Shown: piece by piece, positions 1 to 64,000 of the stretch
Numbering within the stretch: the first letter of the stretch is position 1
Layout: the number at the start of each line of letters is the position of its first letter
DNA from: Zygnema cylindricum
Lineage: Eukaryota; Streptophyta; Zygnematophyceae; Zygnematales; Zygnemataceae
Assembly: GCA_037447655.1 (NCBI GenBank)
Contig: JBBHKE010002445.1
Location: forward strand, 520,969 to 584,968
DNA: 64,000 nucleotides
Reading direction: 5' to 3'
Position numbers and translations under genes: made by a program
The notes under the pieces: generated by a model
Told to the model about the DNA's origin: nothing
The model's database searches: none
What the model saw: the letters and a program-made list of their open reading frames with translations, nothing else

Positions 1-449
1 TGACTAATAGCCTAAAAACTGCCTGCCGTTCATGGTTCTATTTTAGGACCCGGGCAGTTCTAGGAAAACCATTTGGATGGTTTTTGATGCTCCGTCCGAT
101 GGAAACCACTGAAGGAGAATAATTAAAAGGGAACTAAGTCTGGATCTTTTATGTGTGTAAAGTTGTGAGGGAAATAAAAGATCAGATTAAAGGAAAGTTG
201 AGGATACTTTATGAGTGGATGGAAAAGAGACGAGGTGGATAAAATTTTTGTTCGGATTTATGAAAAGTGGGATGCTAAATATAATGTGTGATTAACAAGA
301 TGCAATATTTATTTCGGGTCATCTAACAAACCTTTTTGAATATAAGGTTATTTACTTAAAGATTTATGAGAAGAAAAGAAAGCAGAAAAAGAAAAGAAAA
401 ATGTATTTCATAGGAGTTGAAAGGAAATTAGACTAGAAAATAAAGGGAG
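1..449. other. Unassigned AT-rich stretch ending in a copia-A polypurine tract
   Basis: No convincing coding frame is visible. The last ~20 bases (GACTAGAAAATAAAGGGAG, 431-449) match the end of copia-A internal regions at 8669-8685 and 55925-55942, so at least the right edge is the 3' end of a copia-A element whose coding part is unrecognisable or lies outside the window. Confidence 0.4.
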
Positions 450-1521
450 TGTTGAAATGTGTGTATTTTCTAGGTCTGAATCAAGGGAAAATTAATAAGA
501 GGAAGTCACCAAAGGTAGCCTGCCTCGTAGTTTTTGGTAGGTTTACCAAAAGGATCTTGACGGGCCCAGGATTTTATCTTGGTACTTGCCGTCCGTCAAA
601 AATCCGATAATCAGTAGCTTTATCCTATAGTCTACGATCAATGCTAGAGTATATAAAGTACGATAATAAAATAAACATGAACGAAGCAATATGGTTCATT
701 AAACTACTTACACGACGGAGTGTACACGGAAATGGATTAGACCGCACGAATTCCAGACCGCACGAATTAACGAAACAAACTTTTATTTAGACGGCCAATA
801 TTAAATGTAGGTCTTCATCGAATGGCCGAGGTGCGAGTCGAGATTCTGGAGTGGGCGACTTGGCGTTTTTGGGCACCGCCACTCCGAATAACACGTGGCA
901 GGATCCAGAAGGATTGCGAGATCTCTGGAACGCGAGATGACAATTCCGGATGTGACAAATGTCACATTATAGTGATGTCTTGCATGGACCGTACAGATAG
1001 TACTCCGTTACCTATACTTTCTTGTACTTTCTTGTACTGTACAGTCTTATGATTGGTCCGTACCTTAGTACTAGGGGGCTTAGAGAAGGGTTTAGGACTT
1101 AGAATAATTTTGGTAGGTAGCTGCCTCTCTCCCTGATTGTATCAGTATAAATAGGCAAACTTTGTTGTTTTATTACAACTCATTTAGTTGGCCATTTTTA
1201 GTGATTCTTTTTGCTGCCGACTCAAGGGAGTCCAAGCTACACAGGGGTGTAGTCGGTCAAAGTTTTTTCTTGCCAGGGTGGTTGTATTTCTAAGGGAAAG
1301 TCAAAGTGGGTGAATGTGTCCAAAACTCAAATTATAACTTTGCATTTTGTGGTGGAACTGGGCACACAAAAAGTCTTATTTCACAAGGGTGAAGCTATAT
1401 TGGGGTTTTGATTGTCAAGGGGTCAGTCATTTGGGTTTGTATCAACTTTGAGTCAGCACTTTCTAGATAAGCTTCTTTGGATCTGCGAATTCTGTGGGGG
1501 AATGGACCCCATAGAGTTTCA
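450..1521 (+). mobile_element. Copia-A LTR a
   Basis: The LTR starts TGTTGAAATG directly after a polypurine tract and ends ...GTTTCA, the same 3' end as the LTR at 53439-54535. It carries the family hallmarks in order: TTTCTAGGTCT block near 466-477, antisense tRNA-like unit (548-634), ACACGTGGC (891-899), GTAC-rich block and ATTGG (about 1000-1050), TATAAATA (1146-1153) and the GACTC/GAGTC hairpin near 1218. Nothing after 1521 resembles a copia-A internal region, so it is a 3' LTR or a solo LTR. Confidence 0.8.
548..634 (-). promoter_or_regulatory. Antisense tRNA-like Pol III-type unit in LTR a (class-II-like)
   Basis: Read on the minus strand: a degenerate A-box around 617-630, a degenerate B-box (GATAAAATCC) and TTTT (548-551) exactly 17 nt after the B-box. 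The same 17-nt spacing occurs in LTRs c, g and j. The boxes are eroded here, so activity is unlikely for this copy. Confidence 0.45.
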
Positions 1522-2163
1522 ACCCCCCCTCACACTCGCGCACATACAAACACACATTTTTTTGACTAACATCTTTTTTTTTGTTTTTTTTAGAAACATA
1601 TTAACATTTTACAAAATTATTTTATAAATCATAATCTCAAACAAGAACGAAATGTATTATCTTTCATTGAAAACTTGTACAAAAACACATAAACAAAGAA
1701 TACTCGTCTCCATGCCAAAAAAACATAAGAAAGGGCCCCAAGGTTTAAACATATTATTCTATAGAATCACTTAATCTATGATCCACGTCAAATACACCTC
1801 TCATCAAACTAAAAATATACATATCACTTAAATGATTAATCCTTTCTAAAAAGTATCATTTTATGCCCCTCTTCGTCACACTATATGAAGATGACAAAAT
1901 CAAAATTTTCTTAATAATGCAAAAGGAATCTAACTCAATCCCATGGTGATGGTTCATCCCCTCTTATCTCTAATTCCATAGAAATTATCGAAAAAAATCC
2001 CGTGCATACGAAATAAAGAGTGAAAGAAGATGAGAGTGAGAATGACAAATTTGGTTGGAAATAGGCAAAAAAAATTAAAAAAATAACAACACGAGTCTTG
2101 CATTCGAATCGGATAAACAAGGAATGAGGGAGAGACATAGAGACAAACAAAGTGAAAGTCAAT
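1522..2163. other. AT-rich region, nothing recognised
   Basis: C-run, T-runs and low-complexity A/T sequence. I see no domain, repeat family or RNA gene that I can support. Confidence 0.5.
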
Positions 2164-2268
2164 TGAGAGGGAGAGAGAGAAGGAGAGCCAGATTGAGACG
2201 GAGAGGAAAAAAGAAAGGAAAAGGGAAAGGGGGAGAGAGAAGGGAAAGAGGCAAATTGAGAGGGAGAG
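2164..2268. repeat. Purine-rich (GGGAGA)-type satellite, left part
   Basis: Nearly pure A/G on the plus strand, built from GAGAGGGAGAG-like units with GCAAATTGAGAGG and CCAGATTGAGACG interspersions. It is the left half of the tract split by the gypsy insertion. The same unit type resumes at 13031. Confidence 0.85.
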
Positions 2269-2747
2269 TGTAACAGGGTTACAGAATTGGGTACTTAGTG
2301 GCTAGAGCTAGGCTACTATAGTTCCGATTTCATAGCAGCGCAGCTGCGATTCCAGACCAGCGCAGCATATCAACCTAGCGGCGTAGCACCTTAGTAGCGC
2401 AGCAGCGTAGCAACGCAGCATAGCAACGCCGCAGAATGTAGATTGAACTGGATAATTCTAGAAGGGAGTTTTGGATAGATCTCGGTTGACCGTGAAGGTT
2501 CATGTGTACAACTGTATAGTAGTAGGTTGACTAGCAGTTAGTTAGTTTAAATAGTCAAGTAGACCTAGTGAATGACACTATTCGAGTAGACCTTCGCAGC
2601 GAGCGCACACCTTGTAATCTCTTCCAAATAATCAAGTGCAACCTTGTCTGTCTGTGCCGTGTACTCCTATTGTTGCTACGGGAAGATCTTTGAGTGTTTT
2701 TCGCTGTGTATTGTGACGTGTTGTGGTGTATTGTTGCCTCTTTTACA
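2269..2747 (+). mobile_element. Gypsy 5' LTR
   Basis: Starts TGTAACAGGG and ends CTCTTTTACA. It pairs with 12543-13030 along its whole length. It contains a GCAGC/GTAGCAAC-type short repeat (about 2334-2442) and a block ending in TTGCCTC. No clear tRNA primer-binding site follows; the bases after 2747 are ACCCCCCAGTGCC. Confidence 0.85.
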
Positions 2748-3375
2748 ACCCCCCAGTGCCTCTACACCTTACCCGGCCTTGCCCTTGGCGCGCGCGGCGC
2801 GCCCAAGCTAGGCCCAAACGCCGCCCGCTGGCCACAAGCACAGAGGACACCAAGGGGGAGGGGGCACGGGGGGGAACACACGGGGGAGCGAAGGGGGCAG
2901 GCAGGCACGAACGGATGCGGGGAACAACAGCCAGGCGGGACGACACCAGGCACGGCCAAATGGGGGGGGGGGTTGGACGGGCAGGGGCTGGGGCGTCGAA
3001 GTTAGACCAAAATAGTGCTAGTGTAGTGTAGGAATGGAGCTAGTGTGGGGCGATAGGCCCGTTCGATTGACGGCCTGTTTGGGAACAGGCAGGCAGCTTG
3101 ATCGGCTGAAGTGGAGCGTAGCGGCTTGGAATGTCTAAAGGCCATTAACTTATCAAGGCCAACAATTGTGAAAGTGGATCAGAAAATGCACAAAAAACCA
3201 ATGAAGATATTTAGGGAAGGGATACGAGGGCATAAAAATATAAATAATAATGTTACCCTACACAAAACACCAAAAACCAGTAAAAAACTAAAAACATTCT
3301 TTTGGAAGGGGTATGAGACTATGAGGGCATAAAGTCCATCGGAAGCCTACAAAAAAAAACACTACAAACCAAGGT
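2748..3375 (+). other. Gypsy leader remnant, GC-rich with G-runs
   Basis: The stretch 2765-3000 is far more GC-rich than the rest of the window and contains G-runs of 5, 5, 7, 5 and 5 near 2861-2902 and a run of about ten G near 2961-2971. It lies where gypsy gag would begin, but the frames here show no Gag domain. After about 3000 the composition returns to AT-rich. Confidence 0.5.
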
Positions 3376-3377
3376 AG

Positions 3378-3434
3378 CCATCACGATATTTTATCATAAT
3401 ATCGGGCCGATATATCGAGGTAATATCGTGATGG
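3378..3434. repeat. Small inverted repeat (13-bp perfect arms)
   Basis: CCATCACGATATT (3378-3390) is mirrored as AATATCGTGATGG (3422-3434). The 31-nt spacer itself holds ATATCG/CGATAT palindromes. It could be a tiny foldback element. Confidence 0.7.
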
Positions 3435-3507
3435 TCGGCTTAACAATATATCGATGTTGGTAGGTCAATAAAAAGGTACATATTGGTTATCGGCAAGAGG
3501 TTATGGC

Positions 3508-3592
3508 TACACCGCCAATCGCTATTAGGATAGAAGTTTCTTTAGCGTATATGAATAATTACCGTGGTTTACGCTAATTAAGAATTTGAAAA
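3508..3592 (+). repeat. MITE fragment related to 30414-30997
   Basis: Starts TACACCGCCAATCGCTATTAG and runs through TTTCTTTAGCG...AATTAAGAATTTGAAAATT, matching the left end of the MITE at 30414. Only the left ~90 bp is recognisable. Confidence 0.6.
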
Positions 3593-3814
3593 TTTTGAAA
3601 AAAAATTGTAACAGTAAAAGCAGATCGAACTTGTTTGTAAAGGGGTATTTAGGTGTTATGAATATAGAGTACTAAATTTGGTGGACGTTCGCGAGAGAAT
3701 CGCGCGATTTAGAGTCCTATTTCAAAAGATATAGCGATGGGTGTATTTAGGTGACAGCTAGGGGTCAAAATAATAGGTGGGTAACATTGAAACGGGTTAA
3801 GGGTCAAAGTAGAC

Positions 3815-4340
3815 GCGGAATTGCGGAGGACGATTTCGGCGGTTGTGGCCATCGCCACATCGGATGACGCGTGGCGCAATTACATTGGATCGTGGAATCT
3901 CCGGAGATCATGACACCGAATCCGAATATGACATGTGTCGACATTTGGGCCATGTCGTACAATGTTCGTACATAAAGTACACCGGCAATTGTACTTTTGC
4001 GTACGGAACTTTATTCTGATTAGTTCCGTACATCAGTAGATATAGTCTGTGAGAGAGATAGGACTTAGAAAAATTAGGAGATAGGACCCTCTCTCCCAGA
4101 GAGCTTCTGTACAAAAGGTCAACTTTGACCCTCCATAACTTACTGCTCAGGGGAGCAAATTCAGAGATTATTTTTGCTATTGACTCAGGGGAGTCTTGCC
4201 TTCACAGAGGTGCAGGTGGTCAGAGTTTTTGTCTGCCAGGGTGGTAGTTTTTTTTGCTGAAACACAAAGGGGTCAGGATTATCCTAGAGGCTTCTTGGAA
4301 GCTGTCCACTCTGAGGACTTATGGAGGTCTCAGAGTTTCA
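3815..4340 (+). mobile_element. Copia-A LTR b (5' LTR of the nested element, truncated)
   Basis: Matches LTR c (8686-9722) from about 'GATTTCGGCGG' rightwards and ends GAGTTTCA just before the primer-binding site. The U3 half, including the tRNA-like unit, is missing. The promoter-side elements remain: GCGTGGCG, GTAC block, GGTCAACTTTGACC (4117-4130). Confidence 0.8.
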
Positions 4341-4355
4341 GGTTATGGGCCCACC
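4341..4355 (+). promoter_or_regulatory. Primer-binding site for half of initiator tRNA-Met
   Basis: GGTTATGGGCCCACC lies directly against the LTR end (CA). Its complement GGTGGGCCCATAACC is the anticodon-arm segment of plant initiator tRNA-Met as I remember it (linear nt 25-39). This is the priming mode known for Drosophila copia, not the usual 3'-CCA end. Confidence 0.75.
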
Positions 4356-4403
4356 CTCTAGGTACCAATCTTTAATGGAACTGGATTCATATACTGGGAA
4401 AGT

Positions 4404-5469
4404 ATGATGATAGGAGCTCTATGCGAAAAAAGGTTTTGGGGGATAGTGAGTGGACGGTTGGGACGTCCATCAAGTCTTGGAATTCCTCCAGGGTTTGGAG
4501 GAAGCAGATTCACCAGGAAAGAGGATCCACCTTCAACGGAGGAAACAAAAGAAGGAGAGGTGGTGGACAAAGGAAAGGAGAAGGAGACGACCACACCAAT
4601 AGCAACTGGTTCGGCATTCATGTCACCTATTCCGAGGAACGAGGAGAATGATACTGAAACCTGGGACTTCAACAATATGGCGGCAAAGCACTTCATCCTA
4701 CGCCATCTCACTCAAGGACTTGCATGTCCTCATTTGCAGGTAGAAAGGGCATCCGATCTTTGGATGGCTCTCATAGAGATGTACCGAAGTGGTACGATTC
4801 AGCAACAACAGTTGGCTGATCAGAAAGTTAAGGAGTATGTATACAAAGGGGAAATATGTTGGATTTTTGCAATGAGCTTGCTACACTCTTCATGGAGCTA
4901 CACAGTGCGGGAAAAGATTTTAGTGAAAAAGAAAAGGTTAACTGTTTACTGATGAAGTTACCTAATGAGTTCGAGACATAGTCAACCGTGTGCAAGACTT
5001 GCCGGACTCAAGGTGGATATGGAACTCAGTGGTAAGGATGATTCTCGTTTGAGAGAATATAATTGAGATCCGAAGGGGAGGAAAGAGTGGCCAAGCCTTG
5101 GCAATAGCGACTGATTGGAGGAACAAGGATTCCTGAAAACCGGTCGAAAACTATTGGGGTAGGGAGCAGAAAAAACAGGCCGACGCGTTCGAACCTAGGG
5201 CTCCCAAAGGTTTATGTCATTTTTGTAAGAAACCGGGGCACTATATGGCAGAGTGCACTAAGCTAACCGAGCTTCGGTTAAAGGAGGGGCAGATCGGTGG
5301 TACCCTGAGAGGAAAGAAAAAGGCCCTTGTCACAGAGGTACTTGAGGCGGAATCCGAGGACGAGGACGATGAGCTCCTTTTGATTGAGGAGTTGGAGGCG
5401 AAAAATGAGGTCGAAATTCCACGAATGCAGAAATGTGCTTACGGTGGATTGAAAGGTGAAGCACGCTAG
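4404..5469 (+). pseudogene. Copia-A gag (UBN2-type) with CCHC zinc knuckle, broken
   Basis: Gag packages element RNA in virus-like particles. The first frame (from ATG 4404; an in-frame stop lies just upstream in the primer-binding region) gives the motif NMAAKHFILRHLTQGL and the UBN2-like LWMALIEMYRSGTIQQQQLADQKV. Frame breaks follow near 4830-5240. The C-terminal piece carries CHFCKKPGHYMAEC, a C-X2-C-X4-H-X4-C zinc knuckle (about 5217-5258), then an acidic stretch. The related Gag at 52196 confirms the order. The reading frame ends at a TAG where the related copy at 61350-61592 has Trp, immediately before protease. Confidence 0.85.
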
Positions 5470-5796
5470 ATTGTAGATTCAGGTGCCTCCATACACATGT
5501 GTAAGGATAGACACCTGTTCACTAAGATAAAAAAGATTACCAACGTAGGGATAGAGTACGGAGATGGGAGGATAGTCACCACTACTCTTGTGGGATCAGT
5601 AGATTTGAAAGTGTTAGTAGAATGAAAGACATCCATATTAACATTCTCCGATGTATTGTTTATTCCAGAGCTGAACAAAAATCTTATCTCTACATCTCTA
5701 TAAGATGATAAGGGTTTTTTCACTAGCATTAGGGAAGGAGTCTTTACTGCTAGTTTTGAGGAGGATGTCTATTTCATTGCTGAGAAAGGTAGACAT
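5470..5796 (+). pseudogene. Copia-A aspartic protease, broken
   Basis: The protease core IVDSGASIHMCKDRHLFT (D-S-G-A-S in place of the common DTGAS) is followed by GDGRI and SDVLFIPELNKNLIS. In-frame stops interrupt the frame near 5622 and 5701. It would cut the Gag-Pol polyprotein in an intact copy. It sits in the copia order gag-PR-IN-RT-RH. Confidence 0.8.
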
Positions 5797-5799
5797 GGG

Positions 5800-7011
5800 A
5801 TGTTTAGGCTGATCTTAAGTAATGAAAAGAAGAAATTTTATTATACTGGTGTTCATGATATTATGATGTGGCATAAGAGGCTTGGGCATGTGAATCTAGA
5901 TAAGTTAAGAGAGATGAAAAAGATGGGAGTGGTGGAAGGGATTCAGTTCAGTGAGAATGATGATATTAGTGATTGTAGTGGATGTGCTCAAGGTAAATCA
6001 CACAGATTACCCTTTTCTAAAACAGCCACCTATAAGGGAGAAAAAAATCTAGATCTAGTACACACATATGTTTGGGGACCGGCTAGAGTGCCCTCACCGG
6101 GGAGGAAGAGATTTATGATGACTATAACTGATGATTGGTCTCGGTATTCCCGGGTGTATTTTTTGAAAAACAAGTCAGAAGCTAGGATTGTTTTAGACAA
6201 TATAAAGCATGGAGCGAATAACTCCATGAAACTCCAATCAAAAGAGTAAGGAGTGACAATGGTGGGGAGTATACTTCTAACGAGTTTGAGGATTTTCTGA
6301 GGGAAGATGGAGTCCAACACCAAAAGACAGTTCTAGAAAACCTGGAATAGAATAGGGTAGCTGAAAGGTTAAAAAGAACACTAAGTGAGAGTGCTAGAAG
6401 TATGTTGTTAGATAAAAAGATAGGAAAAAAGTTTTGGGCAGAAGCAATGAACTGTGCTAATTACCTCAAAAATAGAGTTCTTACTTCACTTATAAAAGAT
6501 CAAACACCAAATGAAAGATGGACAGACCGAAAACCAGACATATCTCACTTAAAGGTTTTTGGTAGTCAAGTATTGAGTCTAGATACTGATCGGTCTAATT
6601 GGAAGCTAGATCCTAAAGGAAAACCGGGATACTTATTAGGATATGATGAGGATGTTAAAAGATATTGAGTTTATGATCTAAAAAGGGAAGATATAATGTT
6701 AGGAAAACATCTAGTAGTTATGGATGAAGGAAAATATGTGGATCCCTTCAAGTATACAAAGTCAATAAAAATCAGATTTGAGTCACAAAATTTCGATGAG
6801 TTTGAGCTTCCAAACTATCCAGGTTTTAGAGAAGATGACATTCTTGCAGGTACAAATCAAACCGAAAAGGACTCGGCTGCGGAAACTCCAGTGACAACTC
6901 TACCCGAAGCGGAAGACGTGGTGGAAATTGTGTGGAATCGAAGGGTAGGGGAGAAGCCGAGATTGTTCGAAAGAATCCATGAGAACCATCTATAACGGCC
7001 ACCGATTTTGA
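5800..7011 (+). pseudogene. Copia-A integrase, broken
   Basis: The GAG-pre-integrase and HHCC region MWHKRLGHVNLDKLREM...CSGCAQGK is clear (about 5868-5995). The first catalytic Asp is replaced: the usual T-D-V-W-G-P reads T-Y-V-W-G-P near 6062-6079. The second Asp (RSDNGGEY, near 6255) is present in a shifted frame. The region normally carrying the Glu reads with a stop (near 6348). The C-terminal part HLKVFGSQVLSLDTDRSNWKLDPKGKPGYLLGY is well preserved. A stop near 6666 and a frame change near 6994 follow. It cannot encode an active integrase. Confidence 0.85.
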
Positions 7012-7036
7012 GGGAGGAAGGAGAAGTAGCAAAAGA

Positions 7037-7745
7037 TTGAAAGAAAAACAGGCTAATAACAAGGTAACAAAACTATCTCATCAAGATGAACCTCAGACTT
7101 TAAGAGAAACGATGAATTTTCCAAAAAGGAACCGGTGGAAGACAACCATCAATGAGGAGATGGCCTCAATTATGGCAGCCAATACTTGGGAGCTGGTGGA
7201 TTGTCCACCTAAACCGAAAACCAATCGGTTGTAAGTGGGTTTTCAAATTAAAACTGAACCCAGATAACACAATCGAACGCTACAAGGCCAGATTAGTGGC
7301 AAAAGGATTTACACAAAAGGAAGGAATTGACTACGAGGAAACCTTTGCCCCGGTGGTCAGATTTCCCTCCATCCGCATACTTCTCAGTTTAGGAGCGGCG
7401 GAAGACATGGAAGTGCATCAGATGGACATCAAGACAACCTTTTTGCATGGAGAATTGGAAGAGATCTTCATGCGACAACCCCAAGGTTTTGTGGAGGAAG
7501 GAGAGGAGAGTAAGGTATGCCGGCTGATTAAATCTCTTTATGGTTTGAAACAGGCACCTCGAAAATGGAATAAGAAGCTTGATGAGTTTCTTACCGGTTT
7601 GGGATATATTCATATCAGCTCAGATCACTTAATCTATGTTTTCGAAGATGAGGAAGGTTTTATATCTATTGCAATTTATGTTGATGATTTGCTTGTTTTA
7701 AGTAAATCAATGGAAAAAATTAACAAACTTAAAAACCGATCTTAA
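7037..7745 (+). pseudogene. Copia-A reverse transcriptase, nearly intact but frameshifted
   Basis: The RT core runs from W-x-x-A-I-x-x-E-M-like residues (near 7137) through KARLVAKGFTQKEGIDYEET, MDIKTTFLHGELEE (first catalytic Asp) and the IAIYVDDLLVLS box (about 7669-7704) with the YVDD pair. One frameshift near 7227 separates the N-terminal 65 residues from the rest, and a stop follows at 7743. Of the Pol domains in this copy it is the best preserved. Confidence 0.9.
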
Positions 7746-8672
7746 GGGGAGATTTGAAATGAAGGATATGGGAGAAGCAAGATATATTTTGGGAATTCAA
7801 GTAGAGAGAGACCGAAAAAGGAAAATTATAAGACTGACTTAAAAGGAAGCAATAGGGAACATGCTTGAAAAACTTCAAATGGATAAAGCTAATAGTTGTA
7901 CAACTCTAATAGAGTTGAAGAAGGGAAGTGAGGGGAGTGAGGAAGAAGGAGTCATAGTCTTAGACGAGGAATTATCTCCTGATGAACAGAAGTTCATGCA
8001 GACTATTCCTTACAGGCAAGTAGTGCGAAGTCTAATCTACTTTATGAATTGTACCCGGCCGGATTTAGCTGCAGCTGTGGGAGTGCTGAGTAGAAGTCTA
8101 AATGCTCCCACTAAGAAGGATTGGGAGGCAGCTAAGAGAGTCCTTAGATATTTGGTCGGAACTAGGGATCTATGGTTGCATTTGGGTGGGGAAAATATTG
8201 ACATCACTACCTGGAGTGATCCAGTTATGGTGATGCTCCGACGAGGAGATGCACTTCTGGATATGTATTATATGTGGGTGATTTGGCTTGCTGTTGGAGT
8301 AGCAAACAGCAAAAGGTTATTGCTCAGTCCACCGTGGAGGCTGAATATATGGCCTCTTGCTCTGTTGTAAAAGAATTGATGTGGGTCAAGTCTTTGCTTG
8401 GTGAGTTTGGGCATCTTAAGAGTGGTGTGCAAAAAATATTTTGTGATAATCAAGCAGCAAATGCTATTTCTGCCAATCCTAAACATCATTTTAAAGCCAA
8501 ACATATGGACATTAGACTCAGCTTTGTTAGAGAGAAAGTAGAAAATAAAATAATCATTTTAGAGTACCGACCAGATAGTGAGATGGTAGCTGATATGATG
8601 ACCAAACCTTTGCCTTCCCCTAAGCTAATTTTCTGCAGGGAGAAGTGTGGTCTGAAATTAAAGATTGACTAG
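7746..8672 (+). pseudogene. Copia-A RT connection and RNase H, frameshifted
   Basis: Continues with FEMKDMGEARYILGIQ, then PYRQVVRSLIYFMNCTRPDL and RVLRYLVGTRDLWLHLGG. RNase H follows: TTWSD, then a frame change at about 8225-8270, then STVEAEYMA (catalytic Glu), KELMWVKSLLGEFG, CDNQAA (Asp) and ADMMTKPLPSPK. The end at TAG 8670-8672 and the polypurine tract 14 nt later fix the 3' end of the element. The same C-terminus recurs at 55435-55929. Confidence 0.9.
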
Positions 8673-8675
8673 AAA

Positions 8676-8685
8676 ATCAGGGGAG
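8676..8685 (+). promoter_or_regulatory. Polypurine tract of copia-A
   Basis: ATCAGGGGAG lies immediately before the 3' LTR start TGTAGAAATT. It primes plus-strand cDNA synthesis. The equivalent at 55935-55942 is AAGGGGAG. Confidence 0.8.
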
Positions 8686-9722
8686 TGTAGAAATTAATGG
8701 TTTTAAAAGTAACTTCTAGGTCTGAATAGAAATAAAGAAGCCGAGGCAGTCTACCTCTAACTTCTCTCTCCAACTCTCAAACTTGTCGCAGTCACTGAGA
8801 AATTGGAGAGGAAGCTAGAGCCATGGCTACCTAGGCTATCCTGAGGTTTACGGGAAATTTATATTAGTAAGGGTTTTATTTATTTAAAATGTATGTGGCG
8901 GCGACAGGAATTGATCCTTGTACCTACCGGCCGGCAGACAGGAAATAGCCGGTAGCCTTAGTCGTTAAGTCTAGGATTAATGATACGTAGTATATAGTTT
9001 GATAATTATTTAAATACATACACGTACGATAAATCATTTAATTGTCATAGATTACGGGATACATAGATCCGGTAATATATAAAGTACGGATTACGGTACG
9101 GACTAGAAATCAATACCGCGCATTTGTTTCGTAAGTGAAACAAATACCGCTCATGTATTTATTACGGCTACGATTAAATCCGAATTTAATCGGACGGCCG
9201 CAATTAGCGCCGAGATCGCGGTGGAGGATTTTGGCGGTTTGTGGCCATCGCCACATCGGATAACGCGTGGCAAAATTACGTTGGATCGTTGAATCTCCGG
9301 AGATTATGGCACCGAATCTGGATATGACATGTGTCGACATTTAGGGCATGTCGTAAATGTCCGTACCTAAAGTACACCGGCAGCTGTATTTTTGCGTACG
9401 GAACTCAATTCTGATTGGTTCCGTACATCAGTAGATAGAGTCTGTGAGAGAGATAGGACTTAGAAAAACTAGAAGATAGGACCCCCTCTCCCAGAGAGCT
9501 TCTGTACAAAAGGTCAATTTTGACCCTCCATAACTTACTGCTCAGGGGAGCAAATTCAGAGATTCTTTTTGCTATCGACTCAGGGGAGTCTTGCCTTCAC
9601 AGGGGTGCAGGTGGTCAGGGTTTTTGTCTGCCAGGGGTCAAAAACACAAAAGGGTCAGGATTATCCTAGAGGCTTCTTGGAAGCTGTCTACTCCGAGGAC
9701 TTATGGAGGTCTCACAGTTGCA
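8686..9722 (+). mobile_element. Copia-A LTR c (3' LTR, about 1.04 kb)
   Basis: Begins TGTAGAAATT and ends CAGTTGCA. It is collinear with LTR g (55943-57000) and, in its right half, with LTR b. It contains TTTCTAGGTCT-like sequence, CCATGGCTACC, the antisense tRNA-like unit, CGCGTGGC in place of the ACGTGG core, GTAC block, GATTGG, GGTCAATTTTGACC (9512-9525) and the two CTC/GAG hairpins. Gypsy integrase starts at the next base, so this is the right edge of the nested insertion. Confidence 0.9.
8886..8972 (-). promoter_or_regulatory. Antisense tRNA-like Pol III-type unit in LTR c (class-II-like)
   Basis: On the minus strand: TTAACGACTAAGGC (D-arm/A-box position), a variable-arm-like CTGCCGGCCGG, B-box-like GGATCAATTCC with flanking stem bases, then TTTT (8886-8889) 17 nt later. 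The A-to-B distance (44 nt) equals that in LTR g. Confidence 0.55.
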
Positions 9723-10738
9723 GGCTACGACTTAATCTTCGTCGTCGTGGATTACTTGATGAAAATGGCACATTTTCTACCCAAATCCACCACAGCTAGT
9801 GCACGCCATATCGCGAACTTATTCTTTCGGGAGATATTCCGCCATCACGGACTTCCAACAAAAATCGTCAGCGACCGCGATCGTAAATTCGTGAGCCACT
9901 TTTGGCAAAATCTATTTGCGTTATGTGGCACGCAGTTGGCCATGTCCACAGCCTACCACCCTCAAACTGATGGTTAGACTGAAAGGGTGAACCGAACTTT
10001 GGAGGAAGCATTGCGGGCTTATGTCTCGGTGCACCAAACGGATTCGGTGGACCATTTAACAGCGATCGAGGTAGCATACAACAGTGCAGTGCACTCGTCA
10101 ACGAATGCTGCGCCATTCTCCCACAATGGACGACAGCCCACTCTTCCCCAAAACTTATTGTTAGCGGACTGCCAAACACCGACAACCTTAGACTTTGCCA
10201 AAACGCTGCAAGGAAACCTGGAAAAGGCGGCCAAGGCGCTCCATATGGCTAAAGATCGTCAAAAGTCGCAGGCCGACGCCCACAGGAAGGAAACCGTCTT
10301 TAGTGTGGGGGACAAGGTTCGCCTTAACATGGCAAACCTCTCCTTAACGGGTGCCCACTCTAAGAAGTTGGCACCGAAGTTCACGCGACCGTTACAATTC
10401 TTTCCCGTGTGGGCGACGTGGCTTACAAGTTGGATATCGCGACGGACTGGCATATCCACAATGTTTTCCATGTTTCCCTTCTTAAACCATTCCGGGATCC
10501 TGATTCAATGTTCCCTAATCGACGACGGCATACTCCTTTACCACCCGTTCAAGGAACCTCGGACGAGTATGAGGTGGAGGAGATCCTTCAGTCGCGCCAT
10601 ACTTGGAATTCCAACTCCACCCAATACTTGGTGCGTTGGAATGGATACGGTGATGAGGACGACTCTTGGGTGGACGGGAGGGATCTACATTCCCCGGAGT
10701 TGCTACGCCGGTTTCAGCGGAGTGCGGACATTCAACTT
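9723..10738 (+). pseudogene. Chromovirus integrase C-terminal half with chromodomain
   Basis: Translation gives GYDLIFVVVDYLMKMAHFLP (first catalytic Asp), KIVSDRDRKFVSHFW (second Asp) and, after an in-frame TAG at 9975-9977 where the family has Gln, TERVNRTLEEAL (Glu). The GPY/F-like region DKVRLNMANLSL...KLAPKFTRPLQFF is followed by a frameshift near 10410. The last part is a chromodomain, YEVEEILQSRHTW...QYLVRWNGYGDEDDSWV...DLHSPELLRRF (about 10567-10720), which in chromoviruses binds modified histones and steers integration. The domain identifies the gypsy lineage. Confidence 0.9.
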
Positions 10739-11233
10739 TACCGGAGGGGCAATCGCAGCGGCCGCAACAAAGGAACGAATCCCCTCAACAAAGGAGCGAA
10801 TCGCAGTGTCGTAACCATCGCAATCATCTTGGGGACGCGGCAAAGGACCGCAGCGGCGACGTTACCACACCGCAGCGTTGTAGCAGCGCAGCCACCGCAG
10901 CGCAACATGGTTACGATGACGTCAGAGTATCGCAGCACCACTGCTGCGCTGACAGGAAAGCGCAACGGCGCAATTGTATTTCACTATGTGGGTAACGACG
11001 AACCCTCGGTTTCGCCGCAGCAGCGCAGTTTTATAAATGATGGACGCTGCGATACCCTCGCACGCTGCGACGCTTCGCAAAGTCCAAAAGTGAAACCCTC
11101 AACCCCCGTGACTAAAGCCACCATCCGACCTCACGACCAACCTAGTCTTGGCAGCTTGGAAATTGCTTCTCTCCGCACAGTCAGTTTACCTTCGTTTTTG
11201 GAATTACCGGAATTGTCTTGTTCAACAGTGTCT
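10739..11233 (+). other. Open spacer between chromodomain and third ORF
   Basis: The chromodomain frame stays open through this stretch but the translation is low-complexity (RSGRNKGTNPLNKGANRS, AAATLPHRSVVAAQPP). The DNA is rich in CGCAGC and GTAGC words similar to the short repeats in the gypsy LTRs. It may be a linker fused in frame or untranslated sequence. Confidence 0.5.
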
Positions 11234-12498
11234 ATGGCGTCGTCGTCCTCTCCACCGCCGAAAAAGAGGAGACTTGTACCAGTGGGACAAGGAGATGCGA
11301 ACCGTCCCGAGAGATTGTTAAGGGCGGCGGAGGCCATGGTGGAAGCAGGCAGGCGAAGAGAGGTGGAAGTGGAGCCGAAACCTGAAGAAACTGCTAGTAG
11401 CGGGGCTGGGCCGGCAAATACCAATGGAGGGGAGAGGTCGAAGAATTCACAGGACCCCGAGTACAACCCACTGCAAGAGGGAGATGAGGAGGATGAGGAG
11501 GATCATGAGCTATCGAACGCGGAAGAGCCAGAGAAGGAACCGACAACCCCACCGATAGAGGAGCGTGCCTCAGATCTAGAAGTGATGCGGGACCCAAATA
11601 AGGAGAGTACCGCGGACGAGCAGTCGTCTGAAAGCGCGGAAAAGAAGGCAGATGCACAATACCCCAGTGGCGACGATTGTTCCTCCTGCGAGGGAACCGA
11701 AGAGATCCGGAGGAAGAAAGTGAAAAGGGAGAGGAAATTCCCGACTACCTCTTCCCACTACCGGTCGACACCTAGCATCCGGACCTCGCCTTCAGCTTCG
11801 ACAAAAGGTTTTATTGGAACCCCTCGGAGTGGCCCGAGGAGTGGCGTATAGGGAAGCCTGGAGATCCTATCTGTATTCTTGCCGACGTCCCGTCACACCC
11901 AGCGTGGAATTTCATGCGGAAAAAAGACCTGGGAAATAATCATACGGGTTATATACAGCTAAACTCTCACGCCTTACCATTCGTGGAAGTGGTAGAGGAC
12001 AACTACAGTTACAGGATTGATGTTCCCGGGTTACTCCGTCATTATCACCCGTGGGATGTCCGCCTCCACGACATCATCTCTAGGGCGGAGGTCACCCCTG
12101 AGGTACGGGCACTCAAGCTTGCTCGAAAGAACGCTCTGCAGCAAGCCCGAGCTGCTAGGAAACACGTGTCCTTTAAATTACGAAAAGTACCTCAATGGGA
12201 ACCGGCGGACGAAGAAGCGGAGGAACCCCCTATGGATGGGCAGAAGAACCCGGTTAGGCACCGAGGGCTACACGGCGGCCGTTCCGCGCGGCCAAAACCG
12301 AGGTTGTACCCGAGGAAAGGGAGGATCAAGTTCGGGAGCGAATCATGCAGAGGCGGTTGGCAGCGGTAGATCATCATATTGCGTTGCTTGAGACCCGATG
12401 TGAGCAGCTCCAACATCAACTCGATGCCCTTCGCCAAGAGTTCGAGGAGTATCGCGAGGAAACATACAACATACTCCGGAAGTTGCAATTTCCTTGAG
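11234..12498 (+). pseudogene. Extra (third) ORF of the chromovirus, function unknown
   Basis: An ORF in sense orientation lies between pol and the 3' LTR. The first part, from ATG 11234, starts MASSSSPPPKKRRLV, a classical nuclear-localisation-like cluster, and continues as a long acidic, Ser/Glu-rich disordered region to about 11735. After a frame change comes a more folded-looking block (FYWNPSEWPEEWRIGKPGD, VEVVEDNYSYRIDVPGLLRH) with a TAG near 11775. After another frame change near 12250-12300 a heptad-patterned C-terminus appears (LLETRCEQLQHQLDALRQEF), a probable coiled coil, ending TGA 12498. About 420 codons in all. I do not recognise it as Env, Gag or any named accessory domain. The gene is broken here by indels. 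Confidence 0.6.
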
Positions 12499-12542
12499 TA
12501 ATTCAAGGTTCAGCGGGACGCTGAATCCTTAGTGGGAGGCAT

Positions 12543-13030
12543 AATAATAGGGTTACAGGATTTGAGTACTTAGTGGCTAGGGCTAGGCTGCTATAGTTGC
12601 GATCCCAGAGCAGCGCAGCTGCGTTTCCAGACCAGCGCAGCGTAGCAGCATAGCAACTTAGCCGTGTAGCAATTTAGTAGCCCCGCAACATAGCAGCGCA
12701 GCATAGCAACGCCGCAAATTGTAGATGGAGCTGTATAGTTCTAGAAGGAAGTTTTAGATAGATCTCGGTTGACCGTGAAGGTTCACGTGTACAACTGTAT
12801 AGTAGTAGGTTGAGTAGCAGTTAGTTAGTTTAAATAGTCGAGTAGACCTAGTGAATAACACTCTTCGAGTAGACCTTCGCAGCGAGCGCACACCTTGTAA
12901 TCTCTTCCAAATAATCAAGTGCAACCTTGTGTGGCAGTGCCGTGTACTCCTATTGTTGCTACGGGAAGATCCTTGAGTGTTTTCCGCTGTGCATTGTGAC
13001 GTTTTGTGGTGTATTGTTGCCTCTTTTACA
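12543..13030 (+). mobile_element. Gypsy 3' LTR
   Basis: Aligns end to end with 2269-2747. The first bases read AATAATAGGG rather than TGTAACAGGG, so the terminal TG is mutated. Purine-rich AGTGGGAGG (12530-12538) just upstream is the likely polypurine tract. It ends CTCTTTTACA followed by the duplicated GAGAG. Confidence 0.85.
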
Positions 13031-14660
13031 GAGAGGAAAAGGGAAAGGAAGAGAGAAGGGGAGAGGGAGAACGAAAAGATGTAGATTGAGAGGGAGGGGA
13101 AAAGGGGAAAGAAAAGGGAGAAGGAGAGAGAGATAAAGTGGTAGAGGGAGAGGGAAAAAGAGAAAGAGAAGGATAGAGAGCGGTAGATTGATAGGGAGAG
13201 GGAGAGGGAGAGAGAGAGGGAGAGGGAGAGGCCAACCAAAAAAGAGAGGGAGAACAAAAAGTAGATTGAGGGGGAGAGGAAACGGTAGAGGAAGAGGGAA
13301 AGGCAGAGGGAGAATGGATATAAAGGCAGACTGAGAGGGAGAGGGAAAAGAAGAGGGAGAGGAGAGGGAGAGGGGAGAGGAAAAGGCCAACCAAAAAAGG
13401 GAGGGACAAGGGGAGGTAGATTGAAGGGGAGAGGAAACAGGAGAGGAAGAGGGAAAGGGAAAGGAAAAGGGAGAGGGAGAAAAAAAAAGGTTGAATGAGA
13501 GGGAGAGAGAGAGGGAGAGGGAGAAAGAAAAAGAGAGGGAGCGGTAGTGGGAGCAAAAGTTTCAAAGGGAGAGGAAGAAAGAGAGGGTGAGGGAGAGGGG
13601 TGGGAGAGGCAAACTAGGAGGGAGGGAGAGGAAGAGGGAGGCGTAGTGATTAAGTGGGAGAGGGCAAAAGAGAAAGAGAGGGAAAAAGAGAGGGAGAGTC
13701 AAAGAGAGAGGCAAACTGAGATGGAGAGGGAGAGGGAGAGCGAGAGGCAAACCGTGAGGGAGAGATAGAGGGAGACGCATATTGAGAGAGATAAAAAGGG
13801 AAAAGAAGAGGGGATATGGAGAGGGAAGGGAGAGGGAGAGGCTATTGATAGGAGAGAGAGGGGAAAATGCAGAGTGGGAGGTAGAGGGGAGAGAGAAAAC
13901 CAAACTGAGAGGAAATAGAAAGGGGGGATAGAAGTGTCATATTGAGGTTGAAAGGGAGTGGGATAGAGAGAGGAGGAGAGGAAGAGGCAGATTGAGAGGG
14001 AGAGGGAGAATTAAGAGGGGGAGGGAGAGGGAGAGGGAAAGGGAAAGGAGTTGAGAGAGGGAGAGGGAGAGGGAGAGGGAAAAGAGTGGCAAATTGAGAG
14101 GGAGAGGGGTTAGGCAGAGAGAGAGAGATTGGCAAAATGAGAGTAGGTGGGAGAGAGACTAAAAGGGAAATTGAGTGGGAGACGAATAGGGAGGGGTGGT
14201 CTGAAAGGGAGATGAAGAGAGAGGAAGAAGGAGAGGGAGTAGAAAAGGAGATGAAGAGAGAGAGGGAAGAGGGAGAGGGAGTGGAAGATGAAGATTGTGT
14301 CGGAGAGGGTGAGGACGAAGAAAAAGGTGGGGGAGAGGGAGAGGGAGAGATATAATGAGAGCTATGGCGAGAGATATGAAGGGAGAGGGAGAGATATACT
14401 AAGAGGGTTAGAGAGAAGGACGAAAATAGATTGGGGACCCCATGAGGGACAAAAAAATTCAGACAAATTGATAAAGAGAGATAATGTGGGTGGAAAGGGA
14501 GGGAAAGAGAGTGTGAGAAGTGAAAAAGAGAGAAAAAAATGGTTTATATTGCTGAATGGGGGGAAAAGATCACAAATGAGAGGGGTGATGAACGAGAGTT
14601 AGAGCGAAAAAAAAAGAGCGAGAAATGGATTGAGAGAGGATAGAGAAAGGGAGAGAGAAA
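13031..14660. repeat. Purine-rich satellite, 1.6 kb
   Basis: Almost uninterrupted A/G on the plus strand in GAGAGGGAGAGGG units. At irregular 40-110-bp steps a marker such as GGCAAATTGAGAGG, GGTAGATTGAGAGG or GGCAGATTGAGAGG appears (13083, 13187, 13263, 13326, 13415, 13605, 13708, 13745, 13988, 14090), indicating a degenerate higher-order unit. The long Leu/Pro/Ser-rich reading frames on the minus strand are by-products of this repeat. Confidence 0.9.
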
Positions 14661-15905
14661 AAATTTGTATGAAACTTGCACCTTTTTTTTTCTTGTTCTC
14701 ATGTTTTTGAGAAATACGTCTCCACCACGATGACTTACACGTCACTTTTTGTTCCTCCGTGTTTAAAAGAAAAATAATGAAATGATATAATAACCATAAT
14801 AACTAAAAGTACCTAACATAACACCCAAAGCTGAAACTGGAAGCGAAACTTTCGATTTCTCGTCAAAAAAATGACGAGATTCCCAAAATGGCATATCGTG
14901 GCTTGGATGTGACAACAAAAAAGTAAATTTGTGGTTGTGATATGTTGTGTTCAGGCTATATTGTTTGCGTGAATAACAAATTGACACGTGTAATTATGGG
15001 CAGAACAATCACATTACGGGAAAGATCAATTGGTTGTTTACTCTGTAAGTTTTGGACCTTTTTAATGTAGTTTTACTCAAATACAGGACAACATTGACGC
15101 TAATACAGGTCACAACTTTGAAAGATGTAAGAGGGAGCACACTTATTACAATTAAGACACATATAAACATACTTAAATAGAATAAGACTACCCAAACGCG
15201 ACATAATTAGAATACATAACAAACGGACGAACGGAACATCGGACATACGTCCAAGTTATTTTGACAAAACAACGTTGCGTAATCGTCCATTTGTTAATGT
15301 TACGCATTAAAAAATTGATAATAAAGTCTACGTTTTGCAAAGGTAGCGTTGACACATAATTGTCGTAATTTAGTCAAACATGTAAGGATATTTAAATTTC
15401 GCGACGGGGTACATTTTCTAATATTTGTATGCAATCGTATCGCGGATATTTCTTTTTTTTGTAACTCCGAAACTATAATTAACGCCAAAATTAGAATACA
15501 CCTTTTTTTTATTTTCAAATTTTTAATTAGTATTAATAACGGTAAATTTTCTTCAACACTATTTAAACTTTGACGCTAATAACGATACGCGGTGTACTTT
15601 AGTGGAACGTAAATACGAACCTTCAATTTTTTTCGTTCTTTGCTTACCCGGCCGTACCCGAATTTGTTTGTTTTTTTTAATCACCCGGTCGAATCCGCCC
15701 AGGAACCTCGGATTGTTAGGGTTAGATGTTAAAGGTTTTTTATTGGTTGTGTTTTTTTTTATACAAAAAAAACACACACATAATAAAAACCCTAAACATA
15801 TCTTTACACACGACGTCCGCGCGGCGCGTCGTAAAACTAAATGAATGTGGGACTTTTCCCCGCATGCCCCACACGTTGTCCGTAGCGCAAAAATTGCAAG
15901 GTTTA
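14661..15905. other. AT-rich intergenic region with MITE pieces
   Basis: No coding region is supported. A perfect 8-bp-stem hairpin TCTCGTCA/TGACGAGA with an A6 loop lies at 14858-14879. At 15573-15596 is a MITE-type end (AATAACGATACGCGGTGTAC). At 15640-15710 is a reverse-oriented copy of the repeat seen at 37090-37260 (TACCCGGCCGTACCCG). Confidence 0.5.
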
Positions 15906-16683
15906 GGGTGTGTTCCCATGTGTTCAACTAAGGGTTTTCTTTCCGTAGTTTTCACAGGAAATGGGACTCCAACGAGAAAATATTACGCCGTACGAAAAAT
16001 GGGGAAAAACACAAGTACATTTTGCTTCATCTTGGAACTTGGAAGGTACGGCAATTTGGCGTTATTACCCACTTCCAGCTCATCTTCACACTTGCACTTG
16101 AATCAAATCGCGATCTGATTTTAATCAAAATACTACCCTATTGACGAATAGAAAACCTGGTTTGCACGCGTCAAACGTTTTCAAAAAAAAAATGCAGTTG
16201 GGAGAGTACACGAAAATAAAGTTTTTTGTCTGTTTGCAAACAATTCGTTTGTTTGTTTGGTTGTACGGACATGCAGCCGGATACGATCCGCCAGAACTAC
16301 GCACATGGCAGTGAAAGAAAGCCCGACTTCTACAATATCACGTTGAACATTCAGTGACACTTTCACTACAGTACTGTACTGTACAGCCCATTTGTAGACG
16401 TATGCGATTGCTTATGTTGTCAACGTGTGGGCGTCTACAAATGTCAGGAGCTCGTTAGCGTCTACAAATGTTCCCAGTATGTCAATTATCAAGAGCTCGT
16501 TGTAGTGTACAAATGTCCGCAGTTTGTTGGCGTCTACAGGTGTCGAAAGATATTGGCGACGTCTACACCTGTCACATATTCGAAGTAACGATTGACATTG
16601 GCACACTTTGAAAAGTACACCGTAAAATTTGCGCTAACATCCAAAGTAACGTTTCAAAGTTTCGGTTACATGGGAACACACCC
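15906..16683. mobile_element. Harbinger/Tourist-like MITE H1, 778 bp
   Basis: Terminal inverted repeats GGGTGTGTTCCCATGT (15906-15921) and ACATGGGAACACACCC (16668-16683) are flanked on both sides by TTA (15903-15905, 16684-16686). A 3-bp TTA duplication with GGG... ends is the signature of PIF/Harbinger MITEs. No transposase frame lies inside, so it is non-autonomous. It contains the degenerate tandem repeat at 16431-16573. Confidence 0.85.
16431..16573. repeat. Degenerate tandem repeat GCGTCTACAAATGT
   Basis: Five imperfect units begin at 16431, 16458, 16502, 16530 and 16556 with the shared core G-C-G-T-C-T-A-C-A-A/G-R-T-G-T, three of them followed by AGCTCGTT- or GTTTGTTG-like sequence. 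Spacing is 26-44 bp. It lies inside MITE H1. Confidence 0.6.
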
Positions 16684-16894
16684 TTAGTATTGAACCTTGC
16701 GTTTTTTTCGCACGCGCGAGCATGTTGATTGTGTCCACATCTTTCTCGCCTCCCATTTTCTCCACGCTACAATACCGTATGTTTAGGGTTTTTTATTTCT
16801 GTATTGTAGTATGGACTGTATTCCATTTTTGAACGGATGATCTGTCAGTTTTGTACTTTTAGTACTATAACGTGCTTCTTTTCGGGCAATGGTC

Positions 16895-17333
16895 TTATCT
16901 CTTGGTCATGCAAAAAGTAGCCTACCACTACATGCTCCAACACTGAGGCGGAAAATATGGTTGCTTGTCACGTCGCTAAGGAAACTGTCTGGCTTCGGAC
17001 TCTACTTTCCAATCTTGGATTTCCCCCTTCAGCCCCTACTCCTATTCTTTTCCGATTCCCAGGGAGCTCTTGCTTTGATCCGCAATCTTGTTCACCACAA
17101 ACGCACAAAGGACATCGACATTCAGTATCATTAATCTCGGGAGCGGGTCGAAGATGGCACTCTCCAGTTTCTATATGTCAAATCTGCCGACCAAAGTGGT
17201 CGATTATCTCACCAAGGCTCTTCATCGCCCTCACTTTGAGCAACACCGCCCCCTCCTCTGGCCTTCGTCTTCCTTCTCCTCTTGGCTAGATTTCCTTTTT
17301 CATCTCAATGTACTTCATTGTTTTCGCTTGAGG
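16895..17333 (+). pseudogene. Copia-C RNase H C-terminus, broken
   Basis: In shifting frames: STEAE (near 16937), VACHVAKETVWLRTLLSNLGF, DSQGALALIRNLVHHKRTKDIDI (with D-x-Q), then RVEDGTLQFLYV-like and DQVVDYLTKALHRPHFEQHR. This is the conserved end of copia Pol from a family different from copia-A and copia-B. The polypurine run AGGGGGGG at 17331-17338 follows. Confidence 0.8.
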
Positions 17334-17338
17334 GGGGG

Positions 17339-17465
17339 TGTCAAAGGACATTTAGCGCCGGTTTAGTCTGTACCCGTCATTCCATACGGCGGTCCCGTCT
17401 AGGTCTTGTCAGTACCTTGGTTTTGTTAAAGGTCATTTAGCGTCGGTTAACTTAATCTCATTGTC
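17339..17465 (+). mobile_element. Copia-C 3' LTR, truncated
   Basis: TGTCAAAGGACATTTAGCG starts right after the polypurine tract. The sequence matches 29404-29530 (including GTCCGTACC-type and AAAGGTCATTTAGC words). It is cut at about 17465 by the minus-strand copia-B fragment. Confidence 0.75.
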
Positions 17466-19262
17466 TCTTGGCAAATGCATGCCACTCAATAAAAGTTTCA
17501 AGAGCATCGATTTCCTCTTCAATAATCGCACCCACGAAAATCTCGAATACTCGTCTACGATGACCATAATATATCAATTTTCTCTAAGGCTCTCCAGCTG
17601 AATTTGTCTATATAGATCGACATGGACAAGCTCCAATGGATGTTGAGCCCGAGATTTCACATCTTTCGTTGGATGTGGTTTCCGAATTTGTCGTCCTTGA
17701 CTACATCCATTGCATCCATTTACTTTTTTGCTGCTAGCAAGATCTAATCCCCTCACACATGTCGTTTTTATTATTATCCTCAAATTTCCTTCGGATGTAT
17801 GACACATCCGATGGTGCTATAACGTTAATTCTCTTTTTAATTCCGAGATTTGATTTAGAATGCCCGTGGAAGGAGCATTCTTCTTCGGTCGTCTCTATAA
17901 AAGGCGACTATGTATCAAATTGGTGACTTCGCCTTGCCAATTGATTTGCCGTCGGTGCGATATATGCGAATCGCGGAATCGCCTGTAGCGACTATGCTCC
18001 CACCGGCACGCTGAATTTAAGGTACGCTTAATAAGTTGATTGAACCGTCTGAATATAAAGGACGTTCAATAGACACGCCTCCGAAATCGTTTCATTTCCA
18101 AAACGATCCCACGTGGGTAGATTTAAACGAACGATACCCACGGTACCAACCGTAATAGTTTGTCCACTTGCAACCGTAATTAATTTTTGTACGGTAAGTG
18201 AACACATGTCGTCAAAGAGTGTAGCGTCTGTACACACGTGGTGAGACGCCCCCGTGTCAATGATCCACTCTTTTTCGCGTGCGTCATCGCGTACGTCACT
18301 TAGTGAATTAATAGTGAGGTGGAGACAAGTGAACGTTTGTCCTCCTTTGCCTCCTTAAAAATTTCCGAAGTCAACGAAATTTTCATGGCTGCCGCAATGA
18401 CCACCATTGCGTCCACGACCACGACCAACGTCACGTTCGCGTCCGCGACCTCCAAAATTGCGACCGTCTCTTTCTCCTCCCATATTAAATTTAGAGTAGC
18501 ATTGTTGACTCTTATGGCCTAGTTTTCCGTAATTAAAGCATTCTCTTTTCTCTTCCGGACACGAGGCTGAAATATGACCGGGCCGATTGCAACGGAATCA
18601 CAAGACGTTGCGATTGTCATTCTGGACGGATCGAGGTGTTTGATTTCCGCTCCTAACGTGCCATTTTCCTCGACCTCTTGATCCTCCACCTATTCCACCC
18701 CCTATTCCACGGAAATAATGCAAATCCGCGAATTCGGGATCGGTCACATTCAAGGATCCAGCGGCCAAAGATCCTTTTGAGGAACTGATACGATTACTCT
18801 CCTCCATTTTTAAATAATTCACAATAAATTCGTAAGTATTATTTTGCCTCGGAAGTAAAATCTCCTTGAGGTGGAACCACTTATCCGGTAATGCATTCAA
18901 AAATCCGGTTACTTTGTCCTCCTCCGTGATCACTCTCCCGTTGTTAAGAAGTTGCTCCACAATGATATTGAATCTCTTCACAGCATCGTCAAAAGATTCG
19001 TTGTATTTCATTTTGAATTGCATGAAATCGGAGAACATATATTGCCCTTTGTTTTGGATTCCCCTCTCAAATTGGGATTCCAACGCCTTCCAACATCCGT
19101 GTGCTGTGCTATGCGTGAGGAAATAATCATGCACGGACACCGAACACGTTTGCATCAATCCAGTGATGGCCGCAAGATTCTTTCGCTTCCGCAAACGACG
19201 AGCCTTCGCATCTTCGACCGGCATTTTCTCTTCTCCATTTACGACTTTCCAAAGACCTCTGA
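17466..19262 (-). pseudogene. Copia-B fragment (gag to integrase), minus strand
   Basis: A truncated copy of the element at 32583-34700. On the minus strand it opens within Gag at LRGLWKVVNGEEKMPV (about 19262) and passes through the UBN2-like region, one zinc knuckle (near 18590), the Gly/Arg-rich segment, protease (IIDTGASHHVC near 18255) and GAG-pre-integrase (MCHTSEGNLR). It ends in the integrase core at HVDL...RYIMVIVDEYSRF (about 17540-17640). Several frameshifts are present. At the one site where the 32583 copy has a nonsense codon (TAA 33276), this copy keeps TTA. It inserted into, or recombined with, the copia-C LTR at 17465. Confidence 0.85.
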
Positions 19263-19764
19263 TATATACTTGAATGTTATAATGTAATCTATGTGACTTG
19301 TGAAGACTGCACCACTTTTCTCTCACACGTATGGCTTACAATTTTTGTCTATTGCTTGTCATTTATTATATGCAGCCATTTCAATTTATTCTCAACTCAT
19401 TCCCTGTCCAAAACTCAACTTATAGGATGATGACACGTATGCATGTACTGCTGCTACCTGTCTCGCTCTGGATTATAAGTGTTGTTCCAAATCCTACGGC
19501 CAGCCAAGATTCGCGGTACGGATCCTTGTGGATCCCAGCCAATGTGACAGTATGTCTTGTATCGTGGCTAAAAAAATGGTATCGTTTTTTACTTTTAGCG
19601 CTCCGATGTCGTTTGTCGTTTTGGGTTGTGTTTTTTCGCAAATATTTAGTATCGCCTGAATTCGTACTTTACAACGGATCGTCGTCAGCTTTCATTAATA
19701 GTGTTTTTTACTATGTTTTATGATTTTTCAAAAAAGTCTCGACCTAATTACTGTTCCCTAAAAA
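19263..19764. other. Unassigned AT-rich DNA
   Basis: An open plus-strand frame of 130 codons covers part of it (19331-19723) with hydrophobic, low-information translation. I see no domain and do not call a gene. Confidence 0.4.
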
Positions 19765-20188
19765 AAATCTGTTCCGGGCGAAAACAAACAAAACAAAACA
19801 AATTGTGTACTTTACGTTATTGTATTTGACGCAAACGGACAAAACATAGCGAATTCTATATTTTTCTTTGTCGCTAGAAACACTTTGATTTTTTTTGAAA
19901 TTACGGCACGTGCGATATGTGTTTCCATTTGTTTATCAAAAATACCTAGTTTTAAAACACATCGCCGATGTGTTTTAAAGATAAGTTTGAAGATGACGTT
20001 TTTTGTTGTGGCCGTGGGTCGAATAACACAAGACGACAACTTTTCATCCATCTTAAGTTCGAGGGTGACGCAAATTGTACTCTACAAATTTGCGATTCCT
20101 TCGTACGGTTGCAACTTAAGCAGTATGGCGCCAAGTTTAACAGGAAAACGACCAAAAAAACCTTTACTTATGCACATGGGAACATACC
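19765..20188. mobile_element. Harbinger-like MITE H2, left-truncated
   Basis: Collinear with the right half of H5 (40120-40548): AACAAATTGTGTACTTT, TTTAAAACACATCGC...GATGTGTTTTAAAGATAA, CTCTACAAATTTGCGATTCCTTCGTACG, and the end ATGCACATGGGAACATACC. The left terminal repeat is missing. Confidence 0.7.
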
Positions 20189-20522
20189 TTGACTCTTTTA
20201 GAACGTTGGGCGGTGTCGGATGGAAAATGATGCGTCAGGGTGGTGTTTCCACCAGTGAATGAATCGTACGGATAATAAAATACAGTACTCCATATTATAA
20301 CGGAGTGGATAGCAGGCGGGTGCGGCGTACGGATCTTTTTTTTCTTTTTTTTTTTAAGTATTTTAAAAATGTATACGGTAAATTTTGTACGGATAACAAA
20401 TTACCACCAATTTGAAAGTCAAAATAAGTTGTTTAGGGTGAATTTCGTATGGACATGAGTGCGAATTTCCTGTTTTTTTCTATTGTACGGATTACCAAAA
20501 TATTATGTATTGTAGTTTATAG
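20189..20522. other. Unassigned AT-rich DNA
   Basis: Contains CGTACGGAT-type words and T-runs only. No coding, RNA or element boundary is supported. Confidence 0.4.
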
Positions 20523-20833
20523 TACACTGTGTATCGCTATTAGTGTTAATAATCTTTTCGCCACTTGAAAACATATTTTCTCCGAACACACTTGTCAAAT
20601 CGTAGATGTGACGGTTACCTGTACACCGTGTGTCGCTATTAGTGTTAATATTTTTTTTGCCACTTAAAACATCTTTTCTCCGTACACAATTGTCGGATAA
20701 CGGATCTGACGGTTGTGATTGAAAGCCAGGAGTCTCAACTTCAGATTGGCTCTCTCCATGTGAGAATCGGACAAGTGTGCATGGAGAAAAGATGTTATGT
20801 GTATTAGCACTAATAGCGATACACGGTGTCGTG
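20523..20833. mobile_element. Foldback-type MITE with a duplicated arm
   Basis: Two tandem copies of a ~100-bp arm (20523-20624 and 20625-20720; ACACCGTGTGTCGCTATTAGTG ... TCTTTTCTCCG) are followed by the inverted arm ending at 20833 (...CACTAATAGCGATACACGGTGT). The middle and right arms give terminal inverted repeats of roughly 70 bp. No internal gene. Confidence 0.7.
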
Positions 20834-21303
20834 TTTTGATATCTATTTTGAAGTGAATATTTTGTCCTCGCTAAAAGAGTGAACCATTATAATGCGAGTA
20901 ACAGTATAACTACGCGCCATTAGCGTGAAAGATTTATCATTGTTAGAACGATATTGGAATGTGTACTATCTATTTAGTGCAAGGAGACGCGGTTGATTGT
21001 GGTCCACGTCTTTAAATAGCGTTGTAAACACTATTATATGATTTTAGGCAAAAAAAGAGTGCACGAATTATTGTTATTAACTCTAAAAACAATGGGTTGT
21101 GAAGCTTCTTGGTTCAAAGTCAACTGAACTACTTGGGGTTCCGAATGATCATTTATGGTTATTCATACAGTTTCACTTTAGTATAGGAACTGACCGGTGG
21201 GCGCTATTGAACGATTTTGAAGTATTCTTTCTCTATTTGGTATTATGTATACACAATTCTCGGGTGCTTTTGCGCTAATAAAATCTTCATGGGTGACGTC
21301 TAA
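20834..21303. other. Unassigned AT-rich DNA
   Basis: No coding or repeat signal that I can support. Confidence 0.4.
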
Positions 21304-21342
21304 GGGTATGTCCCATGTGCCAAAGTAAGGGTTTTTCTCGAG

Positions 21343-21806
21343 CTTGTTACTACATAAATGTCATCAGCATAGTAGATATTTTGTGGTGAGATGGGCTCAA
21401 GATTTTTGAATAGCACCTTGTCGTCGCACATGTGAGCTGATGCTCTCGTGTCCATAATCTAGATGGTCTCCTTTGGTCCGAAACTTGCACTTTTCATTGC
21501 AAACATTTCCTTTCCTGTCACAACTGGAAAACTGTTGGCAATTGATATGTTTGTCAATTTTGTCTCCTTCTTCCTTTAGGGAATTCTCTTTTTTTGCAAA
21601 AATAGTAGATGCCTTTTCTGGTTGCTTATAATGTTGTCTTTTGTTTGAAGAGTGCCGGTTGTTGTTCCATCCCTCTCGATTGTCCTTTTTCAGAACTAGA
21701 CATTCTCATACCAAATGAGGCTTGTTGAAACAGTAAAAACATGCCCATGGGTTGTTAGTTGATCGACCTGCCTGATACTGATTTCTATTTCTGTATTTCC
21801 TCATAT
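21343..21806 (-). pseudogene. Copia gag-protease fragment captured in E1
   Basis: On the minus strand a zinc-knuckle-like CFYCFNKPHLV segment (near 21740), a basic linker and then protease appear: a TAG where Trp is expected, followed by IMDTRASAHMCDDKVLFKNLEPIS (about 21465-21390) and YYADD. It resembles neither copia-A nor copia-B closely. An 18-bp imperfect direct repeat (CCAAAGTAAGGGTTTTTC-like, 21320-21337 and 21807-21825) flanks it. Confidence 0.75.
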
Positions 21807-22364
21807 GCTAAAGTAAGGGTTTTTTCCTGTCATTTTCTTGTAAAAATTAGCGTTGTACCGTGTACCGTGTAAGTTGCAACTGTACAAAGAAATCGAGAAA
21901 AGTAGAAGTACATTTTGCGTCATCGTCAAACTTAGAATGTACTACATGTTGTCGTCTTGTGTGTTTCGACCCACGGCCACGTGAAGACACGTCATCATCA
22001 AACTTTTGTCTACGCGATTCGTTATGTTTTGTCCGTTTGCGTTTAGTACGACGAAAAAAAGTACATGATTTGTTTTTTTTTGTCCGTTTCGGTCTGGTAC
22101 AGATTTTTTTTGCGGGGATCTCAAGATTCCGATGCCATTTCATGACGGCCGGACAGGAGACGCAAAGGCAAATCGCATCTTCTTCAACCATCAAACGGCA
22201 CAGGCTTGAAGGTGGTACGTCTACAATGTCACAGTTAGACATGCGATGTCACAAGTAATTACAAAAAGTAACCTGAGTCATCACGAATTGTATACACTAA
22301 CAACCGTCACGAGCATTGTCGACGTATACAATCGTCACACCTTTAAGTAATAATTTGGGTGTTA

Positions 22365-23738
22365 GGGTACAGCCCAATGCGGGTTTTTTTTTTCGTTTTC
22401 CTTTAAAACTTAGCGCCGTACTGCTAAAGTTGCAACCGTACGAAGAAATCGCAAATTTGTAGAGTACAATTAGCGTTATCCTCAAACTTAGGATGTACGC
22501 AAATTTGACTTCTTGTGTTTTTTTGACCCACTGTCACGTCATCTTCAAACTTATCATAAAACACATCGGCGATGTGTTTTAAATAAAGTAGAACCGTTTT
22601 CATAAATAGGAAAACGTATTATCAAGTGTGAAAAGTTTTCATAATTTTTTGACGACGTAAAAAAATACAGGGTTGTTCGTTTTTGTTCGCATGCACCTTG
22701 TATGGTTTTTTTAAGGGGTCTCGATGGTGCAGTGTCATTTCATGTAAAGGTGTCAAAATCTGCAAAGGCGAAAAATTTGTGAAGTCATGGCGGTCGGACA
22801 AAAGAGGTTTATTCAAAGGCATATTGTCCATCAACGGATGAAAGGCTACGATGTTAGGCACACATGCGAGATGCCAAATCGTTTCAAAAATTACGATGTG
22901 TCTTGCGACGCTTCAAAATATTTCAAAAAATACGATGCGGCAAGACAGATTGTACACGGTGAAGATTGTCATGGGCATTGTCGACGTATACAATCGTCAC
23001 AAAGGTAAGTACAATTTCGAGTAAACACATATGTTGCATTCACACTAGAAATGGATCATGAATGAGATGAGGAAACGAATGTCCTTTTTTTTGTTTGGAC
23101 GTGAATCGCCCTTGACGTCAACTCACGTCAACAAAAACGTCGCGATGATTCATGTTGTTGTAAGATTAAGCGCTGATGACTCAAATCCATCCGTACCAAA
23201 CCATCGTATCTGCAAGAGGTAAGAAGGGGAAGGACATTTCGTCAAAATTAAAAAAAGTTTTAAGTTTACATTTTTTTACGTCATATTTAAGATGATTTTG
23301 ATTGGCTATTTGTTTATGGGTTAGCATTTTAAAAAATTTCGTTACAGTACGAGTCATTCATTTGAGATACAACTTACTGTTTTTTCAAAGTCGGATTTCT
23401 GCATTCCGAAAAGGGTTTCCGAAAAAGAAGATGACTTTTCACAGTTGTCAAGTTTTGACCCATTTGACCGTATGTTTTGTCCGTCACTATGCTCCAAATC
23501 GTATATTTTGTCCGTCACTACGCTCCTAAAAGGTTGACAGCCGAGCAGTTGAACTTTTTGGCGCCTCTGTTTTTTTTTTTGCGGAATGACTAGTACGGGA
23601 TTATTCGTTTCCTCATCCCATTCATCATCCATTTCTAGTGTGAATGCAGCAATAGAGACACCTAAAATCCGGGTCTGCCAGATTCGCGCTAAAAAATAAA
23701 GTAGGTTCGCTATGTTAGAAGTACATGGGGCTGTACCC
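22365..23738. mobile_element. Harbinger-like MITE E2 inserted in E1
   Basis: GGGTACAGCCCAATGC (22365-22380) and GTACATGGGGCTGTACCC (23721-23738) are terminal inverted repeats flanked by TTA (22362-22364 and 23739-23741). Subtracting the inner element E3 leaves 762 bp, close to the 776-778 bp of H1 and H5. Inner sequence matches H5 in reverse orientation. Confidence 0.85.
23036..23647. mobile_element. Inverted-repeat element E3 inserted in E2, 612 bp
   Basis: GCATTCACACTAGAAATGG (from 23036) is mirrored as CCATTTCTAGTGTGAATGC (to 23647), and the arms stay similar for about 50 bp (GATGAGGAAACGAAT). I could not find a clear target duplication. No coding region. Superfamily unknown (hAT-like is one option). 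Confidence 0.75.
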
Positions 23739-23831
23739 TTACATATAAAGACACCTGAATTCCGGGTCCGCCGGATCTGCGCTAAAAAACAAAGTAAGTT
23801 CGATAAGTTTCAAGTACATGGGGATATACCC

Positions 23832-25476
23832 TAGCGTCTATGGGTGAATAGTCAACAGTCGTGAGTGAATTTTAGGGTTTGTTAGGGTTTTTCAAGGTTT
23901 TTAAGATAGCACGTGATTGTTTAGGTTTGTACCTTTCTATTTTGGTCAACGGCTGGCACAAATCCAGCGCTTTCTGTTTGGGTTGAGTTATTGTATGTGC
24001 CCTTATAACCGTTATTTGAAGAAGTACTTGGGATTTTAGGGAAGATTTTCTGTACTACTTTTCATAGGTTCCAATGTGCGAAAATGAAATCGAAACTTTG
24101 AAAAGTGACGGTTGTAGATATGGGTACAATTTGAGACGATTGAAGACAACTACTGACCGTTGGTGACATCTTCATAAGCAGCGACAGTTGTAGATGCTTA
24201 TTTTTTCGTGACATTGTAAATGTCTTGGGATTTGTAGCATTGTGACGTCATGCTAACTTATGACAACGTTGACGTCCCTGATTCAAAAACATTCGGACAT
24301 GGTTTCCGGATTTCGTTATTTCTACTTTTCTCACTTGACTTGCCATCAAAATATGCACAAAGGTAGTCAAAATAATTAAGCTCTTTCAATTCATAACAGT
24401 ATTTTCGTGTTTTATTCCAAAAAGTGTGAGATGAAACGGATAATGCACGAGGGAGAGGGGAGAGGCGACGACGGCGTAAACTTTTGCAAAGGACCCATGA
24501 ATGGAAGTGGAGGACCAAGACCCCTGCAATTTTTTTTCCGTACATGCGAGTGACGGACAGGGAAAAAAAAAGAACTCTCCCTCGTGCTTCAAATTTCCAA
24601 CTCGTGTGTGGAAATTTTTTCATTCATTGTTCGGGTGACACTTTAACTAAGACCACCTCGCGAGGTGGTTTTCGATTAAGTTTTTGGAGAAACTGGAATC
24701 GCATACACGAGAGTCGAAAAAAGGAAAACGCCAAAATGAGTACATAAAACGACAAACATGAAGTACAATCAAAGTATCGAGTTTGACATTTATTCAACTG
24801 TGGTAAATGCAATTTTTTTGTACGGCAAAAGATTTTCTCGCGGAAACTAAATTTTGCAGGATAACGACAAAAAAAACTCGATACTTCAATACATGGGCAC
24901 ACCCCCTTTGTATGAATGGACAAGACGGAATTAAAAAGTAATCAATAAAAAAAACTGACTGATTGATAGATTTTATTTCTTTCTGCAAATAGATTTTACA
25001 TATCGGATCATTCTAACATTGAAGAAATTGACGGTTCAAACACGTAAAGACCACACCAATTTTGACGAATAGCAGTCGATATTTGATCCATATTATTATC
25101 TATATTGTTATCCACCATTTAAAAAAAAAAATAACTTCCCACTTCCAGAATGTTCATTCAGAAAATATTTTCTTTTTAATTAAGGGATTGGAAAAATGAA
25201 GCTATCCGTACTTTCTCAAATAGCTAAAGCTCTCTATCAAAAAAACTGGACTAAAAACCAGAAAGAAGGAACATAAAAAGATAAACAACAAAATATGACT
25301 TCTTTCTAAATATAACTATACTGCCTAAGTCCTAACTTTCCATATTACTATCGTTGTCACCAAATCATCACACGGAATAAAGAAAAACCGATTAAAACGC
25401 AACTGAAAACTAAGGTTTTTTTGGTCCTGTATTACCAATAAAACCAATTAACGGTGAAAATAAAATTAACCCAAAA
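23832..25476. other. AT-rich region downstream of the O-fucosyltransferase-like gene
   Basis: Two telo-box-like TTAGGGTTT words lie at 23872-23892. A perfect 18-bp palindrome ACCACCTCGCGAGGTGGT is at 24652-24669. An inverted repeat AAGTATCGAGTTT / AAACTCGATACTT is near 24771 and 24875. A lone Harbinger-like right end (ACATGGGCACACCCC) is near 24891-24905. No gene is supported. Confidence 0.5.
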
Positions 25477-26987
25477 CTAATTCCCACTCGACGGGGTCTC
25501 GCAAAGGTACGAATCTCGCGGATCGGAAGTACCAAAGCCGTACCGTAACCTTTCTATATCGGCGGTAAATGTAGATCTCCACGAACCTACAAATACAGTA
25601 GATTGCATACCAACAGTCTTTTCTAACTCTATTTCAAAAAGCTCCCTCATGACACGGTTGGGTTGTTTTAAAGGAACCGCCCACTTTTTTTCTTCCCATG
25701 GTTCACTTTTGAGTCGAACCAATCGAACTTCTCGAAATCCCTCGGGAGTCAGATGTCTTGAGATATAAGCCAACTGGGATGAAAAAAAGAGAGTGAAAAA
25801 GTTGATACAGATATTGGTATGAGTATATGTTCTAAACCGATATTGATGGAGATAGGAAAAAAAACGCATATGTACAGCTTTTTAGGTGTGAAAATAGCCC
25901 AGAAAACCCCAAAAACTCTAAAAAACCTAGTACAAAGATTTACCATAAGAAAGATGAGCACAGATCTTCAACTTATTATATGAAGTCTTATATATATTAA
26001 ATACACTCGTTTTGTGATTTCTTATTCTCTTGTATCGAGTTTCTTTATGACAAGAAAAAAAAGCAATATTCCCACAGGTAGTAAGAATCCTTTCAAAACC
26101 CCCATTCAATTAACGGCCATTTAATTAACCACCATTTAATTACTTCCTTTGACAATCTTGACTGTTCATTGGAATTTAAAAAAATCCTCCACCAACCCAC
26201 CAACATCCCTTGTAATGAAAATAAATTGGGTGAACTTCCACAATACCTCTTCAGCATTCGTATTTGTCGCGAGGAAAACGTCACTTATATTGAAAGCAAC
26301 AAGTTTCGATTTTATACAATCGACCGATTCTTCAATCGATAAATAACACTTTTTGTCTCCATATTGAGCACAAGCTTCTTTGAAGTCGCCTCGACGAAGA
26401 TGTACCGCCATATACTTTCTTCTTCCAAAAAATTCCTCTTCAAATCCTTTTCCCGATTTGAGAACAGAAGAGCCCGGCTTAACTCCAACATTCGAAAAGC
26501 ATTCATTGGACCGTAAAATCGGGACATCAAACATGTTTTCCGATTTCAGTTGGTTGTAAAAAAACCGGCCCATATACAAAACGTCTCCTGGAGCATTTCC
26601 GTACAACTCCTTAAGCTCTTCAATAGTGAGTTCACAAGCTGGTTTTTCCAACATTCGAGGCTCTGAAACCAATTCTGAAAAGGTTACATTCTTCCAAAGT
26701 TTAAAATATTGTTCCAAAGGTGCTGAAAAATCTTTGATCGGACATCCCAATTCGTTCATACATAAAACTTGATCGATAGTTACATTTCGACCGTACGTTT
26801 CCTTATATTCTTGAAAGGTCATTATTGAGTTTTTTCCGTAACATCTTCGAACGTGGTAAATATCGAAAAGGTATTCTCGATGATAAGCGTGTTTTATTTC
26901 ACTCCGGTGAAAATTGACAAGTAAAGTACGATTAAGGACACTTGCATATTTCAAAGCGTTCAAAAGACAAAAAATGCGATTGCTCAC
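25477..26987 (-). CDS. O-fucosyltransferase-like protein, catalytic exons (join 26987-26247, 25773-25477)
   Basis: Two exons join in phase 0 across a canonical GT-AG intron (25774-26246, 473 bp; donor GAG|GTATTG, acceptor with a long pyrimidine tract ...CATCCCAG|TTG). The upstream exon (247 codons) opens at an acceptor ...TTCCAG|GTG. Its V-S-N-R-I-F-C-L-L-N-A-L-K-Y-A..L-N-R-T-L block is the start of the GT-B-type O-FucT domain. H-L-R-R-G-D (residues 196-201 of that exon) is the GDP-fucose/catalytic Arg motif. The junction reads DVFLATNTNAEE|LAYISRHL. The last exon (98 codons, TGA/TAA-type end at 25477) carries VFVGSWRSTFTADIERLR, the C-terminal signature. Four N-X-S/T sites fit a Golgi/ER lumenal enzyme transferring fucose from GDP-fucose. 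No stops or frameshifts. The exact acceptor substrate is unknown. The N-terminus is treated separately (36489-36770). Confidence 0.85.
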
Positions 26988-27249
26988 CTGGAATTCGAAA
27001 AAACAATGAAAAACAAGGAATAGTGGCCTTACTTAAAGTGACATAACAAGGCATTTTTCAAAGTTCTCGTCAATTATTTCGTTCCAACAGAAGGCTGAAA
27101 AGGACAAACATTCAGAAATTCAGCTGATTTAAACAATACATACAAAAAAAACACTAAATTTAACAATCTAGGCATATTAAAAGAAAATCATTACTGAAAG
27201 CAAACCATTCTCTACCTAACAGGTGAAATAGGAATCCAAAAAAACTCAT

Positions 27250-27640
27250 TCGACACGAAGGAAAGAAGGCGAGAGAGAGAGTGAAAGAGAGAGAAAAGCA
27301 TTGCGAAAGTTGACGAGAGTTCGAAATTCAAAATAGTTGTCGGGGGAAACAAGAATGAGGAGAAAAAGATGGGCGAGAAGGAAAGAGGGAAAGTGAGAGG
27401 GAGAGAAGAAGGAGAAGAAGAGAGACTATCTCACCCTTCCGGTTTCGCAATGAAGTACAAGAAAACGGTTCGGTTGAGGAATCCATTTGTAAGGCCAAAT
27501 TTTCATGGCAGAAGAAGCTGCTTCCTTGTCATAGAGATTGGGCCTATAAAATTTGGTTCGAGGTTTAGAGGGAGAGGGAGAGGGAGGAGGAGAGGGAGAG
27601 GGAGGAGGAGAGGGAGAGGGAGAGGGAGAGGGTGAGGGCG
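27250..27640. repeat. GA-rich microsatellite blocks
   Basis: GAGAGAGAGTGAAAGAGAG (27271-27296), GAGGGAGAGAAGGAG (27397-27420) and (GGAGAGGGA)n at 27568-27632. Reading frames through it are Arg/Gly-rich or Pro/Ser-rich artefacts. Confidence 0.75.
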
Positions 27641-29403
27641 GAAATTGGAATTGGACTCTCTCAAATGAATGAGTAGGAATAGAGTTCATTATAAAACCTA
27701 GCATTGTCTTATTAACATGTCCATGAAACCAGTCTAGGATAACTTTAACTTAGAGAATAAAATTTGACCGACTAAAAAATGGTCCATATCGGACACACCA
27801 TTAAATATTCCTATTATTGTTCCTGGCAAACATTTTCACTGTTTAAACGTTTAAAGTCAAAGCCCAGGTTTTGTTCCAGTTAAAACGTTGACTCAATTTT
27901 TGGAGTTTAAACTCCGAAACAAAATTAAATCTGTCCGTATGTCTCTATACGGATGTATTGTGCGTGAGAGTACCAAAGTACATGTACCTTAATGTACATG
28001 AAAATGTAGTACATGTACTAATGTACGAGATACCTAAAGGTGTGTACTTTTTAAAAAACTCGAATTCAAAGTTGGGCCGAACACGTCAAAGATTAGATAT
28101 TAAGATATTAAAAAAAAACTCCCATGCAACTTTGAACCGGCGGTATACCTCCAAAGAATGTATGTTACGATTCAATGTGGAGAATCGAACTCGCGCGATA
28201 TTTTGGTTCGCGTGGCACGATTCGCTCTCAAGTATAATTTCACGATTTGTGTTGACTCCTCGCCAGAGGTCGCAAACGGTCAACCAAAACCGTGACCGAC
28301 CGTTAACCGACCGCTCGCGCCAGATCCAGAACGAATTCGGTTGCCAATTTTTGGGGCCGGGCGGTCGCGGTCGGTTGATTCACCAAAAAAAAAAAAAAGT
28401 CGGTTGCGGTCGGTCAACCAAAAATCGAAAAAAAATGAAAACTTTGTACTGTCCATACAATCCAACATTATTGTACTTTGTAGTGAATCATGATTACCGT
28501 CGCAAATCTGACATGTTGATAACACTATTCATTTCCAAAATCTTATGGAAGGCGACAAAGCGTCGCAAATCTGACAAGGTAGTAACACTATTCATTTCGC
28601 AAATCTTATAGAATGCGACACATTGTAATTATTGGCTTATTCATATGTCGTACATTAAGTAATTTTGTACTTTTTCGGTAATAGGCGGGCACTGTTAGTC
28701 GCGAGAAATCGAATTTCGGTTAAATTTTATTTTCGTAAACGCCGGTCGGTTAACGGCTAACAATTTTGGAGCGTGACATAACTCGGTCGGACGTCGGTTA
28801 CTCAGATTTTGAAAAAAAAAAACGGTCGGTTTCGGTTATGTAAAATTTTGACTTTTGCGACCTTGCTCCTCGGTACCTTGCGGTACTTTGGTACAGACGT
28901 CAACGGTATAGTACTGTACCATACGATTGGAGTGTGTACGTTTGGCGTTTCATGCGCGCACGGCGCACGAAAGTAATTGTTTGAAGTTTCGTGGCGTACG
29001 GGGCACGAAACACATTTTTTTTTTATTCTCTCAAAGTGGAGAGCGCATCTGTCACCTTTTCCGCGCGCCTTAGTTTTCCTGCGTGCCTTGTTCTGAAAGG
29101 CGCCGCCTATGTTCTTGCTCATCGTGAAGCTACTTAAGTGTAGTAATCTAGCTGCAGAGTTTATCCTGGATTCATATTTGAATCAGATGCTTGCAGAATT
29201 ATAGTTTGGATCATTAGAGTGAAAAGGAGGGAAGAGTGAGAGGTGAGAAAGCCTTAGTGAGAGGTATAAAAAGGCTTTGACCATTTTTTTTTATAAAGTT
29301 TCTTTTTGGCCGACCGTTCAATTTTATTGTGTGCTTCGGCTGTGCTTTTTGTTTTCTGTGTTTCTTTCAATGTATCGGTGGTAAGCAGAAATATACAATT
29401 AGT
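27641..29403. other. AT-rich region with dispersed GTAC- and CGGTCGGT-rich repeats
   Basis: GTAC occurs six or more times within 27970-28030. The block 28270-28450 (GACCGACCGTTAACCGACCG, GGGCCGGGCGG, GGTCGGTCAACC) is related to 37090-37260 and to 28690-28870. Near 29263 a TATAAAAAGG precedes T-rich sequence and may be an LTR promoter remnant. No gene is supported. Confidence 0.45.
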
Positions 29404-29830
29404 ATTAAAGGACATTTAGCGTTGGTTCAGTCCGTACCCGTCATTCCATACGACGGTCCGGTCTAGGTCTTGTCCGTACCTTGGTCTTGTTAAAGGTCAT
29501 TTAGCATCGGTTGACTTAATGTCACTTTTTGTATTCTTCGTACTTTTCAGTTCATGTGACGGTCCACTTTTTGCCGCCCTACGTCTAAGTCTTTTGGACG
29601 ACTCTTTTTGGTCTTGTCCGTACTTATCATCACATACGTCGATCCAGTCTTGTCCTTACGTACAAGTCCTTTGAGCGTTGGTCCGGTCTTCTCTCATGAC
29701 TTTACGTTGTTACTTCAGTTCTTCATTATTTCTGTCCATTGCAGCCTTAAAGTCAAAACTTTAGATTTTAGACCACATACAGTAGAATCTAGTGGTAACG
29801 TCAATTAGGTGAAGTCACGAACACATTAAT
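29404..29830 (+). mobile_element. Copia-C LTR (probable), possibly with leader
   Basis: TATTAAAGGACATTTAGCG onwards matches the copia-C LTR start at 17339 for about 125 bp, including TTAAAGGTCATTTAGC. The 3' limit is uncertain. Downstream at 29999 an ATG opens MAFANPPPIGYE, which could be the start of a Gag but stops after 13 codons. Confidence 0.55.
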
Positions 29831-29918
29831 TATAATCTAGACTATGATTCTTTTTGTTACAGCGCACCATAGAGTGCTTAGACTCCACAGTAATTAGCAC
29901 TGTGTATTTTTAGGGTTT

Positions 29919-29938
29919 TAAGTGAGTCTTCTCACTTA
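29919..29938. other. 8-bp hairpin TAAGTGAG-TCTT-CTCACTTA
   Basis: Perfect 8-bp stem with a TCTT loop, about 90 nt after the estimated copia-C LTR end. It could be a leader RNA structure. Role unknown. Confidence 0.6.
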
Positions 29939-30413
29939 ATGAAATCATCCCAATTTCTCTCTCCAATGCATTGATTTTTCTCTTGTGTACAATTTCATGG
30001 CTTTCGCCAATCCACCTCCAATAGGTTATGAGAGTTAACAACACTTACTCGGTTGCAGCGTTTTTTTTGCCATAAATCACAAAATAGTGTTAGCAACACT
30101 ATATAATAACTATTTTTGAATTCGCATTAACATTACTAATAAACCTTTTCTCTAATAAGTAATAACGATGGACGGTGTACCGCATGGGTTTCGAAGAAGC
30201 CCCCATACAAGTGTGGGACCTTCCGCACCTCGACCTTCGACACCTCTTGGGATCGGGTATGTGAAATATGGTTTTGTGTTAGGGTTGTTTTTTAAATAAA
30301 AAAAAAGTAAAAAGAGATAAAATAAACCCTTAACATACGTTCGCGCGGAGAATACGGGCGACGTAGACGCCTTCGGCACCCCTGCGAGGCGAAAAAGTTG
30401 CAAGATTCAGTCT

Positions 30414-30997
30414 AGTACACCACCAATCGCTATTGGCGTACAGGTTTCTTTAGCGCATAGGAGTAATTACAGTGATTTATGTTAATTAAGAATTTGAAAA
30501 TTAAAAAAAATCCATACTTTCTAATTGTTTAGTAGTTTACTAATGCTAAATTGGGTCTTTGAAAAAAAAAATGTCGGTCGCAAACATGCTTACACTAGTA
30601 TAGGTACTTGTACAAAATCTGACAAATCGTACACAAATCGTACGTTCACACAGTCGAAACGTCGTTGTTGGACGAATATGTGCGAACGTGATATTTGACA
30701 ACCCGATTTCACCCCATTTTTAGAGCGCATATTCTATGCGTCCGCGGTTACTAAAACTCATTAATTATAATTTTTCACTTAAAAGGTACAATTTTGTACT
30801 GTATGACACTTACCGTACACCACACAATTTAAACGACACACAATTTAAAACTTCATGTTTTTACGCTAATTGGACAAAAAACCCTAAATGGCGTAAAGAA
30901 AAAAATAGAGTAAGCTACTCTATTTGAGAATAAACAAAAATAAATCGGGACGGAATTAGCGTACACTACACTAATAGCGATTGGCGGTGTACTGTAC
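30414..30997. mobile_element. MITE with GTACACC(A/G)CCAATCGCTATT ends
   Basis: The left end GTACACCACCAATCGCTATTGGCGTA is mirrored at the right as ...TACACTAATAGCGATTGGCGGTGTAC. No transposase frame. The middle (GTACAAAATCTGACAAATCGTAC, GAACGTGAT) matches the inside of the foldback at 38668-39577, so they are one family. Flanking TA may be the target duplication. Confidence 0.75.
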
Positions 30998-31000
30998 ACT

Positions 31001-31230
31001 GTCAATCACTAATAGAGTATATAACGCCAGTTCGGTGCCCTTTTAAAAAAAAAAAATCCGAAATACAATCCATAATTCTATTTTTTCCATTGTTCTGATT
31101 AGGTTTTTTTTTTCAATTAGCGTTATTAATGGAAGTACATTGCGATGGAAATAGTGTGGCGTACGGACATGATATTTCCGTACAAAATGGTACTTTTTGA
31201 ATTACAAAGGCTCAACTTTGTGAGATGAAT
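31001..31230. repeat. Second copy of the same MITE family, partial
   Basis: GTACACTGTCAATCACTAATAGAGTATATAACGCCAGTTCGGTGCCC followed by ACAATCCATAATTCTATTTTTTCC and GAAATAGTGTGGCGTACGGACAT. Collinear with 37266-37500 and with both arms of 38668-39577. It abuts the preceding MITE. Confidence 0.7.
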
Positions 31231-31624
31231 AATAATAAAAAAACAGCTTTTCCAAATAGGTAGAAACACTGATAAGTACCTATTCTACAACTTGAAAAAA
31301 CAAAAAAACTGAGTTTAATATTCGTAAAAGGTTTAAACTAGTTTCGGGTTATCAGTTTAAATCCATCACTGTTCCGATAGTATTCGGCCATTCAACATGA
31401 TTATTCCAATAATATTTGAATATCTAAAACTTTCCTCAAAATCGATAACTATGGTTTAATGGGACAGGACAATGCAATAACTATGGTATTAGGGTATTAT
31501 GGGTATAAATTGACACTTGAACATTGTGATTTGTGTATCAATGAGAAAAATTGTGTGGGATTCTATTGGACCACAGGTAGTTCCAAGCCGTTGGACGGTT
31601 TTTTGATAAATTATTATTCACAAA

Positions 31625-31935
31625 AAAACCCATGACAAAGAAACCCATTGCCAAAATACCCATGACCAAAATACCCATGACCAAAATACCCATGACCAAA
31701 ATACCCATGACCAAAAAACCCATAACTAAAATACCCATTACCAAAATAACCAACACCAATATACCCATTGCCAAAATACCCATGACCAAAATACTCATGA
31801 CCAAAATACCCATTACCAAAATACCCATGACCAAAATACCCATGACCAAAATACCCATGACCAAAAAACCCATGACCAAAAAACCCATGACTAAAATACC
31901 CATGACCAGAAAACCCATGACCAAATTAGCATTAC
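31625..31935. repeat. 15-bp minisatellite CCCATGACCAAAATA
   Basis: About 20 head-to-tail units, with ATG/ATT and AAATA/AAAAA variants. Because 15 is a multiple of three it keeps frames open on both strands (T-K-I-P-M on plus, I-L-V-M-G on minus). I regard these as by-products, not proteins. Confidence 0.9.
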
Positions 31936-32109
31936 TTAACACCAATAGCGATGTATCGACATACGTTTTCAGCAAAAAAAAGTCCACTCTGTTACGATTC
32001 ATTGAAAAAATCGTAGGCACGCGGAATCAGTTTGATTTCGCGAAAGAAAAACTGTACTTTCTAGAATCTACCGAAGAATCTACCGAATGTACAGTTACGT
32101 GTATTTAGA

Positions 32110-32352
32110 TAAAGTTCTAGTTATTTCGCGAAATATATTTGTTGTTTTGTTTCATGTCTAGATTTTCGTACGTCTAATTTAGTACGATAGTACTTCTAGT
32201 TTTGTCTAGTACTTTCGTCTTAGCTTGTCGTTTTGCAATGTTTCAGTCCTTAGTGAGAATTAGAGTGTTCTAGTCTAATCTGCGGACATGTGACAGATTT
32301 CTAGAGGCTTCTTGGCGGCGCACGCTCACACGTGTCACGCCCGATCATTTCA
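32110..32352 (+). mobile_element. Copia-B 5' LTR, 3' part
   Basis: This T-rich stretch ends ...GATCATTTCA two bases before a primer-binding site. It includes TCTAGAGGCTTCTTGG (32299-32314), a word also present near the 3' end of copia-A LTRs. The left boundary could not be set. Confidence 0.55.
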
Positions 32353-32354
32353 TT

Positions 32355-32366
32355 TGGTATCAAAGC
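32355..32366 (+). promoter_or_regulatory. Copia-B primer-binding site (3' end of initiator tRNA-Met)
   Basis: TGGTATCAAAGC differs by one base from TGGTATCAGAGC, the classical plant LTR primer site complementary to the 3' end of initiator tRNA-Met. This is a different part of the tRNA from the one used by copia-A. Confidence 0.75.
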
Positions 32367-32582
32367 GGGTAGAGCTCCATTGTAGTGTACGGGGGGAAGG
32401 AATAAAAAGAAGTCCCCTTTCACTCCCTCCTCTTCAGTTACCCCTATGTCGAACTTTTGGGAAAATCTGCCGACTCCCGAGGATCCTCCTAAAGAAGAAA
32501 GAGAGTTCAGTTTTACCGGAGCCGCATTTGAGTCATCATTCCCACGGATTAATTTGATCAAAATAGAGGTGTCGGTGGCTCT

Positions 32583-33886
32583 ATGTCTGACAATCAAATG
32601 CGAGAGTATTTGGAGAATTTCATGCGTCGAATTGATGAGAAATTCTCGGCCGTGGATAGGAGGTTTGATGAATTAACTCACGGTGATCCGGATCCCGATC
32701 CGGATGGAGATGATTCCGATGATACTGATGAGGAGGCTAAGAAAGTGAAAGATAAGAGGGGGAAACTTAAGCTTGATGACGATTCCGATTTAGAAGAAGA
32801 TAGTCAAGGAGGAGTGGAAGTGTTTCAGATGCCCAGAAAGACCGTCGTATTCAATGGATCGAATTACCCTTCGTGGAAGAAATATATTCGAGCTCAATTG
32901 ATTTTGAGAGGCCTTTGGAAGGTCGTCAATGGAGAAGAGAAAATGCCGGTTGGAGATGCTAAGGCTCGTCGTTTGTGGAAGCGAAAGAATCTTGCGGCCA
33001 TCACCGGATTAATGCAAACGTGTTCGGTGTTCGTGAATGATCATTTCCTCACGCATAGCACCGCACACGGATGTTGGAAGGCATTGGAATCCCAATTTGA
33101 GAGGGGAATCCAAAATAAAGGGCAATACATGTTCTCCGATTTCATGCAATTTAAAATGAAATCCAACAAATCTTTCGACGATGCCGTGAGGAGATTCAAT
33201 ATTATTGTGGAGGAACTTCTTAACAATGGCAGAGTGATCACGGAGGAGGACAAAGTAACCGGATTTTTGAATGCATAACCGGATAAGTGGATCCACCTCA
33301 AGGAGATTTTACCCGCGAGGGAATATAACACCTACGAGTTTATTGTGAATTATTTAAAGATGGCGGAGAGTAATCGTGTTAGCTCTTCAAAGGGCTCTTT
33401 GGGCACGGGATCCTTGAATGTGACCGCTCCCGAATTCGCGGATTTACATTATTTCCATGGAAGAGGGGGTGGAAAAGGAGGAGGTCCGAGAGGTCGTGGA
33501 AAATGGCTTGATAGGGGCGGAAATTCGAGACCTCGGTCCGCCCAGAATGATAATAGCAACGTCTTGTGTTTCCGTTGCAACCGGCCCGGTCATTTTCCGG
33601 CTTCGTGTCCGAAAAAGGAGAGAGAATGCTTCAATTGTGGGAAACTAGGCCACACGAGCCAACAATGCTACTCTAAATTTAGTAGCGGAGGAGTAAGAGG
33701 CGGTCACAGTTTTGGAGGTCGCGGTCGTGGACGTGATAGTGGTCGTGGTCGTGGACGCTATGGCGGCCATGGCGGCAACCATGGAAATTTCGTTGACTTG
33801 GGAAATTTTGAAGGAGACGAAGGAGGACAAACGTTCACTTGTCTCCACCTCTCTATTCATTCATTAAGTGAACTAAGTGACGCACG
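32583..33886 (+). pseudogene. Copia-B gag with two zinc knuckles and an RGG-like tail
   Basis: From ATG 32583: an N-terminal helical region (REYLENFMRRIDEKFSAVD), an Asp-rich stretch, then the UBN2-like Gag core (NYPSWKKYIRAQLILRGLWK ... WKALESQFERGIQNKGQYMFSDF). A nonsense codon TAA at 33276-33278 interrupts it; the minus-strand copy at 17.5-19.3 kb has TTA there. Downstream are two CCHC knuckles, CFRCNRPGHFPASC and CFNCGKLGHTSQQC (33570-33665), then Gly/Arg-rich repeats. Apart from the nonsense codon the frame is open, so this copy is younger than copia-A1. Confidence 0.85.
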
Positions 33887-34328
33887 CGAAAAGGAGTGGA
33901 TTATTGACACGGGAGCGCCTCACCACGTGTGTACGGACGCTACACTTTTTGACGACATGCGCTCACTTACCGTACCAAAATTAATTACGGTCGCAAGTGG
34001 ACAAACGATTACGGTTGGTAAAGTGGGTACCGTTCGTTTAAATTTACCCACATGGGACCGTTTTGGAAATGAAACTATTTCGGAGGCACGATTATTGAAC
34101 GTCTTGTTTATTCCGGAAGGTTCCGTCAACTTGTTAAGCGTACCTCAAATTCAGCGCGCCGGTGGTAGGGTAGTCGCTACGGGCGATTCGGCGATTCATA
34201 TTTATCGCGCCGACGGCAAATTAATCGGCGAAGGCGAAGTAACCAATTCAATGCATAGTCGACATTTATGGAGGGGACCGAGGAAGAATGCTACTTCCAC
34301 GGGTATCCTAAATCAAATCTCGGAATGA
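33887..34328 (+). pseudogene. Copia-B protease
   Basis: EWIIDTGAPHHVCTDATLFDD (about 33893-33958) is the active-site segment with D-T-G-A-P; the usual residue after Ala is Ser or Thr. LLNVLFIPEGSVNLLSVPQI follows, as in copia proteases. The frame ends at TGA 34326-34328 just before the pre-integrase domain. Confidence 0.8.
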
Positions 34329-35640
34329 AAGGGAGATTTAACGTTATGGCACCATCGGATGTGTCATACATCCGAAGGAAATTTGAGGAAAATGATAAAA
34401 ACTGCATGTGTGAGAGGATTAGATCTTGCTACCGGCAAAAAAGTAAATGGGTGTGATGGATGTAGTCAAGGACGACAAATTCGGAAATCACATCCAACGA
34501 AGGATGTGAAATTTCGGGCTCAACATCCTTTGGAGCTTGTCCACGTTGATCTATGTGGACAAATTAAGCCGGAAAGCCTTGGAGGAAATCGATATATTAT
34601 GGTCATCGTTGATGATTACTCGAGATTTTTGTGGGTTCGATTATTGAAGAGGAAATCGGATGCTCTTCAAACTTTTATTGAGTGGCATGCATTTGCCGAA
34701 AGACAATGCGAACGGAAGTTGAAAGCCATTCGTTCGGATAATGGAGGCGAATTTATTGCATTTGAGAGGTATAGTTAGGAGAAAGGAATTACCCAACCAT
34801 TTACTTCACCTTATTCTCCGGAATCAAATGGAGTTGCCGAAAGGAAAAATAGGACCTTACAAGAAATGGTGAGGGCGATGGTGCATTCGGCCGGTCAAAG
34901 TATCTCATTATGGGGAGATGCCATCCTCACGGCCAATTACATTTGTAATCGGAGACTAACTTCGGTTTCCGGTGACAAAACACCATTCGAATTACTTTAT
35001 GGGCGAAAACCGGCTCTCCATCATCTCCGAATTTGGGGATGTCGTGCTACGGTGTATGTGGATCAAGTGAAAAGGAATGGGAAATTTGCGGCTAGAAGTT
35101 GGCCCGGAATTTTCGTGAGCTATAGCACGAAAGGAAATCTTTATCGTGTATTTGATCCTGTTCGTCGTATTGTGGAAGAATCCCGAAATGTTAATTTTCA
35201 TGAAGGCTTAAAATCGGTTATCGAAAAATCGTCGGAATTGAAGAAAAATCTTGATTTTTATGAGGTAGGCGATGTTACCAATTTCCCAGAAATTGAGGAT
35301 TCGGATTCGGATGAGGAGCCGAAACCCATTGTCAACATCAAGAAGGGAAAATCAAATGTTGATTCACGATCGGAGAAATTGGACATTGACATTGATTTTC
35401 GGAGTAATGTGAGCCGAAATTCCAAAATGTCGACGGAAAGTCAAAAATCTTCGAGTTCAATCGAATGTGGACGAGGAGGAGAAGATTGTGGAACAAGTTC
35501 CGGTCCTTAGACGGAGTACTGGAGAAAAGCGAGGAAAGAAACCGAATCGGCTTTCTTATGACAAAATTGGTGGAGAGAATTCCAATTCCCATTATTTCGT
35601 CTCCGATGCGAAGGAGACGGAATTCCTTTTATAGCAATTA
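34329..35640 (+). pseudogene. Copia-B integrase, one internal stop
   Basis: LWHHRMCHTSEGNLRKM...CDGCSQG gives the HHCC motif. The catalytic triad is complete: HVDLCGQI (Asp), AIRSDNGGEF (Asp), SPESNGVAERKNRTLQEM (Glu), but TAG at 34776-34778 separates the second Asp from the Glu. The C-terminal region (FELLYGRKPALHHLRIWGC) is followed by an acidic linker with NFPEIEDSDSDEEPKP. The frame closes at 35508-35510. A second frame continues toward RT. Confidence 0.85.
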
Positions 35641-35830
35641 ATGTGCGAGAATTTGGCCGGCGATCCTCAATCATACGCGGAGGCAAGAAACTCGTGTGAT
35701 TGGGAAACGAAGTGGAAGCCGGCATGGGAGAAGGAGTATAAATCAATGTGGAAAATCGGACATTTGAGGAAGTAAAATTACCGGAAGGAAAGAAAGCGAT
35801 TGACGCGAAATGGGTCTTCAAAACAAAGTC
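35641..35830 (+). pseudogene. Copia-B RT N-terminus, truncated
   Basis: LAGDPQSYAEARNSCDWETKWKPAW-like and LPEGKKAIDAKWVFKTK (about 35655-35828) are the conserved lead-in of copia RT. The element then breaks off at about 35830 and a gypsy RT follows. The rest of Pol and the 3' LTR are absent. Confidence 0.75.
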
Positions 35831-35837
35831 CACTCGC

Positions 35838-36130
35838 TGGATGAGTCCAGTTTTACGAAGTAGTTTCCAAAGCTCCGCACACCCATTGGTCATTTTCAGT
35901 ATATGGTCTTTTATTTGTATTAACTAATGCACCGACGACATTCCAGCATGTCATGAACAATATGTTTAGACCGTTCTTCGGCAAGTTTTGAAAACTTTTG
36001 GGCAGGTTTATCCGTACCTAAATGATATCCTTACCTTTTTGTTAGCCAGGTTTATCTGTTCTTAGATGATATCCTTATATTTTTGTTGGATCCGGTACCT
36101 TCACGAGAACCATGTTCGACAATTTTTTCA
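35838..36130 (+). pseudogene. Ty3/gypsy RT fragment
   Basis: In two frames: YGLLFVLTNAPTTFQHVMNNMFRPFFGKF, the gypsy RT block normally reading F-G-L-T-N-A-P, followed by a degraded, partly duplicated Y-L-D-D-I-L-like stretch (CCTAAATGATATCCTTA at 36018 and CTTAGATGATATCCTTA at 36061). The direct fusion to copia-B is a recombination or nested-deletion joint. Confidence 0.75.
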
Positions 36131-36488
36131 AAATGAATAATTTTATGAAATGCAAAGATGAGGTCATTTTGTCTCATAATTAAGATTTAAATTTTAATTA
36201 TTCAGACGAGGAAGAAAAATTAACCATTCATACACTCTAGAGGTTATATCTGAACTTAAATAATTGATGTCGCAAATGGAAAATTTATAAAAAAATAATG
36301 ATTGACATCTTGAGAATAAAAAAATATGGGAAACAGACATTGGAATATGGCATGTCACACATTAACATTAAAAAAAGAGAGTGAGAAAGAGAGAGAGAGA
36401 CTTGAAGATGTCGGAAACAAAATATGTTTTTTCCACTTTTATAGGAAACGTGTATTCTTTTACTGGAAGGTTTAGGATCATCTTACAC
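36131..36488. other. AT-rich stretch with a GA microsatellite
   Basis: GAGAGTGAGAAAGAGAGAGAGAG lies at 36377-36399. No gene is supported on the plus strand. On the minus strand this is the region just inside the putative first intron. Confidence 0.4.
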
Positions 36489-36770
36489 ATCATTTGGAAG
36501 CCTAAATCCACACTTGGTAGATATTTCTTTTTCGACCTTTTCGTGCGCCAATTTCGTTTCTGACTCACTTTTGAAATGTGGATCGTCCACTTTATTGGAT
36601 CCGCCACCTGTCATGACCTCATTGGTTCGGGATTTTATACCGGAATTTGCGCCAACATTTTCAAAAAGACATTTTACTGTGCGACGTCCTATAGACGAAT
36701 AGCATTCCAGAATAAAAAGAAGGAAAAAGATAACGATACGACAAAACGTTTTGCGGATTGTCAGAGACAT
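36489..36770 (-). CDS. Probable first exon of the O-fucosyltransferase-like gene (signal anchor and stem)
   Basis: ATG at 36770-36768 opens 94 codons: MSLTIRKTFCR, a hydrophobic run IVIFFLLFIL (residues 12-21), then a hydrophilic stem ending CGFRLPND. This is the layout of a type-II Golgi enzyme N-terminus, which the catalytic exons lack. The leader just upstream on the minus strand is CT-rich (TCTCTCTTCCATCTCTCTTCCC), common in plant 5' UTRs. The donor GAT|GTGTAAGA gives phase 0, matching the acceptor at 26988. An in-frame upstream Met (36827) is possible. The link to the catalytic exons is an inference from phase, strand and domain logic. Confidence 0.5.
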
Positions 36771-37089
36771 GGTTTCGGTGCAGAGGAGAGAGGGAAGAGA
36801 GATGGAAGAGAGAGATATAGAAAGCATAATATCTAAAAGTTACGTAACGAATAAAAAAAAGGAAGGACCCTTTTTTGTCATAAACGTACAAAAATAATAT
36901 CGTCGGAACAAACGTACACATAAAGTACGTACTTAAAGAAAGTACAAACGTTTGGTTAGGTCATGAACTGTTTGTGTCAGCTGTTCCGACAAATGTACAA
37001 ACTGCAGAAAAACGACAAACAGCCTGTAGCTGAGAGTCGAAAACATCGTCTCAGAGCCTTTTGCTTTGCCCTAGTGGCAGATGTCAGAA
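36771..37089. promoter_or_regulatory. Putative promoter and 5' UTR region of the minus-strand gene
   Basis: Minus-strand CT-rich leader (36775-36830), then AT-rich sequence with a cluster of GTAC words at 36887-36945. No clear TATA box at a convincing distance. The call depends on exon 1. Confidence 0.3.
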
Positions 37090-37260
37090 TCAGGTGCCAG
37101 ATCCGTACACAATCCGTACCCGAGCCATACCCGGGCGGCCGCGTAGGATCTCGAACGGATTCGGGTGCCAGATTTTGGGGGGCGGAGGGTGATACATAAA
37201 AAAAACAAAAATCGGGTACGGCCGGGTAACCAAAAAGTGAAAAAAAAATGAAGGTTTGGT
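37090..37260. repeat. Dispersed repeat with CCGGGTACGGCCGGGTAACC
   Basis: Contains ATCCGTACACAATCCGTACCC, GGGGGGCGGAGGGTGATAC and CGGGTACGGCCGGGTAACC followed by A-runs. Related to 28270-28450 (plus orientation) and 15640-15710 (reverse). Element class unknown. Confidence 0.6.
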
Positions 37261-37265
37261 AGGTA

Positions 37266-37500
37266 CTTACTACACCGCCAATCGCTATTAGAGTAAATAA
37301 CGCTAATTCGGTGCCCTTTTACAAAAAAATTAAACCTGAAATACAATCCATAATTCTATTTTTTCCTTAACACCTTTTATGGCTCTTTTTATAATTAGCG
37401 TTAATAAAGAAAGTACACTGCGATGTTTATAGTGTGCTGTACGGACATTGTTTGTCCGTACCAAAATGTACTTTTTGAAATAAAAATGTACAAAAAGTCA
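37266..37500. repeat. MITE copy (same family as 30414 and 38668)
   Basis: Starts CTACACCGCCAATCGCTATTAGAG and continues TCGGTGCCCTTTT, ACAATCCATAATTCTATTTTTTCC, TGTACGGACAT. The right side is not recognisable. Confidence 0.7.
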
Positions 37501-37549
37501 TATAATGTAATGATGTACACTTTATTACATAATGTGAGATGGAAAAACC

Positions 37550-38667
37550 ATCAAAGTACAAAGGGGGTAAAAAAAATAAATAGAACATTTAAAGACTACA
37601 AGAGCCAGTAGCTAGGAAAACAAAACAAAACAAAACAAACAAATGAGGAAAAACAAAAGCAACTAGGCTAACTAGCAAGACTAAACGAAAAACCAAAGAT
37701 GACTAGACAAAAGAGGAAAAACCCACTCTATATGATTCCCCACAACCCCAGCCAACTAAATTCCACACCCCCGAAGATCGTGGATGTGGACTAGATCTCG
37801 TGGAGGAAGGTCGGGAGGCTTCGCCTATCGTCCCCCACCGTGTTTCGACGGAGAAGGGCCGCAGCTTGCGCTCGTTGAAGGGCGACCGATACACGTTGCC
37901 GATAAAAAGCAACCAGAAGGCTTGGGTGAGGGCTCCCTAGAATCAGAAGCTCTCTTAGCACAGTTGCGAAGAAAATCATCGAAAGACTTTTCCAAAGAAC
38001 CAAAAATCTCTACGGCAAATGGGACGAACTGGTCCGCCGGGTCTCGGTGAGCGTAATCCCTTTCTTTAGAAGCCGTTGCGTCCCGAGCCACCACACCTGA
38101 ATGCACCGCCGCGCGAGAAGAAATGTGGGTCCCCGTCGGATCAGTAAGAACCACATCACCCAAAGTCCACCCAGTCCCATGGAGGAAAACCAAGTCAACC
38201 CGAGGGCTTCGGAGGCCACTAGATTGGGGACGAGGAGGTAAGATATGAGAAACCTCGAGCTTCACAATGTAGCCTGCTTCAACACCAATCGCAGCAACCG
38301 CATCACGAACCAAATCATGCGCGACGGTACGTTCACCCCCCCCGCGAACAACAAAGTAAATGGATGTCGTCGAAGTCAATAGGTTGGTTGCAAACACAGT
38401 TGGGGCGCCCAAGAAGCGGAGGGTGAGGCAAAACCCAAACGAAGGCGGATAGCAGAGGTGAACTGGTCAGACGTTATACGAAGGGTCGAAAAATTGGGTG
38501 TTGCCTGTAACCACGCACCGACTCCCGGCCCAGAACACGAACGTAAATGAGCACGCGATTGAGTAAAAGGTAGCGCGTTCAATAAATCATGGAATTCAGC
38601 GACTGCCAACTGCTCGGATATGCGTTGCTGCACATGGTAGTTATTGTCAACAATAAAAGACGGGAAC
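37550..38667 (-). pseudogene. LINE-like retrotransposon 3' end (post-RT region)
   Basis: On the minus strand: VDNNYHVQQRISEQLAVAEFHDLL, then SRAHLRSCSGPGVGAWLQATP and FTSAIRLRLG, then after a frame change GGERTVAHDLVRDAVAAIGVEAG, PRVDLVF, DVVLTDPTG and FVPFAVEIFGSLEKSFDDF. I recognise this order from the C-terminal part of plant and algal non-LTR reverse transcriptases, after the RT domain: a C/H finger region followed by an endonuclease-like segment. The finger is degraded. A 3' UTR ends near 37550 with TACAAAGG and GACTACAA words shared with the second copy. RT itself is absent; the foldback at 38668 forms the boundary. Confidence 0.65.
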
Positions 38668-39577
38668 TGTATTTTGGGTTGTCCTGAATAATAAATACCC
38701 GCCCTTTCGATGTCTACAATAATATGTGTACCCGTACAAAATCTGACAATTCGTACGCCGTCGCGCTGTTCACACGGTCGACGGATGAACATATGAGAAC
38801 GTGATTTTTGTCGACGAGTTTTCGTCGCTTTCTTCCAGTACACATTCACATGTGTGCACAATAATGTTAAGTGTCTTTTTATGCCTTTGTAATTCAAAAA
38901 GTACCACTTCGTACGGAAATATTATGTACGTACGCCACACTATTTCCATCGAAGTGTACTTTCAGTATTAACGCTAATTGAAAAAAAACCCTCATTAGAA
39001 TAATGGAAAAAACATAATTATGGATTGTATTTCGGTTTTTTTTTTTGAAAAAAGGGCACCGAGTTGGCATTATATACTCTAAAAGCGATTGACGGTGTAC
39101 AATCCATAATTCTATTTTTTCCATTATTCTAATTAGGGTTTTTTTTTCAATTAGCGTTAATATTGAAAGTACACTTCGATGGAAATAGTGTGGCGTACGG
39201 ACATAATATTTCCCTACAAAGTGGTACATTTTGAATTACAAAGGCATAAAAAGACACTTAACATTATTGCGCACACATGTGAATGTGTACTGGAAGAAAG
39301 CGACACAAACTCGTCGACAAAAATCACGTTCTCATATGTTCATCCGTCGACCATGTGAACAGCGCGACGACGTATCAATTGTCAGATTTTGTACGGATAC
39401 ACATATTACAGTAGACATCAAAAGGGCGGGTATTTATAATTCAGGACAACCCAAATTTCAGTTAGGGATTAATTAGTATATATTTTTTTTTTCAAAAAAA
39501 ACATTTACCGATTAGTGTTAATAACACTAATTTTTTTTTACGCTATTTATCCCGTTACTCTAATAGCGATTGACGGT
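38668..39577. mobile_element. Foldback: two MITE copies head to head
   Basis: The left arm (about 38668-39098) and right arm (about 39098-39462) are reverse complements over roughly 360 bp with few differences. Each arm contains a short frame starting MNYKGIKRHLTLL. The centre holds the MITE end GATTGACGGTGTAC (39085-39098). The right copy continues to 39577 and ends CTCTAATAGCGATTGACGGTGA. So it is two inverted copies of the 30414-type MITE rather than one palindrome. Confidence 0.8.
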
Positions 39578-39772
39578 GAACTGTATTGTACAGAACTGTA
39601 CTGTACGGTACAGTAGTGTCCATACATTACACACCAAAAAAAAAGTGAATAAAAAAGAGTCCGATTCGGGTATCTGAAATTTTGACTTTTGCGACCGTGC
39701 TACAAGATACAATAGTTTCTGTATACTGGTATAGTCCTTTGGTCCTTCCGTTTTTTTTGGCCCTTTGACATA
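39578..39772. other. AT-rich, palindromic GTAC cluster
   Basis: GTACAGAACTGTACTGTACGGTACAGTAG (about 39588-39617) is a dense run of GTAC dyads. Otherwise unassigned. Confidence 0.5.
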
Positions 39773-40548
39773 GGGTTTGTCCCCATGTACTTGTAACTTA
39801 GCGAACTTACTTTGCTTTTAACGCGGATCCGCCGGATCCGGTTTTCAAGTGTCCCTATGTTTGTAAGGACGAAATCGTAACTTACGCATGTGACGATTGT
39901 ATACGTCAACAATACCTATGACGGATGTTAACGTCTACAATCTGTGGTCGCACTATTTTTTTTGGAACTGCTTGTGACGTCGCATGTCTTACCGTGTCAT
40001 TGTAGACGTAGCGCATTCCAACCTGTGCCGTTTCACGGTTGAAGACGGGGCGCTTTGCCTTTGCCATTCCTGTTCGATCGACGTGAAATGGCATCTGAAT
40101 TTGAAGACCCCTGCAAAAAATAAATCCGTACTGGACGAAAACGGACAAATCCAAACAAATTGTGTACTTTTCTTTGTCGTATTGGAATGCAAACAGACAA
40201 AAAATAGCGAATTCTGTACTTTTATTTGTCCTTAGAAATCATATGAAAACTTTCGAATATTTCGACACGTGCGAATATATGTTCCTATTTGTTTATAGAA
40301 AATCCCTAGTTTTAAAACACATCGCGCACGTGTTTTAAAGATAAGGTTGAAGATGACGCTTTTTGTCGTCAAACTGGGTCGAAAAACACAAGACGACAAA
40401 TTTTGTACATCGTAAGTTCGAGGATGACGCAAATGTACTCTACAAATTTGCGATTCCTTCGTACGATTGGAACTTAGGCAGTACAGCGCTAAGTTTTACA
40501 GCAAAACGACAAAAAAAAACCCATACTTATGCACATGGGGATATACCC
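39773..40548. mobile_element. Harbinger-like MITE H5, 776 bp
   Basis: GGGTTTGTCCCCATGTAC (39773-39790) and GCACATGGGGATATACCC (40531-40548) are terminal inverted repeats. The flanking triplets are ATA on both sides (39770-39772, 40549-40551). It is the cleanest reference copy for H2, E1 and E2. It contains a MITE-wide motif TTTTAAAACACATCGC...GTGTTTTAAA. No transposase. Confidence 0.85.
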
Positions 40549-40874
40549 ATATATTCGATTGGTAGGTTGAAAGTTGTTATCGGCCGTCACAGATCTGTCA
40601 CGCGGCCGGCTAATTTGTCTTTACATTAAGCGTGCGGCCTTGGCTGGTTTGGAGTCACTATGTTTATAGATTTGTTTCGTAGATTCCTGGTCTCCGCGAA
40701 GATTCGGTTTTGAGACGACATATATTCGATTATTGTCGTCGTGCTAGATGTAATCTGTACTGACGATGCTATATTTCCATGTTGAAGTTAATACAATGCC
40801 AAAGTGCGTAGTTAACTTCGTCGTCGTGACACCAGAGAAGAACAACATTATTGCAAATATCGCAATGGAAGAAC
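40549..40874. other. Unassigned DNA
   Basis: No coding region or repeat assignment is supported. Confidence 0.4.
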
Positions 40875-42220
40875 CATATGGGTACAAAGGAAGAACGAAA
40901 GAAAAAAAACACTTAAAAGACTACAAATGTCAAAAGAAAATTGGAAAGGGGAAAAAATTGTTTGTCACATCTCGATAAGCTTAAACTCGTTTCTTCAAAT
41001 CTAATGCATCTCAAGACAAAAATACTATATGCAATATTGTATAAGAATAAGTGACTAACCCAGTTAGATTGGTGGGGTACCACATCACGGGGTCAGCCAG
41101 ACATCGTGAAAGAAAACCAAGTCAACACGGGGACGTCAAATACCCCTAGGTTCGGTGTGTGCGAGAAACCTCCCGTTTCATAACGTATCTTTATTCAGTC
41201 CTAATAGTTGCAATCGCATTTCACACAAGATCATAGCTATAGTTCATCCCCCTTTGTGTGAGCCATGAGTAGATGAGCCCTTTCGACATCAACATGATTG
41301 ATGAATACCGAAAGATACTTCTTTATAAGTGGCCGGCTGTATTTAGACAACACATGGGACGTGTCTAAGCGTAAAACAAGTGTCATCAAAATCATTGCGG
41401 TTGGCAATCGCGCACCAACCCTAGGGCCTTAACTCAAACGCGAATTAACACCCGCTTGAGCATAAGGCAGCACCACTATGGGCATTCAAAAGTCGGCGAC
41501 AAGTAATTACTTTACAACATGTTGTTGCACCTGAATGTTTGCTTGCAATGAGGGATGCAAAAGGCGAGACCTAAAATTGGTCTTCGAGTGGCAAAAGTGC
41601 ACAAGATGAGAGGATAGTCCAGTGAAATGATAACAGACATCCCCCCATCTTAGGGACAACGCGTTATAATCAATACATTTCTTACAAATAGATGAGAAGC
41701 CACCAAAGGCCGACTAGCTAAAGATGTCTTTGACGCGACTTAGACACGATAGTCATATAAAAAACACCACGCAAAACCGAGACCCTCGCTCGTTGATACT
41801 ATTTGATCAATTTCCCCATGTCTACCGAAGTGATGCAAGACATAAAAAAAATGGCTCTAGTAGTCCCGAAATAAGGATAAAGACAAATTCATCCGCGGTA
41901 AAACACACCTACATTTAAAACGTAATCGAACAAAACGATTTCTCAAAGTCTTAAATTTCAATTGGACCTCTGAAAGGTTAGGAAGGTCTTCGTTATGCGA
42001 GAGGGCTTCCAACAACTCATAAAAAGAAATGGTTTTGACGAGGCAAACCGTCTTTCTAATTTCCTCCTTTGGAAAAGCAATAATAAAAACATGTAGGGAA
42101 GAGGAAGATGCATAACAACACCTATAGACACCAAGTTATACACTTGGATGGCTCGACAGATAGTGTTGAATTTAAAATTTAGAATCGTGCGCACGCTTGT
42201 TTTTGCGCGTGTAAGCAATC
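40875..42220 (-). pseudogene. Second LINE-like 3' end, heavily degraded
   Basis: Collinear with 37550-38667. On the minus strand: FRSRLLHPSLQANIQVQQHVV (near 41570), VGARLPTAM (near 41420) and TWFSF (near 41110) line up with QPKIQFPSF..YHVQQRI, VGAWLQATP and VDLVFLHG of the first copy. Higher up (42060-41870) RKTVCLVKTISFYELLEAL and VRLRFKCRCVLPRMN look like the segment preceding it in RT. Many stops. The 3' UTR words TACAAAGGAAGAA and CTTAAAAGACTACAAATG (40885-40930) match the first copy. Confidence 0.6.
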
Positions 42221-43111
42221 ACCAAGAGTATTGTAGTGGTACTATTACGGGTTAGAATGGATCATAGTTCAAAAGTAGGCGTTTTAATGGTAGGCCTTTG
42301 GTTGGCGCCTTTATCGTAAGTTGTGTTATGGGCTTTTCATGTGATTTTTTTAGATCGCTACTTTGATCAGCGGCCGTTCGATCGTCATAATTTGATGTTG
42401 TAAATAAAACTTTTTGGTGCGAATGTTTTAATTGGTCCAAATAAGTCCGAATACAAAATGGGTCTTAAGGTCATATTGTATGTTTTGCATACAATAGGCA
42501 TATTGTATGGGCCTACTTTCACCTACTTTTGAACTATGGAATGGATCGACAGCTTGGGGGAGAATTACAATGATAGATGACAGTTGGAATTGGAGTAATT
42601 AACGACAGTCTGTCAATGGCATGTGAAAGGAGTAAGCCACGGGTGCACGACACCAGGTCTTTGGGGGGGTGTTGGTTTAGTTTCGTACGCACGTGTTTTA
42701 GCGTAGCCGTAATAAACGTTGTCAGACGTACATAATTTGGGGGAGTAAACGATTCATTGGTTCAAGTGATTTGGCACTGAATTACTTGGAAGATCGCTTC
42801 GGAAAAAAGGAATCCGGACGTGGAAACGTGGCTCAATTTTAATCGAGGACTACCGCGGCACTTATTGCTACACTACCAAACATTGATAAAGTACACAACG
42901 GTTTGTTTCGTCGAAGTGATCCGATTTCAGAGATTCATTTTGGTCGGCGGCAATACTACTGTAGTTATAGTTATGCGGCGTGAAGACAATGGACAAGTAC
43001 TCGCAATAGTGCAGGTATCATGATCCATGTATATGTAAAATAGGCGGACGCATAATACTACAAAGAGTTCGAATATGAAGAAATTACGGTATATCTTCAT
43101 GCGCCAAGGTA
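42221..43111. other. Unassigned region with three G-runs preceding TG
   Basis: CTTTGGGGGGGTGTTGG (42659-42675) and TTTGGGGGAGTAAACG (42737-42752) look like polypurine tract/LTR-start pairs, but no matching LTR or coding region was found. At 43112 a lone Harbinger-like end TAAGGGTACGTCCCATAG appears, cut at about 43137 by copia RT. Confidence 0.35.
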
Positions 43112-43136
43112 AGGGTACGTCCCATAGTTCAAAAGT

Positions 43137-44447
43137 GGTTGTTCAGTTCCCATCACTAATGATTCTCCTAAGTCTAGCAGCAGCGGAAGACATGGAAATA
43201 CACCAGATGGATATTAAGACCGCCTTCCTCAATGGTGAGCTAAAGGAAGAAATCTTCATACGACAACAAGAGGGGTTTGTTGATGAAGGAGAGGAGAGCA
43301 AAGTCTGCAGACTTATAAAGCTCTTATATGGACTGAAGCAGGCTTCTAGACAATAGAAGATGAAACTAGATGAGTTTCTCACTAGTCTGGGATATTTTTG
43401 AATCAGTTTTGACCATTCTATTTATATGTTTGAAGATGAGAATGGTGTTATTTTCATTGCTATTTATGTGGATGATTTGCTGGTGTTAAGTAAGTGTATG
43501 GAAAAGATCAATAAGCTAAAAGAAGGTATTAGAAGCAGATTTGGCATGAAGGATATAGGGGAGGCAAGATATATTTTGGAAATCCAAAATGAAAAGAGAC
43601 AAGGGGAAAAGGATAATCATACTTACTTAGAAAAAAACTATAGGAATTCTAGATGGAAAAGGCAAACTCTTGTACCACTCCCATGGACTTGAAGAAAGTA
43701 AGTTATGGGAGAGTAAAAGGAGGTGTGATAGGCTTAGATGATCAGATGAGTCCAGAACAAAGACAATTTATGAAGCATATTCCTTACAGGCATGTTGTAG
43801 GAAGCTTAATCTACTTTATAAATTGTACAAGACCGGACATAGCGGCAGCAGTTGGAGTCCTCACTAGGAGTCTTGATGATCCTTGGAAAAGAGACTGGGA
43901 GGCAGCTAAGAGAGTCATGAGATATCTAGTGGGAACTAGGGATTCATGGTTGCATTTGGGAGGGGAGCACACTGACATCACTACTTAGAGTAATGCCAGT
44001 TATGGGGATGCACCTATGAGAAGATGCACTTATGGGTGTGTGTTGTATGTGGGAGAAGGTGCTTGTTGTTGGATTAGCAAGCAACAAAAGGTGGTTGCTC
44101 AGTCCACTATGGTGGCTGAGTACATGGCCTCTTGTTTTGCTATGAAAGAGTTGATGTGGGTCAAATCTTTATTGCAAGAACTAGGGTATATGAAAGAGGG
44201 AGTGCATGAAGAGTTTTTTGATAATTAGGTTGCTTTTTAAATTGCAGCCAATCAAAAACATCATTTCAAGGCTAAACATATGTACATAAGATTAAGTTTT
44301 GTGAGGGAAAAGGTTGAAAACAAAATTGTGAATCTTGTGTGGTGATTGGGAAATGGTGGCTAATATGATGACCAAACCTGTGCCCTCTCCCAAGTTAAAA
44401 CATTGTAGAGAAAAGTGTGGATTAAAAGAGAAATTGAAATAAGACTA
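43137..44447 (+). pseudogene. Copia-A RT (C-terminal half) and RNase H, broken
   Basis: Opens inside RT at VVQFPSLMILLSLAAAEDMEI. MDIKTAFLNGELKEEIF and YGLKQAS follow. IAIYVDDLLVLS (about 43459-43494) holds the YVDD. After frame changes: GMKDIGEARYILEIQ, PYRHVVGSLIYF, RVMRYLVGTRDSWLHLGG and RNase H pieces ASYGDAPMRRCTYG, STMVAEYMASC and KHHFKAKHM. Stops at 43354-43356, 43987-43989 and 44227-44229. Same family as 7152-8672 but clearly diverged. Confidence 0.85.
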
Positions 44448-44461
44448 GAAAATAACGGGAG

Positions 44462-45460
44462 TGTTGAAATCACTAGATTTAGGAGGTATTTTGTAGGTCT
44501 TAATAGATTAAATGTAAAAGGAAAGCATAGGCAGTCTGCCTCCACCTCCTCCCTCTAGCCCTCAGACTTGTTGTACTCACTGAAGAAAAGTTAAGGAGGT
44601 GGAGCCATGTCTACCTAGCTCCATTGGCGAGGCTAAAGAGTGACGTAAGTCACTCTTAACAAAAAGGTAGAGTCCGGCAGGACTCGAAACTCTGAGCGGC
44701 TGAGAGAGGCGTAGTCGTTAACACTAACCGGTCTATTGTAGGAGTTCGTTAGACTACATAGGGTTTGAATGGTATTTAAACATTGCTTAGGAACTTTAAT
44801 CTTATTAAAGGAATTACAAAAAGCACATAGAGACTAGTTGGAATATGGTGCGAACAAAACCCGCACAAAACAAATGCACCAGACATTTGTTTTAACGACT
44901 AGTATTAGAAGCCAGTTTGGATCAGATGGCACGCATCATCGTCGTGAACTTAGAATAACCGTTTTGGTGGCTTTTCAGGCGAGGCATGACGTGGCGCCAC
45001 ATGGCAAGATAACATTGGTAAATGGGAGTCCCAAGTGCACGAGGACAAGTTCGAAGGAGACAGACTTCCACTCCATGACCTTGTCGTACACACGCCGTAC
45101 AGAAAAGACAACGACTATAGTGCCATTCTGTACTTTACAGTCTTTTGATTGGTTTATACATCAGTAGATAGGGGTTTTAAGAGGGGTTTAGGACTTAGAG
45201 GATTGAGGAGGAATTCGCATCTCTCCCAATAAGCATGTATAAATATTGGCATCTTTGCCACTTCAAAACTTATGGCCTAGTTGGGCGTTTTCAGTGATTT
45301 TTTTTTGCTGAGGACTCAAGGGAGTCCAAACATCACATGTGTGCAGCCAGATTTTCTTTTGCCTGCTTGGATAGCAGTTGTCCTAGTTGAAAAGGGGTTA
45401 GTCAAAAACTACCAAGAGGCTTCCTAAATTCTGCAGCCCAATGGGAGACACAAAATTGCA
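44462..45460 (+). mobile_element. Copia-A LTR d
   Basis: Starts TGTTGAAATC after ATAACGGGAG and ends AAAATTGCA. It is closest to LTR e (51144-52131). Landmarks: TTTTGTAGGTCT, CCATGTCTACC, hairpin AGAGTGAC-GTAA-GTCACTCT (44637-44656), tRNA-like unit, GTGGCGCCACATGG, GTAC block, GATTGG, TATAAATA (45237), TGGCATCTTTGCCA (45247-45260). Confidence 0.85.
44661..44740 (-). promoter_or_regulatory. Antisense tRNA-like Pol III-type unit in LTR d (class-I-like)
   Basis: Minus strand: A-box region ACCGGTTAGTG, 37 nt, B-box GTTTCGAGTCC (one mismatch to the consensus), 14 nt, TTTTT (44661-44665). Confidence 0.6.
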
Positions 45461-45917
45461 AAAAGTTCTCAAAGGTAACAATTTAGGGTTTGAAAAGGTT
45501 TGAGTCATTTATGGAATCCTGTGCTCTTGAAGGAGTAAAGTATTCCACTTTCCTTCTCCTCCATTACCAAATTTCCCATTTTCCACTACATCATGATCTT
45601 TTACTTTTGTAATCCTCACATCCTCACCCTTCATGGCTTCAAGCCCTCCCTTTACACATGAATCATTGCTAGGAGAAGGCATGTTTGTTTGGCCTCTAGG
45701 TACTTGGAGTGAGATTCAGCAGTGGCTACACTACCCACCTCGCCTGAGTTCTTAGGAATTAAGCACGCCCCACTTCTAACAAGCGGCCGTTCGCAGTGTG
45801 GTCACTTATTTTCTCTCCAATTCCCTACCACTTCACATTGTGGTTCAACCTTCACGGGTCAGAGCACCCTCGTCGGTCACGCCAGTCGATTTTCCAGTGA
45901 GCAAGCTTCTCGGTTTC
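45461..45917 (-). pseudogene. Gag start of a minus-strand LTR element, truncated
   Basis: Downstream of the primer site at 45918-45937 on the minus strand, ATG near 45682 opens MPSPSNDSCVKGGLEAMKGEDV and about 57 codons before a stop. No Gag domain is diagnosable. The element is cut where LTR d ends (45460). Confidence 0.4.
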
Positions 45918-46371
45918 TAACCAAAGCTTTGATAACATATGTAACAGGATTTCCTACCTCTCAAAAAATCCAATTACTACAACCATTCTCAATCACACAT
46001 TCCATCTATTGGAAAATACACATTCATATTGAAACACTCATATTAAGGATCAACATTTAATTAGAAGTAGCTCTTTTGTCCGCATAACATATAGCTTGAT
46101 CTCTTGTCCTTTTGCCTCAACCTTTCGTTTAAAGTCTATTTCCTCTTCACTCCTCACTTAAGTATTTCCCCTTCTTAACTACTAAAATGCTAATAGTTAG
46201 TGAGAGATTTTAGTGCAAAAATACCATTGCTCAAATTTGGTGTTATTTGCTCAGGACTAAGATTCGTCAAGAATTTTCACAAACTTTTCCCAAAGTAAAA
46301 GATGCCTATTTTTCATTTCGACATCACCATTTATCCATCGTCGCCATAGACTAGCCAAACTAGAGTCAACA
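45918..46371 (-). mobile_element. LTR and primer site of an unidentified LTR element, minus strand
   Basis: On the minus strand TGTTGACTCTAG (from 46371) to ...AAATCCTGTTACA (45940) is a plausible 432-bp LTR. It is followed by TATGTTATCAAAGCTTTGG, close to the canonical TGGTATCAGAGCTTTGG primer site. No second LTR is present. Confidence 0.5.
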
Positions 46372-47000
46372 CTCCGCTAAATAGGCTTTTTTTAAGGCCA
46401 ATCATTGATCAGCAAGGATTCAGACTGGCCAATGCAAAAACGTGGAAAATCTCTGACTAACTACGAAGCATTTCTAACCAATAAATTGCTACCTTTCACT
46501 ACGTAACATTTATGTGCAAAAATACACTCAAATTGAAACGCGACTTCACACGTTCGCACGTCACAAATTTCACACGCGAAACTACCTACGTAACTTACAA
46601 AACTTGGCTCATGATGTTTCCTACTAAAAATCGTACAAAAAGAAACATCATGCGTACCAAATGCTTATTAGTACTTTATCGAACGTACGCCAGAAAATCC
46701 GCTACTAATTTGACCTTTAACCCGCTATAACGAACACTCATTTGTTATTTTGAGCTTGCATTGCCTTCACCCGCCAGGCCCCACTCCCCAAACCGTATAC
46801 GTCGCACACTCACCAAAACCATAACCCCATATCGCGACACCCAACACCCACTTACAGCCGTTTGATCCCTCTCCCTCCCTCCTCCCTCACCCCCCACTCC
46901 CCCCCCCCCCTTCCCCGCCCCTCCCTCCGCCTCCCTCAAGATTGAAGTTGCCGTTGGTTTAGGATGAGCCACCAATACCTAACGAATCCCTATCCATCAT
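46372..47000. other. Unassigned region with a long C-run
   Basis: 46884-46935 is a C-rich block (runs of 6 and 12 C) that puts several long G-runs on the minus strand. No coding region is supported. Confidence 0.45.
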
Positions 47001-48290
47001 AAGGGTTTTAGGTTCCAAGGACAAAAGACGGATTTTAGTTGATTTGTCAAAGCTACATTTTCCCTTCCCAAGTGTATTTTCTCTCCTAGTGTTTGAATGA
47101 GGATTTCTTCAGACAAATTATAGGATGTTGCCAAAGTTTTTACGTGGGTGAGGGCGTAGGGCATGAGGTGCCTTACTAGCATGACATCTGGTTTGGAGGA
47201 AGGAGGTTGAGTATTAGGTGATAAAATGTTGGAACACGAATCTCTGCCCGGCCGCTTCCTCACACGAGTTGACTCCGGTGCGAGAGGCGTTCATGGGGCG
47301 TCGTTTTCCGGGCGTTTAACCATGTATTTTTCGAACCAATCTTGGTTCCTTTTTCTCTCTTTCTCCTGTGCCTCTTTTTGTAGCCCTTTATGTTTAACTG
47401 TTTGGTAATTTTCGAAATCAGGAGGCAATGTCTTAGTGGTAGGGAGAGGTGGTTGGGTTGGTTTGATTCCGAGGCCGATGTCATTGTTTAGCATTACCGC
47501 CCGGGGAGTGAACGATAACGGTCCCGTGATCTTCTGTTTATGGTAGTTTTTGGCCTATTTTCGGATTGTCTTTTCTCTGTTCTGAAGTGGAATAACGAAG
47601 TTGTCGGCGGTTGTCTCCCACACCCACATTCCAGGCTCCGGACATAAAAGTGCGTTCATGGTGGGCCTTTGGAGGTTCTAAATCCCAACCCATAACATCG
47701 TCATCCTCCTCACCGGCTGTGGATTGCAGTTCAAGCTCCGCAAGCTTTGGTAATATCTCCTGTTTTTGTCGTTGGAGTTTCTGTGTTGCTGTTAGAGGTG
47801 GTGCCCCGAAGGAGGATCCTATGCGTAGAGCAGCCAATTTTGCTGCCATTGCGGCCAATTGCTAACTTTGTTGTTGGATGATTCTCTCTTGGGTAAGCTT
47901 CGGCTTGACGAATGGCGTTTGTTTCGGTTTCTCATGCGTAGACAAGATACGGCGCCCCCATGGGTAAAGGAGTTGAAGGTGAAGAGAGTTGACCACGGTT
48001 TCTCCTTCTCCAGTAAGCATAGTGAACTGCATCATTTCCTTTGGTACTCCATTTTTGCAAAAACAGTGTTCCTCTTGGTGTCCATGAAGCCACAGGCTAC
48101 ACATTTGGAACCTTCGATGGTGTACTTTCCCCTTAGCTCGTTTGACACCCGGATATATTCAAATTTCGGAAGTTTAATTTGCCTCAACTAAGATTGAGAC
48201 ATTTTTGCAGTTTCAGACCGAGGAGTTGGGCGGTATGTCTCCTTATTAACCAGTGTTCTTTCTGTTGTTCATAGCCATTTTCAGCCATGA
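47001..48290 (-). pseudogene. Retroelement Gag-like ORF with zinc knuckle, minus strand, broken
   Basis: Minus strand from ATG near 48290: MAENGYEQQKEHWLIRRHTAQL, then a frame change and LPKFEYIRVSNELRGKYTIEG. With one more frame change the sequence reads C-V-A-C-G-L-H-G-H-Q-E-E-H-C, a C-X2-C-X4-H-X4-C knuckle (about 48050-48100). Further down are MAAMAAKLAALRIGSSFG...KLQRQKQEILPKLAELELQ (helical) and DWFEKYMVKRPEN. I take it as Gag of an LTR element of unknown lineage. No Pol follows. Confidence 0.5.
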
Positions 48291-48771
48291 ATGTACCCTC
48301 GGAAGCACCACAGACTACCCCAAAACAGCCTACTTTGATTCGACTCAGAATTCTACCAAATAACCAAACCAAGCTGAAACTACTCAGCCAGATGTTTTCT
48401 AGGCCACTAAGTATTCCCACCAAATTTCATATAGTAATACCAAACCAAATAATCAGAACACTCAGTCAAAGTTGCAAAAAAACAGCCTACCATAACTTTG
48501 ATAAATCTGACCAACTTCACAATGAATCCCCAAGAAAATTAGACACACAATAGGTCTGCAAATTTGCCACAATATTGCAAACACAAGGAAAAACACACAT
48601 GCAGAATTTCAGATAATTCTGCCAATTAAACTGAGAGAAATTCTCAGATGAAAATCCAAAAAAAAAAAAGGAGCAGAAACAGTTTCTGTCCAAAAAGTTC
48701 CCAAGTCTCAAAAATGACTAAGTCCTACAAATATACACTACAGCTTACTACTCACTGTACGCAGGCATACA
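48291..48771. other. Unassigned AT-rich DNA
   Basis: No feature is supported. It precedes the duplicated block. Confidence 0.4.
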
Positions 48772-49284
48772 AGCCGTACGTAATTAATCAACTCCCTCTA
48801 TTAATGTGAGTGTACCAACAGTCTACACTAATAATGAAAACACACGACAAAACATTATTACATATTTATAAGCCTTACGAATTCTGTCAAATGAATATGG
48901 ACCCTGCAAATTAAGTATCATGTGAAGGACGCGATTTTGTGTCCCTCACCAAAATGTCCAAACTGATGCCGCCGCCCTCCGTAGCTCCGGTGGTATCCAA
49001 TTCACCAAATGTCGACCGCCGTATTATGTTTCGTACGGCCAATTAATGTTTCGAACATTAATCATCGGATCGCTTCGCGATCCGCCGTACATTTCTTCGC
49101 GTCACTTGAAGTCCAATTCCCTACGTTCTAATAGTCTTAGTACTTAGTACGCAAGTTGCTATGACTGCGATGTGACCAGCACAGCATGGCCGCACAATAT
49201 CTTTTCCATACATGTTGCTATGGCTGCGGTGTGACCAGCGTAGAATGTGATATAGAGAGGACTAAAGGTTTCCAAAAGCCAACA
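48772..49284 (-). mobile_element. LTR-D copy, minus strand
   Basis: On the minus strand TGTTGGCTTTTGG starts at 49284, preceded by the purine run GTTTGGGGGAG. It contains twin hairpins ATTAATGTT-TCG-AACATTAAT (49042-49062) and CGGATCGC-TTC-GCGATCCG (49066-49084). The same region recurs at 57002-57514 with about 10% divergence up to 57303 and none visible after. Confidence 0.55.
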
Positions 49285-50449
49285 CTCCCCCAAACCTTTT
49301 GACTCTCTTAGCCATTGTGTCCACATTCCTCCCTTCTTCCCTTTTGTTCAACGGTCACTCAATTAATTCCGTGCATCCCAAAACAATTAGTATCATTACT
49401 CCCCCAACTTGCAAATCCAATCGAACCTCCACTGTAAATCTCGATAGCATAACAAATCTAAACCACGTACTTCACTCTCGAAATATTCTGTACGCACGAT
49501 ATGTGGCGTACTTACGAAACCCATTTTCAAAAACTAACACTCCCTCGAAAATCTAGTGTCGTGCATCTGGAATAAATTTAAACGCATGATAGCTACTATA
49601 ATTGAAGTGTCAGATTAAGGCATTATAGGAGCATAGCAGCATAGCAACAAAGAAGCATAGCAATGCCACATAGCAGCATAGCAGCATAGCAACATAGCAG
49701 CATAGCAACATAGCAGCATAGCAGTATAGCAATGCCACATAGCAGCATAGTAACATAGCAACATAGCAGGATGTGTTCAACGTCTCTATTGCTCCAGCTC
49801 CCTACAGCCATCTCTTCCAAAATTTTGTCCTTCCTAGACACACCACCGCTTCCCCTGCCTCTTTCTAATTCCTCAAAATAAAACTCTATTTTTCAATCAA
49901 TTGTAGACCAATCAAAAACCAAAAATCAAAATTCCACGAATATTACCGATTGTTAATGGTAGTCACTTCTGTAGAGTTACTTTTCACGCCGTCTTCTTTT
50001 GACCACTTTCGGAATACTTTTTCCTCTACGATTTTTCCTTTGAATTCTATTTCCTTTCTTTGTTTTCTTACTGAATTCTAATGTTATTTTCATTTTCGCA
50101 ATTTTATTTTCTTCTTCGGTATTATAAACTTCTTCACATACTCCAATTATCTGAACCCTTCTTCTTTCCTTCTTCTACCGTATTATAAAATTCTTCACTT
50201 ACTCCACTTTCCTAAACACTTTTCCTTTCTCCCTCTCTAAGTGTATTCATCTCCTCCGCAAATTATAATTTGTTTCAACTTCCAAATCCCCTTCACTTCC
50301 TCCTTGTATTCCTACTTCAATAACCACTTCCTCCTACGAAACTTTATCACTCACCAGTCTATCGTTGAAAAATGTGACAAGTGATATAGAGAGGACTAAA
50401 GGTTTCTAAAAGCCAACACTTTCTTCCCCCCCCCTCTCCTTGTTTCCGT
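49285..50449 (-). other. Stacked LTR starts (minus) and minisatellite
   Basis: On the minus strand, LTR-like starts preceded by purine tracts occur at 50418 (GGGGGGGGAAGAAAG then TGTTGGCTTTTAG), 49539 (TTTT-CGAGGGAG then TGTTAG) and 49284. The 50418 and 49284 starts share about 38 bp, so they are one family (LTR-D). Between them lie the GCATAGCA minisatellite and AT-rich sequence (49800-50380) without recognisable genes. Confidence 0.45.
49629..49770. repeat. Minisatellite GCATAGCA(A/G)CATAGCA
   Basis: Roughly 14 units of CATAGCAGCATAGCAACATAGCA, with TGCCACATAGCAG interruptions repeated twice. An identical copy is at 57859-58000. The word resembles GCAGCATAGCAACG in the gypsy LTRs. Confidence 0.85.
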
Positions 50450-51114
50450 TCCTAATGCTTCCGAGTCCTTTCAACTTGTTCTTTTTCAATTTTTTTTTGC
50501 TAGATGACAAGTTCGGGTTTGAGTTTTCTAAAGCAGCATTTCCACCCATGACCAGTTTATTGACAATTTAGGCAATTGTACAGAAAAACTCTGTCATCCG
50601 CCCCCATGGCTGGTTTTGATGTGCTATCAGCCACCTGTTTTCCCTTAAGCTTCCGCAAAGCTTGAAGTTTAGTTTGTTCCTCATTGTTCAAGGGTGTTTC
50701 CTTGGTGAATCCTATAAAATTCATTCTAGCCTTGTCGGTTATAGCTTTCTCACTTACTTTGTTGTGAAATAAGTGGTCCTACAACTTCATGGCAACCAGT
50801 GAGATGTCCTTGGCCGAGGGATTGATATCATGGATTGACTAGCTTGCAATCTAATTCTCCAAAGCAGCCCGCCCTGTGGGTCCGAACGAATTTTGGATAG
50901 CAATGTAATATTTAGTGGCCATGGCTAGTAGATTGATAGTTGAAAGTTTGGTCTTCTGACAGAGGGTGAAATAAGGGTTGAAAAGAGTTTGCGGAGTCTC
51001 CTTTTTTAAGCACTTGAATTCTTTGAATTCCTTGATTGCATACTCATTTCTCTCGGTGTTGAGAAGTCTCCATGCGTCCAGAAGTGTTGTGCAATGGGTA
51101 GGGTTGGCGACCAT
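50450..51114 (-). pseudogene. Gag-like ORF of the LTR-D element, minus strand (copy 1)
   Basis: From ATG 51114: DAWRLLNTERNEYAIKEFKEF, LKKETPQTLFNPYFTL and MATKYYIAIQNSFGPTGRAALEN, then a stop; beyond it KARMNFIGFTKETPLNNEEQTKLQALRKLKGKQ and a degenerate zinc knuckle C-L-N-C-Q-x-T-G-H-G-W-K-C-C near 50530. The purine tract and LTR-D start at 50418 lie just downstream, so most of Pol has been deleted. Identical at 58680-59344. Confidence 0.6.
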
Positions 51115-51143
51115 CCTGGTGGCAGTCTGGGGCGCTCGGACTG

Positions 51144-52131
51144 TGTTAAAATTGCTAGATTTATAGAGTATTTTCTAGGTCCAAATATATTAGTATAAAA
51201 TGAAAAAAAAGGGCGGACTGCCTGCCTCCACCTCCTCTCTCTAGCCACTATATTTGTTGTAGTTACTGAAAGATAGAGAGGATGGTTGAACAATGGCTGC
51301 CTTAGTTCAATAGGCAGGACTAAAGAGTGACTTATGTCACTCTCAACAAAAGGTAAAGTCCGGTAGGACTCGAACCTCAGACCGGTAGAGAACGCCGTAG
51401 ACGTTAGCTCTAACCAGTCTGTTGTAGAAGTATGTTAAGTTACATAGGGTGTGATTTGTACTTATAGTGTGTTACGTCCTCTAAACCGATTAACAAAAAA
51501 TTGAACATAAAGACATAGAACTATTAAAATACGATGCAAAAAGAATGAATTGAACATTTTTTTCGACGGATGAGATTTCATTTTGGTTTTTATCCAACGG
51601 CGCACATCATCGCAAAGATCCCTGAGTGGTCACTTTGGCTTTTTGTGACGTGGCATGACCTGGCGCCACGTGGAGAGATATTATTTGGGCTCGGGAATTT
51701 TGAGGAACTTACGGACCAGTAAAATGAGGGCACGCGTCCACGTAATAGCCTTGTCGTACATTGGACGTACAAAAGGTACACCGCCAGTACTACTTTTAAG
51801 TGCAGTACTGTAATATAACTGGTGCGTCCTTCAGTAGATAGGAGTTATTAGAGAGAATCAAGACTTATTGTTTTTTGGAAATACTGTCACCTCTCCCTTT
51901 GAGGGTTGTTATAAAATAGGCATCTTTGCCACCCCATAACATATCGGTTGGTTGGTCGTTTTTAGTGATTCTTTTTGCTACCGACTCAAAGGAGTGTAGG
52001 CTCCACAGGGGTGCAATTAAACTATTACTTTGCCTTCTTGGGCAGCAGTGGTTGTGGCATGAAGTGGGTTAGTTAAAAACAATCTAGAGGCTTCCTAAAC
52101 TCTGTAGTCCAATGGAGGACACATAATTGCA
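51144..52131 (+). mobile_element. Copia-A LTR e (5' LTR, copy 1)
   Basis: TGTTAAAATTG ... CATAATTGCA, followed directly by a primer-binding site. It contains TTTTCTAGGTCC, CAATGGCTGCC, hairpin AGAGTGAC-TTAT-GTCACTCT (51324-51343), tRNA-like unit, GGCGCCACGTGG (51663-51674), ATAAAATA and GGCATCTTTGCC (51919-51930). The copy at 59374-60361 looks identical. Confidence 0.85.
51348..51425 (-). promoter_or_regulatory. Antisense tRNA-like Pol III-type unit in LTR e (class-I-like)
   Basis: Minus strand: ACAGACTGGTTAGAGC (typical D-arm), 37 nt after GG to a perfect B-box GGTTCGAGTCC, 14 nt, TTTT (51348-51351). Duplicate at 59578-59655. The acceptor stem does not pair, so it is not a functional tRNA gene. 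Confidence 0.65.
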
Positions 52132-52146
52132 GGTTGTGGGCCCACC
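52132..52146 (+). promoter_or_regulatory. Copia-A primer-binding site (half initiator tRNA-Met), copy 1
   Basis: GGTTGTGGGCCCACC, one change from 4341-4355, adjacent to the LTR end. Copy 2 is at 60362-60376. Confidence 0.7.
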
Positions 52147-52195
52147 CTCTAGGGTGCTCACCTTCAATGGATTTAAGTTCATCTATTAGGAAGCC

Positions 52196-53129
52196 ATGAT
52201 GATGGGGGCTTTGTGCGAAAATCGATACTGGGGTATCGTCATTGGACAAGTGAAACATCCACCTTCGGGAACTCCACCACGATTTGTAAGAGTAAGGTTT
52301 CATGCGGCAGCGACTGCTTCAGCGTAGGAGGCACATGATGGGGAAAGCAGTGTGTCCGAAAAGGAGAAAGGGAAGGAGACGCCCCTCACTATTATTGCCA
52401 AGGCACCGAGAGCGGCGGTTGTGAAGACTGCGGAGAACGATACTCAAATGTGGGAAGACGTAAACATGACTGCCAACAACTTCATTCTAAGATACAACAC
52501 TCAAGCTTTTGACACCCCTCACCTTCACATTTACAAGGCCGAGGAGTTGTGGGTGAGTATGGTGGAGATCTATAGAGCAGGTACTATTCAGGAGCTCCAA
52601 TTGGTTGAGCAAAAGCTAGTGAGTTACACTTAGAAAGGAGGAAAGATGTTAGATTACTGTAATGATCTCTCTTGTTAGTATATAGAGATGGAAAGTGCCG
52701 GGTGGATAGGTACAATGAAGATGAAAGTTATCACTCTCATCATGAAATTACCAAACGAGTACAAGATCATAGTGTACCGAGTACAGGAAATGATTGATAG
52801 TTTATAGAAGTGGAATACACTAGTTTGGATGATACTTGTGCAGGAAAACACAATGGAGATTAGGAGAGGAGGAAAGAGCATTCAAGCTCTAACTGTAGGA
52901 GGGGACTGATGGGGGAAGGACCTGAAGAAACCGTACAAAGGGGAAAGGGATCACTCTGGAGAACCGTGGCCTCCAAACGTTCTTTGTCATTTCTACAAAA
53001 AGCCGGACACATCATAGCAGATTGTGTCAAGCTGTTGGAGCTGAGGCTCCAAGAGAGCGGAGCTGAGGCTCCAAGAGAGCCGTGCAGGGAATTCTTCTGG
53101 AGGGAAGAAGAAGGCACTTGTGGTCACAA
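52196..53129 (+). pseudogene. Copia-A gag, copy 1, truncated at the duplication edge
   Basis: From ATG 52196: MMMGALCENRYWGIVIGQ, a stop near 52327, then NDTQMWEDVNMTANNFILRYNTQAFD and LWVSMVEIYRAGTIQELQLVEQK (UBN2-like). Further stops at 52631, 52676 and 52805. The zinc knuckle region is degraded (CHFYKKPDTS). A 22-bp tandem duplication lies at 53037-53080. After 53129 the sequence is unrelated to copia. Confidence 0.85.
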
Positions 53130-53438
53130 CATCTAAGGTTTGATGGAATAATCGACATAAACAAACCCTAGGACAAATGCATAAACAATGCATATCAAAC
53201 ATATATAAAAACATAAATAAATAATAACACACAAATGCATCACACATAAACAAAAGTATAATCAAAGTATAATCAAATAATCATTATATCATTCAAAGTG
53301 CATGATCTAATCGACAACCCTAAAACACTACATCTTTGGTCCCCACTTTACTAACCAGCATTGATTATTATCCTAATAAAGCTCAAATCTATATATACAC
53401 TTGTGAGCTGTTAACAAATCACTAAGTGTCAAAATAAC
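53130..53438. other. AT-rich filler at the duplication breakpoint
   Basis: Low-complexity A/T-rich DNA with AATAATAACAC and TATAATCAAAG repeats separates the truncated gag from LTR f. No match elsewhere in the window was noticed. Confidence 0.5.
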
Positions 53439-54535
53439 TGTTAAAATGTGTGTATTTTCTAGGTCTGTATTTGTCTATGTTGAAAAGAAGTAATTAATAT
53501 TCACTTCCTAATTTAGACTCTAGAGTGAAGAGAGAGAGAGAGTCACCATGGCTGTCGCAATAGTCAGAAAGAAACAGGCAGACAGAATAGTAGATTGCCA
53601 AAATAGTGCACCAAATAGGATTTGAACCTAAGTCTGCAAGATATGACATAGTCGTATGCCTTAACCATTATAGCGTTTATGAAACGATATACGTGTTCAA
53701 ATCGTTATGTATTTAAAGTGTTACGCAAAACGTCACTTTCATTAAAACAGACCAAAATTGACGAAATAACATCTATAGTCAAACGACGCTCGCGGACGCA
53801 AATCTAACCGTGAAAAATACATGATCGGACGGACGTCGTCACCCCCGCCAAACCCGAAGGAATCTTTGGCGGCTTTCGAACATAGCGGCGCGCTATGCCA
53901 CGTGGCGCCACATCATTGGACGCCAGAAAGGATGGGAGGAGGAACGACAGCTCCCATATTGACAAGTGTCAACCAAAAGGCTATGTTGTACAATGGCCGT
54001 ACAAGAAGTACAATCGGCCACTGTACTTCGTGTACTATACACTGTACCTTCGTGTACTATACACTCTTTTGATTGGCCTAGGGTAGAGTAGGACGTAGTT
54101 GTGAGTAGGAGTTAAGGGACTTAGCGTGTTTAAGGCGCCTCTCTCCAGGTGACCTTTTGTATTTATAGGCCACCTTTGGCCAGCCATAACTTAATGCTCG
54201 GGTGAGCAAATTCAGTGATTCTTTTTGCTGCGGACTCAAGGGAGTCCAAGCTACACAGTGGTGTAGTCGGTGAGAGTCTTTGCGTGCCAGGGTGGCACTT
54301 ATTCAGTGGGAAAGTCAAAGTTGGGAATATTGTCCAAAACACATATTCAAGCTTTGCATTCTGTGGTGGAACTGAGCACACAAAAGGTCTTCTCTTCAAA
54401 AGGGTGAAGGTGTATTGGGGTTCTAATTGTCAAGGGATCATTCATTTGGGTTTATATCAACTTGGAGTCGGCACTATCTAGATAAGCTTCTTTTGGATCT
54501 GCGAATTCTGTGGGCAATGGAGCTCATAGAATTTC
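53439..54535 (+). mobile_element. Copia-A LTR f
   Basis: TGTTAAAATGTG ... GAATTTCA. Landmarks: TTTTCTAGGTCT, ACCATGGCTG, tRNA-like unit, CCACGTGGC (53898-53906), seven GTAC words between 53986 and 54062, GATTGG (54072), TATTTATA (54160-54167), GGCCACCTTTGGCC (54168-54181), TGCTC-GGGT-GAGCA and GACTC-AAGG-GAGTC hairpins. Its 3' part is close to LTR a. A solo or orphaned LTR. Confidence 0.85.
53600..53677 (-). promoter_or_regulatory. Antisense tRNA-like Pol III-type unit in LTR f (class-I-like)
   Basis: Minus strand: CGCTATAATGG, 36 nt, B-box GGTTCAAATCC (matches GGTTCRANYCC), 14 nt, TTTT (53600-53603). Confidence 0.65.
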
Positions 54536-55434
54536 AACTGTCAATAAATCAAACTAATCGTAAGCGTACACCTGAAAGTCAAGCAATCGTAAGCGTACAC
54601 TTGTCTGCAAATGCGACACATAAATTAAAGTGTCGAGACCCTGATTGACCACATAAAAATAAATATCACAATCAATTCTATTTTATTAATACACATAAGA
54701 CAAGACAATGTTGTTTCAAATATTTTGAAGTACACACAATCTCACAGAATCGTATGCTGAGTCATGCTGAGTCATGCTGAGTCACTCAGCGAAACTCCTT
54801 GATTTTCGTCAAAGAATCCGGGACGTCCAAAATATGATTCTTGTGAATGACGCGATTTCGCGTCCTCACTCTTGATAAATAGCGGCGGCCTTTGTCCGCC
54901 GTCCGTAACTCTTATTTGGCACCGTTGATGTCGTGCCGCGTGGTCACAAAAACCAAACAAAAATTCCACGCGAGTCGTCAAATATCCCACGACGTCGCGA
55001 AGTGAATCCACGTCCACTTGTCAACAATATCGTACAGCCAAATTTATTTCCGTACCGAGACCACGTACTTTGTCATAAATTCCGCCGGTCAAAACTAAAG
55101 TACACCTGTCAAATAAGACGCTCCGTACCGACGGCGTCTTTTTCCATAAATGCACCTGTCGCATTTTGATTTGTACGGCTGGCGTACATTTTCAAATACT
55201 TCGAATATTTCAAATCATCGTCGGATCGCTTCGCGATCCGCCGTCCATTTCCTAGCGCATTCCGCGCCACTCAATTTGTTCCTTATGTCCATTTAATTTC
55301 ACTCGCACACTTACTCCCCCGATCCACAAATCTCTTCAAATCTCCACAGTAGATCAGGTAAATATATATGCACGAAACGTCGCGTGCGCACCAAATTTCA
55401 CGTACGCACAAAACTAAATCTTCAAAAACAACAG
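54536..55434 (-). mobile_element. LTR-D-related sequence (probable, minus strand)
   Basis: Shares with 48772-49284 the block GACGCGATTT(C/T)G(C/T)GTCC, GGCGG-rich sequence and the hairpin CGGATCGC-TTC-GCGATCCG (55222-55240). It starts with two copies of CAATCGTAAGCGTACAC (54557 and 54586) and three ATGCTGAGTC repeats (54754-54783). The right edge abuts copia-A RNase H at about 55435. Confidence 0.5.
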
Positions 55435-55929
55435 CATTTGGGTGGGGAGAATACTGACATCACTACTTGGAGTGATGTCAGTTATGGTGATGCTCCGATG
55501 AGTAGATGCACTTCTGGATATGTATTATATGTGGGTGATGGGGCTTGCTGTTGGAGTAGCAAAGAACAAAAAGTTATTGCTCAGTCCACCATGGAGGCTA
55601 AGTATATGGCCTCTTGCTCTGCTGTAAAAGAATTCATGTGGGTCAAGTCTTTGCTTGGTGAGCTTGGTCACCTTAAAAGTGGTGTGCAGAATTTTTTATG
55701 TGATAATCAGGCAGCAATCGCTATTTGTGTCAATCCTAAACATAATTTTAAAGCTAAACACATGGACATTAGACTCAGCTTTGTTAGAGAGAAAGTAGAA
55801 AACAAAATAATCAGCTTAGAGTACCGACGAGATAGTGAGATGGTAGCAGATATGATGACCAAACATGTGCCTTCCCCTAAGCTAATTTTCTGCAGGGAAA
55901 AGTGTGGTCTGAAATTAAAGATTGACTAG
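55435..55929 (+). pseudogene. Copia-A RNase H, open but 5'-truncated
   Basis: One open frame: LGGENTDITTWSDVSYGDAP (Asp), STMEAKYMAS (the Glu-containing box, E retained), CDNQAAIAI (Asp), KHMDIRLSFVREKVENKI, ADMMTKHVPSPK, ending TAG 55927-55929. It is nearly identical in sense to 8226-8672 but without the frameshift there. Only the last ~160 codons of Pol survive. Confidence 0.9.
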
Positions 55930-55942
55930 AAAATAAGGGGAG

Positions 55943-57000
55943 TGTAGAAATTAATGGTCTTTATTAAAGTATTTTCTAGGTCTGAATAGAAATAAGAAAG
56001 AAGCCAAGGCAGTCTATCTCTAACTTCTCTCTCCAACTTCTCAAACTTGTCGCATTCACTGAGAAATTGGAGAAGGAGCTAGAGCCATGGCTACCTAGGC
56101 TATCCAGAGGTTTACGGAAAAATATATTTTAGTTAGGGGTTTAATTTACTAAAAGACATGTGCCGGCGACAGGATTTGATCCTGGTACGTGCCGGCCGGC
56201 AGACAACCGGTAGCCGGTAGCCTTAGCCGTTAAGTTTAGGAGTAGTGTTATGTATTATATGGTTTTATAATTACTTAAACATTTATACGTAGGATAGTTC
56301 ATTTAACTGTAACTGTTTACGGGAGACATATATCCAGTAAATGTAAAAGTACGGATTTTCGTACGGATAAGAAACCAATACCGCGCATTTAATTCTTTAG
56401 TGAAACGAATACCGCGCATGCATTTATTACGGCTAAGATTAAATGTGAATTTAATCGGACGGCCGAAATTAACGCCGAGATCGCGGAAGAGGATTTCGGT
56501 GGTTTGTGGTCATCGCCACATCGGATGACACGTGGCGGAATGACATTGGATCGCGGCATCTCCGAGGATTAAGGGAGCGAATCCGGACATACGACGTGTC
56601 GACATTTAGGCCATGTCATACAATGGCCGTACATAAAGTACACCGGCAGCTGTACTTTTGTGTACAAAACTAAATCTGATTGGCTCCGTACATCAGTAGA
56701 TAGAGTCTGTGAGAGAGATAGGACTTAGAAAAATTAGAAGATAGGACCCTCTCTCCCAAAGAGCGTCAGTACAAAAGGTCAACTTTGACCCTCCATAACT
56801 TACTGCTCAGGGGAGCAAATTCAGAGATTCTTTTTGCTATCGACTCAGGGGAGTCTTGTCTTCACATGGGTGAAGTTGGTTAAAGTTTTTGTCTGCTAGG
56901 GTGGCAGTTATTTTTGCTGAAACACAAAGGGGTCAGGGTTATCTTAGAGGCTTCTTGGAAGCTGTTCACTCTGAGGACTTATGGAGGTCTCAGAGTTTCA
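55943..57000 (+). mobile_element. Copia-A LTR g
   Basis: TGTAGAAATTAATGG ... CAGAGTTTCA after AAGGGGAG. Sister of LTR c. Landmarks: TTTTCTAGGTCT, CCATGGCTACC, tRNA-like unit, ACACGTGGC (56529-56537), GTAC block, GATTGG, GGTCAACTTTGACC (56777-56790) and the hairpins at 56804-56817 and 56842-56855. The duplicated unit begins right after it. Confidence 0.9.
56151..56240 (-). promoter_or_regulatory. Antisense tRNA-like Pol III-type unit in LTR g (class-II-like)
   Basis: Minus strand: TTAACGGCTAAGGC, 44 nt including the GC-rich variable-arm-like CTGCCGGCCGGC, B-box-like GGATCAAATCC flanked by a CAGG/CCTG stem, 17 nt, TTTT (56151-56154). Confidence 0.6.
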
Positions 57001-57303
57001 CAGCCGTACGTAATCAATCAAATACCTTTATTAATATGAGTGTACCAACAGTCTACACTAATAATTAAAACACAAGACAAAACATTGTTACATTTTTACA
57101 AGCCTTACAAATTCTGTCAAATGAATCTAGACCGTCCAAATTAAGTATCATGAGATGGACGCGATTTTGCGTCCCTCACCAAAATGTCCAAACTGATGCC
57201 GTCGCCGTCCGTAGCTCTGGTGACATCCAATTCACCAAATGTCGACCGCCGCATTATGTTTCGTACGGCCAATTAATGTTTCGAACATTAATCATCGGAT
57301 GCC
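57001..57303 (-). mobile_element. LTR-D copy at the start of duplication unit 2
   Basis: Matches 48771-49073 at about 90%. The TTC-loop hairpin is damaged here (CGGATGCC...). Identity with copy 1 becomes complete right after this point, which places a recombination joint near 57303. Confidence 0.6.
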
Positions 57304-58679
57304 TTCGCGATCCGCCGTACATTTCTTCGCGTCACTTGAAGTCCAATTCCCTACGTTCTAATAGTCTTAGTACTTAGTACGCAAGTTGCTATGACTGCGA
57401 TGTGACCAGCACAGCATGGCCGCACAATATCTTTTCCATACATGTTGCTATGGCTGCGGTGTGACCAGCGTAGAATGTGATATAGAGAGGACTAAAGGTT
57501 TCCAAAAGCCAACACTCCCCCAAACCTTTTGACTCTCTTAGCCATTGTGTCCACATTCCTCCCTTCTTCCCTTTTGTTCAACGGTCACTCAATTAATTCC
57601 GTGCATCCCAAAACAATTAGTATCATTACTCCCCCAACTTGCAAATCCAATCGAACCTCCACTGTAAATCTCGATAGCATAACAAATCTAAACCACGTAC
57701 TTCACTCTCGAAATATTCTGTACGCACGATATGTGGCGTACTTACGAAACCCATTTTCAAAAACTAACACTCCCTCGAAAATCTAGTGTCGTGCATCTGG
57801 AATAAATTTAAACGCATGATAGCTACTATAATTGAAGTGTCAGATTAAGGCATTATAGGAGCATAGCAGCATAGCAACAAAGAAGCATAGCAATGCCACA
57901 TAGCAGCATAGCAGCATAGCAACATAGCAGCATAGCAACATAGCAGCATAGCAGTATAGCAATGCCACATAGCAGCATAGTAACATAGCAACATAGCAGG
58001 ATGTGTTCAACGTCTCTATTGCTCCAGCTCCCTACAGCCATCTCTTCCAAAATTTTGTCCTTCCTAGACACACCACCGCTTCCCCTGCCTCTTTCTAATT
58101 CCTCAAAATAAAACTCTATTTTTCAATCAATTGTAGACCAATCAAAAACCAAAAATCAAAATTCCACGAATATTACCGATTGTTAATGGTAGTCACTTCT
58201 GTAGAGTTACTTTTCACGCCGTCTTCTTTTGACCACTTTCGGAATACTTTTTCCTCTACGATTTTTCCTTTGAATTCTATTTCCTTTCTTTGTTTTCTTA
58301 CTGAATTCTAATGTTATTTTCATTTTCGCAATTTTATTTTCTTCTTCGGTATTATAAACTTCTTCACATACTCCAATTATCTGAACCCTTCTTCTTTCCT
58401 TCTTCTACCGTATTATAAAATTCTTCACTTACTCCACTTTCCTAAACACTTTTCCTTTCTCCCTCTCTAAGTGTATTCATCTCCTCCGCAAATTATAATT
58501 TGTTTCAACTTCCAAATCCCCTTCACTTCCTCCTTGTATTCCTACTTCAATAACCACTTCCTCCTACGAAACTTTATCACTCACCAGTCTATCGTTGAAA
58601 AATGTGACAAGTGATATAGAGAGGACTAAAGGTTTCTAAAAGCCAACACTTTCTTCCCCCCCCCTCTCCTTGTTTCCGT

Positions 58680-59344
58680 TCCTAATGCTTCCGAGTCCTT
58701 TCAACTTGTTCTTTTTCAATTTTTTTTTGCTAGATGACAAGTTCGGGTTTGAGTTTTCTAAAGCAGCATTTCCACCCATGACCAGTTTATTGACAATTTA
58801 GGCAATTGTACAGAAAAACTCTGTCATCCGCCCCCATGGCTGGTTTTGATGTGCTATCAGCCACCTGTTTTCCCTTAAGCTTCCGCAAAGCTTGAAGTTT
58901 AGTTTGTTCCTCATTGTTCAAGGGTGTTTCCTTGGTGAATCCTATAAAATTCATTCTAGCCTTGTCGGTTATAGCTTTCTCACTTACTTTGTTGTGAAAT
59001 AAGTGGTCCTACAACTTCATGGCAACCAGTGAGATGTCCTTGGCCGAGGGATTGATATCATGGATTGACTAGCTTGCAATCTAATTCTCCAAAGCAGCCC
59101 GCCCTGTGGGTCCGAACGAATTTTGGATAGCAATGTAATATTTAGTGGCCATGGCTAGTAGATTGATAGTTGAAAGTTTGGTCTTCTGACAGAGGGTGAA
59201 ATAAGGGTTGAAAAGAGTTTGCGGAGTCTCCTTTTTTAAGCACTTGAATTCTTTGAATTCCTTGATTGCATACTCATTTCTCTCGGTGTTGAGAAGTCTC
59301 CATGCGTCCAGAAGTGTTGTGCAATGGGTAGGGTTGGCGACCAT
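58680..59344 (-). pseudogene. Gag-like ORF of the LTR-D element (copy 2)
   Basis: Identical to 50450-51114: same start, same first stop after AALEN, same degenerate knuckle. Confidence 0.6.
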
Positions 59345-59373
59345 CCTGGTGGCAGTCTGGGGCGCTCGGACTG

Positions 59374-60361
59374 TGTTAAAATTGCTAGATTTATAGAGTA
59401 TTTTCTAGGTCCAAATATATTAGTATAAAATGAAAAAAAAGGGCGGACTGCCTGCCTCCACCTCCTCTCTCTAGCCACTATATTTGTTGTAGTTACTGAA
59501 AGATAGAGAGGATGGTTGAACAATGGCTGCCTTAGTTCAATAGGCAGGACTAAAGAGTGACTTATGTCACTCTCAACAAAAGGTAAAGTCCGGTAGGACT
59601 CGAACCTCAGACCGGTAGAGAACGCCGTAGACGTTAGCTCTAACCAGTCTGTTGTAGAAGTATGTTAAGTTACATAGGGTGTGATTTGTACTTATAGTGT
59701 GTTACGTCCTCTAAACCGATTAACAAAAAATTGAACATAAAGACATAGAACTATTAAAATACGATGCAAAAAGAATGAATTGAACATTTTTTTCGACGGA
59801 TGAGATTTCATTTTGGTTTTTATCCAACGGCGCACATCATCGCAAAGATCCCTGAGTGGTCACTTTGGCTTTTTGTGACGTGGCATGACCTGGCGCCACG
59901 TGGAGAGATATTATTTGGGCTCGGGAATTTTGAGGAACTTACGGACCAGTAAAATGAGGGCACGCGTCCACGTAATAGCCTTGTCGTACATTGGACGTAC
60001 AAAAGGTACACCGCCAGTACTACTTTTAAGTGCAGTACTGTAATATAACTGGTGCGTCCTTCAGTAGATAGGAGTTATTAGAGAGAATCAAGACTTATTG
60101 TTTTTTGGAAATACTGTCACCTCTCCCTTTGAGGGTTGTTATAAAATAGGCATCTTTGCCACCCCATAACATATCGGTTGGTTGGTCGTTTTTAGTGATT
60201 CTTTTTGCTACCGACTCAAAGGAGTGTAGGCTCCACAGGGGTGCAATTAAACTATTACTTTGCCTTCTTGGGCAGCAGTGGTTGTGGCATGAAGTGGGTT
60301 AGTTAAAAACAATCTAGAGGCTTCCTAAACTCTGTAGTCCAATGGAGGACACATAATTGCA
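59374..60361 (+). mobile_element. Copia-A LTR e' (copy 2)
   Basis: Identical in appearance to 51144-52131, including hairpin, tRNA-like unit (59578-59655) and GGCATCTTTGCC (60149-60160). The two are duplicates of one LTR, not the 5' and 3' LTRs of one element. Confidence 0.85.
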
Positions 60362-60425
60362 GGTTGTGGGCCCACCCTCTAGGGTGCTCACCTTCAATGG
60401 ATTTAAGTTCATCTATTAGGAAGCC

Positions 60426-61595
60426 ATGATGATGGGGGCTTTGTGCGAAAATCGATACTGGGGTATCGTCATTGGACAAGTGAAACATCCACCTTCGGGA
60501 ACTCCACCACGATTTGTAAGAGTAAGGTTTCATGCGGCAGCGACTGCTTCAGCGTAGGAGGCACATGATGGGGAAAGCAGTGTGTCCGAAAAGGAGAAAG
60601 GGAAGGAGACGCCCCTCACTATTATTGCCAAGGCACCGAGAGCGGCGGTTGTGAAGACTGCGGAGAACGATACTCAAATGTGGGAAGACGTAAACATGAC
60701 TGCCAACAACTTCATTCTAAGATACAACACTCAAGCTTTTGACACCCCTCACCTTCACATTTACAAGGCCGAGGAGTTGTGGGTGAGTATGGTGGAGATC
60801 TATAGAGCAGGTACTATTCAGGAGCTCCAATTGGTTGAGCAAAAGCTAGTGAGTTACACTTAGAAAGGAGGAAAGATGTTAGATTACTGTAATGATCTCT
60901 CTTGTTAGTATATAGAGATGGAAAGTGCCGGGTGGATAGGTACAATGAAGATGAAAGTTATCACTCTCATCATGAAATTACCAAACGAGTACAAGATCAT
61001 AGTGTACCGAGTACAGGAAATGATTGATAGTTTATAGAAGTGGAATACACTAGTTTGGATGATACTTGTGCAGGAAAACACAATGGAGATTAGGAGAGGA
61101 GGAAAGAGCATTCAAGCTCTAACTGTAGGAGGGGACTGATGGGGGAAGGACCTGAAGAAACCGTACAAAGGGGAAAGGGATCACTCTGGAGAACCGTGGC
61201 CTCCAAACGTTCTTTGTCATTTCTACAAAAAGCCGGACACATCATAGCAGATTGTGTCAAGCTGTTGGAGCTGAGGCTCCAAGAGAGCGGAGCTGAGGCT
61301 CCAAGAGAGCCGTGCAGGGAATTCTTCTGGAGGGAAGAAGAAGGCACTTGTGGTCACAAAAGTGAAAGGAGAAACTAAAGACGAGTCATCCAAGGAGGAG
61401 GAAGGGAAGCTTCTTCTTGACGAGAGTCTGGAGGAGAAGGAGATCCCTCGGAAACACAAAAGTGCGCTCAAAGCAATTTGGGAAGCTCCACAAGAAGGAT
61501 GGATTATCGAATCAGGTGCATCCATGCATATGTGTTATGATAAGCATCTCTTTACTAACCAAAGAAAAATCCCTACTGCAGAGATAGACTAGGGA
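60426..61595 (+). pseudogene. Copia-A gag and protease start (copy 2)
   Basis: The same gag as 52196-53129, but past 61359 the copia frame continues: KVKGETKDESSKEEEGKLLLDESLE (acidic linker), then EGWIIESGASMHMCYDKHLF (protease active-site segment, D replaced by E in the D-S-G-A-S box). It stops at TAG 61590-61592 and ends at an LTR at 61623. This copy shows that Trp precedes the protease motif, so the TAG at 5467-5469 is a mutation. Confidence 0.85.
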
Positions 61596-61622
61596 GATGG
61601 GAAAGTGGTTGTAAAAAATAAT

Positions 61623-62470
61623 TGTTCTTTGATTTTTTTCTAGGTCTAAAATGAGTTGTAGAAAAGAGGTAATAAATATTTCACTTCTCCATTTAAGTTA
61701 TACTTTAAAGAGAGAGTGAGGATCAAACGCACGCCATGGCTGCCGCCATATTTAGAAAGTGGCAGATTTTGAAGTAGATGATATTATACCAAAATGTTGC
61801 CTACGTCAGGATTTGAACCTACGACCTCTAGATTCTCTATATCCGAGCGCCTTAACCATTAAAGCGCTACGAAACGATACACGTAACGGATTTCAAAGAT
61901 ATATAAACATTAACAAAACGGCTAATTAACACAAAATTAACGACGAAGAGGAACAATTCATGCACATACGCGAATCTGAACCGTGTAAAATATGTTTTGA
62001 TCCGACGGCCAACATTGTAGCCGCCACTTGAAGTGAGCTTTTGGCGGCATTCGGAGATAGCGTCACGCGGTGCCACGTAAGGCCGCATTATTTGATACCG
62101 GAGAAGATGGGAGGAGGAACCATGGCTCTTGATTTGAGAGGTGTTTCTTTGTAGACTATGTCGTACAATAGATGTACAATAAGTATATCGCCCATTGTAC
62201 CTTCTTGTACTATATAGTGTTCCTATTAGTCTAGGGTTTATTTGTAGGTAGTCGTGATTAGGCAGACCAAGACTTCGTGATATTTAGGTACCTCTCTCTA
62301 AGAGAGCTTGTAAATATAAAGGTCATCATTGACCAGCCATAACTTACTGCTCAAGGGAGCAAATTCGGAGATTCATTTTGCTAACGACTCAAGGGACTCT
62401 TGCCTTCATTAGGGTGAAAGTGGTTAGATTATTTGTTTGTCACGGTGACTGTTATTCTTGCTAATTCTTG
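61623..62470 (+). mobile_element. Copia-A LTR h
   Basis: TGTTCTTTGATTTTTTTCTAGGTCT, GCCATGGCTGCC, tRNA-like unit, TGCCACGTAAGG, GTAC words, TAAATATAAAGG (62311) and GGTCATCATTGACC (62321-62334), then the TGCTC-AAGG-GAGCA and GACTC hairpins. It starts without a polypurine tract directly after protease, so Pol was deleted. The right end fuses with LTR i. Confidence 0.8.
61791..61870 (-). promoter_or_regulatory. Antisense tRNA-like Pol III-type unit in LTR h (class-I-like)
   Basis: Minus strand: TAGCGC..TTTAATGG with GCGC/GCGC closing the D-arm, 36 nt, B-box GGTTCAAATCC, 14 nt, TTTT (61791-61794). Confidence 0.65.
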
Positions 62471-62479
62471 CTAACTGAC

Positions 62480-63250
62480 TTGTTAAGATTGGTAGATAAC
62501 CAAAATGCTGCCTTTAGCAGGATTTGAACCTGGGTCTACGGAGTACAATGTAGACGTACGCCTTATCCACTTAGGCGATAACAAAACGATACACGTATAT
62601 GGCTCGGTTATTAATTAAAGTGTTATCGAAACGTCACTTTGACTTAAACAGACCAAAATTGACAAAAAGGCATCTATAATCAAACGGCGCTCGCGGACGA
62701 GAATCTAACCGTGTAAAATATATGATAAGAAGGCATTCGTCGCCCCCGACGAACCCGAATGAATCTTAGGCGACTTCCAACAGCGCGACGCGCCTTACCA
62801 CGTGGCGACACACCATTGGACGTCGGGAAAGATGGGAGGAGGAACAATGGCTTCAAAGTTGACAAGTGTCAACCAAAAGGCCATGTTGTACAATGGTCGT
62901 ACAAGAAGTACAATCGCCCACTGTACCTTCTTGTACTATACACTCTTTTGATTGGCCTAAGGTAGAGTAGTAGGTAGTTATGAGTAGGAGTTAAGGGACT
63001 TAGCGTATTTGAGGCGCCTCTCTCTAGGTGACCTTTTGTATTTATAGGCCATCTTTGGCCAGCCATAACTTACTGTTCAAGGGAGCAAATTCAGTGATTC
63101 TTTTTGCGTTTAACTCAAGGGAGTCTTGTCCTCTCACGGGTGAGGGTCGTCAGAATATTTGTTTGCCTGGGCGGCACTTATTGAGTGAGAAAGTGAAAGT
63201 GGCAAATATTATCTTAGAGGCTTTACATAGGCTGCTAATTTTGTGGGTTA
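62480..63250 (+). mobile_element. Copia-A LTR i, 5'-truncated
   Basis: Starts within U3 just left of its tRNA-like unit. Carries CCACGTGGC (62799-62807), seven-plus GTAC words, GATTGGCC, TATTTATA (63039) and GGCCATCTTTGGCC (63047-63060), then TGTTC-AAGG-GAGCA. Its 3' end is degenerate (CTTAGAGGCTTTACATAGG). Confidence 0.75.
62502..62580 (-). promoter_or_regulatory. Antisense tRNA-like Pol III-type unit in LTR i (class-I-like, best preserved)
   Basis: Minus strand: A-box TCGCCTAAGTGG closed by CGCC/GGCG (D-stem), an anticodon-arm-like stem GTCTAC/GTAGAC, B-box GGTTCAAATCC within a CAGG/CCTG T-stem, 14 nt, TTTT (62502-62505). D-, anticodon- and T-arms are recognisable; the acceptor stem is not. 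Confidence 0.7.
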
Positions 63251-63299
63251 ATGCAGACCACAAAATTTTAGTTTTCATATTTTTTGGAGAAATCGCCAT

Positions 63300-63915
63300 C
63301 GAATGATTGTCTGCCAAGTGGCATTGAATGTGCTTTCGACCATTAATCGCCAAAGCGTGCATTCCGCGATCTCAGTCGTACATCGACTGTCTGATTTCAA
63401 CCGGTTTTCAATCATAGCCGTCATAAATAATTGCGCGGTATTTGTTTCACATTTGAAACAAATGCAAGATATCCTTTTTGAGACATTCTACAACCCGTAC
63501 AATACAAACTTTATCTATGTCCTAATTTACCGTTAAATGAATTAGTCTACATGTTAACATTTATATATTTAACAAACCCTATAGCATTTAGCACTGGTCC
63601 TAGACTAATAAGTTAAAGCTACCAGTTACCGGCAACTTCACAGACGGTAGGTACCACGATCAAATCATGGGTCCGTCAAGTTACTTTTTAGTAAACCTAC
63701 CAAAATTTTGCCTTTCTTCCTCTCAATTGCAAAGGCAGCCATGGGAATAGCTCCCTCTCAAACTTTCAATGACAGCGACAAGTGTAGGAGTTGAAAAGAG
63801 GAGTTAGAGGTAGACTGCCTTTGCTTCTTTTATGCACTTTATCTTTATAAGTTTAAAAATAGAAATAAAAAAAAGAACCTTTAGTTTCTATAGTATCCCG
63901 GTCTTGAGATTTCAA
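63300..63915 (-). mobile_element. Copia-A LTR j, minus strand, 3'-truncated
   Basis: The reverse complement starts TTGAAATCTC near 63915 and includes CCATGGCTGCC, the tRNA-like unit and the GTTTCA..TGAAACAAATACCGCG block of LTR c (9126-9151). It is cut near 63300. Opposite orientation to all other copia-A LTRs here. Confidence 0.75.
63603..63689 (+). promoter_or_regulatory. tRNA-like Pol III-type unit in LTR j (class-II-like)
   Basis: Plus strand, antisense to its LTR: AATAAGTTAAAGC, GATCAAATCA in the B-box position, 17 nt, TTTTT (63685-63689). Closest to LTR a. Eroded. Confidence 0.5.
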
Positions 63916-64000
63916 CTTGTTCACTAATTGATGAGAACTGCTCAATACCCCTGTTAATTCCTTTATATCCACAACTGAAACCTCTGGATTGGTGGGTTGG
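63916..64000. other. Unassigned window end
   Basis: Probably the internal 3' side of the minus-strand element that owns LTR j, but no diagnostic sequence is visible in 85 bp. Confidence 0.3.

Follow-up and report, generated by a model that had tools for sequence, protein, structure and literature searches.

Why does a retrotransposon driven by Pol II keep a divergent Pol III unit? The question is posed by a copia family of Zygnema, the long terminal repeats (LTRs) of which carry in antisense a tRNA-like unit (here also called the module) with an A-box, a B-box and a T-run. The window that we analysed is the whole stretch of 64,000 nucleotides, a piece of contig C1848, and the searches covered the 352,776,454 bases of its genome, the single genome examined. 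The features of the window to which we refer are listed here, beginning with LTR i and its unit.

62486 to 63268, + strand: LTR i, which lacks its start and begins at the module (nhmmer LTR model positions 164-963)
62502 to 62505, - strand: T4 run of unit i, Pol III terminator-like (sequence; between-cluster identity of the T4 columns 0.93)
62520 to 62530, - strand: B-box of unit i, GGTTCAAATCC, 14 nt before the T-run (sequence, consensus scan)
62560 to 62578, - strand: A-box or D-loop-like block of unit i (sequence, scan, between-cluster identity)
61610 to 62485, + strand: LTR h (sequence and nhmmer model)
61791 to 61870, - strand: tRNA-like unit of LTR h, with T-run at 61791-61794 and B-box at 61809-61819 (sequence, nhmmer, scan)
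548 to 634, - strand: degenerate unit of LTR a, the LTR being at about 442-1373 (homology only; shuffle p 0.23)
8886 to 8972, - strand: unit of LTR b, the LTR being at 8686-9722 (alignment, nhmmer, scan)
44661 to 44740, - strand: unit of LTR c, the LTR being at 44462-45460 (alignment, nhmmer, scan)
51348 to 51425, - strand: unit of LTR d, the LTR being at 51144-52131 (alignment, nhmmer, scan)
59578 to 59655, - strand: unit of the duplicate of LTR d, the LTR being at 59374-60361 (duplication, nhmmer, scan)
53600 to 53677, - strand: unit of LTR e, the LTR being at about 53441-54389 (alignment, nhmmer, scan)
56151 to 56240, - strand: unit of LTR f, the LTR being at 55943-57000 (alignment, nhmmer, scan)
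63603 to 63689, + strand: degenerate unit of the inverted LTR g, the LTR match being on the minus strand at 63835-63293 (homology only; shuffle p 0.27)
4341 to 4355, + strand: primer-binding site (PBS) GGTTATGGGCCCACC, directly after an LTR end, of half tRNA-iMet type
7152 to 7745, + strand: copia reverse transcriptase (RT), PF07727, upstream of LTR b
56000 to 56103, - strand: imperfect hairpin between the start of LTR f and its module (z -6.4 against shuffles)

In a MAFFT alignment all nine window LTRs have the antisense module at one homologous place, and an nhmmer model made from the nine modules matches ten unit places at E <= 5e-14, with the next match in the window at E=0.83. All ten units that the first-pass annotation had placed are thus present, the one at 59578 being a duplicate of that at 51348. 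Both strands of the 64 kb were also scanned with a consensus (A-box TRGYNNARNNG, B-box GGTTCRANTCC and T4, score at least 14 of 17), which gives 10 matches, all on the minus strand, comprising eight LTR units and two other places. Against 300 dinucleotide shuffles per LTR, seven of the nine LTRs reach p <= 0.01, and the summed score of the nine is 131, as compared with 35.8 for the shuffles (sd 15.8, maximum 86). LTRs a and g taken singly are no better than their dinucleotide shuffles, and the module there rests on homology.

The units have a B-box and a terminator at tRNA-like spacing, as in a type 2 Pol III promoter, with a and g again weak. The A-box is the weak part: of its 7 informative letters, LTRs c, e, h and i match 6-7, and a, b, d, f and g match 5. 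With regard to spacing, the T-run had been described as exactly 14 nt after the B-box in d, e, f, h and i; this holds for d, e, h and i, and also for c, but in f the distance is 17 nt, as it is in a, b and g. A gap of 36-37 nt between A-box and B-box, claimed for the same five LTRs, was recovered in i only (37 nt), the gaps in the scan ranging from 25 to 45 nt, although the scan may take the D-loop instead of the canonical place.

The LTRs belong to the Ty1/copia group, as there are RVT_2 and gag domains, LTR pairs, a PBS, a polypurine tract (PPT) and 5-bp target site duplications (TSDs). RVT_2 (PF07727) is present in the window, and copia gag (PF14223) together with RVT_2 in genome copy L030. 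Genome copies of the module sit inside LTRs with PBS, PPT and, at some sites, 5-bp duplications such as CTCCA (L040) and GTAAG (L002). A purine tract precedes the TG with which the LTRs begin, and the last two letters are CA in most of them; in elements GGTTATGGGCCCACC comes next, as it does after the 5' LTRs of genome copies. We take GGTTATGGGCCCACC to be complementary to the anticodon arm of tRNA-iMet and the family to use half-tRNA-Met priming. The unit itself was also considered as a primer for reverse transcription and is an unlikely one, no complementarity with the PBS being seen by eye.

LTRs of the family are about 0.9-1.06 kb long and the elements, with their gag and RT domains, about 6 kb. 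The i-type genome copies have LTRs of about 900 bp, the LTR pairs of six such elements being 88-95% identical, and in the element copy inspected the reading frames are broken. Relatives of the RT have 45-62% identity among the matches listed (120 of 7863). Measured from its start, the 904-bp LTR of L029 has the T-run at 133 bp and a TATA-like box at 673 bp, and the unit thus points away from the presumed Pol II start.

Several other features of the window may be recorded here. Positions 48772-53129 and 57002-61359 form a direct duplication of 4.36 kb with 99.4% identity, which holds LTR d twice and may be a segmental duplication or an assembly effect. Just after LTRs a and e (1380-1521 and 54387-54536) there is a second match to roughly the final 140 bp of the LTR. 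A second copia-like sequence at 17456-19260 has an inverted copy at 32907-34711, 88% identical, with zinc knuckle, Pol_BBD and SH3 domains at 33345-35510. An open reading frame of 273 aa at 26166-26987 (- strand) is without a Pfam match of its own, but the one relative found (66% identity) bears PF10250, presumably an O-fucosyltransferase domain.

Is the module a property of the family or of these nine LTRs? Two genome searches were made with the 3' half of the LTR only (4545 and 5261 candidates at first look), and 38 new places were fetched with their upstream sequence; copies found with a query that includes the module were not counted for presence. From the first search 18 of 39 non-window places were used, the other 21 having already been found by the module-including query, and leaving these out works against presence. 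From the second, 20 of the first 21 non-window places were used, one near a contig start being omitted and lower-ranked ones not fetched, and the 38 LTRs are accordingly high-ranking matches, not a random sample. The module is present in 31 of these 38 LTRs picked without using it, in L068 and L073 over 66-67 of the 84 model positions. As for the others, L064 has a broken piece of the module, L056 has U3 on both sides with the module region missing, and in five the U3 is truncated or interrupted before the module. In addition an LTR match at L032 618-918 spans the module place without a module call, there being a weak match there (E=0.00095). The module is a property of the copia family, present in most of the LTRs sampled. 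That every LTR with an intact U3 carries the unit, as first proposed, is nearly but not quite so, with L056 and L064 as the exceptions and five LTRs lacking a contiguous U3.

With regard to the tRNA likeness, the units had been held not to be tRNAs, and we agree. ARAGORN finds no tRNA gene in the window, and Rfam has no tRNA there at curated cut-offs, nor at E <= 10 in 40000-64000. Neither cloverleaf nor acceptor stem at tRNA gene standard was found, and the best module copy, L081, scores 20.3 bits against a cut-off of 29. Of 14 loci scanned, this is the one in which the whole module is matched in antisense by the Rfam tRNA model, which mildly supports a tRNA origin of the module. A working tRNA was rejected as an explanation, there being no ARAGORN or Rfam call.

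The antisense RNA could still be the functional product, either by acting against the U3 of the genomic RNA or as a Pol III hairpin or microRNA precursor of the kind found in foamy virus LTRs. Foamy viruses do express Pol III-directed miRNAs (PMC7693620), and the two folded units of c/d type beat their shuffles (z -4.8 in d and -3.7 in L054), as does f mildly (z -2.9). LTRs b and f also have a stable hairpin beyond the T-run (b 8731-8832, z -5.4; f z -6.4). However, only a 4-bp T-stem is predicted by the consensus fold across subfamilies, the e, h and i units fold at about shuffle level (z -1.6 to -0.4), and the spacers, which are the body of the RNA, change fastest. Nor are compensatory changes in 19 c/d sequences above the shuffle range, the observed number being reached in 86 of 500 shuffles. 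The tRNA fold of the module is not kept; a kept RNA fold was rejected on the same T-stem result, the two-hairpin form of c/d being without covariation support, and we think it improbable that the RNA is what the family uses. The hairpin between LTR start and module has z -0.9 to -2.0 in four c/d copies and is absent from the one i copy folded; its Rfam matches are weak and miRNA-like, and its consensus fold is weak.

There is also a Helenus-like TRIM at L013:181-692 (G000:C1382), in the tail part of a copia-family LTR. Both of its 223-bp LTR copies contain a tRNA-like cloverleaf in sense, named 'Pyl cta' by ARAGORN in either copy, and the Rfam tRNA model scores 56.6 bits at 276-348. It also has by eye a TGGTATCAAAGCC-type PBS, a G-run PPT and the TSD AGTTC.

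Are the boxes kept better than their surroundings? For this we used 81 LTRs in eight clusters, a set that includes copies found with the module query and that was left after removal of duplicates, of matches shorter than about 60 model positions and of matches lying too close to the end of a locus. Column identity between clusters is highest in the T-run (0.93), followed by the B-box (0.74) and the A/D-loop block (0.68). The two module spacers have 0.465 and 0.475, the 60 bp that precede the module 0.41, the whole upstream flank 0.53 and the whole downstream flank 0.51. The canonical A-box position, at 0.51, is no better kept than the flanks. T4 is kept in 74 of the 81 copies, and at least 9 of the 11 B-box letters in 76. 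When the box template was slid over 473 positions (mean 0.522, sd 0.065), two positions, its own included, reached the observed 0.745, and the best distant place in the LTR, at 0.729, comes near it.

A module in use can be told from a fossil SINE in a simple way, by setting the old changes in its boxes, spacers and flanks against the recent ones. Old changes per column, by parsimony, number 2.0 in the boxes, 3.4 in the flanks (p=2e-4) and 4.35 in the spacers (p=4e-5), and recent tip changes 3.24, 3.65 (p=0.29) and 5.30 (p=0.006) respectively. The old/recent contrast separates boxes from flanks (Fisher OR 1.51, p=0.025); it is not significant for boxes against spacers (OR 1.33, p=0.19), and the cruder split of all internal branches against all tips gives p=0.12 for boxes against flanks.

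It was recognised at the outset that boxes decaying at the neutral rate would point to chance or to an old insertion, and the answer differs with age. In the young i subfamily (27 LTRs) there is no box excess, the boxes varying like the rest of the LTR, but on old branches the boxes have changed less than the flanks. The alternative that has to be weighed here is a single SINE or tRNA pseudogene that inserted into the ancestral U3 long ago and has since been passive, with boxes that only seem to be kept through low mutability, alignment and easy recognition. The i subfamily, where the module shows no excess of conservation over the remaining LTR, is what a passive fossil would give, as are the equal numbers of recent changes in boxes and flanks, the degenerate boxes of a and g, and the L056 copy without the module region. 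As the boxes have fewer recent changes than the spacers too, part of the contrast between boxes and spacers may be due to mutability or alignment. The fossil does not so readily account for the old branches, with their fewer changes at boxes than at flanks, nor for the comparison between subfamilies, where the module spacers are near the level of the adjoining flank but the T-run, B-box and A/D-loop are not. In addition the T-run, which is the best kept part, lies outside any tRNA body. We regard the passive fossil as unlikely, while taking it seriously, and the evidence for a probable constraint on boxes and terminator in active lineages as moderate, not overwhelming.

A further possibility is that some ordinary transcription factor of Pol II binds the conserved motifs, the likeness to a tRNA being incidental. 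Other LTR blocks are conserved equally or better, the B-box window ranking 57th of 841 in the nine-LTR alignment, with other short blocks above it. However the occurrence of B-box, A/D-loop and T-run together in one order and spacing argues against this explanation, as does the sub-threshold match of the whole Rfam tRNA model to L081, and it seems to us quite improbable.

The module had also been suggested as an integration signal, and family elements that target Pol III units might use it as a landing pad. Five family elements are nested in family LTRs (L009:483, L040:6816, L058:about 132, L079:about 643 and L032:1295). Those of L009 and L040 inserted at the same place, model position 121-122, and the module of the L040 host LTR is about 60 bp from the insertion (for L009 that part was not fetched), while the L064 module is broken in the middle by other sequence. 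However the L058 and L079 insertions are at model position 534 and that of L032 at 795, so that all five are at three places outside the module, and no tRNA gene was called by ARAGORN in the 58 sequences of flank, among which several are double fetches of one insertion. This evidence being small and mixed, we have dropped the landing pad and with it the suggested integration signal, and consider the idea very improbable indeed. The recurrence of nested insertions at 121-122 (near CCATGG) and at 534 may reflect a site preference, the cases being few.

We tentatively favour a captured tRNA or SINE promoter, kept as a TFIIIC/Pol III site that would act in cis, and put this at a little short of an even chance. 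An ancestor of the half-tRNA-Met primed copia family would have gained a Pol III unit of tRNA derivation, in all probability a SINE or tRNA pseudogene. This would have come to lie in U3 in antisense, at about 130-210 bp from the LTR start, with the TATA-like box about 500 bp further on. Selection may then have kept the B-box, the A/D-loop block and the T-run in active lineages as the RNA body and tRNA fold were lost. TFIIIC and Pol III would bind and produce, or have produced, a short transcript directed away from the Pol II promoter and terminating within U3, and by analogy the occupied site could serve as a boundary or road-block, holding the LTR promoter open and stopping incoming read-through. 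TFIIIC binds box B through its tauB part (PMC5911963). The better conservation of boxes and T-run than of the body suggests that binding, and transcription that terminates, matter more than the product, and a unit in antisense in a copia LTR is unable to make genomic RNA. The antisense placement thus excludes a role in making template RNA of the Helenus type and favours a role in cis, which is the most likely mode of action. The fuller proposal, that a gag-pol copia family keeps the antisense Pol III unit in its LTR for its own regulation, although much of the U3 around it has been lost to divergence, with Pol III/TFIIIC occupancy as a built-in boundary or road-block and the sequence of the RNA irrelevant, is possible, although we would sooner bet against it than on it.

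The layout had been thought to be without a described counterpart among LTR families, but Pol III units are known from the LTRs of two TRIMs, Helenus and Cassandra (PMC10886601). Among the literature matches listed, Helenus, Ajax and Cassandra are LTR elements with small RNA genes, and all three are non-autonomous. As in our family, Helenus LTRs keep tRNA-derived A and B boxes within them and the RNA is mostly not a working tRNA; most fungal Helenus families have a PBS of the anticodon-loop type, and insertion of a SINE into an LTR has been proposed as their origin (PMC10886601). In contrast Helenus elements are non-autonomous, 311-1263 bp long, with a unit thought to make their own template RNA (PMC10886601), whereas the Zygnema family has elements of about 6 kb with gag and RT domains, LTRs of about 0.9-1.06 kb and the unit in antisense. 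Judged as Helenus (TRIMp3), the family does have a tRNA-like sequence in the LTR, for which Rfam gives a match below threshold in one locus out of 14, but its elements are not short, non-autonomous and non-coding. The LTRs of Cassandra likewise contain a small-RNA-gene promoter for Pol III, but this promoter is of 5S type, the element is non-autonomous and transcription has been shown (PMC10886601). Half-tRNA-Met primers are found in plants in the Osser, Bryco and Gymco-II copia lineages, which resemble our family in this PBS, and for which a tRNA-like U3 unit is not mentioned in the available text of PMC6317226. Among the literature matches listed we found no autonomous copia element with an antisense tRNA-like unit, subscription papers and Repbase being outside their coverage. 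However, according to Kojima (2024, PMC10886601), 'not a few LTRs' among those of Repbase are similar to part of a tRNA, and unreported cases may thus exist.

Two other systems are comparable in part. We know of no tRNA-like unit in the Pol III miRNA system of foamy viruses. In these viruses Pol III-directed RNAs come from full-length LTR retroelements, in one simian foamy virus from the LTR itself, but the products are hairpin miRNAs and the hosts animals (PMC7693620, PMC7104284). The other is an antisense MIR in Polr3e, occupied by Pol III in antisense to a Pol II unit and acting on its host gene by transcriptional interference, although it is a single intronic SINE in a mammalian gene and not in an LTR (PMC5358760).

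The units of TRIMs are thought to make template RNA, a role that the antisense placement in the copia family rules out, and our analysis carries the occurrence of Pol III promoters in LTRs beyond the tiny, non-autonomous TRIMs, to a copia family with gag and pol. MIR, like the source that we propose for the Zygnema module, is a tRNA-derived unit. If the favoured reading is true, this would to our knowledge be the first autonomous LTR retrotransposon to use Pol III/TFIIIC occupancy in antisense.
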